DNA from: Brachybacterium alimentarium
Lineage (GTDB): Bacteria > Actinomycetota > Actinomycetes > Actinomycetales > Dermabacteraceae
DNA: 64,000 bases
Reading direction: 5' to 3'
Assembly (NCBI RefSeq): GCF_002332425.1
Contig: NZ_NRGS01000022.1
Coordinates: 210,187 to 274,186 of the forward strand
Within the stretch, counting starts at the first letter, position 1. Every line of letters starts with the position of its first letter. Positions 1-64,000 of this stretch are shown here, one piece after another. The notes beneath the pieces were generated by a model that was not told where the DNA came from, made no database searches, and worked only from the letters and a program-made list of their open reading frames with translations. A program made the position numbers and the translations under genes.

Positions 1-531
1 CCGTACCCCCCGGGCGAGCACGGCCGTGCTCGCCGTCGGACCGAGTCCGACTACGCCGTGCGCCTGAAGGAGAAGCAGCGTCTCCGCGCCCAGTACGGCA
101 TTCGCGAGAAGCAGATGCACGGCGCCTACCTGGATGCCAAGAAGGAGCCGGGCCTGACCGGTGAGAGCATGGTCGAGCTGCTGGAGATGCGCCTCGACGC
201 CCTCGTGCTGCGCTCCGGCTTCGCCCGCACCACCCTGCAGGCCCGTCAGGCCGTCGTGCACCGCCACGTGATGGTCGACGGCAAGATCGTGGATCGTCCC
301 TCCTTCCGCGTGAAGCCGGGCCAGACCATCCAGATCAAGCCCAAGAGCCAGGCCATGGAGTCGTTCCAGATCGCTGCCGAAGGCGGCAACTCGGACGTCC
401 TGGCCTCCGTCCCCTCGTACCTCTCGGTCGAGCTGGGCGAGCTCAAGGCGAAGCTCGTCGCCCGTCCGAAGCGCGTCGAGGTCCCCGTGACCTGCGACGT
501 CCAGATGGTCGTCGAGTACTACGCGCGCTGA
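1..531 (+). CDS. rpsD: 30S ribosomal protein S4, 5' end outside the window
   Basis: Ribosomal protein S4 binds 16S rRNA early in small-subunit assembly and autoregulates in many bacteria. The open frame is in phase from base 1 and reads PYPPGEHGRARRRTESDYAV before the first internal GTG, so the true start lies upstream and about 30 N-terminal residues are missing compared with the usual ~205. The visible 176 residues contain the conserved KEKQRLRAQYGIREKQM segment and the S4 RNA-binding domain (LEMRLDALVLRSGFA, ARQAVVHRHVMVDG), ending in the typical VVEYYAR tail. It is followed by a hairpin terminator and then alaS, an order common in Micrococcales. Confidence 0.97.
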   Translation, partial: PYPPGEHGRARRRTESDYAVRLKEKQRLRAQYGIREKQMHGAYLDAKKEPGLTGESMVELLEMRLDALVLRSGFARTTLQARQAVVHRHVMVDGKIVDRPSFRVKPGQTIQIKPKSQAMESFQIAAEGGNSDVLASVPSYLSVELGELKAKLVARPKRVEVPVTCDVQMVVEYYAR

Positions 532-551
532 CTCTTCTCACTGCGGCACGC

Positions 552-598
552 AAGGCCCCGGCGGGTGTACTCCGGTACCCTGACCGGGGCCTTCGTGT
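552..598 (+). terminator. Intrinsic terminator after rpsD
   Basis: A perfect 10-bp stem, AAGGCCCCGG (552-561) with CCGGGGCCTT (584-593), encloses a 22-nt loop and is followed by a weak T-containing tail. It sits 20 bases after the rpsD stop and separates it from alaS. Confidence 0.75.
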
Positions 599-664
599 CC
601 GTATCTCCCTCTCGGCGCCGTCCGGCGCCCGCTTCCGGTGTCCCAGGAAGGACCTCCCCAGACC

Positions 665-3373
665 ATGCGCACATCCGAGATCCATCGTCGCTGGCTCGAT
701 TTCTTCGAGAAGAAGCAGCACGAGGTCGTTCCCAGCGCCTCGCTCGTGTCGAACGATCCCTCGATCCTCTTCACGATCGCCGGCATGGTCCCGTTCATCC
801 CGTACATCGTGGGCACCGAGAAGGCCCCGTACGACCGCGCCGTGAGCGTCCAGAAGTGCATCCGCACCAATGACATCGAGAACGTCGGGCGCACCACGCG
901 CCACGGCACGTTCTTCCAGATGGCGGGGAACTTCTCCTTCGGGGACTACTTCAAGCAGGGCGCGATCGACTTCTCCTGGGAGCTGCTCACCAGCTCGCAG
1001 GACGACGGCGGCTTCGGTCTGGACCCGGCACGGCTGTGGATCACGCTGTGGGAGCAGGACGAGGAGTCCTATCAGCACCTGACCGAGGTCATCGGGCTGG
1101 ATCCCGCACGGATCGTGCAGCTGCCCTGGGAGGAGAGCTGCTGGGACACCGGTCAGCCCGGCCCCGCGGGCTCGACGGGGGAGTGGCACTACGACCGCGG
1201 CCCCGAGTACGGCCCGGACGCCATGGGCGGACGACAGGACGAGTGGCCGGGCAGCGCGGAGGCCGAGGACCGCTACATCGAGATCTGGAACCTGGTGTTC
1301 GACCAGTTCCTGCGCGGTGAGGGCAAGGGCAAGGACTATCCGCTGCTCGGGGAGCTCGAGCAGAAGTCCATCGATACCGGCATGGGCGTGGAGCGCCTCG
1401 CGTACATCCTGCAGGACAAGCAGAACATGTACGAGATCGACCAGGTCTTCGGGGTCATCGAGAAGGCGCAGGAGCTCTCGGGTCGCGTCTACGGCGCCGA
1501 CGGCGAGGACGACGTGCGCCTGCGGATCGTCGGTGACCACGTGCGCAGCGCGCTTATGCTCGTCGCCGACGGTGTCCGTCCGGGCAATGAAGGGCGCGGC
1601 TACGTGCTGCGCCGGCTGATCCGTCGGGCGGTGCGCTCGATGCGACTGCTCGGCTACGCGGAGCCGTCCATGCCCGCGCTGCTCCCCGTCTCGAAGGAGG
1701 CGATGGTGGAGTCCTACCCCGGCCTCGAGGCGGACTTCACCCGCATCAGCGACATCGTCTATGCGGAGGAGGAGGCCTTCCGTCGCACCCTCGTCACCGG
1801 CACCGCGATCTTCGACCAGGTCGCCGGGGCGGTCAAGCAGGAGGGCGGTCGCAGTGTCGCCGGCCCCGATGCCTTCCGTCTGCACGACACCTACGGCTTC
1901 CCCATCGATCTCACCCTCGAGATGGCGCAGGAGGTGGGCCTGACTGTCGACGAGGAGGGGTTCCGCGCGGCGATGTCCGAGCAGCGCGAACGCGCGCGGG
2001 CCGATGCGGCCTCCAAGAAGGGCGGCCACACCGACACCGCGGTGTACAACCGGCTGCTGGGGGAGCGCGGCGAGGCGGTGCCCTTCGTGGGCTACACCGA
2101 GTCCACTCTCGCCACGACCGTCGAATCCGTGCTGGTCGACGGCGCCCTGGTGGATTCCGTGCAGGCGCCGGCCGATGTCGAGCTGGTGCTCGCCGCGACC
2201 CCGTTCTACGCGGAGATGGGCGGCCAGCTCGCCGACCAGGGCCGCATCACGCTGGCCAGCGGCGGCATCGTCGAGGTCGAGGACGTCCAGGCGCCGGTCA
2301 AGGGACTGACGGTGCACCGCGGTCGGCTGGTCGAGGGCGATGTCCACCCCGGGGCGAGCGCGGTCGCGTCGATCGACACCGAGCGGCGCGGCGCGATCGC
2401 TCGTGCACACACCGCCACCCACATGGTCCACCAGTCACTGCGCGAGGAGCTCGGCGACGGCGCGACTCAGGCCGGCTCGGAGAACTCTCCCGGCCGCATG
2501 CGCTTCGACTTCCGGTACGGGCAGGGAGTGCCGCGCAGCGCCCTGGCGCAGATCGAGGGCCGCGTGAACACGCTGCTCCAGGACGAGCTGGCCGTGACCG
2601 ATCAGCAGATGCCGATCGACGAGGCGCGTGCGCTCGGTGCGCAGGCCCTGTTCGGCGAGAAGTACGGAGACATCGTCCGCGTGGTCTCCATCGGCGGGGA
2701 CTGGTCGCGCGAGCTGTGCGGCGGCACCCACGTCGCGAGCACCGGCGCGATCGGTACGGTCCAGCTCATGGGCGAGGCCTCCATCGGCAGCGGCGTGCGT
2801 CGCGTCGACGCCCTCGTGGGCCTGTCGGCCTACCGGTTCCAGGCTCAGGAGCATGCTCTCGTCTCCCAGCTCTCGGAGATGCTGAAGGTCGGCTCCGCCG
2901 AGGACCTCCCCGAGCGCATCACCTCGATGACCCAGCGCATGAAGGACATGGAGAAGCAGCTCGCCGCCCTGCGCGGTCAGCAGCTGCAGGCAGAGGCCGG
3001 CAGGCTCGCCGAGCAGTCGGTCGAGATCGCCGGCGTGCGCACCGTGCTGCACGACGCCGGCGAGGGCATCGCCGCCGGGGATCTGCGCACTCTCGCGCTC
3101 GACCTGCGGGCACGCCTCGGGGACGACGCCCCGACGGTCGTCGCGGTCACCGGGCATGCGGACGGCCGGGCCGCGCTCCTCGTCGCGACCAACGGGCCCG
3201 CTCGCGATGCCGGCCTCGCTGCCGGGGACCTGCTTCGCAGGGGCGCCGAGGCGATGGGCGGCCGCGGTGGCGGCAAGGCCGACATGGCGCAGGGAGGCGG
3301 CGGCGAGCCCGCCCGCATCCCCGAGGCCCTGGCCTCCGTCCGCGCTGCGGTCGAGGCGACCGCGGCCGTATGA
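665..3373 (+). CDS. alaS: Alanine--tRNA ligase
   Basis: Charges tRNA-Ala with alanine and hydrolyses mischarged Ser/Gly-tRNA-Ala in the cytoplasm. The 902-residue product is full length. It opens with MRTSEIHRRWLDFFEKK, typical of class II AlaRS, and contains the core RTNDIENVGRTTRHGTFFQM. The editing-site zinc ligands HTATH (about residue 580) and CGGTH (about 685) are present, as is the C-Ala domain with a Gly-rich RGGGKADMAQGGG (about 866). ATG 665 is preferred over an in-frame GTG at 638 because the protein family begins here and AGGAAGG lies just upstream. The stop overlaps the next start (ATGA at 3370), so ruvX is probably translationally coupled. Confidence 0.97.
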   Translation: MRTSEIHRRWLDFFEKKQHEVVPSASLVSNDPSILFTIAGMVPFIPYIVGTEKAPYDRAVSVQKCIRTNDIENVGRTTRHGTFFQMAGNFSFGDYFKQGAIDFSWELLTSSQDDGGFGLDPARLWITLWEQDEESYQHLTEVIGLDPARIVQLPWEESCWDTGQPGPAGSTGEWHYDRGPEYGPDAMGGRQDEWPGSAEAEDRYIEIWNLVFDQFLRGEGKGKDYPLLGELEQKSIDTGMGVERLAYILQDKQNMYEIDQVFGVIEKAQELSGRVYGADGEDDVRLRIVGDHVRSALMLVADGVRPGNEGRGYVLRRLIRRAVRSMRLLGYAEPSMPALLPVSKEAMVESYPGLEADFTRISDIVYAEEEAFRRTLVTGTAIFDQVAGAVKQEGGRSVAGPDAFRLHDTYGFPIDLTLEMAQEVGLTVDEEGFRAAMSEQRERARADAASKKGGHTDTAVYNRLLGERGEAVPFVGYTESTLATTVESVLVDGALVDSVQAPADVELVLAATPFYAEMGGQLADQGRITLASGGIVEVEDVQAPVKGLTVHRGRLVEGDVHPGASAVASIDTERRGAIARAHTATHMVHQSLREELGDGATQAGSENSPGRMRFDFRYGQGVPRSALAQIEGRVNTLLQDELAVTDQQMPIDEARALGAQALFGEKYGDIVRVVSIGGDWSRELCGGTHVASTGAIGTVQLMGEASIGSGVRRVDALVGLSAYRFQAQEHALVSQLSEMLKVGSAEDLPERITSMTQRMKDMEKQLAALRGQQLQAEAGRLAEQSVEIAGVRTVLHDAGEGIAAGDLRTLALDLRARLGDDAPTVVAVTGHADGRAALLVATNGPARDAGLAAGDLLRRGAEAMGGRGGGKADMAQGGGGEPARIPEALASVRAAVEATAAV

Positions 3374-3930
3374 CGGGCATGGACAGCGACGACGGCACGG
3401 CGAGGACCGGCGGCGTGCCGGAGCTCCCTCGGGGCGTCCGTCTGGGCGTCGATGTCGGCGACGTGCGAGTGGGCATCGCCCGCAGCGATCTGGACGGGCT
3501 CATCGCGACGCCGGTGGAGACCGCCGACCGAGGTGTCGCGACGCGCCGAGTCGCCGATGAGGCGCTCGAAGCGGAGGCCCGTGTGATCATGGTCGGGCTG
3601 CCGCGATCGTTGAACGGCAGCGAGGGCCGCGCGGCGGAGAAGGCCCGCTCGTTCGCCGCCGATCTCGGCGTCCTGCTCGCCGAGAGCGGCCAGGACATCG
3701 AGATCCGCCTGCTCGACGAGCGGCTGACCACGGTGAGCGCGCACCAGGCCCTGCACAGCTCGGGCCGCAAGGGGCGCAAGCACCGGCAGGTCGTGGACCA
3801 GGTCGCCGCCGTCCTGATCCTCCAGCAGGCGCTGGACATCGAGCGGGCCACCTCGGCACGCGCCGGGGAGCTCGTTCCCGGGCCGACGACCGGCCCCGCC
3901 CCGACCACCGACCAGGAGGATGCCGGATGA
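3370..3930 (+). CDS. ruvX: Holliday junction resolvase-like nuclease RuvX/YqgF
   Basis: RNase H-fold nuclease of the YqgF family, linked to 16S rRNA 5' processing and anti-termination in bacteria. The 186-residue protein has the family signature GVDVGDVRVGIARSD (first Asp about residue 28) and the LLDERLTTVSAHQAL segment, with the terminal catalytic Asp in QVVDQVAAVLILQ. About 22 residues precede the core, a little longer than usual, and a Pro/Thr-rich tail follows it. The start overlaps the alaS stop (ATGA) and its own stop overlaps the mltG start (ATGA), so alaS-ruvX-mltG form one coupled operon, the standard order in Actinomycetota. Confidence 0.93.
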   Translation: MTGMDSDDGTARTGGVPELPRGVRLGVDVGDVRVGIARSDLDGLIATPVETADRGVATRRVADEALEAEARVIMVGLPRSLNGSEGRAAEKARSFAADLGVLLAESGQDIEIRLLDERLTTVSAHQALHSSGRKGRKHRQVVDQVAAVLILQQALDIERATSARAGELVPGPTTGPAPTTDQEDAG

Positions 3931-5093
3931 GCGACGAGGAGAACGTCTCCTTCGACGATCTCGCAGAGCATCAGCACGCGGCGCCTCCGGGACGCCGAGG
4001 ACGACGACGGTCCGCGCCGCGTCGTGGCGGCTTCTTCCGCGCGGTGCTGCCCATCCTGCTGGTCCTGGCCGTGCTGGGCGGTCTGGGTTTCGGAGGCGTG
4101 CAGGGGTATCGCTGGCTGACCTCGAACGTGAGCGTGGAGCAGGAGGCCGCGGACTACCCCGGCCCCGGGAGCGGCGAGGTGATCGTCGAGGTCGCTCAGG
4201 GTGATACCGGAACCGACATCGCCGAGACGCTGGTCGAGGCCGATGTCATCAAGTCCCCCGGCCCCTTCGTGAACATCTTCTCCAACACGCGCGAGGCCGC
4301 CGCGATCGAGCCCGGCGTGTACCGGCTCCAGCAGCAGATGACCTCGGCCGGTGCGCTCGACGCGCTGCTGGACCCGTCGAACCTCGCCGGGCACCGGGTG
4401 ATCATCCCCGAGGGGCTCAACCTCACTCAGATCTGGCCGCTGCTGTCGGAGGCGACCGACATCCCTGTCGAGGACTTCGAAGAGGCCGCGGTCGACTACA
4501 CGGAGTACGGCATCCCGAAGAACTCGGCGGACAGCCTGGAGGGCTACCTCTGGCCGGGACGCTACGACATCCCCGAGGACGCCACCGCCGAGGACGTCAT
4601 CCAGATGATGTGGGACAGCATGGAGAAGCAGCTCGTCGCCCGGGACATCCCCGAGGACAAGTGGCACGAGAAGCTCACCGTGGCCTCGCTCGCCCAGCTC
4701 GAGGTCCGTGAGAGCGACGACTACGGCATGGTGGTCCGCACCATCTACAACCGGCTCGAGGGCGTCGGCGAGGCCGAGGGGACGCCGATGCCCCTGCAGT
4801 TCGACTCGACGATCCACTTCCTCACCGGCAAGGCCGCGAGCGTCGGCACCACCTCGGCGGAGCGGAAGACGAAGAGCCCCTACAACACCTATCTGAACAC
4901 CGGACTGCCGCCGGGGCCGATCGGCGCCCCCGGTGCCGAGACCCTCGACGCCGCGGCGGATCCGCCCGAGGGCGACTGGCTCTACTTCGTCACCGTCAAC
5001 ACCGACACCGGCGAGACCAAGTTCGCGGCGACCTGGGCCGAGCACGAGGAGAACGTCAAGGAATGGCAGGACTGGGCGGCGACGAAGGACTGA
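3927..5093 (+). CDS. mltG: Endolytic murein transglycosylase MltG
   Basis: Membrane-bound lytic transglycosylase of the YceG/MltG family, which cleaves nascent peptidoglycan strands and sets glycan length. The protein has 388 residues: a basic cytoplasmic segment (1-37), one membrane helix (about 38-60), then an extracytoplasmic LysM-like and catalytic domain. The probable catalytic Glu is residue 259 in SLAQLEVRES, and the family motifs MPLQFDSTIHF and SPYNTYLNTGLPPGPIGAPG are clear. It is coupled to ruvX by ATGA overlap, and aroE starts two bases after its stop. Confidence 0.94.
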   Translation: MSDEENVSFDDLAEHQHAAPPGRRGRRRSAPRRGGFFRAVLPILLVLAVLGGLGFGGVQGYRWLTSNVSVEQEAADYPGPGSGEVIVEVAQGDTGTDIAETLVEADVIKSPGPFVNIFSNTREAAAIEPGVYRLQQQMTSAGALDALLDPSNLAGHRVIIPEGLNLTQIWPLLSEATDIPVEDFEEAAVDYTEYGIPKNSADSLEGYLWPGRYDIPEDATAEDVIQMMWDSMEKQLVARDIPEDKWHEKLTVASLAQLEVRESDDYGMVVRTIYNRLEGVGEAEGTPMPLQFDSTIHFLTGKAASVGTTSAERKTKSPYNTYLNTGLPPGPIGAPGAETLDAAADPPEGDWLYFVTVNTDTGETKFAATWAEHEENVKEWQDWAATKD

Positions 5094-5095
5094 TC

Positions 5096-5968
5096 ATGGA
5101 CGATGCGACAGCAGGAGCGGGGCGCCGCTTCGCGGTGCTCGGCTCGCCCGTCGAGCACTCGCTCTCCCCGGTGCTGCACCGCACCGCCTACCGGGAGCTC
5201 GGCCTCGCCGGACCGGACGGTCCCGCCTACGAGCGCCACGACGTCCCGGCAGGCTGCCTCGCCGAGTTCCTCACGGAGGGCGGCGGGCGGAGCCTGACGG
5301 GAGCGAGCGTCACCATGCCCGGCAAGCCCGAGGCCTTCGCCCTGGCCACCGAGGTCGACGACACATCGCGCATGCTCGGGATCTCCAACACCCTCGTGCG
5401 TCGGCCCGACGGGTCCTGGCGCGCCGAGAACCACGACGTGCACGGGATCGTCGCCGCGCTGCGGGACCACGGGGCCACCGCTGCGACCACGGGCGGAGTG
5501 CTGGGCTCAGGGGCCACGGCGCTCAGCGCGGTCGCCGCGCTCCTCGACCTCGGAGTCACCGATATCCGGCTGAGCGCCCGCAGCCCGCACAAGCTGGAGC
5601 CGCTCCAGGCCCTCGCCGCACGCTCCGGGGCGACGGTGCTGCAGGTGCCGTGGGAGGCCAGCCACGAGCTGCTCGAGGCGCAGATCGTGATCAGTGCCTT
5701 GGCCGTCGCCGGCGCCCGGGCGGTCGCCGGGACCTGGGGCGGGCGATCCGAGCTCGCGGTCCCGGAGCAGTTCCTCGATGTGCTCTACGATCCCTGGCCG
5801 GCGCCGCTGATGGAAGTGGTCATGGAGCGCGGCGGCGAGGTGGTCGACGGGCTCGAGATGCTCACGCATCAGGCGGACATGCAGATCCGCTCCATGCTGG
5901 GAGTTCCTGCCGCCCCCGTCGCCGAGATGCTCGCGGCGGCACGCGGCGAGCTCGCGACGCGCGCCTGA
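5096..5968 (+). CDS. aroE: Shikimate dehydrogenase (NADP+)
   Basis: Reduces 3-dehydroshikimate to shikimate in aromatic amino-acid synthesis. The 290-residue protein has the substrate-binding motif VLGSPVEHSLSPVLH, the catalytic Lys (about residue 77) in VTMPGKPEA, and a nucleotide-binding loop GVLGSGATALSA. Where NTDxxG is usual, this protein reads NHDVHG, a modest deviation that keeps the Asp. ATG 5096 is chosen over an in-frame ATG at 5063 inside mltG because the family start is here and GAAGGA precedes it. It closes the alaS operon; the other aro genes are not nearby. Confidence 0.9.
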   Translation: MDDATAGAGRRFAVLGSPVEHSLSPVLHRTAYRELGLAGPDGPAYERHDVPAGCLAEFLTEGGGRSLTGASVTMPGKPEAFALATEVDDTSRMLGISNTLVRRPDGSWRAENHDVHGIVAALRDHGATAATTGGVLGSGATALSAVAALLDLGVTDIRLSARSPHKLEPLQALAARSGATVLQVPWEASHELLEAQIVISALAVAGARAVAGTWGGRSELAVPEQFLDVLYDPWPAPLMEVVMERGGEVVDGLEMLTHQADMQIRSMLGVPAAPVAEMLAAARGELATRA

Positions 5969-6024
5969 GACGGAAGCGACCACCACTGCCACTTCCGGTA
6001 AAGAGGTAGTAAAGTGACGGGAGC

Positions 6025-6042
6025 TCGACGGTGCGCCGTCGA
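6025..6042 (+). promoter_or_regulatory. Stem-loop upstream of the unknown gene at 6072
   Basis: TCGACGG (6025-6031) pairs perfectly with CCGTCGA (6036-6042) around a TGCG tetraloop, 30 bases before the next start codon. No T-run follows. It may be a leader hairpin or a dyad binding site; function is unknown. Confidence 0.35.
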
Positions 6043-6071
6043 CACCCGGGACCAGCGCGAGGAAGTGACCC

Positions 6072-6479
6072 ATGGACCTGCACCGAGAGGCCGAGATGGC
6101 GTACGGCAACGAGCCCGAGCGGCTCGCCGAGGAGCCGCTGGTCGTGTCTCCACCCCGCGACATCGGGCCGCTCATCTCCACGCCGCTGCTGCGGCAGTGC
6201 ACCGCGCTGGCCACTCGCGCCCGCGTCGACCTGCTCTCCGGGAGCCGTCACGAGGCCGCGGAGCAGCTCGAAGGTGTCCTCGAGACCCTGGCCCTCTGGG
6301 ATGCTGGATCGCTGCGCGATCCGGACCCGACGATGGTCGTCCTGGCGGCGGCGGCCCTGCAGGACCTCGCCGCGCGACTCGTCCCCTCGAGCACGAACGC
6401 CCTCTCGGAGCGCATCGAGGCCGCGCTGCGCCTCCTGCATACGCTGATGGACCCGGCGCACATCGACGCGATGGCGTGA
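6072..6479 (+). CDS. Unknown small alpha-helical protein
   Basis: A 135-residue soluble protein that I do not recognise. It is predicted largely helical (for example LLRQCTALATRARVDLLSG and LSERIEAALRLLHTLMD), Ala/Leu-rich and acidic, with no membrane segment, signal peptide or cysteines. GAGGAAG lies 8 bases before ATG 6072, and codon use matches the neighbouring housekeeping genes, so it is very likely real. It sits alone between aroE and tRNA-Leu. A TPR-like or helical-bundle adaptor is possible, but nothing in the sequence proves it. Confidence 0.7.
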   Translation: MDLHREAEMAYGNEPERLAEEPLVVSPPRDIGPLISTPLLRQCTALATRARVDLLSGSRHEAAEQLEGVLETLALWDAGSLRDPDPTMVVLAAAALQDLAARLVPSSTNALSERIEAALRLLHTLMDPAHIDAMA

Positions 6480-6540
6480 TTGTCTTCACGTCGATGCTGG
6501 CAGAGGCCGTTTCGGTGCGACATCGGCGCAGGGTGCGTGC

Positions 6541-6546
6541 TATATT
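6541..6546 (+). promoter_or_regulatory. Probable -10 box of tRNA-Leu
   Basis: TATATT is a strikingly AT-rich hexamer in very GC-rich DNA, 26 bases upstream of the mature tRNA. TGCGAC at 6516 could be a weak -35 with a 19-base spacer. Confidence 0.55.
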
Positions 6547-6571
6547 TCTCGAGTCGCAGAGGCGGCCACTC

Positions 6572-6657
6572 GTCCGGGTGGCGGAATTGGTAGACGCGCT
6601 AGCTTGAGGTGCTAGTGCCCGTATAAGGGCGTAGGGGTTCAAGTCCCCTCTCGGACA
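6572..6657 (+). tRNA. tRNA-Leu (anticodon GAG)
   Basis: Class II tRNA with a long variable arm. The acceptor strands GTCCGGG (6572-6578) and CTCGGAC (6650-6656) pair with one G-T, and the discriminator is A6657. The anticodon stem CTAGC/GCTAG closes the loop TTGAGGT, giving GAG, which reads CUC and CUU. The T-arm GGGGTTCAAGTCCCC is intact. CCA is not encoded. A strong terminator follows directly. Confidence 0.95.
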
Positions 6658-6663
6658 CGGAAC

Positions 6664-6705
6664 AACCCCTTCTGATCGGTGAGAGCCGATCAGGAGGGGT
6701 TTCTT
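6664..6705 (+). terminator. Intrinsic terminator after tRNA-Leu
   Basis: A 16-bp stem (6664-6679 with 6686-6701, one G-T pair) around a six-base loop ends in TTTCTTC. It lies seven bases past the tRNA discriminator. Confidence 0.85.
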
Positions 6706-6798
6706 CATTCCTCAGGCTGCGCGTCCGATTCCCCAGGCAGCGTGCCCAGGACGGCCCCGCCATCCATCGCTGGCGCGTGATGCATCGCCGGCCCGTGG

Positions 6799-6804
6799 AA
6801 GAAT
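6799..6804 (+). promoter_or_regulatory. Candidate -10 box for leaderless trmL
   Basis: AAGAAT is separated by exactly six bases from ATG 6811, which would put transcription start at the start codon. The first base departs from TANNNT, so the call is weaker than for other genes in this window. Confidence 0.4.
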
Positions 6805-6810
6805 CGCTCC

Positions 6811-7278
6811 ATGGTCCATGTCTTCCTCCACGAGCCCGTGATCGCGGGCAACACCGGCAACGCGATCCGACTGTCCGCCGTGACCGGCGCGCGGCTCCAC
6901 CTCATCGAACCCCTCGGCTTCGACTTCGAGGACGCGAAGCTGCGCCGGGCCGGGCTCGACTACCACGACCTCGCCGACGTGAGTGTCCACACCGATCTCG
7001 ACGCCGCCCTCGCCTCCGTGCCCGGTGCCCGGGTCTACGCCTTCACCTCCCAGACCGATGTGGGTTTCGAGAGCGTCGAGTACACACCGGAGGACATCCT
7101 CCTGTTCGGCACCGAGCCGACCGGGCTTCCCGCCGAGGCGATGGACCATCCCCGAGTGACCTCACGCGTGCGGATCCCGATGCTCCCGGCGCGCCGTTCC
7201 CTCAACCTCGCCAATGCGGTCTCGATCGCCGTGTACGAGGCGTGGCGGCAGCTGGACTATCGCGGAGCAGGGGCATGA
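6811..7278 (+). CDS. trmL: tRNA (cytidine(34)-2'-O)-methyltransferase TrmL
   Basis: SPOUT-class enzyme that 2'-O-methylates the wobble nucleotide of tRNA-Leu isoacceptors using SAM. The 155-residue length is that of TrmL/YibK. Motifs seen are HEPVIAGNTGNAIRLSAVTG (motif 1), LLFGTEPTGLP (motif 2) and RIPMLPARRSLNLANAVSIA (motif 3, forming the knot). It lies just downstream of a tRNA-Leu gene, which may be coincidence. Its stop overlaps the ATG of the following SPOUT gene (ATGA at 7275). Confidence 0.9.
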   Translation: MVHVFLHEPVIAGNTGNAIRLSAVTGARLHLIEPLGFDFEDAKLRRAGLDYHDLADVSVHTDLDAALASVPGARVYAFTSQTDVGFESVEYTPEDILLFGTEPTGLPAEAMDHPRVTSRVRIPMLPARRSLNLANAVSIAVYEAWRQLDYRGAGA

Positions 7279-8135
7279 CGCCCCCGACGCCCGGTGCCCG
7301 GCAGGGGCTCCCGGCCCGTCTGGAGCGACGCAATGCGCTCTTCCAGCAGTGGCAGTCCCTGCTCACCAATCGCACCAAGCGCACCCGCAACGGCGAGATG
7401 ATCATCCAAGGCGTGCGCCCCATCTCCCAGGCCATCGCCCACGGGGTCACGATCCGTGCGCTGCTCTCCGATGGTCGGGAGCGTCCCTCCCACTGGGCGC
7501 AGGCGTTGCTCCAGGATCCGCCCGGTCCGGTCGTGGAGCTCACCCCAGAGCTCATGACGGAGCTGGGGGAGCGCGCCGACGGCGCACCCGAGCTGCTGGC
7601 GGTGGCTGCACTGCCGTCGGACGACATGACGCGCCTGGTGCCCTCACCGGCGGGCCTCGTGGTGGTGTTCGACCGCCCCTCCGGCCCGGGCAACATCGGC
7701 TCGCTGGTGCGCACCGCCGATGCGCTGGGCGCCGACGGGGTCGTGGTCACCGGTCACAGTGCTGACGTCTGGGACCCGGCCGCGATCCGGGCCAGCACCG
7801 GCTCGGTCTTCGCCGTGCCGGTGCTGCGCCGGCCCTCGCATCACGAGGTGCTCGCCTGGATCCAGGAGCAGCGCCAGGCCGGCACCCCCTGGAGCGTGGT
7901 CGGGCTGGACGAGGCCGGCGGTCTCGAGATCTCCGGGGTCGACCTCACCGGCCCCGTGCTGCTCGTGGTCGGCAACGAGACCGTCGGGATGAGCGCCGGC
8001 TGGCGGGAGGCGTGCGACGTGGTCGCCGAGATCCCCATGGGCGGAAGCGCCTCCTCGCTCAACGCCTCGGTCGCCGGATCGATCGCGCTCTACGAGGCGC
8101 GACGCCAGCGCGGCGGGGCAGCAGGAGCGGCCTGA
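7275..8135 (+). CDS. TrmH/SpoU-family RNA 2'-O-methyltransferase
   Basis: A 286-residue SPOUT methyltransferase with an N-terminal RNA substrate-binding domain (RRNALFQQWQSLLTNRTKRT, IIQGVRPISQAIAHG). The C-terminal knotted SAM domain has FDRPSGPGNIGSLVRTADAL (motif 1), LLVVGNETVGMSAGWR (motif 2) and IPMGGSASSLNASVAGSIAL (motif 3). The target RNA (23S rRNA or tRNA) cannot be told from sequence. ATG 7275 is chosen because it overlaps the trmL stop and the family begins here. It is convergent with the prepilin peptidase gene; the GC-rich palindrome at 8142-8153 lies between the two stops. Confidence 0.85.
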   Translation: MTPPTPGARQGLPARLERRNALFQQWQSLLTNRTKRTRNGEMIIQGVRPISQAIAHGVTIRALLSDGRERPSHWAQALLQDPPGPVVELTPELMTELGERADGAPELLAVAALPSDDMTRLVPSPAGLVVVFDRPSGPGNIGSLVRTADALGADGVVVTGHSADVWDPAAIRASTGSVFAVPVLRRPSHHEVLAWIQEQRQAGTPWSVVGLDEAGGLEISGVDLTGPVLLVVGNETVGMSAGWREACDVVAEIPMGGSASSLNASVAGSIALYEARRQRGGAAGAA

Positions 8136-8156
8136 TCCCGCCGGGCCGGCCCGAAC

Positions 8157-8741
8157 TCAGCTCGTCCCCAGGGCTGCACGCACCAACGGTGCGCCGAGCA
8201 GCCCGAGGAACGGGCCCGCCAGCAGGAGGGGGCCGACGGCGAAGCGCACTCCGCTGCGGCGGGTCCAGAGGATCGCGGCGGCTCCGGCGGCACCGCTCAG
8301 AAGGGCGATCCCCAGCAGCGAGGCGATGAGCACCTCGCCGCCGAGCGCCGCACTCATGAGCACCACCACGGGGAGGGTCTTCGCATCGCCCATCCCGAGC
8401 AGGGGCGGGGCGAGGAGGGCCAGGAGCACGGCGCCCACCCCGAGCACGAGGGCGAGCACCAGCGCGACTCTCAGCGTCTGGCGCTGCGCAGGGAGCACCG
8501 CGCCTTCGAGAGTCAGCGCGACGAGCACGCCGAGGGTCAGGACGCCCACCCATCGATTGGGCAGGCGATGCTCCCGGCCGTCCACCCAGGCGAGCACCAG
8601 CGCGGGCGGCAGGTACACGACCAGCAGCACGGCGAGCGTGGTGAGCGGGATGGTGGCGGCAGGCACTCCGTCATTGGACCAGAGATCTCCTGCCGCCGCG
8701 TCCGGACGGCGTCGAGTGTGGATGACGCGTCGCAGACGCAC
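8157..8741 (-). CDS. Prepilin peptidase (A24 family), short form
   Basis: Membrane aspartyl protease that cleaves type IV prepilin-like leaders. The 194 residues are mostly hydrophobic helices. The two catalytic aspartates are visible: D54 in AWVDGREHRLPNRW and D119 in the GxGD motif GMGDAKTL. The N-terminal methylase domain of PilD is absent, as in TadV-type enzymes. The start is uncertain: GTG 8741 gives the length stated, but the hydrophobic part begins near residue 26 (also GTG), and no good ribosome-binding site decides. No pilin or pilus ATPase gene is nearby. Confidence 0.75.
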   Translation of the reverse strand: MRLRRVIHTRRRPDAAAGDLWSNDGVPAATIPLTTLAVLLVVYLPPALVLAWVDGREHRLPNRWVGVLTLGVLVALTLEGAVLPAQRQTLRVALVLALVLGVGAVLLALLAPPLLGMGDAKTLPVVVLMSAALGGEVLIASLLGIALLSGAAGAAAILWTRRSGVRFAVGPLLLAGPFLGLLGAPLVRAALGTS

Positions 8742-8779
8742 CGCAGCGGCGGTGCGACCGGCCCTCCCGCGGGCGGTGC

Positions 8780-9076
8780 TCAGTACATCAGGAAGTCGTC
8801 GAGCGTGGATTCGACGCGGATGATGCGCCGACGCAGCCAGACCTTCTTGCCGCCACCGAGGTAGACGCGGGTCCGGGCGTGCTCCCAGCGGCCGTACTCG
8901 GCTTGCTCCGTGAGCGTGCGACGCACCTGCCCGACGGAGCTCTCGCGCGGGACCGTGATGATCTGGAACTCGTAGTCGGCGGGACGGCGTCCCCGCTCGA
9001 CCGGGAGGTCACGCAGCCCGCGCGGGTCACGGATGTGTTCGATGCGGGCCGCCAAGGGCTTGTGAAGTGGGGGCAC
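8780..9076 (-). CDS. DUF5703 family protein
   Basis: A 98-residue soluble protein of a small actinobacterial family (DUF5703) of unknown function. The conserved core is seen as YEFQIITVPRESSVGQVR, EQAEYGRWEHARTRVYLGGG and KKVWLRRRIIRV, which looks like a small beta-rich fold with a basic C-terminus. GTG 9076 is well supported by AGGAGG five bases upstream. The first 30 residues are an extension not typical of the family. It is divergent from the Asp-rich gene at 9166. Confidence 0.75.
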   Translation of the reverse strand: MPPLHKPLAARIEHIRDPRGLRDLPVERGRRPADYEFQIITVPRESSVGQVRRTLTEQAEYGRWEHARTRVYLGGGKKVWLRRRIIRVESTLDDFLMY

Positions 9077-9153
9077 TGCCGTCCTCCTGGGGTCGTGGGT
9101 GCTGAGTCATGGGTGTTCGTCGGTCCCTCTGTCCATTCTGCCTCCGGACGGGG

Positions 9154-9159
9154 TACCGT
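9154..9159 (+). promoter_or_regulatory. Candidate -10 box for leaderless gene 9166
   Basis: TACCGT followed by exactly six bases and then ATG 9166. No Shine-Dalgarno sequence is present, consistent with a leaderless transcript. Confidence 0.5.
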
Positions 9160-9165
9160 CCACTC

Positions 9166-9495
9166 ATGAACTCGGATCCTCGCTCTGCTCTCGCTGCGCT
9201 GATCGCTGCCCTCGAACGTCACTACGAGGCGGCCGCCGCCTCCCGGGATGACGACGATCCCGCCCTGGACGCTGCTACCGACCAGCTCACCACGGCCTTC
9301 GACAACTACGACGATGCGCTGTTCGACGCCTACGACATCGCCACTCCTCTCATCGTGTTCGACACCGATGAGGACGACGACGAGGACGATGACGACGACT
9401 TCGATGATCTGGACGACCTCGACGATCTCGATGACGACGCGATCGACGACGACGACGAGAGCGACGAGGACGACAGCGGCACCGACGTGCGCTGA
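9166..9495 (+). CDS. Unknown protein with an Asp-rich C-terminus
   Basis: A 109-residue protein that I do not recognise. Residues 1-65 look like a helical domain (SALAALIAALERHYEAAAAS, ATDQLTTAFDNYDDALFDAY). From about residue 66 the chain is almost only Asp and Glu with DDLDDLDDLDDD runs, giving a very low pI. ATG 9166 is preferred over GTG 9109 because a -10-like box sits six bases upstream. The low-complexity DNA is coding repetition of GAC/GAT, not an array. It is transcribed divergently from the DUF5703 gene. Nucleic-acid mimicry or cation binding would fit the composition but is speculation. Confidence 0.65.
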   Translation: MNSDPRSALAALIAALERHYEAAAASRDDDDPALDAATDQLTTAFDNYDDALFDAYDIATPLIVFDTDEDDDEDDDDDFDDLDDLDDLDDDAIDDDDESDEDDSGTDVR

Positions 9496-9538
9496 GCCCC
9501 TCACCGACACTGCACGTCATCTTCACCACTGCTCCCTC

Positions 9539-9569
9539 CGCGGCGCCGGGCACACTGCCCGGCGCCGCG
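9539..9569 (+). terminator. Hairpin terminator before uppP
   Basis: A perfect 14-bp stem, 9539-9552 with 9556-9569, has a three-base CAC loop. No T-run follows, so it is a GC-type terminator or barrier after the Asp-rich gene. Confidence 0.6.
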
Positions 9570-9575
9570 TACTCT
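9570..9575 (+). promoter_or_regulatory. Candidate -10 box for uppP
   Basis: TACTCT directly abuts the hairpin and would give a leader of about 55 bases before ATG 9635. Confidence 0.35.
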
Positions 9576-9634
9576 GTCCGGGGTCGATGAACGCGTCGGC
9601 CTGTTGAAGCGGTCGTCGTCCCCGAGGAGTGTCC

Positions 9635-10507
9635 ATGTCGTTCATCGAGGCGATCGTCCTGGGGCTGGTCCAGGGCCTCACCGAATTCCTCCCCATCTCC
9701 TCGAGCGCCCACGTGCGTGTGGCCGGCGAGCTGATGGCACCCGGCCAGGACCCGGGGGCGGCCTTCACCGCGATCATCCAGCTGGGCACCGAGGCCGCGG
9801 TCCTGATCTACTTCTGGAAGGACATCACCCGGATCATCGGGAAGTGGTTCAAGGCGCTGGCCGGGAAGGTCCCGCACTCCGATCCGGACGTGCGCATGGG
9901 CTGGCTCGTGATCATCGGCTCCATCCCGATCGGTGTGCTGGGCCTGCTGTTCGAGAGTCAGATCGACCACAGCCTGCGGAACCTCTACATCACCGCGACC
10001 ATGCTGATCCTCTTCGGCATCCTGCTCGGCTTCGCGGACCGCATCGCCCCGCAGCGCAAGGAGCTCACGAACCTCACGGTGCGCGACGGCATCCTCTTCG
10101 GCCTCGCCCAGGCCCTGGCGCTGATCCCCGGCGTCTCCCGTTCCGGCGGCACCATCACGGCCGGACTGCTCATGGGCTACACCCGCCAGGCCGCCGCCCG
10201 CTACGCCTTCCTGCTCGCGATCCCCGCCGTCTTCGCCTCGGGGCTGTACAAGGCCGCGAAGGAGGTGCCCGTCCTGCTGACCACGGACGGCCACGCCGCG
10301 GCGGCCGCGGCCGGTGAGCCGTCGCTGCTGGCGATGGCCCTGTCGACCGCGGTGGCCTTCGCGGTCGGCTATGCGGTGATCGTCTGGTTCATGAAGATCA
10401 TCGAGAACCGCTCGTACCTGATGTTCGTCGCCTACCGCGTCGTCGCTGGAGTCATCCTGCTGGCGCTGCTGTGGTCCGGCGTGATCGATCCCCTGGCCGG
10501 CGCCTGA
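9635..10507 (+). CDS. uppP: Undecaprenyl-diphosphatase
   Basis: Integral membrane phosphatase that recycles undecaprenyl diphosphate to the monophosphate carrier for peptidoglycan synthesis, and can confer bacitracin tolerance. The 290-residue protein has both signature regions, [17 protein letters not shown] (about residues 10-26) and [12 protein letters not shown], and about eight hydrophobic helices. ATG 9635 is chosen over GTG 9629 because GAGGAG lies five bases before it. A 35-residue loop between the last helices is acidic and Ala-rich. Followed by mshC on the same strand, which has its own promoter. Confidence 0.95.
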
Positions 10508-10547
10508 GACGAGTGCCACGCGTGCTCCTCGTCCTCGTCCCGGACCG

Positions 10548-10553
10548 TATGAT
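10548..10553 (+). promoter_or_regulatory. -10 box for leaderless mshC
   Basis: TATGAT then exactly six bases then GTG 10560. There is no Shine-Dalgarno sequence, so mRNA probably starts at or next to the start codon. Confidence 0.6.
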
Positions 10554-10559
10554 CGAACG

Positions 10560-11837
10560 GTGCATTCCTGGACCTCCCCCTCGCTCTCGCCCCTTCCCGC
10601 TTCCGGCCTGCCGCTGAGGCTGCATGACACCCGGACCGGTCGGGTCGCGCCGCAGATCCCGCTGACTCCCGGCCTTGCCCGGGTGTACGTCTGCGGGCTC
10701 ACCCCGTACGACGCGACGCACCTGGGCCACGCCGCGACCTATCACGCCGCCGATCTCATGCGTCGAGCCCTGCGGGACACCGGCCACGAGGTCGAGGTGG
10801 CCCAGAACATCACCGACGTCGACGACCCGCTGCTCGAACGCGCGACCCGTGACGGGGTGGACTGGCGCGACCTCGCCGCCTCCCAGACGGCACTGTTCGC
10901 CGAGGACATGGAAGCGCTGCGGATCATCGCCCCGGAGACCTATCGCTCGGTGAGCGAGTCGATGGACGGCATCATCGAGACCGTGAGCGCGCTGCAGGCC
11001 CGCGGCCGCGCCTACCAGGTCCCCACCCCGGACGCCGAGGGAGAGGACTGGTACCTCGATCTCGCGGCCGACGGCGCACTGGGCGGCGTCTCCGGCTGGA
11101 GCGAGCAGCAGATGCTCGCGGTGTTCGCCGAGCGCGGTGGAGATCCGGAGCGCCCGGGCAAGCGGGGGATCTTCGATCCGCTGGTGTGGCGCGCCGAGCG
11201 GGAGGGGGAGCCCGCGTGGGACTCCGAGGTGCTCGGTCGGGGTCGCCCCGGCTGGCACGTCGAGTGCGTCTGCATCGCCGAGGAGGGGCTCGGGCTGCCC
11301 TTCGACATCCAGGCCGGCGGCAGCGACCTGATCTTCCCCCACCATGACCTGAGCGCCGCCCATGCGGTGGCCCTGGGTCGCGGCTTCGCGAGCACCTACA
11401 CCCACAGCGGCATGGTCGCCCACGACGGCGAGAAGATGAGCAAGTCGCTGGGGAACCTCGTCTTCGTGCATCGGCTCGTGCGTGACGGCATGGACCCGAT
11501 GACGGTGCGACTGGTGCTCATGGCCCACCACTACCGGGCAGATTGGGCCTGGTCCGAGGACGAGGTCGCGCTCGCCCAGTCGCGCCTGGAAACGTACCGC
11601 GCGGCCGCTGCGGCCGGTGGTCACCATCCGCGCACGGTCGAGGCGCTGCGCGCCGCGCTGCGCGAGGACCTGGACACTCCCACAGCGCTCACCGAGCTCG
11701 ACGCCTGGGCGCAGGCCCTGCGGGCGGTGGACGGGTCCCTCCCGGTCGACACGTCGGCTCCGTCCGGGCCGACGGACGCCCCTGGAGACGTCGCGGCAGC
11801 CGCCGACGCCCTGTTCGGGCTGGATCTGCGCGGCTGA
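10560..11837 (+). CDS. mshC: Mycothiol ligase MshC (L-cysteine:GlcN-Ins ligase)
   Basis: Joins cysteine to GlcN-inositol using ATP in mycothiol synthesis; the enzyme derives from class I cysteinyl-tRNA synthetase. In 425 residues the catalytic motifs are YVCGLTPYDATHLGHA (zinc-ligand C45, HIGH-like 53-58) and GEKMSKSLGN (KMSKS 292-296). Other zinc-site residues are in WHVECVCIAE and GSDLIFPHHDLS. The C-terminal anticodon-binding domain of CysRS is missing, as expected for MshC rather than CysS. GTG 10560 fits the family N-terminus (HSWTSP) and the leaderless promoter. It is convergent with the PAC2 gene, as in many Actinomycetota. Confidence 0.94.
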   Translation: MHSWTSPSLSPLPASGLPLRLHDTRTGRVAPQIPLTPGLARVYVCGLTPYDATHLGHAATYHAADLMRRALRDTGHEVEVAQNITDVDDPLLERATRDGVDWRDLAASQTALFAEDMEALRIIAPETYRSVSESMDGIIETVSALQARGRAYQVPTPDAEGEDWYLDLAADGALGGVSGWSEQQMLAVFAERGGDPERPGKRGIFDPLVWRAEREGEPAWDSEVLGRGRPGWHVECVCIAEEGLGLPFDIQAGGSDLIFPHHDLSAAHAVALGRGFASTYTHSGMVAHDGEKMSKSLGNLVFVHRLVRDGMDPMTVRLVLMAHHYRADWAWSEDEVALAQSRLETYRAAAAAGGHHPRTVEALRAALREDLDTPTALTELDAWAQALRAVDGSLPVDTSAPSGPTDAPGDVAAAADALFGLDLRG

Positions 11838-11841
11838 TCCC

Positions 11842-11909
11842 GAGCGGGCCGGCTCACTGCGCGGACTGGCTCACTGCGCGGACTGGCTCACTCCGCGGGC
11901 CGGCTCACT
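11842..11909 (+). repeat. Four tandem 17-bp repeats between mshC and the PAC2 gene
   Basis: Four head-to-tail copies of a 17-bp unit (consensus GCGCGGACTGGCTCACT) lie at 11842-11858, 11859-11875, 11876-11892 and 11893-11909. Copies 2 and 3 are identical; copies 1 and 4 differ at a few positions. The array fills the convergent gap, and copy 4 contains the PAC2 stop codon (TCA on this strand). No stem-loop terminator is seen here. Confidence 0.85.
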
Positions 11910-12714
11910 CCGACTCTCGGCGCCGACGCAGGAACTGCTCGAACTCCTTGGCGATCGCCTCGCCGCTCGCCTCCGGGAGCTCGGCGGCATCCTGTGCGCG
12001 CTCCAAGCGGCGCACGTAGTCCGCGACGTCCTCGTCGGTCCGTGCCAGCTCATCGACCCCGCGTTCCCACGCCTCGGCGTCCTCGACCAGCTCGGCGATC
12101 GGGATCGGCGCGCTGATCAGTCCCTGCACCTCACGGATCAGCCCGAGCACGGCCTTGGGGGAGGCGTTCTGGGAGACGTAGTGGGGAACCTGCACCCACA
12201 CGTTCGTGGTCGGCAGGCCCGCGCTCGCAGTGCGGCGGGCAAGGATCGTCGGCACCCCGATCGGACCCGAATACAGCTCGGAGCCGTCGGGCCGCCCGTC
12301 CCGACCCTGCTCGGTCGCCGAGGAGACCGGCAGCGGCCGCGTGTGCGGAGAATCCGCCAGGAGCGCTCCCAGCGAGATCACGGAGGTCACGCCGAGCGCC
12401 TGCATCTGCTCGAGCACCTCGTCGCAGAAGCTCTTCCAGTGCAGCGACGGCTCGGGTCCGAACACCGTCACCAGCTCGGGGCCGCGAGGAGGCTGCATGA
12501 TGCGCAGCTCGGTATCGGGCCAGTCGACCACCCGTTCCCCGTCCTCGGTGGTGCGGATCTCGGGGCGATTGACCTGGAAGTCGATGTACTCCTCCGCATC
12601 GACTGCCCCGACCAGCCGGGACGGCCACACCTCGAGCAGATGCTCGATCACCCCGCTGGCGGCTTCTCCGGCGTCGTTCCATCCGCTGAAAGCCGTGATG
12701 GCGATTCGACTCAT
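11905..12714 (-). CDS. PAC2 family protein
   Basis: A 269-residue member of the PAC2 family, named after the eukaryotic proteasome assembly chaperone 2; the bacterial role is unknown. Family features are ITAFSGWNDAGEAASG at the N-terminus, the SVISLGALLADSPHTRPLPV segment and GPIGVPTILARRTASAGLP. The C-terminus is a charged helix. It lies beside mshC and upstream of the M50-trmI-arc region, as in many actinobacteria. A TATGAT box six bases before the ATG suggests a leaderless mRNA, although GGAGAG in that gap could also bind ribosomes. The stop codon falls inside a tandem repeat. Confidence 0.88.
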   Translation of the reverse strand: MSRIAITAFSGWNDAGEAASGVIEHLLEVWPSRLVGAVDAEEYIDFQVNRPEIRTTEDGERVVDWPDTELRIMQPPRGPELVTVFGPEPSLHWKSFCDEVLEQMQALGVTSVISLGALLADSPHTRPLPVSSATEQGRDGRPDGSELYSGPIGVPTILARRTASAGLPTTNVWVQVPHYVSQNASPKAVLGLIREVQGLISAPIPIAELVEDAEAWERGVDELARTDEDVADYVRRLERAQDAAELPEASGEAIAKEFEQFLRRRRESE

Positions 12715-12720
12715 CTCTCC

Positions 12721-12726
12721 ATCATA
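12721..12726 (-). promoter_or_regulatory. -10 box for the PAC2 gene
   Basis: TATGAT on the minus strand, six bases from ATG 12714. Confidence 0.55.
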
Positions 12727-12818
12727 GGGTCCGCCCGAGGCTCCGAGCCGGGGTGCAGGAGCAGCCGATATCCTCGGCCTGCGCCGGGACCCTCAGCCCG
12801 GCATCGGAGGAGACCACC

Positions 12819-13937
12819 ATGAAGAGCCCCACGCTGCGCCTCGGCTCGCTGCCGCCGATCCGCGTCAGCCCGGGAACGCTCGTCACCGTGCTGGTGCTCG
12901 CCCTGATCCTGTACCCGTCCTTCTCCGGTCCCGGCGACGTGCTCTCCGTGCCTGCCGCGCTGCTCGCGCTGGGCATCGCACTGTTCATGATCGTCTCCGT
13001 CCTGGTGCACGAAGGAGCGCACGCGCTCAGCGCTCGCGCCTTCGGGGCGACGGTCGACCACATCGCGCTGACCCTGTGGGGAGGACACACCCAGTACCGC
13101 GGCAAGGAGATGTCCGCGCGTGCATCGGTCGCGATCTCGCTGGCCGGACCGGTGAGCAATCTCGCCCTGGCACTGGTCGCTCTCGGCGCGGAGTCCGTGT
13201 CGGGCCCCGGCACGGCGGCCGCCGTCTTCTGGTCGTTCTGCGCACGCCTCAACATCGCCCTGGCCGTGTTCAACCTGCTCCCGGGCCTGCCCATGGACGG
13301 CGGCCGAGCAGTGGAGGCGCTGCTCGGGGGAGTGCTGCGCAACCCGCTGCTGGGCACCCGCGTGACCGCCTGGACGGGACGCGCCCTCGCCCTCGCCGTG
13401 GTGGCGATCCCGCTGTGGTGGATCGTGCGCGCCGAGGGCGCCGGCATGTTCCTGCTGCTCACCCTGGTCTGGGCGATGCTCATCGCCGGGATGCTGTGGC
13501 AGGGCGCCTCCAGCGCGCTGCACGCGGCCACCCTGCAGCGGCGCGTCGACACACTCGACGCCCTCGACCTCGTCCGCCCCCTCCGCCTGGTGACCCCACA
13601 GCAGACGCTCTCGAGCCTGGGCAGCGAGGCGGAGCTCACGAACGTCCTGGTCCTGGAGCAGCGGGCCATCCGCCCCGGCGTCGTCGGCCGGGCCTACCGG
13701 ATCCTCCCGGAGGCCGTCGCCGCGGTGCCGTCGGCCCATCGCGAGCGGACGCCGGCCAGCGCGGTGGCGGGTCCGGTCGGCGAGGTCGGTCTCCTGGACG
13801 CCTCCCTGCGCGGCAGCGAGCTGGTCTCGGCGATGCTCGCCCTGCCCGTCCCCGTCTACCTCGCGATGGGGGAACCGGGTCAGATCCGGGGCATCATCCT
13901 GAGCGACGATGTCAACGACCTCCTGCGCGGTCGGTGA
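12819..13937 (+). CDS. Site-2 protease family (M50) membrane metalloprotease
   Basis: A 372-residue intramembrane zinc protease candidate. The zinc motif HEGAH is at 64-68 (H64, E65, H68) and the third ligand is D160 in NLLPGLPMDGGR, both within predicted helices as in S2P enzymes. About six hydrophobic helices fill the first 230 residues, and the C-terminal 140 are soluble and CBS-like in position, though I cannot confirm CBS motifs. ATG 12819 has GGAGGAG upstream. It precedes trmI and the pup cluster, a conserved actinobacterial neighbour. Substrate is unknown; anti-sigma factors are usual for the family. Confidence 0.87.
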   Translation: MKSPTLRLGSLPPIRVSPGTLVTVLVLALILYPSFSGPGDVLSVPAALLALGIALFMIVSVLVHEGAHALSARAFGATVDHIALTLWGGHTQYRGKEMSARASVAISLAGPVSNLALALVALGAESVSGPGTAAAVFWSFCARLNIALAVFNLLPGLPMDGGRAVEALLGGVLRNPLLGTRVTAWTGRALALAVVAIPLWWIVRAEGAGMFLLLTLVWAMLIAGMLWQGASSALHAATLQRRVDTLDALDLVRPLRLVTPQQTLSSLGSEAELTNVLVLEQRAIRPGVVGRAYRILPEAVAAVPSAHRERTPASAVAGPVGEVGLLDASLRGSELVSAMLALPVPVYLAMGEPGQIRGIILSDDVNDLLRGR

Positions 13938-13977
13938 CCAACATGACTCTTCGACGCAGACGTCTCACGGTGCGTCA

Positions 13978-13983
13978 TATGCT
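13978..13983 (+). promoter_or_regulatory. -10 box for leaderless trmI and the pup cluster
   Basis: TATGCT then six bases then ATG 13990. It may drive trmI and the downstream arc-dop-pup-pafA genes. Confidence 0.55.
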
Positions 13984-13989
13984 GGACGC

Positions 13990-15060
13990 ATGACTGATCA
14001 GCCGCAGCCGCCCGCCGCCCCTGACGAGGCTCCGGCCGCTGCTCCCCGCCCGTCCGGTCGGGGCCTGGACCGCACCGGTCCCTTCGAGATCGGCGACAAG
14101 GTGCAGCTCGCCGACGCCAAGAACCGTCTGCACACGATCACCCTCAAGGAGGGCGGGGAGTTCCACACCCATCGCGGTGTGCTCCGCCATGATCAGCTGA
14201 TCGGTGCCGAGGACGGCGTCGTGGTCGAGGACCTCCACGGCACCCGCTACCAGGCGCTGCGCCCGCTGTACTCCGACTACATGCTCGCGATGCCGCGGGG
14301 CGCCGCGATCATCTACCCCAAGGACTCCGCCCAGATCCTCATGTGGGGCGACATCTTCCCCGGCGCCCGGGTGCTCGAGGCCGGCGTCGGCTCCGGCGGA
14401 CTGACCACGGCCCTGCTGCGCGCCGTCGGGCCCGAGGGCACCGTGCACTCCATCGAGCGCCGCGAGGACTTCGCCGAGGTGGCGCGCGAGAACGTCGAGA
14501 CCTACTTCGGTGGCCCGCACCCCGCGTGGGACCTCTCGGTCGGCGACTTCCAGGACCTCGCCCCGACGCTGTCCCCGGGGGAGCCCGCGGTGGACCGGGT
14601 GGTGCTGGACATGCTCGCCCCGTGGGAATGCGTGGACGCCGCCGCCGAGGTGCTCGTCTCCGGAGGCGTCTACCTCGCCTACGTCGCCACGGTCACCCAG
14701 CTCTCCCGCACGGCCGAGGCCCTGCGGGCCCACGGCGAGTTCACCGAGCCGTACGCCTGGGAGAGCTTCGTGCGGCCCTGGCACCTCGAGGGTCTCGCCG
14801 TGCGCCCCGAGCACCGGATGAACGCCCACACCGGGTTCCTGCTCACCGCCCGGCGCACCGCGCACGGCACGCAGGCGCTGACCCGGGTGACCCGACCGGC
14901 GCCGGGCTCCCGTCTCGAGGAGGAGCTGAACCACCCCGACAACGAGGGCTTCGGCGGCTCCGATGCCGAGTGGGGACCGCAGGACGTGGGCGAGCGCGGT
15001 GTGGCCCCGCGCAAGCTGAAGCGGGCCCTGCGGGACATCCGCCAGGGCCGCGATCGCTGA
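13990..15060 (+). CDS. trmI: tRNA (adenine-N1)-methyltransferase TrmI
   Basis: SAM-dependent enzyme that makes m1A58 in the tRNA T-loop. The protein has 356 residues: a Pro/Ala-rich N-terminal tail of about 28, the TrmI beta domain, then the Rossmann domain with VLEAGVGSGGLTTALL and the catalytic VVLDMLAPWE. The RMNAHTGFLLTARR tail segment is also family-typical. It stands directly upstream of the ARC ATPase gene (39-bp gap), the usual place in pup-containing actinobacteria. Confidence 0.92.
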   Translation: MTDQPQPPAAPDEAPAAAPRPSGRGLDRTGPFEIGDKVQLADAKNRLHTITLKEGGEFHTHRGVLRHDQLIGAEDGVVVEDLHGTRYQALRPLYSDYMLAMPRGAAIIYPKDSAQILMWGDIFPGARVLEAGVGSGGLTTALLRAVGPEGTVHSIERREDFAEVARENVETYFGGPHPAWDLSVGDFQDLAPTLSPGEPAVDRVVLDMLAPWECVDAAAEVLVSGGVYLAYVATVTQLSRTAEALRAHGEFTEPYAWESFVRPWHLEGLAVRPEHRMNAHTGFLLTARRTAHGTQALTRVTRPAPGSRLEEELNHPDNEGFGGSDAEWGPQDVGERGVAPRKLKRALRDIRQGRDR

Positions 15061-15099
15061 TCGCCCGCTGACCACCGGCTCAGAACAGGAAGGAGAGGC

Positions 15100-16686
15100 A
15101 TGACGATGAAGACCTACGCGGAGATGACCGCTGAGCTCGAGAAGCTCGCCGCCCACAACGAGCGGCTCGTCGGCGGGCTGCGCAGCGCCCGTGCCCAGAT
15201 CGTCGAGCTCAAGAGCGATCTGGAGCGGGTGGGCGATCCGCCGAACTCCTATGCGACCTTCCTACGCCGCGCCGAGGGCACCACGATCGACGTGCTCCAC
15301 AACGGGCGGCGGCTGCGGGTCGCGACCGCTGCGAGCCTGGACCTCGACGCCCTGCATCCCGGCGCCGAGCTGCGCCTGAACGAGGCCCTGGCCGCCGTCG
15401 AGGCCGTGCCGCCGGGAGACGCCGGCAACGTCGTCCCCGTGGTCGAGTCGCTCGCCGACTCCCGCGTGCTGGTCGCCGTCGCGCCCGACGACACCCGGGT
15501 GCTGCGCCGGGCCGGTGAGCTCGCCGAGGAGGCCCTCCACCCCGGGGACCACGTGCTCGTCGACCTCAAGGCCCAGCTCGTGATGGAGCGGATCGACCGC
15601 GCCGAGATCACCGACCTCGTGCTCGAGCAGGTCCCCGACGTGTCCTTCGAGGAGATCGGCGGGCTCGGCGAGCAGATCGAGGCGATCCGCGACGCCGTGG
15701 AGCTGCCCTTCCTCCAACAGGACCTCTATCGCACCTATGGCCTGCGCCCGCCCCAGGGCGTCCTGCTGTACGGGCCGCCCGGATGCGGCAAGACGATGAT
15801 CGCCAAGGCCGTCGCCCACGAGCTGGTGCTGCGCAGCGCCGAGGTGCGCGGCGTCAGCGTCGCCGAGGCGCTCGAGAACTCCGCGTTCCTCAACGTCAAG
15901 GGACCCGAGCTGCTGAACAAGTACGTCGGCGAGACGGAGCGCTCGATCCGGCTGGTGTTCGAGCGCGCACGGGAGAAGGCCGCCGCGGATCATCCCGTGG
16001 TGATCTTCTTCGACGAGATGGAGGCGCTGTTCCGCACCCGTGGCACGGGCCTGTCCAGCGACGTCGAGACCACGATCGTGCCGCAGCTGCTCGCCGAGAT
16101 CGACGGCGTCGAGGGCCTCGACAACGTCATCGTCATCGGTGCCTCGAACCGTGAGGACATGATCGATCCGGCGATCCTGCGGCCCGGACGCCTCGACGTG
16201 AAGATCCGCGTGCGCCGCCCCAACCAGCGCGCCGGTCGCGAGATCCTGGGCCTCTACCTCGACGACGCCGTCCCCATGCGGGAGAGTCGCGAGGCGCTGC
16301 TGGACGTCGCCGTGCGCGAGATCTACGACGAGGGACCCGACTCCGCGTTCGTACGCCTGGAGTTCTCCGACGGCACCCACGAGACGCTCCACTTCCGGGA
16401 CTTCGTCTCCGGCGCGACGCTGCGGAACATCACCGACCGCGCCAAGAAGCTCGCGGTCAAGGACCAGCTCTCCACCGGCAGCGTGGGCCTCACCTCCCAG
16501 CACCTGATCGACGCGATCACCGCCGAGTTCGTCGAGAACGAGGACATGCCCTCCGCCGCCCATCCCGAGGATTGGGCACGCATCTCCGGGACCCCGGGCG
16601 GCTCGCGCCGACGGGTGGAGGCGGTGGTGCCGCTCCAGGGCCGCTCCCGCGCGGCCGACGCGAGCTTCGAGGAGGACCAGCGGTGA
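15100..16686 (+). CDS. arc: AAA ATPase ARC/Mpa of the Pup pathway
   Basis: Hexameric AAA+ unfoldase that recognises pupylated proteins. In 528 residues: an N-terminal coiled coil (about 1-45) that captures Pup, OB domains, then the AAA module with Walker A GPPGCGKT (225-232) and Walker [10 protein letters not shown] (D305, E306). In organisms with a 20S proteasome the protein ends in GQYL, which docks into the proteasome. Here it ends in ASFEEDQR, so that docking tail is absent, as in the proteasome-free ARC of corynebacteria. RBS AGGAAGGAGAG precedes the ATG. The stop overlaps the dop start (GTGA). Confidence 0.95.
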
Positions 16687-18386
16687 CCGGCGCCCACGAC
16701 AGGCAGCACGACGTGCAGGATTCGCAGGAGGCTCTGACCACCGAGCGCGTCATGGGCATCGAGACCGAGTTCGGCGTCCTGCACGCCGACCTCGAGGACC
16801 GGTCCCGGGCCGGCGCCGGCAGCTCGATCCTCCTCTCCCACCTGGTGGTCGGGGCCTACGCCCTGCTCGATCCGCAGGAGGGGGAGCGCGGTCGACGTGT
16901 GCGCTGGGACTACGGGGACGAGACCCCGCTGCGGGACGCCCGCGGCTTCGAGCTGCAGCGCGCCGCCGCGCATCCCACCCAGCTGACCGACGAGGTCCGG
17001 GACGCGCACGTGCCCAGCGTCGATCTCGACGCTCCGCTGGCCGGTCCCGAGCTCCCCCCGGACGGGGACGACGCCGAGGTGCTCACCTGGGCGGCCCAGC
17101 GCTCGATCGGTAACGCGGTGCTGACCAACGGCGCCCGCTGGTACGTCGACCACGCCCACCCCGAGTACTCCGCCCCCGAGGTCATGCGTGCTCGCGAGGC
17201 CGTCGTCGCCGACCGCGCAGGGGAGGAGATCGCCCGGCGCGCCATGACCATCCTCGCCGCCGCCGACGGCATTCCCGAGGTCGCCCTGTACAAGAACAAC
17301 ACCGACGGCAAGGGCGCCTCGTACGGCACCCACGAGAACTACCTCGTGGACCGCGCGGTGCCGTTCGAACGGGTCACCGCCGCGATGCTGCCGTTCCTGG
17401 CCACGCGCCAGGTGCTGGTGGGGGCCGGGCGCGTGGGACTGGGCACCCGCGGGGAGCGCCCCGGGTTCCAGCTCTCCTCGCGCGCCGACTTCATGGAAGC
17501 GGAGGTGGGCCTGGAGACCACCCTGAACCGCCCCATCGTGAACACCCGCGACGAACCCCATGCGGATCCGTCGCGCTTCCGCCGTCTGCACGTGATCATC
17601 GGCGATGCGAACCTGCTGGAGGAGGCCACCTTCCTCAAGCTCGGCTCCGCGTCGCTGATGCTCGCCGCACTCGAGGCGGAGCACCGCACGGGGCGCCCGA
17701 TCCTGCCGGATCTGCGCCTGGAGGATCCCGTGGCCGCCGTGCACACGATCAGCCATGACCCGTCGCTGAAGGCCACCGTGACGCTGGCCGACGGCCGTGA
17801 GCTCACCGCGCTCCAGATCCAGCGCGAGCATCTCCGCGCCCTCGCCGAGGTGGCCGACACCTCCGATGAGGAGACAGCGCAGGTGATCGCCGCGTGGGGC
17901 GAACTCCTGGACCTGCTCGAGCAGGACCCGTTCCTGGCCGCGGACCGCGTCGAATGGGTCGCGAAGCTGCAGCTGCTGAACCGCTATCGCGAGCGCCACG
18001 GCCTCGAGTGGGGAGACCCGCGGCTGTTCATGATCGACCTGCAGTACTCGGACCTCCGGCCCGGGCGCGGCCTGTTCGAGAAGCTGCGGGCCGCCGGCGC
18101 GGTGCGCACGCTCGTCGGCCAGGAGGAGGTCGACGCCGCGCTCACCACCGCACCGACCTCCACCCGTGCCCATCTGCGCGGTGGGCTCATCGCCGCTCAC
18201 CGCCGACTCGTGCCGGCGGCCGGGTGGGACACCATCACCCTCGCCGGCGAGGACAGCGGATACCGTCTGCGCCTGGCGGACCCGCGCCTGGGCTCGGCAC
18301 TGTGGTGCGAGCGCCACGGCATCGACCTGACCACCGATCCCGAGACGATCCTCGACGCCCTGCGCCGAGCCGTCTCACCGTCCTGA
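16683..18386 (+). CDS. dop: Pup deamidase/depupylase Dop
   Basis: Converts the C-terminal Gln of Pup to Glu and removes Pup from substrates. The 567-residue protein belongs to the carboxylate-amine/glutamine-synthetase-like family: [11 protein letters not shown] near residue 23, the catalytic Asp (about residue 156) in [31 protein letters not shown] and [10 protein letters not shown]-type strands (here [10 protein letters not shown]), plus [16 protein letters not shown] 16683 overlaps the arc stop and gives about 22 residues before the core; ATG 16752 would be the conventional family start. The inter-strand insert around 70-130 is longer than in mycobacteria. Confidence 0.93.
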
Positions 18387-18395
18387 GGAGGAATC

Positions 18396-18584
18396 ATGTC
18401 CCAGCAGTCCCTGAACGGCCCCGGCACCGGACCCGAGGACGAGCAGTCCGAGGCCGCCACCGGCGGCGGCCAGACCTTCGCCTCGGCGCAGGCCTCGGAC
18501 GACCTGCTCGACGAGATCGACTCGGTGCTGGAATCCAACGCCGAGACCTTCGTGCGCTCCTTCGTCCAGAAGGGCGGGCAGTGA
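18396..18584 (+). CDS. pup: Prokaryotic ubiquitin-like protein Pup
   Basis: Small, mostly disordered tag attached to lysines by PafA. The 62 residues end in VQKGGQ, so the terminal Gln must be deamidated by Dop before ligation. The C-terminal half (DDLLDEIDSVLESNAETFVR) is the helix that pairs with the ARC coiled coil. AGGAGG lies four bases before the ATG. The pafA start follows its stop after only four bases; in proteasome-bearing relatives prcB and prcA occupy this position. Confidence 0.97.
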   Translation: MSQQSLNGPGTGPEDEQSEAATGGGQTFASAQASDDLLDEIDSVLESNAETFVRSFVQKGGQ

Positions 18585-18588
18585 CCCG

Positions 18589-19974
18589 ATGAAGCGTCGC
18601 GTCGGAGGGTTAGAGACCGAGTTCGGCCTGGTCTGCGTGCGCGCCGACGGCTCCCGGGCGATGGAGCCCGAGGCCGCCGCCCGCGAACTGTTCCGGCCCG
18701 TCGTGGCCATGGGCCGCTCCTCGAACGTGTTCCTGCGCAATGCCGCCCGTCTCTACCTCGACGTCGGCTCCCATCCCGAGTACGCGACGGCGGAGTGCGA
18801 CGACTGGTGGGAGCTGGTGGCGCAGGATCGCGCCGGAGAGCGGATCTTCGCGGATCTGGCTCACCAGGCCAATGAACGCCTGGCCGCCGACGGGCAGGAC
18901 GCGCAGATCCACCTGCTGAAGAACAACGTGGACTCCGCCGGCAACGCGTTCGGCTCCCACGAGAACTACCTCGTCGATCGACGCGGCGAGTTCACCCGGC
19001 TCCCGAAGTACCTGCTGCCGTTCCTGGTGACACGACAGATCGTCACCGGCGCCGGTGGCGTCGTCGCGGACGAGGACGGCCCCCGCTTCGTGTTCTCGCG
19101 CCGCAGCGACCACATGTGGGAGGCGGTCTCCTCGGCCACCACCCGCACCCGGCCGATCATCAACACCCGTGACGAGCCCCACGGCGATCCCACTCTGTAC
19201 CGCCGTCTGCACGTCATCGTGGGCGACTCGACCATGAGCGAGGTCTCCACGCACCTCCGATTCGCGACCACCGATCTGGTGCTGCGGGTGATCGAGTCGG
19301 GCCGCGCGCTGCCCGAGCTCGCGCTCCGAGATGACATCGCCACGATTCGCGCCGTCTCGCGGGACTCCTCCGGTCGCCAGCGGATCCCACTGGCCGACGG
19401 CGGGACCACGAATGCCGTCGACGTGCAGCAGCGGTGGCTGGATCTCGCCGCTCGCTTCGCCGAGGACGAGGAGCACGAGGTGCTCGACACCTGGCAGAAG
19501 GCGATCGATGCCGTGGCGACGGGTGATCGTTCCTGGGCCGCGACCCACCTGGACTGGGCGATCAAGGAGCGCCTGTTCGAGCAGGTCAGGGAGCGCAGGG
19601 CAGTGGCGCTCGACGATCCGTCGATCGAGCGCCTCGATCTCGCGTACCACGACATCGATCCCGGTCAGAGCGTCTTCCAGACGCTGCAGCGACGTGGGCT
19701 GGCACCGGCGGAGCTGTCGGAGGAGCACATCGCCTCGGCGCGAGAGGCGGCGCCTCGCACCACCCGTGCGCACCTGCGTGGGCAGGTCGTCGCCGCCGCC
19801 CAGGAGCACGGGGTGGACCATGTCGTGGACTGGACCAGCTTCCGCCTGACCAGGCCCGGTGCGATGCCCGTGCAGGTGCTCGATCCGTTCGCGACCTCGA
19901 TGCCGGAGGTCGACGCCCTGCTCGAGGAGATCCGCTCGCGGGGCGAGGACGCCACCCCGGCGCCTCCCGCGTGA
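18589..19974 (+). CDS. pafA: Pup--protein ligase PafA
   Basis: ATP-dependent ligase that joins the C-terminal Glu of Pup to substrate lysines. In 461 residues the ATP and metal site is at GGLETEFGLV and the catalytic Asp is D58 in LYLDVGSHPEYATAE; LLKNNVDSAGNAFGSHENY and IINTRDEPHGDP are also present. It is the paralogue of Dop encoded two genes upstream. It ends the cluster; PafBC is not next to it but is found fused at 33785. An AT-poor 126-bp gap separates it from the FKBP gene. Confidence 0.95.
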   Translation: MKRRVGGLETEFGLVCVRADGSRAMEPEAAARELFRPVVAMGRSSNVFLRNAARLYLDVGSHPEYATAECDDWWELVAQDRAGERIFADLAHQANERLAADGQDAQIHLLKNNVDSAGNAFGSHENYLVDRRGEFTRLPKYLLPFLVTRQIVTGAGGVVADEDGPRFVFSRRSDHMWEAVSSATTRTRPIINTRDEPHGDPTLYRRLHVIVGDSTMSEVSTHLRFATTDLVLRVIESGRALPELALRDDIATIRAVSRDSSGRQRIPLADGGTTNAVDVQQRWLDLAARFAEDEEHEVLDTWQKAIDAVATGDRSWAATHLDWAIKERLFEQVRERRAVALDDPSIERLDLAYHDIDPGQSVFQTLQRRGLAPAELSEEHIASAREAAPRTTRAHLRGQVVAAAQEHGVDHVVDWTSFRLTRPGAMPVQVLDPFATSMPEVDALLEEIRSRGEDATPAPPA

Positions 19975-20100
19975 GGGGATGCGAGGGGACGTGGGAGACG
20001 GTGAGCACACCGGCCTCCACAGCCTGAGAATCCTCACGCCCCGTCCCACGTACGCTGGTCCTCGTGCCCCGCTCGGGGCCCCCTCTCTGAAAGGCCCTTC

Positions 20101-21054
20101 GTGATCCGCCGCCGCACCCTGCTGACCACCGCTCTCGCCGTGTCCACCGCCATCGGCCTGGCCGCCTGCACCGACGACGACACAGGCGGCGGCACCACGT
20201 CGGACGGCGGCGGCGCCTCCGACGGCGGCGGTGGCGATCCCGCGCTGGACGCGGTGACCATCAGCGAGGACGTCGGCAAGGAGCCGACCGTCGAGTTCGA
20301 CGCACCGCTCCAGATCAGCGCGGCCGACGCCCGCATCGTGGTGCCCGGCGACGGCGATGCGATCGCCGAGGGCGACATGGTCATCTGGCGCGACATCTAC
20401 GTCGACGCGAGCTCCGGCGACATGCTGCAGTCCTGGTGGCAGGGCGGCCCTGCGGGCGGTGTGCAGGTGACGGCGGAGGCGATCGGGGAGGAGGCCTTCG
20501 CGGTCTTCTCCACGATGACCGTCGGCTCCCGCTTCGCGATGGCGGGCTGGCAGACGGACCAGTCCGGCCAGGCCCGCTCCCTGGTCCAGGTCGGCGACGT
20601 GGACCGCGTGGTCTCCACGCTGCGGGCGGAGGGCGACCCGGGCAAGCCGTCCGGGGACTTCCCCGAGGTGACCCTCGACGACGACGGCGCTCCGGCCATC
20701 TCCGGCGCCCCGGAGGGCGACGCCCCCACGAAGACCACCCGTGAGGAGCTGATCCTCGGCAAGGGGGACACCACCCGCGAGGGGGACTTCCTCACGATGC
20801 ACTACACCGGCTGGAAGTGGTCCGACGGCTCGCAGTTCGACTCCTCCTGGGAGCGCGGCGCGCCCTTCTCCTTCGTCCAGGGGCAGGGCAAGGTCATCGC
20901 CGGCTGGGACGAGAATCTGCTGGACCTCGCCGTCGGCAGCCAGGTCATGCTGGTGGTCCCGGCCGACGAGGCGTACGGCGATCAGGGCGAACTGGCCGAC
21001 GAGACCCTGATCTTCGTCATCGACGTCCTCGACGCCGCCCACTTGGCAGACTGA
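20101..21054 (+). CDS. FKBP-type prolyl isomerase, lipoprotein
   Basis: Exported peptidyl-prolyl cis-trans isomerase. The 317-residue protein starts with a twin-Arg-like basic segment, a hydrophobic stretch and the lipobox LAAC (Cys23), so it should be lipidated by Lgt and Lsp. A Gly/Ser/Asp linker and a variable domain follow. The C-terminal FKBP domain (about 215-317) has HYTGWKWSDGSQFDSSW, KVIAGWDENLLDLAVGSQ and VPADEAYGD. GTG 20101 has GAAAGG upstream and a TACGCT box at 20065. It is followed after 34 bp by a second, cytoplasmic FKBP. Confidence 0.9.
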   Translation: MIRRRTLLTTALAVSTAIGLAACTDDDTGGGTTSDGGGASDGGGGDPALDAVTISEDVGKEPTVEFDAPLQISAADARIVVPGDGDAIAEGDMVIWRDIYVDASSGDMLQSWWQGGPAGGVQVTAEAIGEEAFAVFSTMTVGSRFAMAGWQTDQSGQARSLVQVGDVDRVVSTLRAEGDPGKPSGDFPEVTLDDDGAPAISGAPEGDAPTKTTREELILGKGDTTREGDFLTMHYTGWKWSDGSQFDSSWERGAPFSFVQGQGKVIAGWDENLLDLAVGSQVMLVVPADEAYGDQGELADETLIFVIDVLDAAHLAD

Positions 21055-21088
21055 CCCACGACCCGACCCATCCACCCGAGGAGAACAC

Positions 21089-21469
21089 ATGGATCGCAGC
21101 AAGCCCGAGATCGAGCACCCCGAGGGCCCCGCGCCCACCGAGCTGGTCAGCACCGATGAGATCGTCGGCGACGGCGAGGAGGCAGGCCGCGGCGACGTGG
21201 TCGACGTCCACTACGTCGGCGTCTCCCATTCGACCGGCGAGCAGTTCGACGCCTCCTGGGACCGTGGCGAGCCGCTGCGCTTCCAGCTCGGCGTCGGGCA
21301 GGTCATCACCGGCTGGGACGAGGGCGTGCAGGGCATGAAGGTCGGCGGCCGTCGTCGTCTCGACATCCCCGCGGCGCTCGGCTACGGCGACATGGGCGCC
21401 CCGCCCGTCATCGCGCCGGGGGAGTCCCTCATCTTCGTGTGCGACCTGGTGGCGGTGCACAAGCGCTGA
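21089..21469 (+). CDS. FKBP-type peptidyl-prolyl isomerase, cytoplasmic
   Basis: A 126-residue single-domain FKBP with no signal peptide. Active-site features are VDVHYVGVSHSTGEQFDASW, GVGQVITGWDEGVQGMKVGG and IPAALGYGDMGAPPVIAPG, close to the textbook FKBP sequence. It probably helps proline-limited folding. GAGGAG lies before ATG 21089. The next gene, priA, begins inside its 3' end in another frame. Confidence 0.93.
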   Translation: MDRSKPEIEHPEGPAPTELVSTDEIVGDGEEAGRGDVVDVHYVGVSHSTGEQFDASWDRGEPLRFQLGVGQVITGWDEGVQGMKVGGRRRLDIPAALGYGDMGAPPVIAPGESLIFVCDLVAVHKR

Positions 21470-23706
21470 CCACGCACGCCACCGGGACGGCGGGGGAGCA
21501 GGAAGGGGAGCAGGCGAGCCTCTTCGCGGCCCCCGCCGTTCCCGTCCCCGACCCCGCACCCACGGACCCGGGCCGCGAGAACGCGGCCCGGGTCCGTGGG
21601 CTGCGCACCACCGCCGGTTTCGAGATCGTCGACGAGCTGCCGGTGGCGAGCGTGCGCCTGATCGGCGTGCTCCCTCACCTGGACCGCCCCTTCGAGTACG
21701 CGGTCACCCCCTCCACAGCGGCCGCCGCTGCCGGTATGCGGGTGCGCGTGCGCTTCTCCGGCCGCGACACCGAGGGCATCGTGCTGGGGCGCCACGAGCA
21801 TCCCTCCACCGACCGCGCCTTGGCGCCCCTGCACCGCCTCGTCTCCGAGGACGTGGTGGTGCCGCCGGCCATGATGCGCGTCTGCGAGGACGTCGCCGCC
21901 CGGTACGCCGGGACCGTCGGCGACGTGCTCCGCCTCGCCCTGCCACCGCGCCATGCGCGCGCCGAGAAGGCCGACCGCGCTGCTGCGGCAAAGGCCGAGG
22001 AGGCCGCGCGGGCGGAGCCGACCTCGGAGGCGACCGCGCCGCCGGGCGACGCAGAGCAGGCCGTGCAGGTCGACGACGCGGGATCGGCGGAGGACGCCGA
22101 GAGCACGTCTTCCGGGACTCCGCAGACCGCTGAGCCCCGCACCGCCGAGCCCCGCACCGCCGATCGCTATCCGGGCCTCGCCGCCCTGCTCTCCCGCGCC
22201 GGCAGCCCCGAGGGTCCGGTACCGCGCGCATCGATCACGCTGGACCCGGTCGATGCCTGGACCGTCGTCACTGCGGAGGCGCTCGAGGGCCTCGACCCGG
22301 CGCACGGCGCCCTGGTGATCGCGCCCGATCAGCGGGACGTCGCGCGGCTGAGCCGTCTGCTGCAGGAGCGGGGGATCGACCATGAGGTCCTCGCCGGGAC
22401 CGAGGGACCGGAGAAGCGCTACCGCACCTTCCGTCGCATTCTGCGAGGCGCGACCAGGATCGTGCTCGGCAACCGGTCCGCGGCCTTCGCCCCGGTCCAG
22501 GACCTGGCCCTCGTGATCTGCTGGGACGAGGCTGACGACCTGCTCGAGGAGCCCCGCGCCCCGTACCCCCACGTCCGGGCCGTGCTGCAGTGCCGCTCCC
22601 GTGAGGAACGCTGCGCACTGCTCTTCCTGTCCTCGAGCGACTCGGTCCCGTTGCACGCGCTCTCCGAGGCCGGATACCTCGCGCGGCTCGAGCCGGTGCC
22701 CGCCCCCGTCACACAGGTGCGGCCCCACATCGTGGCCATGGATCAGTACCTGCGTGACCGGGAGGGCCCCTCGGGCAGGTCACGGATCCCGCAGGAGGCG
22801 ATGCGCGTGATCCGCACGGGCATCACCCGCGGGCCGGTGCTGGTGCAGGTCCCGCGGTCCGGCTACGTCCCCGCGATCGCCTGCACCTTCTGCGGCACCC
22901 GGGCCCAGTGCCCGGAGTGCTCGGCCCAACTGTCGATCTCGCACCGCGGAGGGCACCTGCACTGCCGCGTCTGCGGCCGACGCGAGGACGGCTACCGCTG
23001 CCCGGAATGCGACCGCACCCAGGTGCGCGCCATGGTCATCGGCTCCACCCGCACCGCGGAGGAGCTCCACCGCGCCTTCCCGAGCTCGCCTCTGAAGGTC
23101 TCCGGGGGCGCCCACGGCGCCCTCGAGGACGACGACGTGCCGGACGACGCGATCGTGGTCGCGACACCCGGCTCCGAGCCGGCCCCGCCCGGAGGCTTCG
23201 CCGCGGCCCTGCTGCTGGACGCCGATGCGATGCTCGGCCGCGCCGCCTTCGATGCGGACATCGAAGCCATCCGTCGCTGGCGCGGAGCGATCTCCCTGGT
23301 CCGCACCGCCGATGAGGGAGGAGAGGTGCTGGTGGTGGGCACGGCGACCCTGCCGGCGATCCGCGACCTCGTCGCCCACCGCTCCCGGGTCTTCCTCGAT
23401 CGTGTCCTCGCGGACAGGCAGGATCTCGACCTGCCGCCGTTCAGCCGGGTCGCCGAGATCGTGGGGGACAAGACCGCCTGCCGCAGCTTCCTGGACAGCG
23501 TCGAGCTGCCCGACGGCACCGCCGTCTTCGGTCCTGTCGACCTGGAGGGCCCCGATGCCGGCGGGCGGGCCCGAGCCGTGGTCCGCCTGGAGCCGCATCG
23601 CTCCCGCGAGCTCGCCGATGCGCTCCGCGCCGGCGTCGCCTCCCGCTCGGCCCGCAAGGTCCCGGGCTCCCTGCGGGTCCGGCTGGACCCGCCCGACGTC
23701 TTCTGA
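21439..23706 (+). CDS. priA: PriA-like primosomal protein lacking the ATPase loop
   Basis: Actinobacterial PriA homologue of 755 residues. It keeps the N-terminal DNA-binding domain (RLIGVLPHLDRPFEYAV, GMRVRVRFSGRDTEGIVLG), the helicase-like fold and the zinc-binding segment from C482 (CTFCGTRAQCPEC and CRVCGRREDGYRCPEC). Walker A (GxGKT) is absent and the DEEH box is replaced by ICWDEADDLLEEP, so it is probably not an active helicase, as known for this family in actinobacteria. An Ala/Glu-rich linker of about 70 residues (175-245) carries TAEPR repeats. GTG 21439 overlaps the FKBP gene by 31 bases and is the only plausible start. Confidence 0.88.
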   Translation: MRPGGGAQALTTHATGTAGEQEGEQASLFAAPAVPVPDPAPTDPGRENAARVRGLRTTAGFEIVDELPVASVRLIGVLPHLDRPFEYAVTPSTAAAAAGMRVRVRFSGRDTEGIVLGRHEHPSTDRALAPLHRLVSEDVVVPPAMMRVCEDVAARYAGTVGDVLRLALPPRHARAEKADRAAAAKAEEAARAEPTSEATAPPGDAEQAVQVDDAGSAEDAESTSSGTPQTAEPRTAEPRTADRYPGLAALLSRAGSPEGPVPRASITLDPVDAWTVVTAEALEGLDPAHGALVIAPDQRDVARLSRLLQERGIDHEVLAGTEGPEKRYRTFRRILRGATRIVLGNRSAAFAPVQDLALVICWDEADDLLEEPRAPYPHVRAVLQCRSREERCALLFLSSSDSVPLHALSEAGYLARLEPVPAPVTQVRPHIVAMDQYLRDREGPSGRSRIPQEAMRVIRTGITRGPVLVQVPRSGYVPAIACTFCGTRAQCPECSAQLSISHRGGHLHCRVCGRREDGYRCPECDRTQVRAMVIGSTRTAEELHRAFPSSPLKVSGGAHGALEDDDVPDDAIVVATPGSEPAPPGGFAAALLLDADAMLGRAAFDADIEAIRRWRGAISLVRTADEGGEVLVVGTATLPAIRDLVAHRSRVFLDRVLADRQDLDLPPFSRVAEIVGDKTACRSFLDSVELPDGTAVFGPVDLEGPDAGGRARAVVRLEPHRSRELADALRAGVASRSARKVPGSLRVRLDPPDVF
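22126..22155 (+). repeat. 15-bp tandem repeat in the priA linker
   Basis: Two near-identical 15-bp units (22126-22140 and 22141-22155, one mismatch) encode TAEPR twice, and a partial third follows. They lie in the low-complexity linker of priA. Confidence 0.7.
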
Positions 23707-23793
23707 GCGGGTCGGCTGCCGACCCGGTCCCGGTCGGCTAGTGTGATCGTTCGCACCCGTACTCCACCGCACCGTCGCGATGAAGGGATCCTG

Positions 23794-25410
23794 ATGCACT
23801 CCGATGCCTCGACCTCGGCGAACTCGTCGACCGAGGACCGCCCGGACCTCGCCGACGGCGAGAGGGCCCCCGCCGAGCACGGTCGCACGATCGTCGTCCG
23901 CCGGCTCGGCCTGGTGCTGGGCCTGGTCCTCGCGATCGTCCTCTACCTGATCATGCCGGACGACGCCTCGCACGGCGCCAAGCTCACCGCGGCGACCGCG
24001 GTGCTCATGGCCGTGTGGTGGATGACCGAGGCGCTGCCGATCCCGGCCACCGCCCTGGTGCCGTTGGTGGTGTTCCCGGTCCTGAACACGGACGTCGGCT
24101 TCGACGACGTGGGCGGCTCCTACGGCAACAACATCATCTTCCTGTTCATGGGCGGCTTCATGCTGGCCCTGGCGATGCAGCGCTGGAACCTCCACAAGCG
24201 CATCGCCCTGGCGATCGTCGGCATGATCGGCACCAGCCCGTCGCTGCTGATCCTCGGCTTCATGGTCGCGACCGGATTCGTCTCGATGTGGGTCTCGAAC
24301 ACCGCGACCGCCGTGATGATGCTCCCGATCGGCGTCTCCGTGCTGCTGCTGGTGAACAAGCTGCGTCTCGAGGACGCCGCCGCGAAGGGGGAGGAGCCCG
24401 GCGAGGGCGTCGACCCGAACCCGGATGCGGACCATTCGACCACCACCGCGGTGCGGTCCAACTTCGGGACCGCCCTGATGCTCGGCATCGCCTACGCAGC
24501 ATCCATCGGATCGCTCGCCACGATCATCGGCACCCCTCCCAATGCCCTGCTCGCGGCGCACATGAGCCAGGACTTCGGGATCACGATCGGCTTCGGTCGC
24601 TGGATGATCGTGGGCGCCCCGCTCGCGGTCGTGTACATGGTCATCGCCTGGCTCCTGCTCACCAAGGTGCTGTTCAAGCCGGAGATCACCGAGATCCCCG
24701 GCGGCGTCGAGCTGATCCGCACCGAGCGGAGGTCGCTGGGGAGGATCTCCTCCGGTGAGGTGCGCGTGCTCGCGATCTTCGTGCTCGCCGCCGTGAGCTG
24801 GGTGTTCGTGCCGCTGCTGTGGGATCTGGTGCTCGGCGCCGAGCCGCCGATCAGCGACGCCGGCATCGCCATGGTCGTCGCGCTGCTGCTGTTCGTGATG
24901 CCCGCGGGCGCCGCCCGCGGGGTGCGTCTGCTGGACTGGGAGGCGGCCGTGAAGCTGCCGTGGGGCGTGCTGCTGCTGTTCGGCGGCGGCCTGGCGCTGA
25001 GCAAGCAGTTCAGCGATTCGGGCCTCACGGAGTGGATCGGTCAGGTCACCGAGCACATCGGCGGCCTGCCCGTCGTGCTCGTGGTGATGATCGCCGCCGC
25101 CGGCGTCCTGTTCCTCACGGAGCTCACGTCCAACACCGCGACCGCCGCGACCTTCCTCCCGGTCGCGACCGCGGTGGCGGTGGGCATCGGCATCGATCCG
25201 ATGCTGCTGGCCATCCCGGTGGCGATCGCTGCGACCTGCGCCTTCATGCTGCCGGTCGCGACCCCGCCCAACGCGATCGCGTACGGCTCCGGCTACGTGC
25301 AGATCCCGCAGATGGCCAAGGGGGGACTGTGGCTGAACCTCATCGGCATCGTGCTGATCACGGCGACCACGATGACCCTCGCGGTGTGGGTGTTCGGCCT
25401 GGTCTACTGA
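23794..25410 (+). CDS. DASS/SLC13-family anion:sodium symporter
   Basis: Inner-membrane carrier of the divalent anion:Na+ symporter family, likely for di- or tricarboxylates or sulfate. The 538-residue protein has about 12 hydrophobic segments. The two SNT substrate/sodium motifs are present as VSNTATAVMMLP and TSNTATAATFLP, as are TPPNALLAAHM and TPPNAIAYGSGY. The first 40 residues are acidic and soluble. ATG 23794 is preferred over GTG 23743 because GAAGGGA lies before it. Its stop overlaps the convergent MFS stop by seven bases. Exact substrate cannot be told. Confidence 0.88.
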   Translation: MHSDASTSANSSTEDRPDLADGERAPAEHGRTIVVRRLGLVLGLVLAIVLYLIMPDDASHGAKLTAATAVLMAVWWMTEALPIPATALVPLVVFPVLNTDVGFDDVGGSYGNNIIFLFMGGFMLALAMQRWNLHKRIALAIVGMIGTSPSLLILGFMVATGFVSMWVSNTATAVMMLPIGVSVLLLVNKLRLEDAAAKGEEPGEGVDPNPDADHSTTTAVRSNFGTALMLGIAYAASIGSLATIIGTPPNALLAAHMSQDFGITIGFGRWMIVGAPLAVVYMVIAWLLLTKVLFKPEITEIPGGVELIRTERRSLGRISSGEVRVLAIFVLAAVSWVFVPLLWDLVLGAEPPISDAGIAMVVALLLFVMPAGAARGVRLLDWEAAVKLPWGVLLLFGGGLALSKQFSDSGLTEWIGQVTEHIGGLPVVLVVMIAAAGVLFLTELTSNTATAATFLPVATAVAVGIGIDPMLLAIPVAIAATCAFMLPVATPPNAIAYGSGYVQIPQMAKGGLWLNLIGIVLITATTMTLAVWVFGLVY

Positions 25411-26603
25411 CGCGGACGCAGCGCGGCGAGCGCGAGCACCGCCGCCACCACGATCCCCGCCGCGACCACGGCAACGGTCGCCGGCCAGCCGGCGCCCTCG
25501 TACACGTAGCCCACGCTCCAGCCCAGGGCGCTGGCTCCTGCGTAGTAGGAGAGGTTGTACAGGCCCGTCGCCTGGGACCGGGCGCCGTCGGCCCGCGCAC
25601 CGGCCCAGCCGCTCGCGATCGAATGCGCACCGAAGAACCCCGCCGTCATCACCACCAGACCCAGCAGGACCAGCAGGAGCGGGCCGGCGAGGGTGACGAG
25701 CAGGCCCAGCAGCATCACGCCCATCGACGCCAGCAGGACGGCCAACCGGCCGTGTCGCGCCGCGAGCCTGCCGGCGAGCGGGGAGGAGACGGTGCCACCG
25801 AGATAGGCGAGGAACACCAGCCCGATCAGCCCGGCGGGGATCAGGTACGGCGGGGTGCTCAGATGGAAGGCGAGATAGTTGTAGATCGCCACGAACCCGC
25901 CCATCAGCAGGAACGCGCAGGCGTACAGGCCCAGCTGGCCGGGATCGCGCAGCGTCCTGAGCAGCCGCGCCGTACGGGTGTCCCCGTGGCGGGGGTCGAG
26001 CCGTACGAAGCGCCTCTCCGGCGGCGCGGTGAGCACGAAGGTCGTGGCGGCGATCGCCGCCAGGACGGCGACCGCGGTCATCCCCGCCCGCCAGGACAGG
26101 GCGTCGGCGATCGGGGTGGCCACCACCCGCCCCAGCAGGCCGCCCACCGTGGTGCCGGCCACGAACCATCCGGCGGCGATCGTGCGCGCCTGCTCGTCGA
26201 CCTCCTCGGAGAGATAGGCCATCGCGAGCGCCGGCACCCCGCCCAGCGCGACGCCTTCCAGGAAGCGCAGTCCGAGCACCAGCTCGAAGGTCGGCGCCCA
26301 GGCGGAGGCCACTGCGAGCACCGTTGCCGACGTCACGGCGATGACCATCGCGCGCAGCCGCCCGAGCCGGTCCCCGACGAAGGACCACGGGAGCACGGCG
26401 AGCGCGAGCCCTCCGGTCGCGGCGGAGACGGTGAGTGCCGCACGCTCCGCGCCGATGCCGAGATCGGCGGAGATGAGCTGGAGGATCCCCTGGGGCGAAT
26501 AGAGCTGCGCGAACGTGGCGATCCCCGCGCAGACCAGTGCGGCCAGCATCCGCCGGTACGCAGGGGACCCGATCGCGTGGCCCGGTGTGACGTCCCCCGC
26601 CAT
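25404..26603 (-). CDS. MFS transporter, drug or sugar efflux type
   Basis: A 399-residue major-facilitator transporter with about 12 helices. Family marks are the SFVGDRLGRLR loop between helices 2 and 3 and a matching RLAARHGR loop in the second half. The likely role is efflux, judged from similarity in style to YdhP/AraJ-type carriers; the substrate is unknown. ATG 26603 lacks a Shine-Dalgarno sequence, but it overlaps the stop of an upstream nine-codon reading frame (TGATG), so it may be translated by coupling. It is divergent from fmt. Confidence 0.85.
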   Translation of the reverse strand: MAGDVTPGHAIGSPAYRRMLAALVCAGIATFAQLYSPQGILQLISADLGIGAERAALTVSAATGGLALAVLPWSFVGDRLGRLRAMVIAVTSATVLAVASAWAPTFELVLGLRFLEGVALGGVPALAMAYLSEEVDEQARTIAAGWFVAGTTVGGLLGRVVATPIADALSWRAGMTAVAVLAAIAATTFVLTAPPERRFVRLDPRHGDTRTARLLRTLRDPGQLGLYACAFLLMGGFVAIYNYLAFHLSTPPYLIPAGLIGLVFLAYLGGTVSSPLAGRLAARHGRLAVLLASMGVMLLGLLVTLAGPLLLVLLGLVVMTAGFFGAHSIASGWAGARADGARSQATGLYNLSYYAGASALGWSVGYVYEGAGWPATVAVVAAGIVVAAVLALAALRPRQ

Positions 26604-26632
26604 CAGAGCACGAGGGGGCGACGACGGGGCAT
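26603..26632 (-). CDS. Possible leaderless nine-codon leader peptide of the MFS gene
   Basis: ATG 26632 lies exactly six bases after a TAGAGT box (26639-26644 on the minus strand), so it would be the first codon of a leaderless mRNA. The frame reads MPRRRPLVL and stops in TGATG, where the A of TGA is the A of the MFS ATG. The arrangement suggests that ribosomes load on the leader and re-initiate on the transporter gene. The three Arg codons in a row could make it attenuation-sensitive; that is inference. Confidence 0.4.
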   Translation of the reverse strand: MPRRRPLVL

Positions 26633-26638
26633 GGCACC

Positions 26639-26644
26639 ACTCTA
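26639..26644 (-). promoter_or_regulatory. -10 box for the MFS gene
   Basis: TAGAGT on the minus strand, six bases from the leader-peptide ATG at 26632 and 35 bases from the transporter ATG. Confidence 0.5.
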
Positions 26645-26662
26645 GGCATCCGGGCCTCCCCG

Positions 26663-26668
26663 TAGACT
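26663..26668 (+). promoter_or_regulatory. -10 box for fmt
   Basis: TAGACT, ten bases before ATG 26679; the mRNA would be nearly leaderless. Confidence 0.45.
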
Positions 26669-26678
26669 CGTGCCCATC

Positions 26679-27650
26679 ATGCGACTGCTCTTCGCCGGCA
26701 CCCCAGAGGCTGCCCTCCCGTCCCTGCGCACCCTGCTCGACTCGCACCACGAGATCGTCGGGGTGCTCACCCGCGCCGATGCCCCCTCGGGGCGCGGCCG
26801 CAAGCTCACGCCCAGCCCGGTCAAGGCCCTCGCCCTGGACGCCGGCCTTCCCGTCCTGACCCCCGCCACGCTGCGCGACGAGGCCGTCCAGCAGCAGCTC
26901 CGCGAGCTCGCTCCGGATGCGGCCCCGGTGGTGGCCTACGGCAACCTCGTGCCCCGGGCGGCGCTGGACATCCCCGCCCACGGCTGGGTGAACCTGCACT
27001 TCTCGCTGCTGCCGGCGTGGCGCGGCGCCGCCCCGGCGCAGCGCGCCGTGCTCGCGGGCCAGCGGGAGACCGGCATGAGCGTGTTCCGCCTGGAGAAGGG
27101 ATTGGACACGGGGGATCTCCTCACGACGGCTCCCACCACGATCGGCGAGTTCGAGACCTCCGGTGAGCTGCTGGACCGCATGGCGGAGGAGGGCGCGTCC
27201 GTGCTGCTGCGGGCGCTGGACGCCCTCGAGGCCGGCACCGCCACGTTCACCGCGCAGGACGACACCCGGGCCACCCACGCCGCGAAGCTCTCGACCGCAG
27301 AGGCGGAGATCGATTGGGCCCTTCCGGCCGATCAGGTCAGCGCGCACATCCGCGGGATGAGTCCGCACCCCGGTGCCTGGACGCTGCTGGACGGTGCCCG
27401 TGCCAAGATCCTCGGCATCGAGGCAGCTCCCGAGCACGTCGGCCTCGCCCCCGGGAGGATCGCGGCCACGAAGCGTCACGTCCTCGTGGGCACCGGCACC
27501 GACCCCCTGGCGATCTCGACGATCGCTGCGGCGGGCAAGCGGCCGATGCGCGCCGCGGACTGGGCCCGTGGTGCCGGGCTGGCCGAGGACGCCGCCTTCA
27601 CCCAGCAGCCGAAGGACCAGAAGGACCAGAAGGACGGAGTACAGGCATGA
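26679..27650 (+). CDS. fmt: Methionyl-tRNA formyltransferase
   Basis: Formylates initiator Met-tRNA using 10-formyl-tetrahydrofolate. The 323-residue protein starts MRLLFAGTPEAALPSL. It has the active-site segment NLHFSLLPAWRGAAPAQRAV with the Asp in ETGMSVFRLEKGLDTGDLL, and the C-terminal tRNA-binding domain (QVSAHIRGMSPHPGAWTLL). A short 9-bp repeat near the end (27611-27637) encodes KDQKDQKD. ATG 26679 is preferred to GTG 26670. The stop overlaps the rsmB start (ATGA at 27647). Confidence 0.95.
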   Translation: MRLLFAGTPEAALPSLRTLLDSHHEIVGVLTRADAPSGRGRKLTPSPVKALALDAGLPVLTPATLRDEAVQQQLRELAPDAAPVVAYGNLVPRAALDIPAHGWVNLHFSLLPAWRGAAPAQRAVLAGQRETGMSVFRLEKGLDTGDLLTTAPTTIGEFETSGELLDRMAEEGASVLLRALDALEAGTATFTAQDDTRATHAAKLSTAEAEIDWALPADQVSAHIRGMSPHPGAWTLLDGARAKILGIEAAPEHVGLAPGRIAATKRHVLVGTGTDPLAISTIAAAGKRPMRAADWARGAGLAEDAAFTQQPKDQKDQKDGVQA

Positions 27651-29236
27651 GTGAGCAGCGACGCGGCGGGGAGCACCGGGACGACCGGCGCGGGAACCGG
27701 CCCCAGGGCGGTCGCGACGGCAAGGGCCGGGAGCGCTCCGGCTCCCGCGGCGAGGGCGGGCCGCGACGCGGCTGGTCCTCCTCGAGGCCGTCGGAGCGCG
27801 GCCGTCGCTCGACGCCCTCGCGCCAGGTCGCCTTCGAGGGCCTGCGCCTGATCCGCGAGGACGACGCCTACGCGAACCTCGTGCTGCCGCGCCTGCTGCG
27901 CTCCCACCGGGTCTCCGGCCGCGACGCCGCCTTCACCACCGAGCTCTTCTACGGCTCGTTGCGGGCCCAGGGCCGCCTGGACGCGATCCTCGCCGCGTGC
28001 GTGGACCGTCCCCTCGAGAAGGTCGACCCCGCTCTCGTGGACGTGCTGCGCCTGGGTGCCTACCAGCTTCTGGACATGACGGTCGCGCCCCACGCCGCCA
28101 CCTCCGAGACCGTGGCCCTGGCTCGCTCCGAGGTCGGCGCCGGTGCGGCGAGCTTCGTCAACGCCGTCCTGCGCCGGGTGGGGGAGAGGACCCTCGAGGA
28201 GTGGATCGACGAGGTCGCTCCGGAGCGCGCGAAGGATCCCACCGGCCATCTCGCCGTCGTGCATTCCCATCCCCGCTGGGTGGTGCGCGCCCTCACCGAC
28301 GCACTGGCGGGCCACGGCCGCTCCCGCGACGAGATCGACGAGCTGCTGGCCGCCCAGAACGCCGCGCCCGCGGTCTCGCTGGTGATGCGCCCCGGGCTCA
28401 CCGATCTCGACGAGCTGATCGACCACGGCGCGAGCGCAGGCCGGCTCAGCGTCTTCGCGGCGTCCTGGCCCTCCGGCGATCCCGGCGGCATGGACGCGGT
28501 CAAGGAGGGCCGGGTCGCCGTGCAGGACGAGGGCAGCCAGCTCGCCGCCCTCGCACTCGCCCTGGGCGCGGACGATCTGGTCCGTGCCGACGACGCCCAT
28601 TGGCTCGACCTGTGCGCCGGCCCGGGCGGGAAGGCCGCTCTGCTGGGCGGGCTCACCGTCGGCCATGACGCCGACCTGCTCGCGGTCGAGCTGCAGCCCC
28701 ACCGCACCGAGCTCGTCGAGCGCGCGGTCGCGACGCTCCAGGAGGCCGGCTGCGAGATCAGCACCCGTACGGCCGACGGCACCACCCTCGGTGCCGAGCT
28801 GCCCGGTCGCTTCTCGCGCGTGCTCGCCGACGTGCCCTGTTCCGGACTCGGTGCCCTGCGCCGTCGTCCCGAGGCCCGCTGGCGCCGCACCCCGGCGGAC
28901 GTCGGCCAGCTGAGCACCCTGCAGCGCACCCTGCTGGCCTCCGCTCTGGACGCTGCGGCGCCCGGCGGCGTGGTCGCCTACGTGACCTGCTCGCCGCACC
29001 TCGCCGAGACGCGCCTGGTGGTCGCCGACGTGCTCAAGGGACGCGAGGACGTCGAGGAGCTCGACGCTCGTGACGCCGTGCGCGCCGGTGTGCTGCCCGC
29101 GCATCGGACCGACATCGAGCTGGGCGAGGGCCCTGCCGTGCAGCTGTGGCCGCACGTGCACGGCACCGACGCCATGTACATCTGCCTGCTGCGCAAGCAG
29201 TCAGCCCCCGCCGTGGAAGGAACCCCGACATCATGA
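27647..29236 (+). CDS. rsmB: 16S rRNA (cytosine(967)-C5)-methyltransferase RsmB
   Basis: SAM-dependent m5C methyltransferase (Sun/RsmB). The 529-residue protein begins with a 55-residue Arg/Gly-rich disordered tail and then the NusB-like RNA-binding domain ([20 protein letters not shown]). The catalytic domain has [35 protein letters not shown] (nucleophile-assisting PC) and [11 protein letters not shown] (second catalytic Cys). Coupled by ATGA overlaps to fmt upstream and rpe downstream, a common actinobacterial set. Confidence 0.93.
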
Positions 29237-29919
29237 ATGCCGCCTACTCGACCGATGGCCAGTACATCCATCCCAGCATCCTCAACGCCGACTTCATGAG
29301 CATCGGCACGGAGCTGGACAAGATCTCCACCGCCGACAGCGTCCACGTCGACGTGATGGACAACCACTTCGTGCCCAACCTGACGTTCGGCCCGAGCATG
29401 GTCGAGCAGATCGTCGAGCGCAGCCCGATCCCGATCGATGCCCATCTGATGATCGAGGACGCCGACCGCGAGGCCCCCCAGTACGCCGAGGCCGGTGCCT
29501 CCTCGGTCACGTTCCATCTCGAGGCCGCGAGCGCTCCGATCAAGCTCGCCCGGGATCTGCGCCGCAAGAACACCGAGGTGGGGGTGGCACTGCGGCCCGC
29601 CACCCCGATCGAGCCGCTGCTCGACGTCATCGGCGAGTTCGACATGCTGCTGATCATGACCGTCGAGCCCGGCTTCGGCGGGCAGAGCTTCCTGGACACC
29701 ATGCTCCCCAAGATCCGCCGCGCCCGTCGGGCCATCAGCGAGGCCAACCTCGAGGTGTCGATCCAGGTCGACGGCGGCGTGAGCCGCGAGACCATCGAAC
29801 GCTGCGCGGAGGCGGGGGCGAACGTGTTCGTGGCCGGTTCCGCGATCTACCGCGCCCAGGACGCCGCCGACGAGATCTCCGCTCTGCGCGAACTGGCCGG
29901 GCGCCACACGGCCCACTGA
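29233..29919 (+). CDS. rpe: Ribulose-phosphate 3-epimerase
   Basis: Interconverts ribulose-5-phosphate and xylulose-5-phosphate in the pentose phosphate pathway. The 228-residue TIM barrel shows [10 protein letters not shown], the metal-site [30 protein letters not shown] and [11 protein letters not shown], with the phosphate loop in FVAGSAIY. The start overlaps the rsmB stop (ATGA). Ribulose-5-phosphate is also a riboflavin precursor, and the next locus downstream is riboflavin-regulated, though with a separate promoter. Confidence 0.95.
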
Positions 29920-29941
29920 CCCGGGCGGGCGGCGACGGCGC

Positions 29942-29947
29942 TATCCT
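29942..29947 (+). promoter_or_regulatory. -10 box for the riboswitch-ribM transcript
   Basis: TATCCT, 21 bases before the first base of the riboswitch P1 stem. No convincing -35 is seen. Confidence 0.45.
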
Positions 29948-29967
29948 GGGGCGGTCACATCAGTGAC

Positions 29968-30079
29968 GTGCTCCGGGGTCGGTGAAATTCCGAGCCGGCG
30001 GTGACAGTCCGCGACCCGCTTCGGCGGTGGAGCCGGTGGAACTCCGGCACCGACAGTACAGCCTGGATGAGAGGCGCAC
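29968..30079 (+). ncRNA. FMN riboswitch (RFN element)
   Basis: Binds FMN in the nascent mRNA and shuts off the downstream gene. All conserved blocks are present in order: GGGGTCGGTGAAATTCCGA, CCGGCGGTGACAGTCCGCGA, GAGCCGGTGGAACTCCGGCA, CCGACAGTACAGCCTGGATG and AGAGG. The P1 stem is GTGCTCC (29968-29974) with GGCGCAC (30073-30079), one mismatch. The 96-base stretch to the ribM start contains an AGGGCGCCCT palindrome and a C-rich tract facing the GAAAGGA ribosome-binding site. Control by ribosome-site masking is therefore plausible, but the expression platform is not proven. Confidence 0.96.
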
Positions 30080-30175
30080 ATCCTGCATGCCCAGGGCGCC
30101 CTCGGCGTTTCCCCGAAACCATGCCGGAACCCTTTTCCCCCCGGAGCCACTGCATCCGACGGCGAAAGGACCGAC

Positions 30176-30898
30176 ATGGAACTCCTGCAGTGGCTCTTCG
30201 ACGCGCGCATCGATTTCGCGGGCGGCCAGTTCATCCTCCTGCGCGAGGTGCTCGGAAACGTCTTCGGGCTCCTCAGCGCCCTGGGCGGCATGCGTCGCAA
30301 GGTGTGGGCCTGGCCGATCGGCATCGTCGGCAACGTGCTGCTGTTCACGGTGTTCATGGGGACCGTCTTCGGCAATCCCGGCTCCGTGGACCTGCTCGGC
30401 CAGGCCGGACGCCAGATCATGTTCATCCTCACCAGCATCTACGGCTGGGTGCGCTGGCGTCAGGCTCAGCACGAGGGCGGCACCGCGGTCGAGCCCCGCT
30501 GGGCCTCCGGGGGAACCAGGGTGCTGCTGCTGGTCGCCCTCGTCGGCGGCACCGCAGCGCTCACCCCGCTCTTCCGCGCCCTCGGCTCGTACGAGCCCGT
30601 ATGGGCCGACGCCTGGATCTTCATGGGCAGCCTCCTGGCCACCTTCGGCATGGCCAAGGGATGGGTCGAGTTCTGGCTGATCTGGGTGGCCGTCGACCTC
30701 GTGGGCGTGCCTCTCCTGGTCAGTGCCGGCTACTACGCGAGCGCCTTCATGTACGTCTTCTACGGCGCGTTCACGCTGATCGGCTTCTTCGTGTGGTGGC
30801 GCGTGCGCAGCCGTCAGGACCGCAGCGAGCACGGCGAGCAGGGCGAACGGGTCTCCGTGGAGACCGCACACCTGGACCCCACCGTGCGCCGGGAGTGA
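30176..30898 (+). CDS. ribM: PnuC-like riboflavin transporter RibM
   Basis: A 240-residue membrane protein of the PnuC family with about seven hydrophobic helices (for example [20 protein letters not shown]). The family is best known for nicotinamide riboside uptake. Position directly behind an FMN riboswitch identifies the RibM (PnuX) branch, which imports riboflavin in actinobacteria. The W-rich motif segment around [20 protein letters not shown] is typical. The ATG is preceded by GAAAGGA at optimal spacing. The C-terminal 30 residues are charged and cytoplasmic. Confidence 0.87.
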
Positions 30899-30947
30899 TC
30901 CGGCGCCCGGTGGATGGTCCGACGCGCGCTCTGCTCACCGGGACGCG

Positions 30948-30953
30948 TACCCT
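30948..30953 (+). promoter_or_regulatory. -10 box for leaderless hisE
   Basis: TACCCT then six bases then GTG 30960; no Shine-Dalgarno sequence is visible. Confidence 0.5.
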
Positions 30954-30959
30954 GGTGGC

Positions 30960-31223
30960 GTGAAGGATTTCGAAGCATTGTTCGCTGAGCTGACCGAGAA
31001 GGCCCGTACCCGCCCCGAGGGCTCCGGCACCGTCCGAGAGCTCGATGCAGGGGTGCATCAGATCGGCAAGAAGATCGTGGAGGAGGCGGCCGAGGTCTGG
31101 ATGGCCTGCGAGCACGAGAGCCATGAGGACGCCGCCATGGAGATCAGCCAGCTCCTCTATCACCTGCAGGTGATGATGGTCGCCAAGGGCATCAGCCTCG
31201 ACGACGTCTACCGCCAGCTCTGA
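30960..31223 (+). CDS. hisE: Phosphoribosyl-ATP pyrophosphatase
   Basis: Second step of histidine synthesis: hydrolyses PR-ATP to PR-AMP. The all-alpha NTP-pyrophosphohydrolase fold is seen in 87 residues, with the metal-binding helix [18 protein letters not shown] and the [19 protein letters not shown] helix. GTG 30960 matches the family N-terminus ([10 protein letters not shown]) and the leaderless promoter. It is followed by hisG after 100 bp, the usual actinobacterial hisEG pair; the remaining his genes are elsewhere. Confidence 0.94.
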
Positions 31224-31323
31224 GCAGCCGCTCGTCCCGCATTCCCTGACAGCTTCACCAGACTTTCCATCCGTCGCCCGCCGACGCCGCTTCATGGGCC
31301 GCCCCCGCGGCCGAGGAGGAACC

Positions 31324-32181
31324 GTGCTGCGCATCGCAGTCCCCAACAAGGGCGCCCTGTCCGAGCCCGCCGTCGATCTGCTGCAGGAGGCGGGCTACCG
31401 CCGCCGCGGCACGACCAAGGACCTGGTGGTCGTCGACCAGGAGAACGACGTCGAGTTCTTCTACCTGCGCCCCCGCGACATCGCCGTCTACGTCGGCTCC
31501 GGCACCGTCGACGTGGGCATCACCGGCCAGGACATGCTGCTGGACTCCCGCACGCCGGCCGAGGAGATCCTCTCCCTGGGGTTCGCCCGCTCGACCTTCC
31601 GCTTCGCCGCGCCGATGGGAACCCGCGAGGACATCACGAGCCTCGAGGGCTCCATCATCGCCACCAGCTACGAGAACCTCGTCGAGGACTACCTCACCGA
31701 GCGCGGCATCGGCGCGTCCGTGGTCCACCTCGACGGCGCGGTCGAGTCCTCGATCCGCCTCGGCGTGGCCGACGTGATCGCCGATGTCGTCGAGACCGGC
31801 ACCACCCTGCGCCAGGCCGGCCTCGAGCCCTTCGGCGAGCCGATCATGACCAGCGAGGCCGTGCTCTTCTCGCGCCCCGGCATGGTGCTCGGGGAGGCCG
31901 GTGCGCACTCTCTCGAGGTGCTCGAGCGGCGGCTCCGGGGCGTTCTGGTGGCCCGCGAGTACGTGATGCTCGACTACGACATCCCCACTGCTCTGCTGGA
32001 GACGGCCGTCCAGGTGACGCCCGGGCTGCAGTCGCCGACGGTCTCGCCGCTGCACGGCGGCGAGTGGTCTGCCGTGCGGGCGATGGTGGATCGTCGCGCC
32101 GCACACCGGATGATGGACGATCTCTACGACGCCGGCGCCCGCGCCATCCTGGTCACCGCGATTCAGGCCTGTCGCATCTGA
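31324..32181 (+). CDS. hisG: ATP phosphoribosyltransferase (long form)
   Basis: First and feedback-controlled step of histidine synthesis, joining ATP and PRPP. The 285-residue length is the long form with a C-terminal ACT-like regulatory domain that binds histidine. Visible are [30 protein letters not shown] and the PRPP-site [22 protein letters not shown] 31324 has GAGGAGG five bases upstream and is preferred to an in-frame GTG-less extension from 31294. Confidence 0.95.
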
Positions 32182-32188
32182 GGCCCTG

Positions 32189-32614
32189 ATGACCACGACG
32201 GTGTTCCGCCCGCGAATGGTGCGCGTCTTCGCGTACCTGACCGCCATCGTGGTGCTCGCCGGGATGATCGCCGGGGCCGTCGTGATGCCGGGGTTCCTGC
32301 TCATCGGCCGCATCGGGCTGATCACGGTGGGCGTGCTCATCGCCCTGTTCTGCCACCTCGAGGCCTCCGTGCGCCTGGTGGCGCGGGAGTCCGAGCTCGA
32401 GGTGAGGAACGTCTTCCGCACCCGTACCGTGGAATGGCCGGAGATCCTGGGCATCAGCTTCCCGATGGGGGACCCCTGGGCGCATCTCGACCTCGCCGAC
32501 GGATCGACCCTGGCCATCAACGCCATCCAGCGGTACGACGGCAAGCGGGCCATCGCGGACGCGCACCGTCTGCAGGCCCTCGTCCAGGAGCGCGGCGAGG
32601 CCGCCGAGCGCTGA
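32189..32614 (+). CDS. Small membrane protein with a bacterial PH domain
   Basis: A 141-residue protein with two N-terminal membrane helices (about 13-33 and 38-58). A cytoplasmic PH-like domain follows (LVARESELEVRNVFRTRTVE, WAHLDLADGSTLAINAIQR), of the small actinobacterial type usually found after hisG. The function is unknown. ATG 32189 follows the hisG stop by seven bases. Its stop is three bases from the convergent DUF3866 stop, so there is no room for a terminator between them. Confidence 0.75.
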   Translation: MTTTVFRPRMVRVFAYLTAIVVLAGMIAGAVVMPGFLLIGRIGLITVGVLIALFCHLEASVRLVARESELEVRNVFRTRTVEWPEILGISFPMGDPWAHLDLADGSTLAINAIQRYDGKRAIADAHRLQALVQERGEAAER

Positions 32615-32617
32615 GCC

Positions 32618-33727
32618 TCAGAGGGCCGGGAGCAGGCTCGCCCCGCAGCGCCCGGCGAGCGCCGCATACCGGAAGGCCTCCGGATCCTCGGCGAGGGTGC
32701 GACCCATCGTCGACAGCCGCACCGGCACGTCCTCCAGGGCATCGCGCAGACCCTTCGCGTCGACCCCGCAGACCTCGTGCTCGATCCCGCGGGCACGCCC
32801 CTCCTCGACGATCGTCGATTCCACCTGTTCCCGCACTGACGCATGAAAAGCGTTGTAGCGAGGGTCGGTGTAGTCGAGGACGGGCAGCCGCACCGCGGTC
32901 AGCGTCGCCCGGCCGTACGCGGTCGAGGAGTGGTGTGAGAGCCCGCGATGGCGCTCCCGACGATCCGCGCCGGAGACCCGGAGGGCGGCGATCGGTGCGC
33001 CGCCGAGCGCGGCCGCGGCGTGCAGGCACTCCGCGGCCTGCATGCCGGAGAATCCCCACCCCGTCCCGGTGCCGAGGTTCCCGGGACCTTGGATGACGAT
33101 CGCGATGTCCGCCTCGACGACATGCTTGGCACCGAGCAGGGCCGAGTGGACGGTGACCGCCTCGAGATCGCCGCCGAAGGACTGCCCCGCGCTGATCACG
33201 GAGGCGATCAGGCCCGCCTCGCGCAGGCGCGCTGCGGTGCGGGAATAGGCGGCCGGCAGGGCGGCGCCGTCGGTGTGGACATAGGCGATCCGCGCGCTGT
33301 GCCGCTCCGCGCGGATCCCGGCGACGATCGCGGGGAGCGAGGAGTGCAGATCCGCGACCACGACGGGCATCCCGTCCACGTCCCGCGCATCGCGGATGGT
33401 CTCGTAGTGCTCGCCCTCCGGGTCGTCGATCGCGTCGACCATGGTCTGCATCGGGGTGTAGCGGGCCTTGACCATGTGCCCGGTGGTCGCCTCGGGCTGC
33501 GGCGTCACGTCGAGCCGGGCCACCACGAGAGCGTCGCCTCCGGTGCCCAGGTCGCGCCGGAGGGCATTGGTGTTCAGCAGCACCTGCTCGCCCGCGGCCG
33601 GCGTCCCGGTGAGCTCGGGGTAGGCGATCGCGGAGAGCGTCTCGCCCTCGATCTCGACCAGAAGGCGATCGACGCCCCTCCAGGAGGACCTCGTGCCGGT
33701 GACCGTTCCCCGTTCCCAGTGCAGCAT
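32618..33727 (-). CDS. DUF3866 family protein
   Basis: A 369-residue soluble protein of unknown function, widespread in actinobacteria and some Firmicutes. Family features are a small N-terminal beta domain (GTVTGTRSSWRGVDRLLVEI) and conserved LNTNALRRDLGTGG, VVADLHSSLPAIVAG, GPGNLGTGTGWGFSGMQAAE and SHHSSTAYGRATL segments. It begins six bases after a TAGGCT box and has no ribosome-binding site, so it is probably leaderless. Divergent from pafBC with only 57 bases between the starts. Confidence 0.82.
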   Translation of the reverse strand: MLHWERGTVTGTRSSWRGVDRLLVEIEGETLSAIAYPELTGTPAAGEQVLLNTNALRRDLGTGGDALVVARLDVTPQPEATTGHMVKARYTPMQTMVDAIDDPEGEHYETIRDARDVDGMPVVVADLHSSLPAIVAGIRAERHSARIAYVHTDGAALPAAYSRTAARLREAGLIASVISAGQSFGGDLEAVTVHSALLGAKHVVEADIAIVIQGPGNLGTGTGWGFSGMQAAECLHAAAALGGAPIAALRVSGADRRERHRGLSHHSSTAYGRATLTAVRLPVLDYTDPRYNAFHASVREQVESTIVEEGRARGIEHEVCGVDAKGLRDALEDVPVRLSTMGRTLAEDPEAFRYAALAGRCGASLLPAL

Positions 33728-33733
33728 GGCACC

Positions 33734-33739
33734 AGCCTA
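33734..33739 (-). promoter_or_regulatory. -10 box for leaderless DUF3866 gene
   Basis: TAGGCT on the minus strand, exactly six bases from ATG 33727. Confidence 0.5.
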
Positions 33740-33772
33740 GGTGTTCCGGACGCCCCCGGGCGGCACGACGGC

Positions 33773-33778
33773 TACGCT
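33773..33778 (+). promoter_or_regulatory. -10 box for leaderless pafBC
   Basis: TACGCT, exactly six bases from GTG 33785. Its -35 region overlaps the promoter of the divergent DUF3866 gene. Confidence 0.5.
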
Positions 33779-33784
33779 GGCGGG

Positions 33785-35773
33785 GTGGCTGCCAAGAGTG
33801 TGGAGAGACTGCTCAACGTCATCATGACGATCGGGTCGCGCCGTCGGATCGACCGCGCGAAGCTGTTCGCTGTGATCACGGACTATGCCGATGCTCCGTC
33901 CGAGCAGGCCGCCGAGCGGATGTTCGAGCGGGACAAGGCCGCGATCCTCGAGCTGGGGATGCCCCTGGTCACCGAGCGCGACGTGCTGGACGAGAACACG
34001 GTGTACTACCGGATCGAGGGCTCCGAGTCCGGAGCGGTGCTGGATCTCACCACCGAGGAGTACACGGTCCTGCTGGCCGCGAGCCGTGCCTGGGACGATG
34101 CCGCCGCCGGGGGCGCGGCCCGCCGGGTGCGCTCGAAGCTGCTGAGCCTCGGCCACGACGCCGATCCCGATCTCCTGCGCCGCACTCCGCGCGGTGTCGT
34201 CGAGTCGCTGCCCGTCCTCTCCCCGCTGCTCGAGGCCGTGACCTCCTCGCGCACCGTGCGCTTCACGTATCGCGGCACCCGGGGCACGCCGACCCCGCGC
34301 TCCGTCGAGCCGTGGGTCGTCGGAGTGCACGACGGCCACTGGTACGTGCACGGCTGGGACCGGGACCGTGAGGCGCCGCGACTGTTCCGTGCCTCGCGCA
34401 TCGAATCCTTTCCGTCCCTCGGCCCGCCGGCGGTCGAGCCCCGCCCCGACGGGCTCGACCTCGATGCCGTCTGGGAGACGCTGCACTCCAGCGAGGACCA
34501 GGCGCGCGCTGTCGTCGACGCCGCACCGTACAAGGCACTCGCCCTGCGCGACCATGCCGGCGCCTCGCTCGAGGCGCCGCGCTTCGAGCTGCCCGAGCTG
34601 CCCCGCCCCGCCGTGCGCCGCATGCTGCTGTCGAACATCCGCTGGCTCGAACTGGTCGAGCCTGCTGAGTGGCGCACGGAGATCGCGGACGTGCTGGCAT
34701 CTGTCGCGGCCGCCCATGAGGGCGAGGCGGATCTCTCTGTCGTCGGGACCGCCGCTGCGCGTCCCGATCCGCGGATCCGCACGACCCCCACCGGCAACGA
34801 CACGCTCTCGCGCCTCATCTCGGAGGCCTCGTACGTCATGAGCAGGGGAGAGGCGGACCTCGCCGAGCTCTCCTCCGCGCTCGGGATCTCCGAGAAGCAG
34901 CTGATCACCGACCTGCAGGTGCTGTTCGTCTGCGGGGACATGGGCACCGGCTGGGAGGACTTCATCGAGGCCGAGTGGGAGCACGGCACCGTCCGGGTGC
35001 GCAACGCCGAGCCGCTGCGCCGGGCCCTGCGGCTCAGCGCGGTCGAGATCACCGCGCTGCTCGCCGGCCTCGCCGCCCTCGAGCCGACCGCCGGGGACGC
35101 GGAGCCGATCGTCGCCAGCGCCCGGGAGAAGCTCCTCGCCGGGACCGTGCCGGACGCCCCGTCGCCGCTGCCCACCCGCACCGAGCTCGCCGAGGCCGCC
35201 GCGGCCGACGAGATGGTCGCGCGCACCGCCGATCGCGCCGAGACGGTCCTCGCCGCGGTGCAGGAGGCCCTGCGCGCCGACGACGACTCCGACCAGTCGC
35301 GCCTGACCGTCCGCTATTCCTCCACCGATCGCCCCGGCACGAGCGTGCGGAGGATCCACCCGCTCCGGATCGAGACCGACGGGGCCCGGTCCTATCTGGT
35401 CGCCGACTGCGAGCTCGCGGGCGCGCCGCGCCAGTTCCGGCTCGAACGGATCGTGGAGATCCTGCCGGACGGCACCCCGCAGGAGCGGCCGCACCGCGGG
35501 GAGGGGCCCGCCCTCGGGGGACGTGTCCAGGAGGAGGTCTGGCTGCGGATGGATCCGCCCGGACGCTGGGTCGCCGAATCCTTCGCCGCCGCCGAGCTGC
35601 GCGACGGCGAGGACGGGATCGCCTACGCCCGTCTGGACGGCCCTGTCCGGGCGGCGCTCGTGGACGCCGTGCTGGAGTCCTCGGGAGCGGTCGAGGTGCT
35701 CGCGCCCCGTGAGCTGAGAGACACGATCGTGACCGTGGCGCAGATCTCGGGTGCACGTCACACCCAGGCATAG
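33785..35773 (+). CDS. pafBC: Fused PafB-PafC transcriptional regulator (two WYL modules)
   Basis: WYL-domain activator of the LexA-independent DNA-damage response; in mycobacteria it is two proteins, PafB and PafC, encoded next to pafA. Here one 662-residue chain carries both. Residues 1-320 hold a winged helix (VERLLNVIMTIGSRRRIDRA) and a WYL domain (VEPWVVGVHDGHWYVHGWD). Residues about 330-662 hold a second helix-turn-helix (LISEASYVMSRGEADLAELS) and WYL domain (HPLRIETDGARSYLVADCEL). It is not in the pup cluster but upstream of tatA. The start is GTG with a -10 box six bases upstream. Confidence 0.88.
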   Translation: MAAKSVERLLNVIMTIGSRRRIDRAKLFAVITDYADAPSEQAAERMFERDKAAILELGMPLVTERDVLDENTVYYRIEGSESGAVLDLTTEEYTVLLAASRAWDDAAAGGAARRVRSKLLSLGHDADPDLLRRTPRGVVESLPVLSPLLEAVTSSRTVRFTYRGTRGTPTPRSVEPWVVGVHDGHWYVHGWDRDREAPRLFRASRIESFPSLGPPAVEPRPDGLDLDAVWETLHSSEDQARAVVDAAPYKALALRDHAGASLEAPRFELPELPRPAVRRMLLSNIRWLELVEPAEWRTEIADVLASVAAAHEGEADLSVVGTAAARPDPRIRTTPTGNDTLSRLISEASYVMSRGEADLAELSSALGISEKQLITDLQVLFVCGDMGTGWEDFIEAEWEHGTVRVRNAEPLRRALRLSAVEITALLAGLAALEPTAGDAEPIVASAREKLLAGTVPDAPSPLPTRTELAEAAAADEMVARTADRAETVLAAVQEALRADDDSDQSRLTVRYSSTDRPGTSVRRIHPLRIETDGARSYLVADCELAGAPRQFRLERIVEILPDGTPQERPHRGEGPALGGRVQEEVWLRMDPPGRWVAESFAAAELRDGEDGIAYARLDGPVRAALVDAVLESSGAVEVLAPRELRDTIVTVAQISGARHTQA

Positions 35774-35790
35774 CCGTTACGCTTGACCCA

Positions 35791-35806
35791 CCCGCCGCAC
35801 GGCGGG
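35791..35806 (+). terminator. Hairpin after pafBC
   Basis: CCCGCCG and CGGCGGG pair around a two-base loop, 18 bases after the stop. The loop is too tight to be ideal, and there is no T-run, so this is a weak terminator call. Confidence 0.4.
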
Positions 35807-35902
35807 CCGAATCGCTCGCCGAGCGGTCCGTCGAGCGCTCCATCCGCTGTGGGATGATGTGCGCGCCCGTGCAACAACGTGGCGCTTTGGAAAGGGAATC
35901 TC

Positions 35903-36220
35903 ATGGGAATGTTCCGCAACCCCTGGGCGATCGTCATCGTCGTACTCATCGTCGTGCTGCTCTTCGGAGCCAACAAGCTCCCGGGTCTCGCCCGGAACAT
36001 GGGCAAGTCCATGCGCATCTTCAAGTCCGAGGTCGAGGAGATGCGCGGCGACGACAAGGGCGATGACGCCGAGGAGGACGAGCCCCGCTCGCGCCCCGCC
36101 CGCGACGACCGCGGAGCACGGGACTCCCGTGAGCCCGCGCGCGAGTACGACCCGCGTGACGAGGTCGAGCGCGAGCCCGTGCGGCCCCGCGAGGACGACG
36201 ACTCCTACCGTCGCGACTGA
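35903..36220 (+). CDS. tatA: Sec-independent translocase subunit TatA
   Basis: Pore-forming subunit of the twin-arginine export system. The 105-residue protein has the short N-terminal membrane helix ([27 protein letters not shown]), split by the characteristic FG hinge. An amphipathic helix ([17 protein letters not shown]) and a long charged, disordered tail follow. ATG 35903 is chosen over GTG 35879 because AAAGGGA lies upstream and the family begins with MGMFRNPW-like residues. tatC follows after 78 bp. Confidence 0.93.
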
Positions 36221-36247
36221 TCTCCGCATCGTCGGATGATGTCGAGA

Positions 36248-36273
36248 GGTCCGGGCGACCAGCCGCCCGGGCC
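36248..36273 (+). promoter_or_regulatory. Hairpin between tatA and tatC
   Basis: A ten-base-pair stem (36248-36257 with 36264-36273, one G-T pair) and six-base loop sit in the tatA-tatC gap, 25 bases before the tatC start. No T-run follows. It may lower tatC expression relative to tatA, whose product is needed in excess, or protect the upstream mRNA. Confidence 0.45.
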
Positions 36274-36298
36274 TTGACCGCTGGGAGGAATCGGATTC

Positions 36299-37171
36299 GT
36301 GGCGAGTGAAACGCAGGGACGCGAGGCGGCCGAGAAGAACCGTCGTCGCAAGGACCCCGAAGGCCGGATGGCCCTCGGGGAGCATCTCGTCGAGCTGCGC
36401 AATCGTCTGGTGATCAGTGCGATCACCGTGCTGCTGCTGTCGATCGTCGGCTGGCTCGTCTTCCCGTGGGTCTTCGAGGCGTTGAAGAAGCCGATCCTCG
36501 AGGCCTCCGGCGAGGACAGCATCAACGCCCTGATCAACTTCCAGGGAGTCGGCACGGGCCTGAACGTGCGCCTGCAGATGTCCGCGTACGTCGGCCTGAT
36601 CCTCTCCTCACCGATGATCATGCTGCAGATCTGGCTGTTCGTCATGCCGGGACTGCACAGGAACGAGCGCAAGTACGCGATCGGGTTCTTCGGCGCCGCG
36701 ATCCCCCTGTTCTTCATCGGCTGCGCCGCCGGATACTGGGCGGTCAACCAGCTGGTTCCGGTGCTCATGAGCTTCACGCCGAACCAGGACGGCGTCAGCC
36801 AGATCATCCCGTACGACGACTACCTGAACCTCCTGACCAAGACCATGCTCGCCTTCGGCATCGCGTTCGTGGTGCCGGTGGTCATGGTGCTGGTGAACTT
36901 CCTCGGCCTGGTCCGCGGGAAGACGATGCTCAAGGCCTGGCGCTGGATCATCTTCATCAGCGTGCTGTTCACCGCGATCATGGTGCCCACCCCCGAGCCG
37001 ATCACCCTGCTGGCGATGTCCGCCTCGATGGCGAGCCTGTTCTTCGCGGCCATCGTGATCGCGCTGATCCATGATCGCCGCAAGGGTGTCGGGACGGACG
37101 CCGAGCTCGACGACGACGAGGCGAGCACCGTCGAGGGGCCGTCCTCCCTCGACGAGGACGACGACAGGTGA
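36299..37171 (+). CDS. tatC: Sec-independent translocase subunit TatC
   Basis: Receptor subunit that recognises twin-arginine signal peptides. The 290-residue protein has six membrane helices. Family landmarks are MALGEHLVELRNRLVIS at the cytoplasmic N-terminus, FVMPGLHRNERKY, and PTPEPITLLAMSASM near the last helices. The C-terminal 40 residues are acidic. GTG 36299 has GGGAGG upstream. The stop overlaps the start of the kinase-like gene (GTGA at 37168). A tatB gene is not in this window. Confidence 0.94.
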   Translation: MASETQGREAAEKNRRRKDPEGRMALGEHLVELRNRLVISAITVLLLSIVGWLVFPWVFEALKKPILEASGEDSINALINFQGVGTGLNVRLQMSAYVGLILSSPMIMLQIWLFVMPGLHRNERKYAIGFFGAAIPLFFIGCAAGYWAVNQLVPVLMSFTPNQDGVSQIIPYDDYLNLLTKTMLAFGIAFVVPVVMVLVNFLGLVRGKTMLKAWRWIIFISVLFTAIMVPTPEPITLLAMSASMASLFFAAIVIALIHDRRKGVGTDAELDDDEASTVEGPSSLDEDDDR

Positions 37172-38109
37172 GCAGACTCCGCGTGGGCCTGCTCTCCAAT
37201 CCCACGGCAGCCTTGGGATCGGCCCATCGGGTCGGCCGCCAGATCGGTGACCTGCTGCGCCTGGCCGGCATCTCGGTGGTCGACCTGTCCGGCCCGTCCG
37301 CGCACGTGGCCCGCGCCCGTGCGGTCGAGGTGCGCGACACGCTCACGGCCCTCGTGGTGGTCGGGGGCGACGGCACGGTGGCGCTCGGCGCGGAGATCGT
37401 GGCCGGCAGCCCCGTGCGACTGGGCATCGTCCCTGCCGGGACCGGCAACGACATGGCACGCGCGCTGGGCCTGCCGCTGAACGACCCCGAGGAATCCACG
37501 CGGATCCTCCTGCACGCCCTCTCGCGACCGGTGGTCGCGATCGACGCGATCGAGATCATCTCGCGCGGCGAGCAGTCCCTCCCGCATCGCTCGATCGCGC
37601 TGGGGAACGTGAACCTCGGATTCGACGCGCTGGTGAACGCCCGGGCCAACGGCTCCAAGCGGGGCAGCCGAACCCGCTACGCGGCCGCTGTGGTGCGTGA
37701 GCTGGCCTCGTTCGCTCCGCTGCCGTACTGGATCGAGGCGGACGGGGGAGAGCGCATCGACCTCGACGCCTCGCTGCTCACGCTGTGCAACTCCGGTTAC
37801 TTCGGCGGCGGGATGCGCATCGGCCCCGACTCCCGCCTGGACGACGGCTCCCTCGAGCTGATCAGCGTCGAGGGCCTCGGCCGCGCCGACCTGGTGCGCT
37901 TCTTCCCCCGCGTCTATCGGGGCACCCATACGTCGCTGCCCGTCTTTCACAGTCGTCCGGTCCGCGAGGTGACCGTCGGCCTGCGCCATGGGCGCGACCT
38001 GCGGGCCTATTCTGATGGGGAGGCGCGGTCGCTGCTCCCGATCACCGCCCGAGTCCTGCCAGGCGCGGTGCGCCTGCTCGCCGATCTTCCGGAGGCCGTC
38101 ACCGTATGA
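37168..38109 (+). CDS. Diacylglycerol kinase family lipid kinase
   Basis: Soluble or peripheral lipid kinase of the DAGK-catalytic (LCB5) family, 313 residues. The nucleotide loop ALVVVGGDGTVALGA and GIVPAGTGNDMARALGLP are clear, and GYFGGGMRIGPDSRLDDGSL is the second conserved region. The substrate may be diacylglycerol or another membrane lipid alcohol. The start overlaps the tatC stop and its stop overlaps the helY start, so it is embedded in a coupled run of envelope and RNA genes. Confidence 0.87.
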   Translation: MSRLRVGLLSNPTAALGSAHRVGRQIGDLLRLAGISVVDLSGPSAHVARARAVEVRDTLTALVVVGGDGTVALGAEIVAGSPVRLGIVPAGTGNDMARALGLPLNDPEESTRILLHALSRPVVAIDAIEIISRGEQSLPHRSIALGNVNLGFDALVNARANGSKRGSRTRYAAAVVRELASFAPLPYWIEADGGERIDLDASLLTLCNSGYFGGGMRIGPDSRLDDGSLELISVEGLGRADLVRFFPRVYRGTHTSLPVFHSRPVREVTVGLRHGRDLRAYSDGEARSLLPITARVLPGAVRLLADLPEAVTV

Positions 38110-41018
38110 GTTCCCCGTCCGAGCGCTACGCCAGGTGGGCGGCCGAGAAGAAGCTCGCCGCCTCCGAGCTCGGGGTCTTCAGCGGCCGGTACGACTTCGA
38201 GCTCGACGAGTTCCAGCTGGCGGGCTGCCGCGTGCTCGAATCCGGCAGCTCCGTGCTGGTCGCCGCGCCCACAGGTGCCGGCAAGACGGTCGTCGGCGAG
38301 TTCGCGGTGCACCTCGCGCTCGCGCAGGGCCGCAAGGTCTTCTACACCGCGCCGATCAAGGCGCTGTCCAATCAGAAGTTCGGCGAGCTGGTGGACTGGC
38401 TGGGCCATGAGCGGGTGGGCCTGCTGACCGGGGACACCTCGATCCGGCCCGACGCCGATGTGGTGGTCATGACCACCGAGGTGCTGCGCAACATGCTGTA
38501 CGCCGGGTCCTCGCTGCTGGAGGGCCTGGGGTTCGTGGTGATGGACGAGGTCCACTACCTCGCCGACCGGCTCCGCGGCCCGGTCTGGGAGGAGGTCATC
38601 ATCCACCTCGACACTTCGGTGCAGATGGTGGCGCTCTCCGCGACCGTCTCCAATGCCGAGGAGTTCGGCGCCTGGTTGCAGGAGGTCCGCGGAGCGACCG
38701 AGATCGTCGTCTCCGAGACGCGTCCGGTGCCGCTGTGGCAGCACGTCGTGATCGGTGAGGAGCTGCTGGACCTGTTCGTCGACGAGGACGGCGAGGCCGT
38801 CGTCTCCCATGGTCCAGGAGCGCAGGGCAAGCGCCAGGTGAATCCGGAGATCGAACGGATCACCTCCTTCTCCCTGCCCGTCGACGAACGCTCCGGCGGT
38901 GGCCGAGGACGCTCTCCGCGCGGGCGCAAGGGCACCAGCGGCAGGCATCGTCCGCGCGGCTCCGGTCAGCACCGGCCGCCCCATATGCGCCGCGGACGGC
39001 ACAGCAGCCACGGGGGCGCGCAAGAGGGCGGCACCGGTGGCGGGCGGAGCGGTGGGCCCCGCGGCGGCCACATCCCGCGACCGATGCGCCGGCCCGAGGT
39101 GATCGGCCTGCTCGACGACGCCGCGCTGCTGCCGGCCATCATGTTCATCTTCTCCCGTGCAGGCTGCGAGGGCGCGGTGCAGCAGTGCGCCCGCACCGGG
39201 CTGCGCCTGACCGACGACGCCGAGCGCCGCGAGATCCGGGCGGTCCTCGACGATCGACTCGACGGCATCGGCGTCGAGGACGAGGAGGTGCTGGGCATCG
39301 CCGCGTTCCGCCGCGCCGTGCTCGACGGCTACGCCGCGCACCACGCCGGGATCCTGCCCCTGCTGAAGACCGTGGTCGAGGAGCTCTTCGCCCGCGGCCT
39401 GCTCAAGGTCGTGTTCGCCACCGAGACCCTCGCTCTCGGGATCAACATGCCGGCCCGCTCCGTGGTGCTGGAGAAGCTCGTGAAGTTCAACGGCGTCGAC
39501 CACGCCGACCTCACGCCGGGGGAGTACACGCAGCTCACCGGGCGCGCCGGGCGACGCGGCATCGACACCGAGGGCCATGCCGTCGTCCTCGCCGGGCCCG
39601 GCTTCGACGCCGCGGCCGTCGGCTCCCTCGCCTCCCGTCGCACCTACCCGCTGCGCTCGGCCTTCCGGCCCACCCCGAACATGGCGGTCAACCTGCTGGA
39701 CCGCTTCGATCTCGGGCGGGCCCGGGAGACCCTCGAGACCAGCTTCGCGCAGTTCCAGACGGACCGCTCCGTGGTGGGGCTGGCCCGCAAGGCGCGCGAG
39801 CTCGAGGACACCGTGGAGTCCTACCGACAGGCCGTCACCTGCGATCTCGGCGACATGGAGAGCTACGCGCAGATCCAGGAGCAGATCTCCGCCCGGGAGA
39901 AGACCCTCTCCCAGACTCGTGCCGCCGCCGATCGGGACCGCACCCGCTCCCGCCTGGGGTCGCTGCGTCGTGGCGACGTGGTCGCCCTGCCCGGGGGCAA
40001 GCGCCGGGGCTACGCCGTCGTGCTGGACGTCGACCGCGCCGTGCTGGGCGGCCCCCAGATCGATCTGCTGGACACCGAGGCGCGTCGCCGCAGTCTGCGG
40101 CCCGGGGACGTCCCCTCGGCGCCCGCCGTCATCGATTCGCTGCGCCTGCCCCGCCAGGAGGCGATGGGCAGCAGCAAGGTGCGCAAGGACACCGCCGCCG
40201 CGCTGCGACAGCGGCTGTCCGGTCACGACGAGGACCCCCGCCGCGAGGTGCGCGCGCGTGCCGAGCGGACCCCGTCGACGGCGGCGACGGATCCGGCCCT
40301 GCAGCAGCTGCGCGCCGAGCTCGCCGAGCACCCCTGCGCCCAGTGCCCGGATCTCGCGTCCCATCTGCGCTGGGCGGGCCGCTGGCGGAAGTCCCGCTCA
40401 GAGCTCGAGGGCGTCCAGCGCCGGATCCGCGGCCGCACCAGCTCCCTGGCCCGGCAGTTCGACCGCCTCACCGACCTGCTGGTCGAGCTGGGGTACCTCC
40501 GACACGACGGCGAGGAGCTGGTCCCCACGGACCGAGGGCTCCGTCTGCGCCGACTGTTCAGCGACCGAGACCTGCTGATCGCCGAGTGTATCGAGCGCGG
40601 GGCCTGGACCGGGCTCGATCCCGCCGGGCTCGCCGCCGTGGTCTCCGCCGCGGTCCACGAGTCGCGGCGCGACGACCGGGCCCCTGAGGTCATCCCCGAT
40701 CCCGCGGTCGACGCCGCGCTGACCGCCTCGGTGCGCCTGGCCGCCGAGCTGCAGTCCGCCCAGACCCGCCACGGGATCGACCCGACGTCGGTGCCGGATC
40801 CGGCGGTCGCCGCGATCGTGCACCGGTGGGCACGGGGAGATCATCTCGCCGCCGCGCTGGCCGGGAACGACCTTCCGCCGGGCGACTTCGTCCGACACTG
40901 CCGCCAGGTGATCGACCTGCTCGATCAGCTCACGGCCGACGAGCTCCTGGGGTCGACGGCGCGCTCCGCGGTCCGCGCCGTCCGCCGCGGTCTGGTGGCC
41001 CAGGAGATCGATCGATGA
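38106..41018 (+). CDS. helY: Ski2-like DEAD/DEAH-box RNA helicase HelY
   Basis: A 970-residue superfamily 2 helicase of the Ski2/Mtr4 type, probably in RNA processing or decay. Walker A is APTGAGKT (about 54-61), motif II is VVMDEVHYLADRLRG, and motif VI is QLTGRAGRRGID. A basic Gly/His/Arg-rich insert of about 60 residues (264-325) lies between the two RecA domains. The C-terminal DSHCT domain is present (LVELGYLRHDGEELVPTDRG). Overlaps both neighbours by ATGA. An RNB ribonuclease is encoded 13 kb away, not adjacent. Confidence 0.9.
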   Translation: MSSPSERYARWAAEKKLAASELGVFSGRYDFELDEFQLAGCRVLESGSSVLVAAPTGAGKTVVGEFAVHLALAQGRKVFYTAPIKALSNQKFGELVDWLGHERVGLLTGDTSIRPDADVVVMTTEVLRNMLYAGSSLLEGLGFVVMDEVHYLADRLRGPVWEEVIIHLDTSVQMVALSATVSNAEEFGAWLQEVRGATEIVVSETRPVPLWQHVVIGEELLDLFVDEDGEAVVSHGPGAQGKRQVNPEIERITSFSLPVDERSGGGRGRSPRGRKGTSGRHRPRGSGQHRPPHMRRGRHSSHGGAQEGGTGGGRSGGPRGGHIPRPMRRPEVIGLLDDAALLPAIMFIFSRAGCEGAVQQCARTGLRLTDDAERREIRAVLDDRLDGIGVEDEEVLGIAAFRRAVLDGYAAHHAGILPLLKTVVEELFARGLLKVVFATETLALGINMPARSVVLEKLVKFNGVDHADLTPGEYTQLTGRAGRRGIDTEGHAVVLAGPGFDAAAVGSLASRRTYPLRSAFRPTPNMAVNLLDRFDLGRARETLETSFAQFQTDRSVVGLARKARELEDTVESYRQAVTCDLGDMESYAQIQEQISAREKTLSQTRAAADRDRTRSRLGSLRRGDVVALPGGKRRGYAVVLDVDRAVLGGPQIDLLDTEARRRSLRPGDVPSAPAVIDSLRLPRQEAMGSSKVRKDTAAALRQRLSGHDEDPRREVRARAERTPSTAATDPALQQLRAELAEHPCAQCPDLASHLRWAGRWRKSRSELEGVQRRIRGRTSSLARQFDRLTDLLVELGYLRHDGEELVPTDRGLRLRRLFSDRDLLIAECIERGAWTGLDPAGLAAVVSAAVHESRRDDRAPEVIPDPAVDAALTASVRLAAELQSAQTRHGIDPTSVPDPAVAAIVHRWARGDHLAAALAGNDLPPGDFVRHCRQVIDLLDQLTADELLGSTARSAVRAVRRGLVAQEIDR

Positions 41019-41797
41019 GCGTTCTCCCAGGCGCGCGGGGGACCCTGGGGCGCGTGAACCAGGACGACCACGCCATCCAGCCCGCCCCGCCCGTGCTCTA
41101 CACCGGCATCGTGCTCTACAGCAGCCTCGATCCCGAGGCCTCCGCGATGCTGATCGCGGACGGGCTGATCGCCTGGACCGGGCCCGAGGCGACCGCTCGC
41201 ATCATCCACCCGGATGCCAAGGTCGTCGACGCCGCCGGCTGCCTGGTCACACCGGGTTTCGTCGACGCCGCCGCCGCCGAGGCGACGCCCGATGCGGACG
41301 CCGTCTCCCGCGGGATCGTGCGGCGCCTTCCCGGGCCGACGGGAGAGAGGGACGGGGTGCGCGTGATCGCGCCCGCGACCGAGACCGCGCAGTTCCTCGA
41401 TCTCAGCACCGACGGGGTGCCGATGGCCTTCGGATCGGCGGGCGACCCGGCCGGCGCGGACCCCTGGGACTGGGTGCGCGGAGCGACCCGTCGGCCGCCG
41501 GCCGAGCAGCGCATCAGCGACCGCGCGGCCTTCCTCGCCGCGACCCGGGGTGGGCAGCGGTTGGCCGGAGCGCGTCATCCGGGCTCGCTGCAGACCGGGA
41601 TCGAGGCGACCTTCGTGGTCTGGGAGCCCTGGGACCTCACCGTGCAGTCCCATGCCCTGAAGGTCGACTCCTGGTCCACGGACCCTCGTGCACGGACCCC
41701 GCTGCTGCCGGACCTCGATCTCGGCACGCCCCGCGCCCTGCGCACGGTCGTCGACGGACGGGTCGTGCACGATCGGCTCGGACTGGACGGAGCATGA
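41015..41797 (+). CDS. Degenerate amidohydrolase-like protein without metal ligands
   Basis: A 260-residue remnant of the YtcJ-like amidohydrolase family. The N-terminal beta domain is intact (LYTGIVLYSSLDPEASAMLI, DGLIAWTGPEA), as is the C-terminal part (GIEATFVVWEPWDL, WSTDPRARTPLLPDLD). The hallmark HxH after PGFVD reads AAA (PGFVDAAAAEA), the catalytic Asp of the FGSD motif is replaced (MAFGSAGDP), and some 250 residues of the barrel are missing. There is no frameshift or stop, and codon use is normal, so it looks maintained as a pseudoenzyme rather than decaying. It is coupled by ATGA to helY and lnt. Confidence 0.75.
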   Translation: MSVLPGARGTLGRVNQDDHAIQPAPPVLYTGIVLYSSLDPEASAMLIADGLIAWTGPEATARIIHPDAKVVDAAGCLVTPGFVDAAAAEATPDADAVSRGIVRRLPGPTGERDGVRVIAPATETAQFLDLSTDGVPMAFGSAGDPAGADPWDWVRGATRRPPAEQRISDRAAFLAATRGGQRLAGARHPGSLQTGIEATFVVWEPWDLTVQSHALKVDSWSTDPRARTPLLPDLDLGTPRALRTVVDGRVVHDRLGLDGA

Positions 41798-43482
41798 GTG
41801 CACGCACCCGCGCCGGTGCCGGCCGGGCGCACGGTGTCGCGATGCCCTCCCGGCGCCGCGACGAGTTCGATCCGACGCCCTGGCCCGTCGCCCTGCTGTG
41901 CGGCACCGCCGGAGGGTTCGCTGCCCTGGCATCCTTCCCGCCCTACGGGCAATGGATGCTGCTGCCGGTCTCGCTCGCCCTGCTCACGGCCGCGCTGCTC
42001 ACCCGCAGCACGTGGGTGGCGCTGCTGGGCTCGCTCGCCTGGGGTGCGGCGTTCTTCATCCCCCTGACGGCCTGGGCGAACATCTACGCCGGCACGATGC
42101 CGTGGATCGCCCTCGGGCTCTTCGAGGCGCTGTACATCCTGCTGTTCGGCCTGCTCGCCCGCACCGTCCTGCATCGCCGCGGGCTGTGCCCGTCCACCGC
42201 CGTGGTGATCTCCGCTCTCTGGGTGGGTGTCGAGACGCTGCGCAGCCATGCGCCGTGGGGCGGTCTGCCCTGGGGCTCCACCGCCTTCGCCCTGGCAGAA
42301 TCGCCGCTGCTGAACCTCGGGCCGTGGATCGGGATGGCAGGGCTCGCCTTCGTCGTCGCGTTCCTGGGACAGATGCTGCTGTACGGCGTGCTGTCCCTGC
42401 TGGGCCGGCGCCGCCGCGGTCTGACCGGCTTCGCCGGCGTCTGGGCACTCGCCCTCGCGGTCGCCGCGATCCTCGCCACCATGGTGGTCCCGCATCCCGT
42501 GAACCGTGCTCCGGCCGACCGCCCCTCGCTCACCGTCGCCGGTATCCAGGGGTCGATGGACCCCATCGATCCGGTCACCATGGCGATGCCGGACGACGTC
42601 TTCCCCCACCACCTCGACGTCACCCGCAGCACGATCGAGGACGCGGCGGCCGACGGCCAGGACCTGGACCTCATCGTCTGGCCCGAGGACTCCACCGGCT
42701 ACGACCCGCGCCAGGACCCGTGGATGGCGCAGCAGATCAGCGACGCGGCCGCTGACGCGAACGCCCCGGTGCTCATCGGCACCCAGAGCGCGGTGGGGGA
42801 GACCCAGCGGCTGAACGAATCGGTGCTCTACGCCGCCGACGGCTCGACCCCGTACACCTATGCCAAGCGCCATCCGGTGCCCTTCGGCGAGTTCGTCCCG
42901 ATGCGGGATGTCTTCCGTGCCGTGACCGACAAGGTCGACCTCATCACCCGCGACATGATCCCGGGTGAGGAGGTCGGCGTGATGGACATGGACGCCATCG
43001 GCGAGGGTGACGCCAAGGTCGGAGTCCTGATCTGCTTCGAGATCGCGTACGACAACCTCGTCGACGACGTCGTCGAGGACGGGGCCGAGCTCATCGTGGT
43101 GCAGTCCAACAACGCTCTGTTCGGCGACTCGCACGAGGCCATCCAGCAGCTCGCCGAGGCGAAGGTCATGGCGGTCGTCTCCGGGCGCAGCGTCGTCCAT
43201 GTCTCGACGGTCGGCCACTCCGCGATCTTCACCCCGGAGGGGCGCCAGCTCGCCTACGTGGACCATTGGGACCAGGGCGCGGTGCTCGCCGACGTGCCGC
43301 TGCGCACCGGCATCACCCCTGCGGTCGCCGGCGGCCCGTGGATCGCCGTCGGGATCTCCGCCCTCGGGGTCCTCGGTCTCCTCGGCGCGCTGGGAACTCG
43401 GCACCGCGCCCTCGCCCCGCCCACCCGTGGACGGGCTCGTCCCCGCCCCCGGAACAGCCCCACGAAGAGCCCCGAGAAATGA
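41794..43482 (+). CDS. lnt: Apolipoprotein N-acyltransferase
   Basis: Membrane enzyme that adds the third acyl chain to lipoproteins. The 562-residue protein has an N-terminal membrane part (about eight helices, 30-235) and a nitrilase-type catalytic domain. The triad is visible: E298 in WPEDST, K358 in YAKRHPVPFGEFVP and C414 in ICFEIAYD. The last helix is followed by a basic Pro/Arg tail. In mycobacteria this activity is fused to Ppm1; here the two are separate genes whose stop and start overlap (ATGA at 43479). An FKBP lipoprotein in this window is a likely client. Confidence 0.92.
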   Translation: MSARTRAGAGRAHGVAMPSRRRDEFDPTPWPVALLCGTAGGFAALASFPPYGQWMLLPVSLALLTAALLTRSTWVALLGSLAWGAAFFIPLTAWANIYAGTMPWIALGLFEALYILLFGLLARTVLHRRGLCPSTAVVISALWVGVETLRSHAPWGGLPWGSTAFALAESPLLNLGPWIGMAGLAFVVAFLGQMLLYGVLSLLGRRRRGLTGFAGVWALALAVAAILATMVVPHPVNRAPADRPSLTVAGIQGSMDPIDPVTMAMPDDVFPHHLDVTRSTIEDAAADGQDLDLIVWPEDSTGYDPRQDPWMAQQISDAAADANAPVLIGTQSAVGETQRLNESVLYAADGSTPYTYAKRHPVPFGEFVPMRDVFRAVTDKVDLITRDMIPGEEVGVMDMDAIGEGDAKVGVLICFEIAYDNLVDDVVEDGAELIVVQSNNALFGDSHEAIQQLAEAKVMAVVSGRSVVHVSTVGHSAIFTPEGRQLAYVDHWDQGAVLADVPLRTGITPAVAGGPWIAVGISALGVLGLLGALGTRHRALAPPTRGRARPRPRNSPTKSPEK

Positions 43483-44240
43483 GCATGAGACCGTCCACCG
43501 CACCCCTGCCGCCCACCCTCGTCGTGATCCCCACCTATGACGAGCGCGAGGCGCTGCCGGGAACCCTGGCACGGCTGCGCGACGCCGTCCCGGAGGCCCA
43601 CGCCCTGGTGGTCGACGACTCCTCGCCGGACGGCACCGGGGAGTGGGCCGACGAGGTGTCGCACCGCGACGACCACGTGCACGTCCTGCACCGCGCTGGG
43701 AAGGAAGGGCTCGGCCCCGCCTACCTGGCCGGCTTCGGCTGGGGGCTCGAGCACGGCTTCGCGCAGCTCGTGGAGATGGACGCCGACGCCTCCCACCGGC
43801 CCGAGCAGCTGCCCGGCCTGCTGGAGGCCGTGCGTCGGGGCGCCGACCTCGCGATCGGCTCGCGCTGGGTGCCGGGCGGCCGCGTGCACGACTGGCCGCT
43901 GTCGCGCCTGCTGCTCTCCCGTGTCGCGAACCTCTACGTGGGGGCGCTGCTGGGCCTTCGCGTGCGGGATGCGACGGCAGGGTTCAGGGTCTTCCGCGCC
44001 GAGCTGCTGCAGCGGCTCGTGGCGCAGGACATCGCCTCCCAGGGATACTGCTTCCAGGTCGACATGACCCGTCGTGCCCGGGCGGAGGGCGCCGTGATCG
44101 CCGAGGTGCCGATCGACTTCGACGAGCGCACCGAAGGGGCCAGCAAGATGTCCCCGCGCATCGTGCGCGAAGCGCTCGTGCTGGTCACGTTCTGGGGACT
44201 CTCACGCGGCGCCCAGCAGGTCCTGAAGGTGCTGCACTAG
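43479..44240 (+). CDS. ppm1: Polyprenol monophosphomannose synthase
   Basis: GT2 glycosyltransferase that transfers mannose from GDP-mannose to polyprenol phosphate, feeding protein mannosylation and lipoglycan synthesis. In 253 residues: LVVIPTYDEREALPGTL, the metal-binding DADASHRPEQLPGLL, and the DPMS signatures GSRWVPGGRVHDWP and ATAGFRVFRAELL. No C-terminal membrane helices are present. ATG 43479 overlaps the lnt stop, and TAGTCT at its 3' end may be the -10 box for fxsA. Confidence 0.92.
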   Translation: MSMRPSTAPLPPTLVVIPTYDEREALPGTLARLRDAVPEAHALVVDDSSPDGTGEWADEVSHRDDHVHVLHRAGKEGLGPAYLAGFGWGLEHGFAQLVEMDADASHRPEQLPGLLEAVRRGADLAIGSRWVPGGRVHDWPLSRLLLSRVANLYVGALLGLRVRDATAGFRVFRAELLQRLVAQDIASQGYCFQVDMTRRARAEGAVIAEVPIDFDERTEGASKMSPRIVREALVLVTFWGLSRGAQQVLKVLH

Positions 44241-44243
44241 TCT
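44238..44243 (+). promoter_or_regulatory. Candidate -10 box for fxsA
   Basis: TAGTCT overlaps the ppm1 stop codon and would give a leader of about 28 bases containing AAAGGGA before ATG 44278. Confidence 0.4.
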
Positions 44244-44277
44244 GGCGACATCCGAGGACCACAGAAAGGGAACTCGC

Positions 44278-44844
44278 ATGAGCTCAGCACAGGGGACCGG
44301 CCCCCGACCCGCCGACAGCTCCACCGGGACCGCGCCGTCGCGCCGATCCTCGCGCTGGGGCTCGCTGCTGCCCGTCGGGATCGTGGTGCTCGGCCTGCTC
44401 GAGCTGACGATCCTGGTGATCATCGGGATCAACACCAGCCTGTGGTGGTCGGTGCTGATCATCGCCATCGGCTGGGTGGTGGGCATCGCCCTGCTGGTCG
44501 CCGCCGGCCAGCAGTCGTTCGTGCGCCTGCGCTCCCTGGTGCAGGCGGTCCGGGGCCGTGGTGACGTCCAGGACCATCTCTCGCGCCCTGCGTTCACCCT
44601 GCTGTCGGCGCTGTTCTTCTTCTTCCCCGGGATCCTCACCGATCTGATCGGGATCGTGCTCCTGATCACCCCCGTGCAGCGGAGGTCGGTCCAAGCGGTG
44701 GGCCTCGCGAGTGGTTCCGGCAGCGCCCGCCGGGTGCTCTACCGCCGCAGCGGCCACGGGGTCATCGACGGCGAGATCATCCTCGACGCACAGAAGCCGC
44801 GGGACGGCGACGGCCCCACGCCGCCCACCATCGCGCAGGACTGA
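44278..44844 (+). CDS. FxsA family membrane protein
   Basis: A 188-residue membrane protein of the FxsA family (FxsA in E. coli suppresses F-plasmid exclusion of phage T7). Three hydrophobic stretches are seen (LLPVGIVVLGLLELTILVII, SVLIIAIGWVVGIALLVAA, SALFFFFPGILTDLIGIVLL), with the family GILTDLIG motif. The C-terminus is charged. The function in actinobacteria is unknown. AAAGGGA precedes the ATG. A bidirectional terminator separates it from rbpA. Confidence 0.85.
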   Translation: MSSAQGTGPRPADSSTGTAPSRRSSRWGSLLPVGIVVLGLLELTILVIIGINTSLWWSVLIIAIGWVVGIALLVAAGQQSFVRLRSLVQAVRGRGDVQDHLSRPAFTLLSALFFFFPGILTDLIGIVLLITPVQRRSVQAVGLASGSGSARRVLYRRSGHGVIDGEIILDAQKPRDGDGPTPPTIAQD

Positions 44845-44868
44845 GCCCCTCCCGAGCCGCCGACCACG

Positions 44869-44914
44869 ACAGCGCCCCCGCCCCGCCGAGAAGGCAGGAC
44901 GGGGGCGCTGTTCT
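44869..44914. terminator. Bidirectional terminator between fxsA and rbpA
   Basis: A perfect 12-bp stem, ACAGCGCCCCCG (44869-44880) with CGGGGGCGCTGT (44900-44911), encloses a 19-base loop between two convergent genes. T or A residues flank both sides weakly. Confidence 0.75.
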
Positions 44915-44928
44915 CGCGCGGAGACCGG

Positions 44929-45279
44929 TCAGAGGTTCCGACGCTGGTGGAGCTTGCCGGCGCGCAGGAGCGCGAGACGCTGGTCCAGGAGCACCTGGAG
45001 GTCCTCCTCGCTGCGACGCTCCAGGAGCATGTCCCAGTGGGTGCGGACCGGCTTGCCCGGCTTCATCTCGGGGCGCTCGTGGTCGCGCAGCAGTGCCGAG
45101 GCACCGCACCGGCACTCCCACACAGCGGGGACGTCGGCCTCGACGGAGAACGGGAGGACGATCGTGTGGTTGTTGGGGCAGTCGTAGACCGCCTCCTGAC
45201 GCGGAGCCGCGAGGACTCCTTCGTCGGTCTCCATGGAGAGGGAACCCAGTCGGGTGCCTCGCAAGCTTCGGCTGCTCAT
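44929..45279 (-). CDS. rbpA: RNA polymerase-binding protein RbpA
   Basis: Actinobacteria-specific transcription factor that binds RNA polymerase and the principal sigma factor and stabilises open complexes. The 116-residue protein has the N-terminal SSRSLRGTRLGSLS tail, the zinc-like core CPNNHTIVLPFSVEADVPAVWECRCG and the sigma-interacting C-terminus KPVRTHWDMLLERRSEEDL. AGGAAG lies before ATG 45279. A GC-rich hairpin (45308-45331) is in its leader. It is one of the clearest markers that the organism is an actinobacterium. Confidence 0.95.
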   Translation of the reverse strand: MSSRSLRGTRLGSLSMETDEGVLAAPRQEAVYDCPNNHTIVLPFSVEADVPAVWECRCGASALLRDHERPEMKPGKPVRTHWDMLLERRSEEDLQVLLDQRLALLRAGKLHQRRNL

Positions 45280-45307
45280 GCGGGTCTCGCTTCCTGGCGG
45301 GGGATGA

Positions 45308-45331
45308 GGGCGGGCGGACGGAACCCCGCCC
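45308..45331 (-). promoter_or_regulatory. Leader hairpin of rbpA
   Basis: GGGCGGG (45308-45314) pairs with CCCGCCC (45325-45331) in the 5' untranslated region, about 30 bases before the rbpA start. It has no terminator tail; a role in mRNA stability or regulation is only possible. Confidence 0.35.
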
Positions 45332-45395
45332 GGTGAGGTCTATGGGTGGCAACGCACGATGGCCCGGATTTGTTCCGGCTCGCCATGTCTCGTGC

Positions 45396-46232
45396 TCACG
45401 CTCCGTCGAGCAGCTCCGAGAGCAGGTCGACGCGGTTGGTAATGATACCATCCACGCCCTTGACCAGCAGATCGTGCATGGTCACCGGGTCGTCGACGGT
45501 CCAGACGTGCACCTCGCAGCCGGCCCGGTGGGCCGCGGCGACGTTCGCCTCGGTGACGACCTGGTATCCCTGGTGCTGCTCCGGGACCTGGAGCGCACCG
45601 TACGGCGCGAGGATCCGACGGATCACCCGATCGGGGGCCTCGACGGCGCGAGCGGCGAGGAACGACGCCATCACGCCGCGCGAGGGACTGTGCACCGGGA
45701 GCGTCCCCGTCGCCGCCTGCACGGTGCGGATCGTCCTGCGCACGATGGCGCCGTCGAAGCCCGCGATGCACACGCGGTCGGCGCTGCGTGTGCGGGCGAT
45801 CGCGGAGACCGCCGGCCCGATGGCGGAGGGCGCCTTCACATCGATGTTCACCGGCACGTCGGGGAAGGACCCCAGCACGTCCTCGAGCATCGCGAGCGGC
45901 TCGCCCCCGGCCAGACGCACCCCTCCGGCCTGCTCGGCCGTGAGCTCCGCGATCCGTCGCGGATCCCCGGCGGTGCGCAGGAGGTCCTCGTCGTGAACGG
46001 CGAGGGCCAGCCCGTCGGCCGTCGCGCGCGTATCCGTCTCGAGCATGTCTGCGCCCGCTGCGAGAGCGTCCTCGAAGGCGCGCAGGGTGTTCTCGGCACC
46101 GTCGAGCGCGAGGCCGCGGTGGGCGATCCTGCGCGGCCGCGGGCCGGGCAGGAACCTCGATGCGGGAGCTCGGCGCGAGTCAGCGCGGCGGTCGGTGCGT
46201 CGGTCAGCTCCGCTGGTCGTCGATGAGGGCAT
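45396..46232 (-). CDS. Glycerophosphodiester phosphodiesterase
   Basis: Hydrolyses glycerophosphodiesters to glycerol-3-phosphate and an alcohol. The 278-residue TIM-barrel protein shows the GDPD signature IAHRGLALDGAENTLRAFED, the acid pair METDTRATADG (here LETDTRATADG) and VHDEDLLRT, with VNIDVK later in the barrel. No signal peptide is apparent, so it is probably cytoplasmic. ATG 46232 is preferred over 46277 because AGGAGG lies six bases upstream; the start lies inside the 3' end of the SURF1 gene (29-bp overlap). Confidence 0.88.
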   Translation of the reverse strand: MPSSTTSGADRRTDRRADSRRAPASRFLPGPRPRRIAHRGLALDGAENTLRAFEDALAAGADMLETDTRATADGLALAVHDEDLLRTAGDPRRIAELTAEQAGGVRLAGGEPLAMLEDVLGSFPDVPVNIDVKAPSAIGPAVSAIARTRSADRVCIAGFDGAIVRRTIRTVQAATGTLPVHSPSRGVMASFLAARAVEAPDRVIRRILAPYGALQVPEQHQGYQVVTEANVAAAHRAGCEVHVWTVDDPVTMHDLLVKGVDGIITNRVDLLSELLDGA

Positions 46233-47088
46233 CCTCTTCCTCCTCGTCCTGGGTGGGTCGACGGGTGCGCGGCACACGTCGGGGTCGGTGGTCGGCGGCA
46301 GCGGGGGAGCCGTCCTGGGCGTCGTCCTCGGCCAGCTCCTGCACGGTACGCCGTGTGCGGAGGGTCAGCGCGACCGGGAAGAACAGCGCGAACAGCCACC
46401 ACTGGACCGAGTAGGACAGATGCGGGCCGAGCGAGGTGTCGGGATCCGGGAGCGCGCGGGGGCGGGCGGAGGGCTCCGGGTCCTCCTGGGCGAGGTCGCC
46501 GTACGCCCGGGTGACCAGCTGGGGCTCCTCCTCCGGCAGCTGCTCTGCCACCTGGGGCGGGTTGACCGAGTGGACCTGACCGGCAGGGATCTTCCGATCG
46601 AGCGTCGGCTCGGCCGGTCGCAGGCGGGCCGTGATGCTCAGCTCGCCCTCGGGCACGGCCGGCGGGTCCGCGGGGGCGGAGACGTCGCCCTGCGAGCCCA
46701 CCCAGCCGCGGACCACGAGGAGCGTCTCGCCGTCGTCGCTGTGGAACGGGGCGAGCTGCCAGAAGCCCACGTCGCCGTCGAGCTGACGGTTCCTCACGTA
46801 CAGGACGCAGTCCGGGTCGGTGCAATAGCTGCCCGTGAGCTCGACCGGCGTCCAGTCGTCCGTGGCGTCCAGCTCCGCTCCCGGGCTCGGGAGCACCTCG
46901 TCCAATGGAACGGGAGTGGCCTCGTAGTTGGCCTCGACCACGGCGGCCACATCGCGCTTGCCCTCGAAACGGCCGAACTGCCAGAAGCCGAGGCCCACGC
47001 ACAGTGCCGAGGCCAGCAGCACCCCCAGGGCGGCCAGCAGGAAGTCACGGCTGAGGAGGGTGCGGCGCAGTGCTGATCGCTGGGTCAT
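46204..47088 (-). CDS. SURF1-family cytochrome oxidase assembly protein
   Basis: Membrane protein linked to heme a insertion and cytochrome c oxidase assembly. The 294-residue protein has two membrane helices (about 15-36 and 228-248) flanking an extracytoplasmic domain. SURF1 signatures are FWQFGRFEGKRD near the N-terminus, LVVRGWVGSQ and the C-terminal HLSYSVQWWLFALFFPVAL. The cytoplasmic tail is acidic and arginine-rich. Its ATG overlaps the stop of the upstream gene (ATGA). Confidence 0.88.
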   Translation of the reverse strand: MTQRSALRRTLLSRDFLLAALGVLLASALCVGLGFWQFGRFEGKRDVAAVVEANYEATPVPLDEVLPSPGAELDATDDWTPVELTGSYCTDPDCVLYVRNRQLDGDVGFWQLAPFHSDDGETLLVVRGWVGSQGDVSAPADPPAVPEGELSITARLRPAEPTLDRKIPAGQVHSVNPPQVAEQLPEEEPQLVTRAYGDLAQEDPEPSARPRALPDPDTSLGPHLSYSVQWWLFALFFPVALTLRTRRTVQELAEDDAQDGSPAAADHRPRRVPRTRRPTQDEEEEDALIDDQRS

Positions 47089-47606
47089 CCGGCGACCGGT
47101 GCGAGGACGGTTCCGTATGCCCCGGGCAGCGTCGTCAGCAGATGCGTGCCGCTGTCGCTGAGCGCTGCCGGGAGATCGTCGACGGCGAAGCCCACCAGGA
47201 GCACGAAGGCGATCGCGGTCAGCGCAGCGAGCACGAAGCCGAGCACGGTCACCGTGATGGTGACTCCCAGCCGCAGGCGAGGGCGGTCCGTGACCGGCTT
47301 CGCGGGTGGGAAGCCGTAGTCCTCGTCCTCCAGGTGGTTATGGCTCCACATCCCGGGGTTGACCACGGTGATCGGGTAGGTGCTGACCCGATCGCGGGGA
47401 CGTGCCCCGCTGGCCGGGACGTCCTCGGAGTCGAGCAGCGGGGCCGCCGCTGCGTCCTGGGAGGCCTGTGCGCCGTGCGACACCCAGAGCCGCCATCCGG
47501 CCGGGACCGGCCCCCAGCCGGGCCCGGGGCGGAAGTCCGTCGGCGGGGTCCACCCGTCCCGGGGCGGCTCCGGCCAGTTCGGCGGGGGGTTGAACTGCTC
47601 GGTCAC
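47085..47606 (-). CDS. FNPPPNWP-type membrane protein, short
   Basis: A 173-residue protein that I cannot assign a function. Its N-terminus carries the Trp/Pro motif QFNPPPNWP, PPTDFRPGPGWGPVPAGWRL, closely matching the N-terminus of the upstream gene product. A linker and one or two helices follow (about 113-140, TITVTVLGFVLAALTAIAFVLL). GTG 47606 overlaps the stop of the upstream gene (GTGA), and its stop overlaps the SURF1 ATG. Sharing the motif with its neighbour suggests duplication of the N-terminal module. Confidence 0.7.
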   Translation of the reverse strand: MTEQFNPPPNWPEPPRDGWTPPTDFRPGPGWGPVPAGWRLWVSHGAQASQDAAAAPLLDSEDVPASGARPRDRVSTYPITVVNPGMWSHNHLEDEDYGFPPAKPVTDRPRLRLGVTITVTVLGFVLAALTAIAFVLLVGFAVDDLPAALSDSGTHLLTTLPGAYGTVLAPVAG

Positions 47607-48844
47607 GCAGGGACGTCCCAGGAGTACACGTCGACGTAGTTGTTGTACTGCAGCGTGTTGCCGCCCGCCTTCACGAAGTCGAAGAGCACCGTGATCGTGT
47701 AGGTCTCGCCCTCGGTGAACTCGTAGGAGGAGTCGTAGTCGAGTCCCGACTCGTCCAGGGCGTACGTCTCCGTCGCCGAGTCGACGCTCCCGCCGTACGG
47801 GGTCTTGACGCTGAAGGCGTAGTTCGCGAAGCTCATCGACCCCTCGGTCACGGTGACCTCGGCAGTCATCACCAGGTACTCGCCGTTCTCCGCCGGCTGG
47901 ACGGTGCCGCCGTAGGCGCTGGGCAGGTCCTCCGCCTTCTTCCACTCCATGCTCACGGCAACCTCGCCGGAGCCGTTCTCGCCGGTGACCTGCTTGGACT
48001 CGGCGGAGGGATCGATCGTGGGCAGCGGGGTGGTCGGCTCCGGCGACGCGGGCTCGGAACCCTCCGCCTCGGTCGCCGCCTCCTCCTCGGTGGCGATCTG
48101 CTCCTGCGCGGTGGTGGTCTCCTCCTCGGCGTTCCCATCGCCGCCCAGCAGCAGGATCCCGCCGACGACCGCGACGACCAGTGCGGCCACCAGGAACAGC
48201 ACGATGCATCCGAGCCACCAGAACCGGGCGACGACGCCCTTCCGGGGAGGCTCGCCGGAGGCAGTGGTCGCGGTCCAGTTCTCGCCGGAGTCCGCGCTCG
48301 GCAGGCCCTCGGCAGGCGACTGCCCGTAGGCGGGCGAGGACGGGTAGCCAGTGCCGTAGGCGGGCGCCGGCGACGCCTGACCATAATCCTGGTACTGCTG
48401 GTCGTAGCCCTGGCCGGGGCCATAGCTCTGGTCCTGGACCGGAGTCTCCGGCGGAACGGGCGGCGCTGACTGAGCTGACTGAGCTGATTCAGCCGACTCA
48501 TAGGGTGCGGCCTGCGCGAGATCGGCCTCGAGATCAGGCCCGAGGTACTCGTCGGTCTCCGCAGCACGCGGCTGCAGCGCGTCATCGGTCGACGAGTCCT
48601 CGAGATGGGAGGTCTCGACGGGCTCCTCCGCATCGTCGTTCCCGCCGTCAGCGGGTTCCGGCGTCACGTCGGGCTCAGTGGAGGCCGTGTCGTCCGCGGT
48701 GTCGTCTGCGAGGTCGGACGTCACCCAGAAGTTCCAGCCCTCCGGGGCCGGGCCCCACGACGGATCCGGCTGCCATCCCGGAGGCGGGCTCCAGTTCGCG
48801 TCGTCGATCGGCCAGTTCGGCGGCGGATTGAAGCGGTATGCCAT
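47603..48844 (-). CDS. FNPPPNWP-type membrane protein with DUF4352-like domain
   Basis: A 413-residue protein with the N-terminal module RFNPPPNWP, PPPGWQPDPSWGPAPEGWNFW (about 4-38). A long acidic, then Gln/Tyr/Gly-rich disordered region (45-205) follows, with a single membrane helix (about 215-240) and a Thr/Glu-rich spacer. The last 120 residues are an extracytoplasmic beta domain resembling DUF4352 (VAVSMEWKKAEDLPSAYGG, EYLVMTAEVTVTEGSMSF). Topology is thus cytoplasmic N-terminus, exposed C-terminus. Divergent from fabG. Function is unknown; a sensor or adaptor at the cell surface would fit. Confidence 0.72.
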   Translation of the reverse strand: MAYRFNPPPNWPIDDANWSPPPGWQPDPSWGPAPEGWNFWVTSDLADDTADDTASTEPDVTPEPADGGNDDAEEPVETSHLEDSSTDDALQPRAAETDEYLGPDLEADLAQAAPYESAESAQSAQSAPPVPPETPVQDQSYGPGQGYDQQYQDYGQASPAPAYGTGYPSSPAYGQSPAEGLPSADSGENWTATTASGEPPRKGVVARFWWLGCIVLFLVAALVVAVVGGILLLGGDGNAEEETTTAQEQIATEEEAATEAEGSEPASPEPTTPLPTIDPSAESKQVTGENGSGEVAVSMEWKKAEDLPSAYGGTVQPAENGEYLVMTAEVTVTEGSMSFANYAFSVKTPYGGSVDSATETYALDESGLDYDSSYEFTEGETYTITVLFDFVKAGGNTLQYNNYVDVYSWDVPA

Positions 48845-48970
48845 CTGAGTAGGACCTTCCCGAGGCTGGAATGCGCGGACGGGCACCCCACGATTCCCGA
48901 CACTGTCTCGACACGTATCGTAGAGCACGCACGTCCTACGAGTTCGCAGCCCCCATCGCAAGGAGCCCAG

Positions 48971-49696
48971 ATGTCCGACGCCACCATCGAGCCGCGCAGT
49001 GTCCTGATCACCGGAGGGAACCGGGGGATCGGCCGCGCCATCGCCGAGGAGTTCGTCCGCCGCGGCGACAGGGTGACCGTGACGAGCCGCTCGGGGCAGG
49101 GCGGTCCGGAGGGAGCGCTCACCGTCCCGGCCGAGGTCACCGACGGGGAGAGCCTGGACGCCGCGATCAAGGCGGCCGAGGACGCCCACGGCCCGATCGA
49201 GGTGCTCGTCGCGAACGCCGGCGTGACCGATGACCAGCTGCTGCTGCGGATGAGCGACGACTCGTTCGAGACCGTGCTCGACACGAACCTGTCCGGGTCG
49301 TTCCGAGTCGTCAAGCGGGTCATCAAGTCGATGATGCGCAAGAAGAAGGGCCGCATCGTGCTGGTCGGCTCCGTGGTGGGCCTGTACGGCTCCCCGGGCC
49401 AGGTCAACTACGCCGCCTCGAAGTCCGGCCTCGTCGGCATCGCCCGCGCGATCACGCGCGAGCTGGGCTCGCGCGGCATCACCGCCAACGTGATCGCCCC
49501 CGGCTACGTGGACACCGAGATGACTGCTGCTCTGGCCGACGAGGTGCAGGCCGGCTACAAGAAGGCGATCCCGGCGGGCCGCTTCGCCGCGCCCGAGGAG
49601 ATCGCCCGGGTCGCAGCCTTCATCGCGAGCGACGATGCCGCCTACATCTCCGGTGCCGTCATCCCTGTCGACGGCGGTCTGGGCATGGGACACTGA
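48971..49696 (+). CDS. fabG: SDR family oxidoreductase, FabG-like 3-oxoacyl-ACP reductase
   Basis: NAD(P)H-dependent reductase of the short-chain family, 241 residues. The cofactor motif is VLITGGNRGIGRAIAEEF and the structural NAG is in VLVANAGVTDD. The catalytic Ser-Tyr-Lys is in LVGSVVGLYG and YAASKSGLVG, and IAPGYVDTEMT with PVDGGLGM is typical of FabG. AGGAG precedes the ATG. It stands apart from other fatty-acid genes, next to a SixA-like phosphatase, so a role in mycolate-free FAS II elongation or another reductive step is inferred, not proven. Confidence 0.85.
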   Translation: MSDATIEPRSVLITGGNRGIGRAIAEEFVRRGDRVTVTSRSGQGGPEGALTVPAEVTDGESLDAAIKAAEDAHGPIEVLVANAGVTDDQLLLRMSDDSFETVLDTNLSGSFRVVKRVIKSMMRKKKGRIVLVGSVVGLYGSPGQVNYAASKSGLVGIARAITRELGSRGITANVIAPGYVDTEMTAALADEVQAGYKKAIPAGRFAAPEEIARVAAFIASDDAAYISGAVIPVDGGLGMGH

Positions 49697-49735
49697 TCCG
49701 GAACTTCCACCGAACGAAGGCGTGAACGCACCTCC

Positions 49736-50281
49736 ATGACCACCTCGTCATCTTCGTCATCCTCAGACCCCGACAGTCGTCTGCTGCTGATCATGCGTCA
49801 CGGCAAGGCGGAGAGCGGCTCCGGCCAGATGGACCACGAGCGCCGGCTCGCCGAGCGAGGAGAGGCCCAGGCGAGACTCGTGGGTGAGTACCTCGAGTCG
49901 CAGCACGTGCTCCCGGCGCGCGTCCTGGTCTCCGATGCGGTGCGCACCGTGCAGACCTGGGAGGCCGCCGTCTCGGCGATGCCGGGCTTCGAGGGGACCG
50001 TCACCTTCCACGAGGACATCTACGACGGCGGGGTCGGGGATCTGCTCGGTCTGCTGCGCGAGGTCGGCGACGAGCATCGGGTGGTCATGGTGATCGGACA
50101 TGAGCCGACGATGGCCGCGCTGATCTCGCTCCTGGGGGACGAGGACTCCGATCCGGGGTCCATCGCCCAGGCGCGCATCGGGATGCCCACCGGCGGGATG
50201 GGCGTGCTCTCCGGGGCCCTCGACCACTGGTCGGACCTGGGGGAGGACGCACTCACCGTGCACACCGTGGTGCGCCCCTGA
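49736..50281 (+). CDS. Phosphohistidine phosphatase SixA-like protein
   Basis: A 181-residue histidine phosphatase. The catalytic RHG is in LLLIMRHGKAESGS, the second His in VIGHEPTMAALI, and conserved SDAVRTVQTWE follows the family pattern. SixA removes phosphate from histidine phosphotransfer proteins; the substrate here is unknown. The Ser-rich first 15 residues precede the core. It is convergent with serB, with only nine bases between the stops. Confidence 0.83.
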   Translation: MTTSSSSSSSDPDSRLLLIMRHGKAESGSGQMDHERRLAERGEAQARLVGEYLESQHVLPARVLVSDAVRTVQTWEAAVSAMPGFEGTVTFHEDIYDGGVGDLLGLLREVGDEHRVVMVIGHEPTMAALISLLGDEDSDPGSIAQARIGMPTGGMGVLSGALDHWSDLGEDALTVHTVVRP

Positions 50282-50290
50282 GCTGACGGC

Positions 50291-50958
50291 TCAGCGGACC
50301 GCCGCGGTCTGCAGGTGCGGCCACGCGTCCAGCAGGGACGGGCCCTCCAGGCTCACGTCCGCCACCTCGCGCAGGGCAGGCTTGGCCCGGAAGGCGATGC
50401 CGGTTCCGGCGGCCTGCAGCATCTCGCGGTCGTTGGCGCCATCACCCATGGCGACGATCCGCTCCGCAGGGACGCCGTACATGCGGGCGTACTCCTGAAG
50501 CGCGTGCCGCTTCGCGGTGCCGTCGATGATCGGGCCGGAGACCCGCCCGGTGAGCCGGCCGCCCTCGATCTCGAACCGGTTGGCGAGCACATGGTCGATG
50601 CCGGAGGCGGCGGCCAGCTCGTCGATCACCTCGTGGAACCCACCCGAGACGAGAGCGACGATCCATCCGTCGGCCTTCGCCCGGCTGACCAGCTCGAGCA
50701 CGCCCGGCGTCGGCACCAGCACGGCGCGCACCTCGGCCAGCACGGATTCCTCGAGCCCCTCGAGCAGTGCCACCCGGGCCCGCAGGGACTGGGAGAAGTC
50801 GAGCTCACCGCGCATCGCGGCGGTCGTGATCTCCTCGACCCGGTCGCGGACGTCGGCGTGCTCCGCGACCAGTTCGATGACCTCCTGCGTGAGGAAGGTC
50901 GAGTCGACATCGGAGACGAGCAGCCCGGCGACGGCCGGGCGCGCTGATGCTGCGGCGG

Positions 50959-50962
<4 letters not shown>
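50291..50962 (-). CDS. serB: Phosphoserine phosphatase
   Basis: Last step of serine synthesis, HAD-superfamily. The 223-residue protein lacks the N-terminal ACT domain of some SerB proteins. Motif I is DVDSTF (nucleophile and second Asp; the third position is V rather than F), motif II is the Ser in [10 protein letters not shown], and motif III is [15 protein letters not shown] 50962 overlaps the glgC stop (GTGA), so it is read with glgC. Confidence 0.9.
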
Positions 50963-52200
<1,238 letters not shown>

Positions 52201-52206
52201 AGTGCG

Positions 52207-52212
52207 AGGATA
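52207..52212 (-). promoter_or_regulatory. -10 box for leaderless glgC
   Basis: TATCCT on the minus strand, exactly six bases from ATG 52200. Confidence 0.55.
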
Positions 52213-52279
52213 GACCAGACGTGGCACCGGTCACGGCCACCGGGCCACATTCGAACATCTCAGAGGACAGGGGTCGAAC

Positions 52280-53473
52280 ATGCGCGTGGATCTGCTCACC
52301 AAGGAGTATCCGCCGGAGGTCTACGGGGGTGCGGGGGTGCACGTCGCCGAGCTCACCCGAGTGCTGCGCCCGTCCATCGACGTGCAGGTGCGCGCCTTCG
52401 GGGCGCCGCGCGAGGAGGACGGCACGACCTCCTACAGCGCGCCCGCCGAGCTCGCGGGCACGAACGCGGCCCTCAGCACGCTCGGCACCGACCTGCTGAT
52501 CGCCGCGGACTGCGCCGGCGCGGACCTGGTCCACTCCCACACCTGGTACGCCAACTTCGCAGGTCACATGGCCTCGCTGCTCCACGGCATCCCCCACGTG
52601 CTCTCCGCGCATTCGCTCGAACCGCTGCGCCCGTGGAAGGCCGAGCAGCTCGGCGGGGGATACCGCGTCAGCTCGTTCGCCGAACGCACCGCCTACGAGG
52701 GCGCGGCGGGGGTCATCGCGGTCTCCGCCGGGATGCGCCAGGACATCCTCCGCGCCTACCCATCGGTCGACCCCGCGAAGGTCCATGTGGTCCACAACGG
52801 CATCGACATCGAGGAGTGGTCCCCGAATCCGGAGACCTCGGCGCTGACCTCCCGGGGCATCGACCCGGAGGCGCCGACGATCGTGTTCGTCGGCCGCATC
52901 ACCCGGCAGAAGGGCCTGCCCTACTTCCTGCGCGCCGTGCGCGATCTGCCCAGCGAGTACCAGGTGGTGCTGTGCGCGGGGGCGCCGGACACCCCCGAGA
53001 TCGCTGCGGAGGTCGACGCGCTCGTCGGGGAGCTGGCACGAGACCGGGGCAACGTCCACCTGATCACCGAGATGCTGCCGCGCCACGAGCTCACCCAGAT
53101 CCTCACGCACGCCACGACGTTCGTGTGCCCGAGCGTGTACGAGCCGCTCGGGATCGTGAACCTCGAGGCGATGGCCTGCGGCATCCCCGTGGTCGCCTCC
53201 GCCACCGGGGGCATCCCCGAGGTCGTCGACGACGGGACGACCGGCTACCTGGTCGAGCTCGACCAGCTCGACGACGGCACCGGAACCCCGGTGGATCCCG
53301 ATCGCTATGTCACCGACCTCACCGACGCGCTGGTGCGGATGGTCTCGGATCCGCAGCGGGCACGGCAGATGGGGGAGGCCTCGCGCCGCCGCGCCGCCGA
53401 GCACTTCTCATGGACCTCGATCGCCGAGCGCACGCTGGAGGTCTACCGCACGGTTCTCGCCCAGCAGTCCTGA
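52280..53473 (+). CDS. glgA: Actinobacterial glycogen/maltose-1-phosphate synthase (GT4)
   Basis: GT4 glycosyltransferase using ADP-glucose; in actinobacteria this family (GlgA/GlgM) can make glycogen or alpha-maltose-1-phosphate. The 397-residue protein has TKEYPPEVYGGAGVHVAELT, DLVHSHTWYANFAG, VFVGRITRQKGLPYFLRA and the nucleotide-site CPSVYEPLGIVNLEAMACG. It is divergent from glgC with a 79-bp gap. An AGGGGT element precedes the ATG. Whether the natural product is glycogen or maltose-1-phosphate cannot be told from sequence. Confidence 0.9.
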   Translation: MRVDLLTKEYPPEVYGGAGVHVAELTRVLRPSIDVQVRAFGAPREEDGTTSYSAPAELAGTNAALSTLGTDLLIAADCAGADLVHSHTWYANFAGHMASLLHGIPHVLSAHSLEPLRPWKAEQLGGGYRVSSFAERTAYEGAAGVIAVSAGMRQDILRAYPSVDPAKVHVVHNGIDIEEWSPNPETSALTSRGIDPEAPTIVFVGRITRQKGLPYFLRAVRDLPSEYQVVLCAGAPDTPEIAAEVDALVGELARDRGNVHLITEMLPRHELTQILTHATTFVCPSVYEPLGIVNLEAMACGIPVVASATGGIPEVVDDGTTGYLVELDQLDDGTGTPVDPDRYVTDLTDALVRMVSDPQRARQMGEASRRRAAEHFSWTSIAERTLEVYRTVLAQQS

Positions 53474-53489
53474 CGGCCGGTCTGCGCTC

Positions 53490-54263
53490 TCAGGCCACGA
53501 CCCGCTCCACGGCCTCCACCAGGGCCGTGCGGGCGGCGTCGTGCAGCTCGTCGAGCAGTCCGCGACGTGCGAGCGCCTCGGCGAGATGGGTGGTGTGCCC
53601 GTGGCCCTCGTCGATCTCGGAGCGGGTGAGCAGCAGGGTGCGCGAGGCGAGCACCAGGAGGTGGGCGGAACGCTCGTCGAGATGACGGGGGAGCGCGGTC
53701 GAGATCCAGGTGGGAGGGATCCGTGCCGGCTCGACGGGCTCGTCGGGCACCAGGTCGAGGTCGATGCTTCCCTCGGCGACGCGGCGCAGCGCCAGCAGCA
53801 GCTCCTCCCGGGCGTGGCCGGAGGTCGCCGGTGGCGCCACGTGGGTGCCGATCGGTGCCTCCAGACGACTCCACGAGACGCCGTGCACGGCGCCGCTGGG
53901 ATGCTCGACCGGGGTGATCAGCGGGACCAGCGTGTGGTCGGCGATCCCGGCGGCCGTCACCACCACCGCCTGCTCCGCCTCGATCGCCGCGGGGATCGCC
54001 GCAGGTGGCCCCACCAGCCCGGCGATCCTTCCGGGCACCGGCAGCACGAGCCGCATCTGGGCGAGCGGCAGGCGCCGCAGGCCGGTCATCCAGGCGAAGA
54101 GGTCCTCGCCGTCACCGGCCGGTCCGCTGCGGCCCACGCCGTGGCTCATCTCCGCGGCATCGTCGGGCCCCATGTCCCCGCGCAGATAGGCGGAGGTCCA
54201 CAGCATGAGCACCGCGGCCCGGGGCAGGGGGACCAGGTCCCTCCCGGCGGCCGCCTCGCTCAT
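53490..54263 (-). CDS. Unknown protein coupled to the RNB ribonuclease
   Basis: A 257-residue soluble protein that I do not recognise, with no signal peptide, membrane helix or known motif. It is Leu/Ala/Pro-rich with conserved-looking stretches RLPLAQMRLVLPVPGRIAGL and TALPRHLDERSAHLLVLASR. Its ATG overlaps the stop of the upstream ribonuclease gene (ATGA at 54260), so the two are co-translated. A role in RNA turnover is guilt by association only. It is convergent with glgA at 17 bases. Confidence 0.7.
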   Translation of the reverse strand: MSEAAAGRDLVPLPRAAVLMLWTSAYLRGDMGPDDAAEMSHGVGRSGPAGDGEDLFAWMTGLRRLPLAQMRLVLPVPGRIAGLVGPPAAIPAAIEAEQAVVVTAAGIADHTLVPLITPVEHPSGAVHGVSWSRLEAPIGTHVAPPATSGHAREELLLALRRVAEGSIDLDLVPDEPVEPARIPPTWISTALPRHLDERSAHLLVLASRTLLLTRSEIDEGHGHTTHLAEALARRGLLDELHDAARTALVEAVERVVA

Positions 54264-55768
54264 GACCGGACCCCGTCGGCCGCGACGAACTCCGCGTGCC
54301 GGGCGGCGGTATCGACGGATTCGAGCCGCACCCGCACCACGGCGCCGAGATCGGCGTCCATCGGGACCCATGCGGTGACCGGCGGGTCGGTGAGCTGGAC
54401 CTCGACGCGGGTCGGAGCCGCGCCCTCCGCCTGCTTGCCCTCCCGCCGATCGATCACGGTGGCGGCGAAGGTCTCGCCCTGCCAGGTGGCCAGCGCCGCG
54501 GCCTCGACCAGGTCGAGCGCCGCCCGCTCGAGCTCGCCCGCCCTCGCGCCGCTGCCGCGCATCGCCTCGGGGATCTCGCCGAGCGCGGCGAGCAGGTCGG
54601 GATCCGGCGCCCGGCCCTGCACATGGGCATGGCACACGAGCAGCACGAAGCGGTCCACGAGACGACGCAACGGTGCGGTGGCGTGCGCGTACGGGGCGGC
54701 GATCGCGGCCTGCACGGTGTCCTCGGGGATCTCGTCGGCGCTCGTGAACCCCGCATAGGACGCACCCCGGAAGAGCGACGTGGCGTGGTTCAGGAGCGCG
54801 AGATGGGCCGGGTCCTGCCAGTCCAGCGAGCGCAGGAACTCGCCATAGGCCTGGCCCGTCGGCCAGGGGATCCTGAGTGCCTCCGCCTGGCGGCGGAACC
54901 GGTCCATCGCCTGGGCCTGCGCGGGCGGCATCGTGCGCAGGATCCCCGCGCCGTGCTCGAGCATCAGCTGAGCGGCGGCCATCCCGGTCATCAGGGAGAT
55001 CTGCGCGTTGGCATCCTCGATCGGGTGGGGCCGACGCCAGCCCAGATGCAGCCGCTCGCCCTCCTCGACGACCTCCTGCTCGGGGACGTTCAGGCTCGCA
55101 CCGCCGCGGACCGATTCCTGCCGCGCCCGCAGCGCGCCGATCTCCTGCAGCAGGACCATCATCGGATGCCCCTCGCCGCGGTCCAGTTCCGCCTGGACCT
55201 CCTCGTAGGCCAGCTTCTGGACCGACCGCACCCGGGAGCGCTCGAGACCGATACCGCGGATCTCCCCGATGCCGTCCAGATCCAGCACCCATACGAACGC
55301 GGGGGTGTCCTGGTCCGGCAGCAGGGACGCGACGCCCTCGGACAGCACCTCGGGGTGCAGGGGGATCCGACGATCGGGGAGATAGACGGTCTGTCCGCGT
55401 CGGCGTGCCTCACGGTCCAGGGGCCCGCCGAGGGCCACGAACCAGGGCACGTCGGCGATCGCGTAGAGCACCCGGAACCCGCCGCCGTGTCGCTCCAGGT
55501 GCATCGCCTGGTCCAGATCGGTCGAGCTCGCGGGGTCCAGCGTCACGAAGGGCACCTCGGTGCGGTCTGTCCGCTCAGCCGCCTCGGCGCCGTCGGCGTC
55601 CCGGTGGGCGCGGGCGGCGGCCTGCTCCGCCTCGGCGAGCACCTCGGCCGGGAAATCGAGGGGGATCTCCTCGGCGAAGGTCCCGAGGAGCGCATCGATG
55701 CCCTCGCCGATCACGTCGGCCGCCACCGATCCTCGCGGAGCGGTCAGGGAGACGGGGCGTTGCGGCAC
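54260..55768 (-). CDS. RNB-domain ribonuclease (RNase II family)
   Basis: A 502-residue 3'-5' exoribonuclease candidate. The RNB catalytic motif reads TLDPASSTDLDQAM (D78, D84, D86) and Q87 replaces the fourth Asp of the usual DxxxxxDxDD, so three of four metal-binding Asp are kept. Further family segments are YLPDRRIPLHPEVLSEGVAS, ISLMTGMAAAQLML and APYAHATAPLRRLVDRFVLL. Cold-shock S1-type RNA domains are short or absent. GTG 55768 is strongly supported by AGGAGG at five bases. The longer in-frame region upstream has no RBS. Confidence 0.86.
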   Translation of the reverse strand: MPQRPVSLTAPRGSVAADVIGEGIDALLGTFAEEIPLDFPAEVLAEAEQAAARAHRDADGAEAAERTDRTEVPFVTLDPASSTDLDQAMHLERHGGGFRVLYAIADVPWFVALGGPLDREARRRGQTVYLPDRRIPLHPEVLSEGVASLLPDQDTPAFVWVLDLDGIGEIRGIGLERSRVRSVQKLAYEEVQAELDRGEGHPMMVLLQEIGALRARQESVRGGASLNVPEQEVVEEGERLHLGWRRPHPIEDANAQISLMTGMAAAQLMLEHGAGILRTMPPAQAQAMDRFRRQAEALRIPWPTGQAYGEFLRSLDWQDPAHLALLNHATSLFRGASYAGFTSADEIPEDTVQAAIAAPYAHATAPLRRLVDRFVLLVCHAHVQGRAPDPDLLAALGEIPEAMRGSGARAGELERAALDLVEAAALATWQGETFAATVIDRREGKQAEGAAPTRVEVQLTDPPVTAWVPMDADLGAVVRVRLESVDTAARHAEFVAADGVRS

Positions 55769-55955
55769 TGCGACCTCCTGGAAGGGCGGTTCGGGCGCGG
55801 TCAGCTTACGGGGAGCAGGGGTGCCGGCGGGGCCGGTCCGGCGAGACGCGAGAGCGCAGCGGCTCCGGGAGACGTTGCCCGTGGGCGTGGGCGACTGCAC
55901 GGTTCCTGGGCGAGGTGGGGTCGCGGACGAGGGGACCCGGCAGCGATTCTGACGA

Positions 55956-55961
55956 TAGGCT
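55956..55961 (+). promoter_or_regulatory. -10 box for the ABC ATPase gene
   Basis: TAGGCT with a seven-base gap to ATG 55969. GGAGG in that gap is too close to be a normal ribosome-binding site. Confidence 0.45.
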
Positions 55962-55968
55962 CGGAGGC

Positions 55969-56763
55969 ATGTCCGTCGCAGCTGCTTCCCTGACCGATGT
56001 CGTCGTCCGCCGCAGCGGGCGCAACATCCTCGATTCCGTGTCCCTCGAGATCGCCGAGGGCGAGCGCTGGGCCGTCCTGGGCCCCAACGGCGCCGGCAAG
56101 TCGACGCTGGTGGGTCTGCTCTCCGCCCGCATGCATCCCACCGCGGGCACCGTCGAGATCATCGGCGAGCAGCTCGGCAAGGTCGACATCTTCGAGCTGC
56201 GCCCCATGATCGGTCTGGCCAGCCAGGAGCTCGCCGACACCATCCCCGTCGAGGAGACCGCGGAGAACGTCGTCGTCACCGCCGGATACGGTGTGGTGGG
56301 ACGCTGGCGCGAGCAGTACGACGAGCTCGATCTCGAGCGGGCCCGCACGCTGCTCGCGGCGTTCGGCGTCGGTGATCTCTCCACCCGTATGTTCGGCACC
56401 CTGTCCACGGGTGAGCGCAAGCGCGTGCTCGCAGCCCGTGCCCTGATGACGGACCCCGAGCTGCTGCTGCTGGACGAGCCGGCCGCGGGCCTGGACCTGG
56501 GCGGCCGCGAATCCCTGGTGCGCACTCTGGGCCGCCTGGCCAAGGACCCCGCGACGCCGGTGACCGTGCTGGTCACGCATCACGTCGAGGAGATCCCTCC
56601 GGGCTACACGCACGTCGTGCTGCTGCGCGAGGGAGGCGTGGTCGCGGCCGGACCGATCGAGGACACGCTCACCTCGCAGAACCTGACCCGCACCTTCGGG
56701 CTGCCGCTGGTCGTCGAGCAGCGCGGGGACCGCTACACCGCGCGCTCCCTCTCGCTGGACTGA
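55969..56763 (+). CDS. ABC transporter ATP-binding protein
   Basis: A 264-residue nucleotide-binding subunit. Walker A is LGPNGAGKSTLVGLLS, the signature is LSTGERKRVLAARAL, Walker B is LLLLDEPAAGLDLGG and the switch His is in VTHHVEEIP. No permease or binding protein is adjacent on either side. It may serve a distant permease or be a regulatory ATPase; its architecture resembles YheS/ModF-like lone ATPases. The next gene, on the same strand, starts seven bases after its stop. Confidence 0.87.
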   Translation: MSVAAASLTDVVVRRSGRNILDSVSLEIAEGERWAVLGPNGAGKSTLVGLLSARMHPTAGTVEIIGEQLGKVDIFELRPMIGLASQELADTIPVEETAENVVVTAGYGVVGRWREQYDELDLERARTLLAAFGVGDLSTRMFGTLSTGERKRVLAARALMTDPELLLLDEPAAGLDLGGRESLVRTLGRLAKDPATPVTVLVTHHVEEIPPGYTHVVLLREGGVVAAGPIEDTLTSQNLTRTFGLPLVVEQRGDRYTARSLSLD

Positions 56764-56770
56764 CCCGGCG

Positions 56771-57676
56771 GTGGAGTCCACACAGCTGCATCGGATCACG
56801 GACCTCTCGGATCCGGCCCTGGACGACTACCTGCGCATGACCGATGTGCGCCTGCGGTCCCGCGTCGAGGTCGAGCGGGGCCTGTTCATGGCCGAGAGCT
56901 ACGAGGTCATCTCCCGCGCGATCGACGCCGGCATGGCACCGCGCTCCTTCCTCATGGGCGAGAAGTGGCTCGAGAAGTTCGCGCCGCTGTACACGCCCTT
57001 CCCCGAGGTCCCGGTGTATGTCGGGGCAGAGCCGCTGATCGAGCAGCTCACCGGCTTCCATCTGCACCGCGGCGCGCTGGCCGCCATGCAGCGTCCGCAG
57101 CTGCCCGAGGTGGCCGAGGTGCTGCGCACCGCCCGCACCGTCGCCGTCATCGAGGACATCGTCGACCACACCAACGTGTGTGGTCCCAAACTAGCCCATC
57201 CGGAACCCGCCGCCGAGCCTCGCAGACGCAGTCGGATCGCGGTGCTGGAGGGGCTCGTTGACCATACCAACGTCGGCAGCGCCTTCCGCAATGCCGCAGC
57301 CCTGGGCCTCGATGCGGTGCTGGTGTCTCCGACCTGCGCTGACCCACTCTACCGACGCGCGGTGCGGGTCTCGATGGGCACGGTCTTCCAAGTGCCGTGG
57401 ACGCGGATCCCCGAGTGGGAGAAGGGCATTGCGGGGCTCAAGGCGGCTGGCTACGTCCTGGCCGGCATGACGCTGGGGGAGGGCGCGATCACCCTCGACG
57501 AGCTCGTGGCCGAGGACCACGAGAACCTCGCTCTCGTGTTCGGCACCGAAGGCCACGGCATCACCCCGGAGACGGACGCGCTGCTCGATCGCCGGGTCAC
57601 GATTCCGATGATGGGCGGAGTCGACTCGTTGAACGTGACGGCAGCAGCAGCCGTGGCGTTCTACGCGACGAGGTGA
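56771..57676 (+). CDS. SpoU/TrmH-family methyltransferase with an in-frame duplication
   Basis: SPOUT RNA 2'-O-methyltransferase of 301 residues. The N-terminal substrate domain (RVEVERGLFMAESYEVISRA) is normal. At residues 124-136 the knotted domain begins VAVIEDIVDHTNV, but then reads 19 unrelated residues and begins again as IAVLEGLVDHTNV (156-168). After that it continues normally (GSAFRNAAALG, LVFGTEGHGI, IPMMGGVDSLNVTAAAAVA). So motif 1 is duplicated with an insert, in frame, with no stop. Codons before the junction are strongly G/C-ending; after it A/T-ending codons are frequent. I read it as a recombination chimera at an island border. Activity is uncertain. Confidence 0.85.
   Translation: MESTQLHRITDLSDPALDDYLRMTDVRLRSRVEVERGLFMAESYEVISRAIDAGMAPRSFLMGEKWLEKFAPLYTPFPEVPVYVGAEPLIEQLTGFHLHRGALAAMQRPQLPEVAEVLRTARTVAVIEDIVDHTNVCGPKLAHPEPAAEPRRRSRIAVLEGLVDHTNVGSAFRNAAALGLDAVLVSPTCADPLYRRAVRVSMGTVFQVPWTRIPEWEKGIAGLKAAGYVLAGMTLGEGAITLDELVAEDHENLALVFGTEGHGITPETDALLDRRVTIPMMGGVDSLNVTAAAAVAFYATR
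57140..57274 (+). repeat. Imperfect 39-bp direct repeat in the methyltransferase gene (island junction)
   Basis: 57140-57178 encodes VAVIEDIVDHTNV and 57236-57274 encodes IAVLEGLVDHTNV, offset by 96 bp. The copies differ at many third positions, so they are not a recent simple duplication; they look like two alleles joined. The 57 bp between (57179-57235) has no coding match to the family and is the likely scar or element end. Confidence 0.8.
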
Positions 57677-57771
57677 TGATGGCTGGAATCCCGAGTGTCA
57701 GTCGTGCCCGATATCGTGAGAGCAAACCACCCAACACCGTGATTGCGCAGTGGCGCGGAGGAGACAGACCT

Positions 57772-59343
57772 ATGGCACCGACGACCAAAGAGGCGCAGCG
57801 AGCAGAGTTGCACAAGACGATCTGGCGCATCGCGAACGACCTGCGCGGCAGCGTCGATGGGTGGGACTTCAAGTCCTACGTGCTGGGAATGCTCTTCTAC
57901 CGGTTCATTTCTGAGAACCTCACGGCGTACCTCAACAAGAACGAGCACGACGCGGGCGAGGTGTCGTTTGACTACCGGCTGGCGGCGGATTCTGACGCGG
58001 AGTTCGCTCGCGACGAGGTTGTCGCGGAGAAGGGGTTCTATATCCTGCCGTCCGACCTGTTCGCCAATGTGCGCGATCGTGCCGCGGGCGACGAGAATCT
58101 CAACGAGACGCTCGAGCGGGTCTTCAAGAACATCGAGGCGTCGGCGATGGGTACGGACAGCGAGGACGACATCAAGGGTCTGTTCGATGATCTGGATGTC
58201 AACAGCAACAAGTTGGGCTCGACGGTCGCCAAGCGGAATCAGAAGCTGGTGAAGCTGCTCGACGCGATCGGTGACCTGCCGCTGGGGCGGTGGGAGGACA
58301 ACTCGATCGACCTGTTCGGTGACGCCTACGAGTACCTGATGCAGATGTACGCCGCCAACGCCGGCAAGTCTGGTGGGGAGTACTACACGCCGCAGGAGGT
58401 CTCCGAGCTGCTGGCGCGCATCACGGTGGTCGGCAAGAAGCAGGTCAACAAGGTCTACGACCCGGCGGTGGGCTCCGGGTCGCTGCTGCTGAAGTTCGAC
58501 AAGGTGCTCGGCAAGAACAACGTCCGACAGGGGTTCTACGGTCAGGAGATCAACCTGACCACGTACAACCTCGCGCGGATCAACATGTTCCTGCACGACG
58601 TCAACTACGCCGATTTCAACCTCGCCCACGGCGACACCCTGACCGATCCACAGCACTGGGATGACGAGCCGTTCGAGGCGATCGTCTCCAACCCGCCTTA
58701 CTCGATCAAGTGGGACGGCGACGCTAACCCACTGCTCATCAATGATGAACGGTTCGCACCGGCAGGAGTCCTCGCGCCGAAGTCGAAGGCCGACCTCGCG
58801 TTCACGATGCACATGCTCAGCTGGTTGGCGGTGAACGGCACGGCAGCGATCGTCGAGTTCCCTGGAGTGCTGTATCGCGGGGGAGCGGAGAGGAAGATTC
58901 GGCAGTACCTCGTTGACAACAACTACATCGATACCGTGATCCAGTTGCCGCCCGACCTGTTCTTCGGCACGACGATCGCGACCTGCATCCTCGTGCTGAA
59001 GAAGTCGAAGAAGACCGGCGACGTGCTGTTCATCGATGCTTCGGCGGAGTTCAAGCGGGTCGGCAACAAGAACAAGCTGCTCGAGGAGCACCAGGCGAGG
59101 ATCCTCGAGGCGTTCACGACGCGCGAGCCCGAGGACTACTTCACCACCGTCGTGAGCAACGAGGACATTGCCGCCAACGACTACAACATCGCGGTGTCGT
59201 CGTATGTAGAGGCCGAGGACACTCGCGAGGAAGTCGACATCGCGGAGTTGAACGCCGAGATCGCGCGCATCGTCGCGCGCCAGGCCGAGCTCCGCACCGC
59301 AATCGACGAGATCGTGGCGGATCTGGAAGGTGCGCGGTCATGA
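57772..59343 (+). CDS. hsdM: Type I restriction-modification DNA methyltransferase, M subunit
   Basis: Adenine-N6 methyltransferase subunit of a type I system. The 523-residue length and N-terminus (IWRIANDLRGSVDGWDFKSY, MLFYRFISENL) match the type IC (EcoR124-like) branch. The SAM motif is DPAVGSGSLL (from D230) and the catalytic NPPY is at N307 in VSNPPYSIKW. GGAGGAG lies before ATG 57772. The frame is open upstream, but no earlier start has an RBS. Codon third positions are less G/C-biased than upstream genes. Its stop overlaps the mrr start (ATGA). Confidence 0.95.
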   Translation: MAPTTKEAQRAELHKTIWRIANDLRGSVDGWDFKSYVLGMLFYRFISENLTAYLNKNEHDAGEVSFDYRLAADSDAEFARDEVVAEKGFYILPSDLFANVRDRAAGDENLNETLERVFKNIEASAMGTDSEDDIKGLFDDLDVNSNKLGSTVAKRNQKLVKLLDAIGDLPLGRWEDNSIDLFGDAYEYLMQMYAANAGKSGGEYYTPQEVSELLARITVVGKKQVNKVYDPAVGSGSLLLKFDKVLGKNNVRQGFYGQEINLTTYNLARINMFLHDVNYADFNLAHGDTLTDPQHWDDEPFEAIVSNPPYSIKWDGDANPLLINDERFAPAGVLAPKSKADLAFTMHMLSWLAVNGTAAIVEFPGVLYRGGAERKIRQYLVDNNYIDTVIQLPPDLFFGTTIATCILVLKKSKKTGDVLFIDASAEFKRVGNKNKLLEEHQARILEAFTTREPEDYFTTVVSNEDIAANDYNIAVSSYVEAEDTREEVDIAELNAEIARIVARQAELRTAIDEIVADLEGARS

Positions 59344-60266
59344 CGGACATGCCCAATTGGGAAGGCTTCATGATCCCGACGCTCAAGGTAATGAGCGATG
59401 GCATCATCCGCCACTGGCGCGAGTTTCAGCCTCTCGTAGCTGATCAGGCGCAGCTCACCGATGAGCAGAAGAAGGAGATGCTTCCGTCCGGGGGCGCGCT
59501 CAAGTATGAGAACCGCATCGGCTGGGGCGTCTCGTTCCTGACGAACGTCGGCGCGCTCAGACGTCCGAAGCGCGGTCACTACCAGATCACTGATGCCGGC
59601 AAGCAGCTCATCGAGCTGTTTCCGAACGGTGCCAAGGAACGTGACATCAAGGCGCTCGGTGCGGATCCCAGCTCGCCGATCCGCGAGTACGTGGCGACTA
59701 CGACCCGCAAGACGAGCGCGCCTGCAATGACCGCTCCGACCGAAGAGTCGTCGATGACTCCTACCGAGCAGGTGCAGAGCGGCATCGAGCGCATCCACGA
59801 CGAGATCGCGGTCGAGCTGCTCACTAGGCTGCAGGACAAAGACCCAGGCTTCTTCGAGCAGGCGGTTGTCGATCTCCTGCTGTCAATGGGCTACGGCGGC
59901 ACCACCGGGGCCGGCAGCGTCACCCAGCTCAGGAACGACGGAGGCATAGACGGTGTCATCGACCAGGACATCCTCGGCCTCAACCGCGTCTACATCCAGG
60001 CCAAGCGTTATCACGACGGCAAAGCTGTCGGACGCCCCGACCTCCAGGCTTTCGTTGGAGCACTCAGCGGTAAAGCCGACAGTGGCGTCTTCATCACGAC
60101 CGGCCGCTTCTCCGACGGCGCACGCACCTACGCCGAGAACGTGCCGACCCGCATCATCCTGATCGACGGCAAGCGCCTCACCAGCCTCATGATCCGGTAC
60201 GGCGTCGGCGTGCAAGTGAAAGAGACCTACAAGGTCGTCGAGATCGACGAGGACTTCTTCGCATGA
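59340..60266 (+). CDS. Mrr-type restriction endonuclease inside the hsd operon
   Basis: A 308-residue protein with the two-part Mrr architecture. The N-terminal winged-helix domain (MIPTLKVMSDGIIRHWREFQ, NRIGWGVSFLTNVGALRRPK) is Mrr_N. The C-terminal PD-(D/E)xK-type domain has the catalytic Asp204 in GGIDGVIDQD and Q220-A-K222 in VYIQAKRYHDG. Mrr enzymes cut methylated DNA. It is translationally coupled to both hsdM (ATGA at 59340) and hsdS (ATGA at 60263), so it is a true member of this operon rather than a passenger. Confidence 0.92.
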   Translation: MTDMPNWEGFMIPTLKVMSDGIIRHWREFQPLVADQAQLTDEQKKEMLPSGGALKYENRIGWGVSFLTNVGALRRPKRGHYQITDAGKQLIELFPNGAKERDIKALGADPSSPIREYVATTTRKTSAPAMTAPTEESSMTPTEQVQSGIERIHDEIAVELLTRLQDKDPGFFEQAVVDLLLSMGYGGTTGAGSVTQLRNDGGIDGVIDQDILGLNRVYIQAKRYHDGKAVGRPDLQAFVGALSGKADSGVFITTGRFSDGARTYAENVPTRIILIDGKRLTSLMIRYGVGVQVKETYKVVEIDEDFFA

Positions 60267-61408
60267 GCCGCATCGATGACCTGATTCAGGAGCTTACTCC
60301 TACGGGCGTGCAGTACTCGCGCGTTGACGAGGTCGCCGTACTGAAACGAGGCACGGCGATCACCAAGAAAAGCGTGGTCGACGGGCCAGTTCCTGTAATT
60401 GCTGGCGGGCGGACTCCTGCATACTTCCACAATGAGAGCAACCGTGCTGGCGAAACTGTGGCGATTGCGGGCTCGGGTGCATACGCCGGATTCGTGAGCT
60501 ACTGGAGCAAACCGATCTACGTGTCCGACGCTTTCACGGTGGTTCCGAAGGACGATCGAGTCAATGCGCGGTATCTCTATTTCTGGCTCCAATCCCAGCA
60601 GGAGCTCCTGCACTCTTTCAAGAGTGGCGGCGGTGTTCCGCATGTCTACCCTCGGAGCGTCTCGGGTATGCGCATCCCGGTGCCGCATCTCGAGGTGCAG
60701 CTCGAGATCGTGCGAGTACTGGATAAGTTCACCCAGCTAGAAGCGGAGCTGGAAGCGGAGCTGGAAGCCCGGAGAACCCAGTACGAGCACTATCGTGCCG
60801 AGTTCCTGACATTCAAGGAAGAAGTTCCCCGCCGCCGTCTGGACGAAGTCGCCGTTTATGCCAACGGTAAGGCCCACGAGAAGCTTGTGGTTGATGGCGC
60901 GGAGATTCCACTTGTGACGGCGCGTTTCATCTCCCGGAATGGTGAAGCCAATCGATACGTACCACTTGCGGACGTGCTCACGCCGGGGCGAACTGGCGAT
61001 GTTGCTCTGGTGCTTAGTGACCTGCCGAATGGGCGGGCCCTGGCGCGGACGTTCTTTGTTGATCGCGACGACAGCTACGCAATCAACCAGCGGGTGGCGC
61101 GGATTACCGTGAAGGAGACTGCAGAGATGAATCCGAAGTTTCTTCACTTTCTGCTCGACCGCAACCGTGGACTACTTAAGCACGACAACGGAGTTGACCA
61201 GACCCACCTGAGTAAGGGGCAGGTAACCGGACTTACGATTCCGGTTCCGAGCATCGAGGAGCAGAACCGAATCGTTGATCGCCTCGAAAGGTTTGACGGC
61301 CTCGTCAACGACATCAGCATCGGCCTCCCGGCTGAGCTCGCTGCTCGTCGCAAGCAGTACGAGCACTATCGCGACCGCCTCCTGACGTTCAAGGAGCTGA
61401 CTGTATGA
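60263..61408 (+). CDS. hsdS: Type I restriction-modification specificity subunit
   Basis: DNA-recognition subunit, 381 residues, with two target-recognition domains (about 15-150 and 190-340). Each is followed by a conserved helix: QLEAELEAELEARRTQYEHY and AARRKQYEHYRDRLLTF. The central spacer holds a 12-bp repeat coding LEAE, the place where EcoR124-type enzymes carry TAEL repeats that set the distance between half-sites. The two TRDs differ from each other, giving an asymmetric bipartite site that cannot be read from sequence. Codon use is the least G/C-biased in the window. Overlaps hsdR by ATGA. Confidence 0.93.
   Translation: MSRIDDLIQELTPTGVQYSRVDEVAVLKRGTAITKKSVVDGPVPVIAGGRTPAYFHNESNRAGETVAIAGSGAYAGFVSYWSKPIYVSDAFTVVPKDDRVNARYLYFWLQSQQELLHSFKSGGGVPHVYPRSVSGMRIPVPHLEVQLEIVRVLDKFTQLEAELEAELEARRTQYEHYRAEFLTFKEEVPRRRLDEVAVYANGKAHEKLVVDGAEIPLVTARFISRNGEANRYVPLADVLTPGRTGDVALVLSDLPNGRALARTFFVDRDDSYAINQRVARITVKETAEMNPKFLHFLLDRNRGLLKHDNGVDQTHLSKGQVTGLTIPVPSIEEQNRIVDRLERFDGLVNDISIGLPAELAARRKQYEHYRDRLLTFKELTV
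60737..60769 (+). repeat. 12-bp tandem repeat in the hsdS central spacer
   Basis: Unit CTGGAAGCGGAG: copy 1 at 60737-60748 (one mismatch), copy 2 at 60749-60760, partial copy 3 at 60761-60769. It codes LEAE LEAE LEA, extending the spacer helix by four residues per unit. Confidence 0.85.
60779..60795 (+). repeat. 17-bp direct repeat in hsdS, copy 1
   Basis: CAGTACGAGCACTATCG is identical to 61355-61371. It codes QYEHYR at the end of each conserved helix and could support recombination that swaps target-recognition domains. Confidence 0.8.
61355..61371 (+). repeat. 17-bp direct repeat in hsdS, copy 2
   Basis: Identical to 60779-60795; see that entry. The second copy lies after the second target-recognition domain near the C-terminus. 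Confidence 0.8.
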
Positions 61409-64000
61409 GCGATGCGCCCGCGCGTACTTTCGATCCGATCGCGGTCTCGTCGGAGAGCACGGTTGTCGCCGAGTATGTTCACGATCCATCGCAGGCTGAT
61501 GCGTATCAGTCGGAGTCTGCACTCGAGAACGAGGTGATCCGGCTCCTCGAGGGGCAGGCGTACGACTACCTGCCGATCACATCGGAGACAGATCTGGTCG
61601 CGAACCTCCGCATGCAGCTCGAGAGGGTCAACAAAATGACCTTCTCGGATGCCGAGTGGGAGCAGTTCTTCACGACGAAGATCGCAAGTGCCAACGACGG
61701 CATCGTCGAGAAGTCAGTCCGCGTCCAGGAGGATCACGTCCAGATCCTCAGGCGCGACGACGGGACGACGAAGAACATCGCGCTGATCGACAAGACGAAC
61801 ATCCACAACAATCAGTTGCAGGTCATCAACCAGTACGAGATCGGACACGGCGAGGATGACGCCGGCGAGGGTCGTGCGAACTACGCCAACCGTTACGACG
61901 TGACCGTGCTCGTCAACGGGCTGCCGATGGTGCACATCGAACTGAAGCGTCGTGGCGTGGACATCCGGGAGGCCTTCAACCAGATCAATCGCTATCAGCG
62001 AGACAGCTTCTGGGCGGGCTCGGGCTTGTTCGAATACGTGCAGCTGTTCGTGATCAGCAACGGCACGCTCACAAAGTACTACTCCAACAGCACCCGCAAC
62101 AGGCACCTTGCCGAGCATATGCAGTCCCGCGCCGGGGCCAGGGGAAAGAAGACAAGCAACTCGTTCGAGTTCACCAGCTGGTGGGCTGATGCGAACAACA
62201 GTCCGATCACCGAACTGACAGCGTTCGTGAAGACGTTCTTCGCGAAGCATGCGCTGTTGAACATCCTGACGAAGTACTGCGTGCTCACCGCAGATCGGGA
62301 CCTGCTGGTGATGCGCCCGTACCAGATCGTCGCGACCGAGCGGATCCTGCAGAAGATCCAAATCTCGACGAACTACAAGACGCTCGGCACACTCGATGCC
62401 GGAGGATACGTCTGGCACACCACCGGCTCAGGCAAGACGCTCACCTCGTTCAAGGCAGCGCAGCTCGCATCGAAGATGCCGAGTGTCGACAAGGTGCTGT
62501 TCGTCGTGGATCGCAAGGACCTCGACTACCAGACGATGCGCGAGTACGACCGGTTCGAGAAGGGTGCGGCGAACTCGAACACGTCCACGGCGATCCTGAA
62601 GAAGCAGCTCGAGGATCCCGGTGCGCGGATCATCATCACGACGATCCAGAAGCTGTCGACGTTCATCAAGGCGAACAAGGGCCACGAGGTGTTCTCCGGC
62701 CACGCGGTGATCATCTTCGATGAGTGCCACAGATCGCAGTTCGGCGACATGCACACCGACATCACGCGCGCGTTCAAACGGTACAACCTGTTCGGGTTCA
62801 CCGGCACGCCAATCTTCGCCGCGAACGCCGGCAGCGGTGGAAATCCTCAGCTGCGCACGACCGAGCAGGCGTTCGGCGACAAGCTGCACACGTACACGAT
62901 CGTCGACGCCATCACGGACAAGAACGTGCTGCCGTTCCGGATCGACTACATCAACACCATCAAGGTCGGGAACCCCAATGACTCACAGGTCTCTGCGATC
63001 GACCGCGAGCGAGCTCTCCTGGACGTGCGTCGGATCCGGGACGTCGTGGCGTACACGCTGGAGCACTTCGATCAGAAGACGAAGCGCTCATCCAGCTACG
63101 AGCACGGAGTTGTGACGAACGTCGCCGACTCGGTGCGGGGTCGGCGTCAGGCGGAGGTACTCAAGGAGCGGAAGCGAGTTCGCGGATTCAACGCGCTGTT
63201 CGCGACCGCGTCGATCGATGCCGCGCGCCGTTACTACAACCAGTTCCAGATGCAGATGGCGGAGCTTCCACCGGACAAGCGCCTGAAGGTCGGGCTGATC
63301 TTCAGCTACGGTGCGAACGAGGCCGAAGCCGACGGCATCCTCGATGATGAAGCGTTCGACACCGATGCGCTCGACCTTGACGCGCGCTCGTTCCTGGAAG
63401 ACGCGATCCAGGACTACAACGACATGTTCGGGACCAGCTACGACACGAGCGCGGACCGGTTTCAGAACTACTACAAGGACCTGTCGCAGCGGATGAAGAA
63501 CCGCGAAATCGACCTGGTCATCGTGGTGAACATGTTCCTCACCGGTTTCGACGCGACGACGCTGAACACGCTGTTCGTCGACAAGAACCTGCGCGCGCAC
63601 GGCCTGATCCAGGCGTACTCGCGCACGAACCGCATCCTCAACTCGGTGAAGACCTACGGCAACATCGTCGCCTTCCGCGATCTCGAGGAGGAGACCAACG
63701 CCGCGTTGGAGCTGTTCGGCAACAAGGATGCCCGCGGCGTCGTCCTGCTGAAACCGTACGGCGACTACTACGGCGAGTACGTCGACAAGGTCACCGAACT
63801 GCTCACGCACTTCCCGATCGGGCAGCAGATCGTGGGGGAGCAGGCGCAGAAGGACTTCATCCAGCTGTTCGGCGCGATCCTGCGGCTGCAGAACATCCTC
63901 ACGTCCTTCGACGACTTCGACGGCAACGATCCGCTCACCGAGCGACAGCGGCAGGACTACACCAGCGTCTACCTGCGGCTACGCGATGAGTTCACGCGCG
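61405..64000 (+). CDS. hsdR: Type I restriction endonuclease R subunit, 3' end outside the window
   Basis: Motor and nuclease subunit. The frame is open from ATG 61405 to the window end (865 residues seen; the family is about 1,040). The PD-(D/E)xK nuclease is D165 in NRYDVTVLVNG with E179 and K181 in HIELKRRG, the same spacing as EcoR124I. Walker A is HTTGSGKTLTSF (GSGKT 341-345) and motif II is IIFDECHRSQFG (from D439); later FGFTGTPIF and MFLTGFDATTLNTLFVDKNL. YQSESALENEV at the start and these motifs match the type IC branch. Last in the coupled operon as seen here. Confidence 0.96.
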   Translation, partial: MSDAPARTFDPIAVSSESTVVAEYVHDPSQADAYQSESALENEVIRLLEGQAYDYLPITSETDLVANLRMQLERVNKMTFSDAEWEQFFTTKIASANDGIVEKSVRVQEDHVQILRRDDGTTKNIALIDKTNIHNNQLQVINQYEIGHGEDDAGEGRANYANRYDVTVLVNGLPMVHIELKRRGVDIREAFNQINRYQRDSFWAGSGLFEYVQLFVISNGTLTKYYSNSTRNRHLAEHMQSRAGARGKKTSNSFEFTSWWADANNSPITELTAFVKTFFAKHALLNILTKYCVLTADRDLLVMRPYQIVATERILQKIQISTNYKTLGTLDAGGYVWHTTGSGKTLTSFKAAQLASKMPSVDKVLFVVDRKDLDYQTMREYDRFEKGAANSNTSTAILKKQLEDPGARIIITTIQKLSTFIKANKGHEVFSGHAVIIFDECHRSQFGDMHTDITRAFKRYNLFGFTGTPIFAANAGSGGNPQLRTTEQAFGDKLHTYTIVDAITDKNVLPFRIDYINTIKVGNPNDSQVSAIDRERALLDVRRIRDVVAYTLEHFDQKTKRSSSYEHGVVTNVADSVRGRRQAEVLKERKRVRGFNALFATASIDAARRYYNQFQMQMAELPPDKRLKVGLIFSYGANEAEADGILDDEAFDTDALDLDARSFLEDAIQDYNDMFGTSYDTSADRFQNYYKDLSQRMKNREIDLVIVVNMFLTGFDATTLNTLFVDKNLRAHGLIQAYSRTNRILNSVKTYGNIVAFRDLEEETNAALELFGNKDARGVVLLKPYGDYYGEYVDKVTELLTHFPIGQQIVGEQAQKDFIQLFGAILRLQNILTSFDDFDGNDPLTERQRQDYTSVYLRLRDEFTR

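Follow-up and report, generated by a model that had tools for sequence, protein, structure and literature searches.

The closest known systems to the element described here are the SCC islands at rlmH, e14 in icd, and the CIMEs (cis-mobilizable elements). In E. coli, e14 and phage 21 insert within a core gene, icd, and replace its 3' end; they are prophages with a tyrosine integrase, about 50 codons are replaced, and one host group is concerned. Type I restriction-modification (RM) systems are present in some SCC cassettes. In PMC5704250, a serine-type insertion of IMEs inside rumA, an rRNA methyltransferase gene, is reported to disrupt that gene, and CIMEs are described as elements with missing integration genes that keep attL and attR. 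In M. abscessus, the serine-integrase site attB-29 falls at the sixth codon of a SpoU-like methyltransferase gene, and reconstitution of the gene is reported as unclear (PMC10654092). As for the phages and hosts met below, the main text of the Kamino paper (PMC11536984) contains no match for TrmH or attB, the accessible part of the B. aurantiacum mobilome study (PMC6579920) contains none for methyltransferase, and that of the Vanseggelen/Verabelle paper (PMC10656467) gives no description of the SpoU site or of the element. No published account of this site or element was found in the literature searched, a scope outside which most subscription journals fall.

We call “the window” the whole stretch of 64,000 nucleotides that was analysed, contig C22:210187-274186 of a 67-contig genome (G000). 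An insertion into a SpoU/RlmB-like gene was found there. The insertion is precise, the reading frame across it is continuous, and the same unit is present in six genomes. It is probably a site-specific integrative defence element, inserted by a recombinase in trans, with its target gene rebuilt as a chimera.

A SpoU gene with a doubled motif and a displaced half

The open reading frame at 56771-57676 (301 aa) reads through VDHTNV (57161-57178), continues for 19 residues, enters IAVLEGLVDHTNV (57236-57274) and goes onward to its stop, which confirms the original observation of a SpoU gene with VDHTNV repeated after 19 residues. The gene matches PF00588 (SpoU_methylase, Pfam, E 1.9e-33), and the structure model of its product matches RlmB/RlmR/AviRb-type 23S rRNA methyltransferases (best E 2.1e-17). 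Residues N167, R173, E260, S286 and N288, in columns that we take to be catalytic, are invariant across a 22-sequence alignment. The two 39-bp copies of the motif, 96 bp apart, have 28 of 39 bases in common and differ at the other 11. The proposal of two joined alleles, and not a slip duplication, was right in substance. Nine of the 13 codons are unlike, five of these being synonymous. In a control at the same 96-bp offset, 4 of 63,000 window pairs equalled the motif match, a count that includes the motif pair itself and its shifted neighbours. Among 45 family loci (41 genes read, the window, G027, and two genes truncated at the end of a contig, G031 and G032), the doubled motif occurs only in the window and in G035, which has an island of its own.

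A shift of codon bias at the junction had also been announced. In the 5' half and the displaced half described below, GC3 stands at 0.934 and 0.936, against 0.526 for the 19-codon spacer and 0.863 for the 3' half borne by the element. Over the stretch from 57.0 to 58.2 kb, G+C drops from about 0.70 to about 0.60. As a single change point in codon usage, codon 57179 exactly scores best, but it is not significant alone, as 161 of 2000 shuffles equal it. The effect is weaker than announced, and codon bias on its own is a weak argument for joined alleles.

The native 5' half of this SpoU/RlmB-like 23S rRNA 2'-O-methyltransferase gene (56771..57178, + strand) encodes the N-terminal domain and the host's first SPOUT strand, and its protein shares up to 91% identity with the corresponding halves in genus members whose site is empty. 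The crossover core AACGT, whose left copy (attL) lies at 57173..57177 (+), is common to the left and right junctions in all six element copies; its right copy, past the window end, is at C22:275462-275466. At that place, after hsdR and one small ORF, a second SPOUT 3' half is present (match C22:275453-275866, frame open to a stop at 275884). A displaced native 3' half with G/C-ending codons had been foreseen at the far end of the island, and this one, C22:275462-275884, has a GC3 of 0.936 and groups in trees with the native type of the genus. When the window flanks are joined, they form a complete normal gene, whose 294-bp alignments to G002 and G008 (89.1%, best two) contain 0 gaps, as do those to other empty-site relatives; in relatives lacking hsd genes, the gene is uninterrupted. 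Since the displaced half is 8.1 kb away and the joined flanks have no gaps, 8103 bp were inserted at AACGT and nothing was lost. The displaced half and the gapless empty-site alignment also back the view that an element entered the gene and supplied a replacement 3' half.

The integrated element runs on the + strand from 57178 to 64000 in the window and onward to C22:275461 (8103 bp core to core). Its left end is an in-frame spacer of 19 codons (TGTGGTCCCAAACTA..., 57179..57235, +), the first 30 bp of which are identical in four of the six copies, with few changes in the other two. The replacement 3' half, a complete SPOUT catalytic domain (PF00588) of the mobile clade B, comes next (57236..57676, +). 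Still on the + strand follow hsdM, a type I methyltransferase (57772..59343; TIGR00497, PF02384), an Mrr-type methyl-directed type IV restriction enzyme (59340..60266; PF04471, PF14338; PADLOC mREase_IV; matched in five of six copies), the hsdS specificity subunit (60263..61408; PF01420), and an EcoR124-like hsdR (61405..64000, cut by the window end and complete at L007 8592-11726; PF12008, TIGR00348). The type I RM operon noted downstream is there: profile matches find hsdR, hsdM and hsdS all present and intact, plus the type IV Mrr. The most variable part of the element is hsdS, with windows averaging 47-71% identity between copies. A 65-nt stretch is repeated inside hsdS (60263-61408), with 74% likeness, and might allow its specificity to switch.

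Between hsdR and the displaced half, on the opposite strand, lies orf101, a 101-aa ORF. Profile searches assign it to no family, PHROGs (run on orf101 and the chimera only) gave no match, and viral contigs contain none; it is modelled as a small alpha/beta fold (pLDDT 83) with no significant structural match (best E 0.19). The right-end DNA of the element has no match in phages or viral contigs, and a single uninformative 27-bp match in plasmids. It includes about 300 bp of apparently non-coding DNA (L007 12140-12460), 98.3-100% identical across the six hosts, in which a search for an RNA family, a promoter or a terminator found no match. RNA families were absent from the element up to E 0.1, relaxase and conjugation genes from the island genes by Pfam, and the window island has no integrase beside attR and no phage genes.

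The chimeric frame is open in all six copies, the 5' part of the Kocuria one being cut by a contig end. In an AlphaFold model of the chimera made with the 22-sequence alignment (pLDDT 80.5), residues 125-149, which correspond to the host first strand and the spacer, are disordered (pLDDT <50), and strand 154-159, the element's own, begins the SPOUT domain. The element thus supplies a whole domain, and the host strand is left as a linker. We infer that the chimera would be functional.

Distribution of the element, its domain and other islands

The window 3' half was compared with 396 genomes at the level of the order, which we take to be named Micrococcales; 383 had a match. It is 96% identical in G082 and G192 (Brevibacterium aurantiacum), from two other families, where the whole island is present and about 93% identical outside hsdS. 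An exact scan of a species-genome collection for the 24-nt right terminus returned four stretches, in Kocuria subflava, Arsenicicoccus bolidensis, Brevibacterium aurantiacum and Leucobacter chironomi, and all four hosts have the chimeric gene and the displaced half, 8-9 kb apart. The six genomes are those of the window, G082, G192 (B. aurantiacum), K. subflava, A. bolidensis and L. chironomi. G082 may itself be a Leucobacter. As the window flanks have a likeness of 56-72% to those of the five other hosts, versus 80-89% for many genus members, the element appears to span at least five genera.

Element length ranges from 8103 to 9194 bp. Over the 15 host pairs, mean identity is 59.8% for the host 5' flank and 67.2% for the displaced half, as compared with 94.3% for the carried 3' region, 92.4% for hsdM and 99.4% (range 98.7-100%) for the last 700 bp. 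Between the window and G082, the right 736 bp round to 100% identity (bits 1315; self 1328), and the last 700 bp, once aligned, are 99.6% identical. Carried DNA so much more alike than the host flanks points to transfers, and not to inheritance. The carried 3' half (15 pairs) and hsdM each have a dN/dS ratio of 0.08; that of hsdR, like that of mrr (5 copies), is about 0.11. The carried SPOUT domain is under purifying selection. For orf101 (dN 0.0044, dS 0.0045), changes are too few to judge selection. Because dS is 0.20 in the 3' half and 0.31 in hsdM, versus 0.0045 in orf101, the left part is older than the right end, and the copies are mosaic. Homologous exchange may account for part of the similarity between copies. 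Cargo genes come and go as modules: the Arsenicicoccus copy lacks mrr, and both this copy and the Kocuria one have an additional 355-aa gene, with a weak AAA match, between hsdS and hsdR.

In the family genomes, 3' halves form two clades, A and B (support 100/99; among 43 rows, 29 are A, 11 are B and 3 are ungrouped). On the 5'-half tree the B label is scattered, with 10 changes versus 9.8 for random labels, and at least four of them forced by well-supported branches. A 70-row tree was extended to other families and phages, and omits 8 of the 19 order-level front halves, the third copy of G279 and the incomplete G027, G031 and G032; the element-borne halves lie there in one clade of 31 rows (100/99). 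Outside clade B are the 3' halves of phages Sitrop and Kamino, and the displaced halves of the window, G020, G093, G127 and the Brevibacterium, Arsenicicoccus and Kocuria hosts. Inside it are the displaced halves of G082, Leucobacter, G035 and G153, in which, by this tree, the B type is native or earlier acquired. The replacement domain is, as far as tree placement tells, a member of one mobile clade scattered across hosts.

Other islands were found at the same site, two more groups among them. In G040, from another genus of the same family, the same four-gene RM operon lies behind a B-type gene, but no complete displaced half is present. G052 has hsdM, hsdS and hsdR of the window type, and G042 has split remnants of a window-type hsdM next to a different type I RM. 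A second group, G035, G127 and G093, has in common another hsdR-hsdS-hsdM operon, and an OLD/AriA-like 569-aa gene is 99% identical between G035 and G127. At their left ends, the islands of G020 (46 kb) and G153 (22 kb) closely resemble each other; the G153 cargo is made of transporters and regulators, with no defence. Read by eye, the G020 island (L038-L040) also consists of transporters and regulators, and its right end has a gene pair resembling a PIN toxin and its partner, a pair which also adjoins the G040 RM operon.

In G308, Wadjet (JetA-D) and an AbiEii-like gene lie behind a B-type gene, which suggests that the site might be a general defence hotspot. On L130 of this genome a complete Wadjet (JetA2-D2) occupies 8277-16295 (- strand), and a broken further 3' half stands about 9.5 kb on. 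In G279 (L122, reverse complement, ~2300-11840), three 3' halves stand in a row, two of them near-equal full copies, with an ISL3-type transposase between 3' halves; this looks like stacked insertions. A Pfam search of 20 of the 23 called ORFs of G153 and 8 of the 10 island ORFs of G279 found DDE transposases (IS481 and ISL3 types) as the only recombinases.

Junctions, recombinases and alternative explanations

In each of the six copies, the single pair of junctions shares 6-7 bp, and the block common to all is AACGT. The G127 junctions imply that only AAC is shared, and those of G035 share 10 bp, CCAACGTGGG. Tyrosine recombinases need an overlap of about 6-8 bp, and serine recombinases have a 2-bp overlap. 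The short common block (AACGT, or AAC in G127) thus favours a serine recombinase and disfavours a tyrosine one, on the assumption of an identical crossover in every copy and no mutation since; the serine type is the most likely. Dyad symmetry is pronounced in the attP of Sitrop and Kamino (0 and 11 of 1000 shuffles as good, 25-bp arms), and has no shuffle support in the attP of G035 or G020, the G020 figure being only indicative because the site is one base short. In the reconstructed window attP, a dyad ACCACA...TGTGGT was dropped, as 434 of 1000 shuffles were as good (12-bp arms).

Searching 16 genomes in full with PF00239 gave island matches in G035, G127 and G093 only, all catalytically degenerate, and no intact serine recombinase in any island. 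PF00589, searched in 5 genomes, had no match inside an island; the five matches of the window genome are all on other contigs. This genome has no match to PF07508, and one weak partial match to PF00239, on another contig. A helper recombinase was not found with PF00589 (5 genomes), PF07508 (47 family genomes) or PF00239 (16 genomes). Relatives of the Kamino integrase gave 41 matches in 38 of the 396 order genomes, and among the 30 loci listed of these 41 matches, none was flanked by a SpoU half. Kocuria, Arsenicicoccus and Leucobacter have in common a family of large serine recombinases (50-57% identity), which was rejected as the helper: in Leucobacter the gene is 127 kb away from the site, and in Kocuria and Arsenicicoccus it is on another contig.

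Beside attR in G035, G127 and G093 lies a 193-195-aa gene of the DNA-invertase family, in the place and orientation of an integrase (L126:11093-11680, -; L123:3614-4195, +; G035 right end), with a remnant in G042. By eye against DNA-invertase alignments, the position of the catalytic serine is occupied by G, G and T, and all three genes lack two catalytic arginines (G035 judged by its likeness to G127), these residues presumably having the roles they have in the DNA-invertase family. With dN/dS values of 0.28 (G035-G127) and 0.37 (G127-G093), this degenerate recombinase is apparently kept by purifying selection though inactive. It may be a site-recognition protein that would work with a borrowed catalyst. 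Relatives with serine and arginines intact are found in B. aurantiacum (L198) and in G397, the latter 1 kb from a distant orf101 homologue.

We propose that a recombinase in trans, most likely of the serine type, would join the element end to the chromosomal SpoU/RlmB-like gene at its conserved AAC-GT (Asn-Val) codons. The 3' half of the host gene would be cut off and moved to the far end of the island, and the open in-frame spacer with the complete SPOUT domain at the start of the element would rebuild the target as a chimera. The cargo, a type I RM usually accompanied by Mrr, would defend the host and reward retention. The island itself would still be mobile. A broader scheme, which we put forward only tentatively, is that such islands are defence satellites without catalysis: they would retain only their att ends, the rebuilt target domain and a small end protein recognising the site (orf101 in the window group, the dead serine recombinase in another), and phages or mobile elements would lend them an active serine recombinase. 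The SPOUT domain that they carry would itself be mobile, and would have repeatedly replaced the catalytic half of a housekeeping rRNA methyltransferase across Micrococcales.

An unlikely alternative, yet the one that survives best, is a decayed prophage, ICE or IME, whose serine integrase would have entered with the element and been deleted later, leaving a CIME. Sitrop and Kamino have the same layout with an integrase on the attR side, a degenerate serine recombinase stands at that very spot in G035, G127 and G093, with its remnant in G042, and CIMEs are already described (PMC5704250). However, six genomes have the same core (3' half, hsdM, hsdS, hsdR, orf101) and termini with no recombinase, and a single ancestral loss before spread is simpler than six losses; spread after loss of the integrase implies that the unit still moves. 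As to a CIME derived by decay of an ICE or IME and moved in cis by a later element, no adjoining element with an integrase was seen, and the recurrence of the unit in six genomes argues for movement as is.

Insertion by a tyrosine recombinase, either the host XerCD or a borrowed integrase, is improbable. Xer-exploiting elements without a recombinase of their own do exist, G000 has its five PF00589 matches on other contigs, and each single junction pair shares 6-7 bp, but the common block shrinks to 5 bp in the six copies and to 3 bp (AAC) in G127. Homologous recombination in the flanking SpoU halves, with no site-specific recombinase, we hold to be improbable too: the flanks are indeed conserved coding sequence, and divergence is far lower at the right end than at the left, as expected of gene conversion, yet element identity ends at the core on both sides in all six copies, host flanks are only 50-76% alike, and the first insertion would be left in need of explanation. 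A tandem slip duplication or an assembly artefact, as the repeat 96 bp apart might evoke, is refuted by the 11 of 39 differing bases, the further partial gene 8 kb off and the five other assemblies alike.

Comparison with known systems

The site-specific element proposed here would tie a defence hotspot to a conserved translation gene, since type I RM, Wadjet and OLD-like islands enter one rRNA methyltransferase codon and leave the gene with a full reading frame. It offers a clean testable case of a multi-genus island in which no recombinase is recognised, and of mobile elements that take a catalytic domain along with them. As the two halves have different histories, gene trees of the SpoU/RlmB-like enzyme can mislead. 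The signature of doubled motif and displaced half could be used to find integrase-less islands that are missed by integrase-based searches.

As in e14/icd, the insertion is in a core gene whose 3' end is replaced; unlike e14, the window element is not a tyrosine prophage. In the Streptomyces phages Sitrop and Kamino (Camvirus), attP is directly followed by the 3' half of this gene, which is open and in frame and has a VDHTN of its own, and the window element likewise has its replacement 3' half directly after attP. Integration of such a phage at the SpoU codon would yield the doubled VDHTN motif. These are 48-kb phages with a serine integrase, whereas the window island has neither integrase nor phage genes.

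SCCmec and ECC islands at rlmH, as described in PMC6222049, share with our element a target in the SPOUT methyltransferase superfamily and a variable cargo; they use serine recombinases and leave remnants at the site, as islands do at the SpoU site. Their target is RlmH, entered at the 3' end of rlmH, whereas the window target is a PF00588 SpoU/RlmB-like gene, entered mid-gene. Unlike SCC/ECC, the window element replaces a whole catalytic domain, and it has no ccr-like gene (five genes belong to other families, orf101 to none). By contrast with attB-29 at the sixth codon, the window site lies mid-gene and involves domain replacement. Like a CIME, the window island keeps attL and attR, integration and transfer genes being absent. 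Finally, where the IMEs in rumA are reported to disrupt their rRNA methyltransferase gene, the window element restores its full reading frame.
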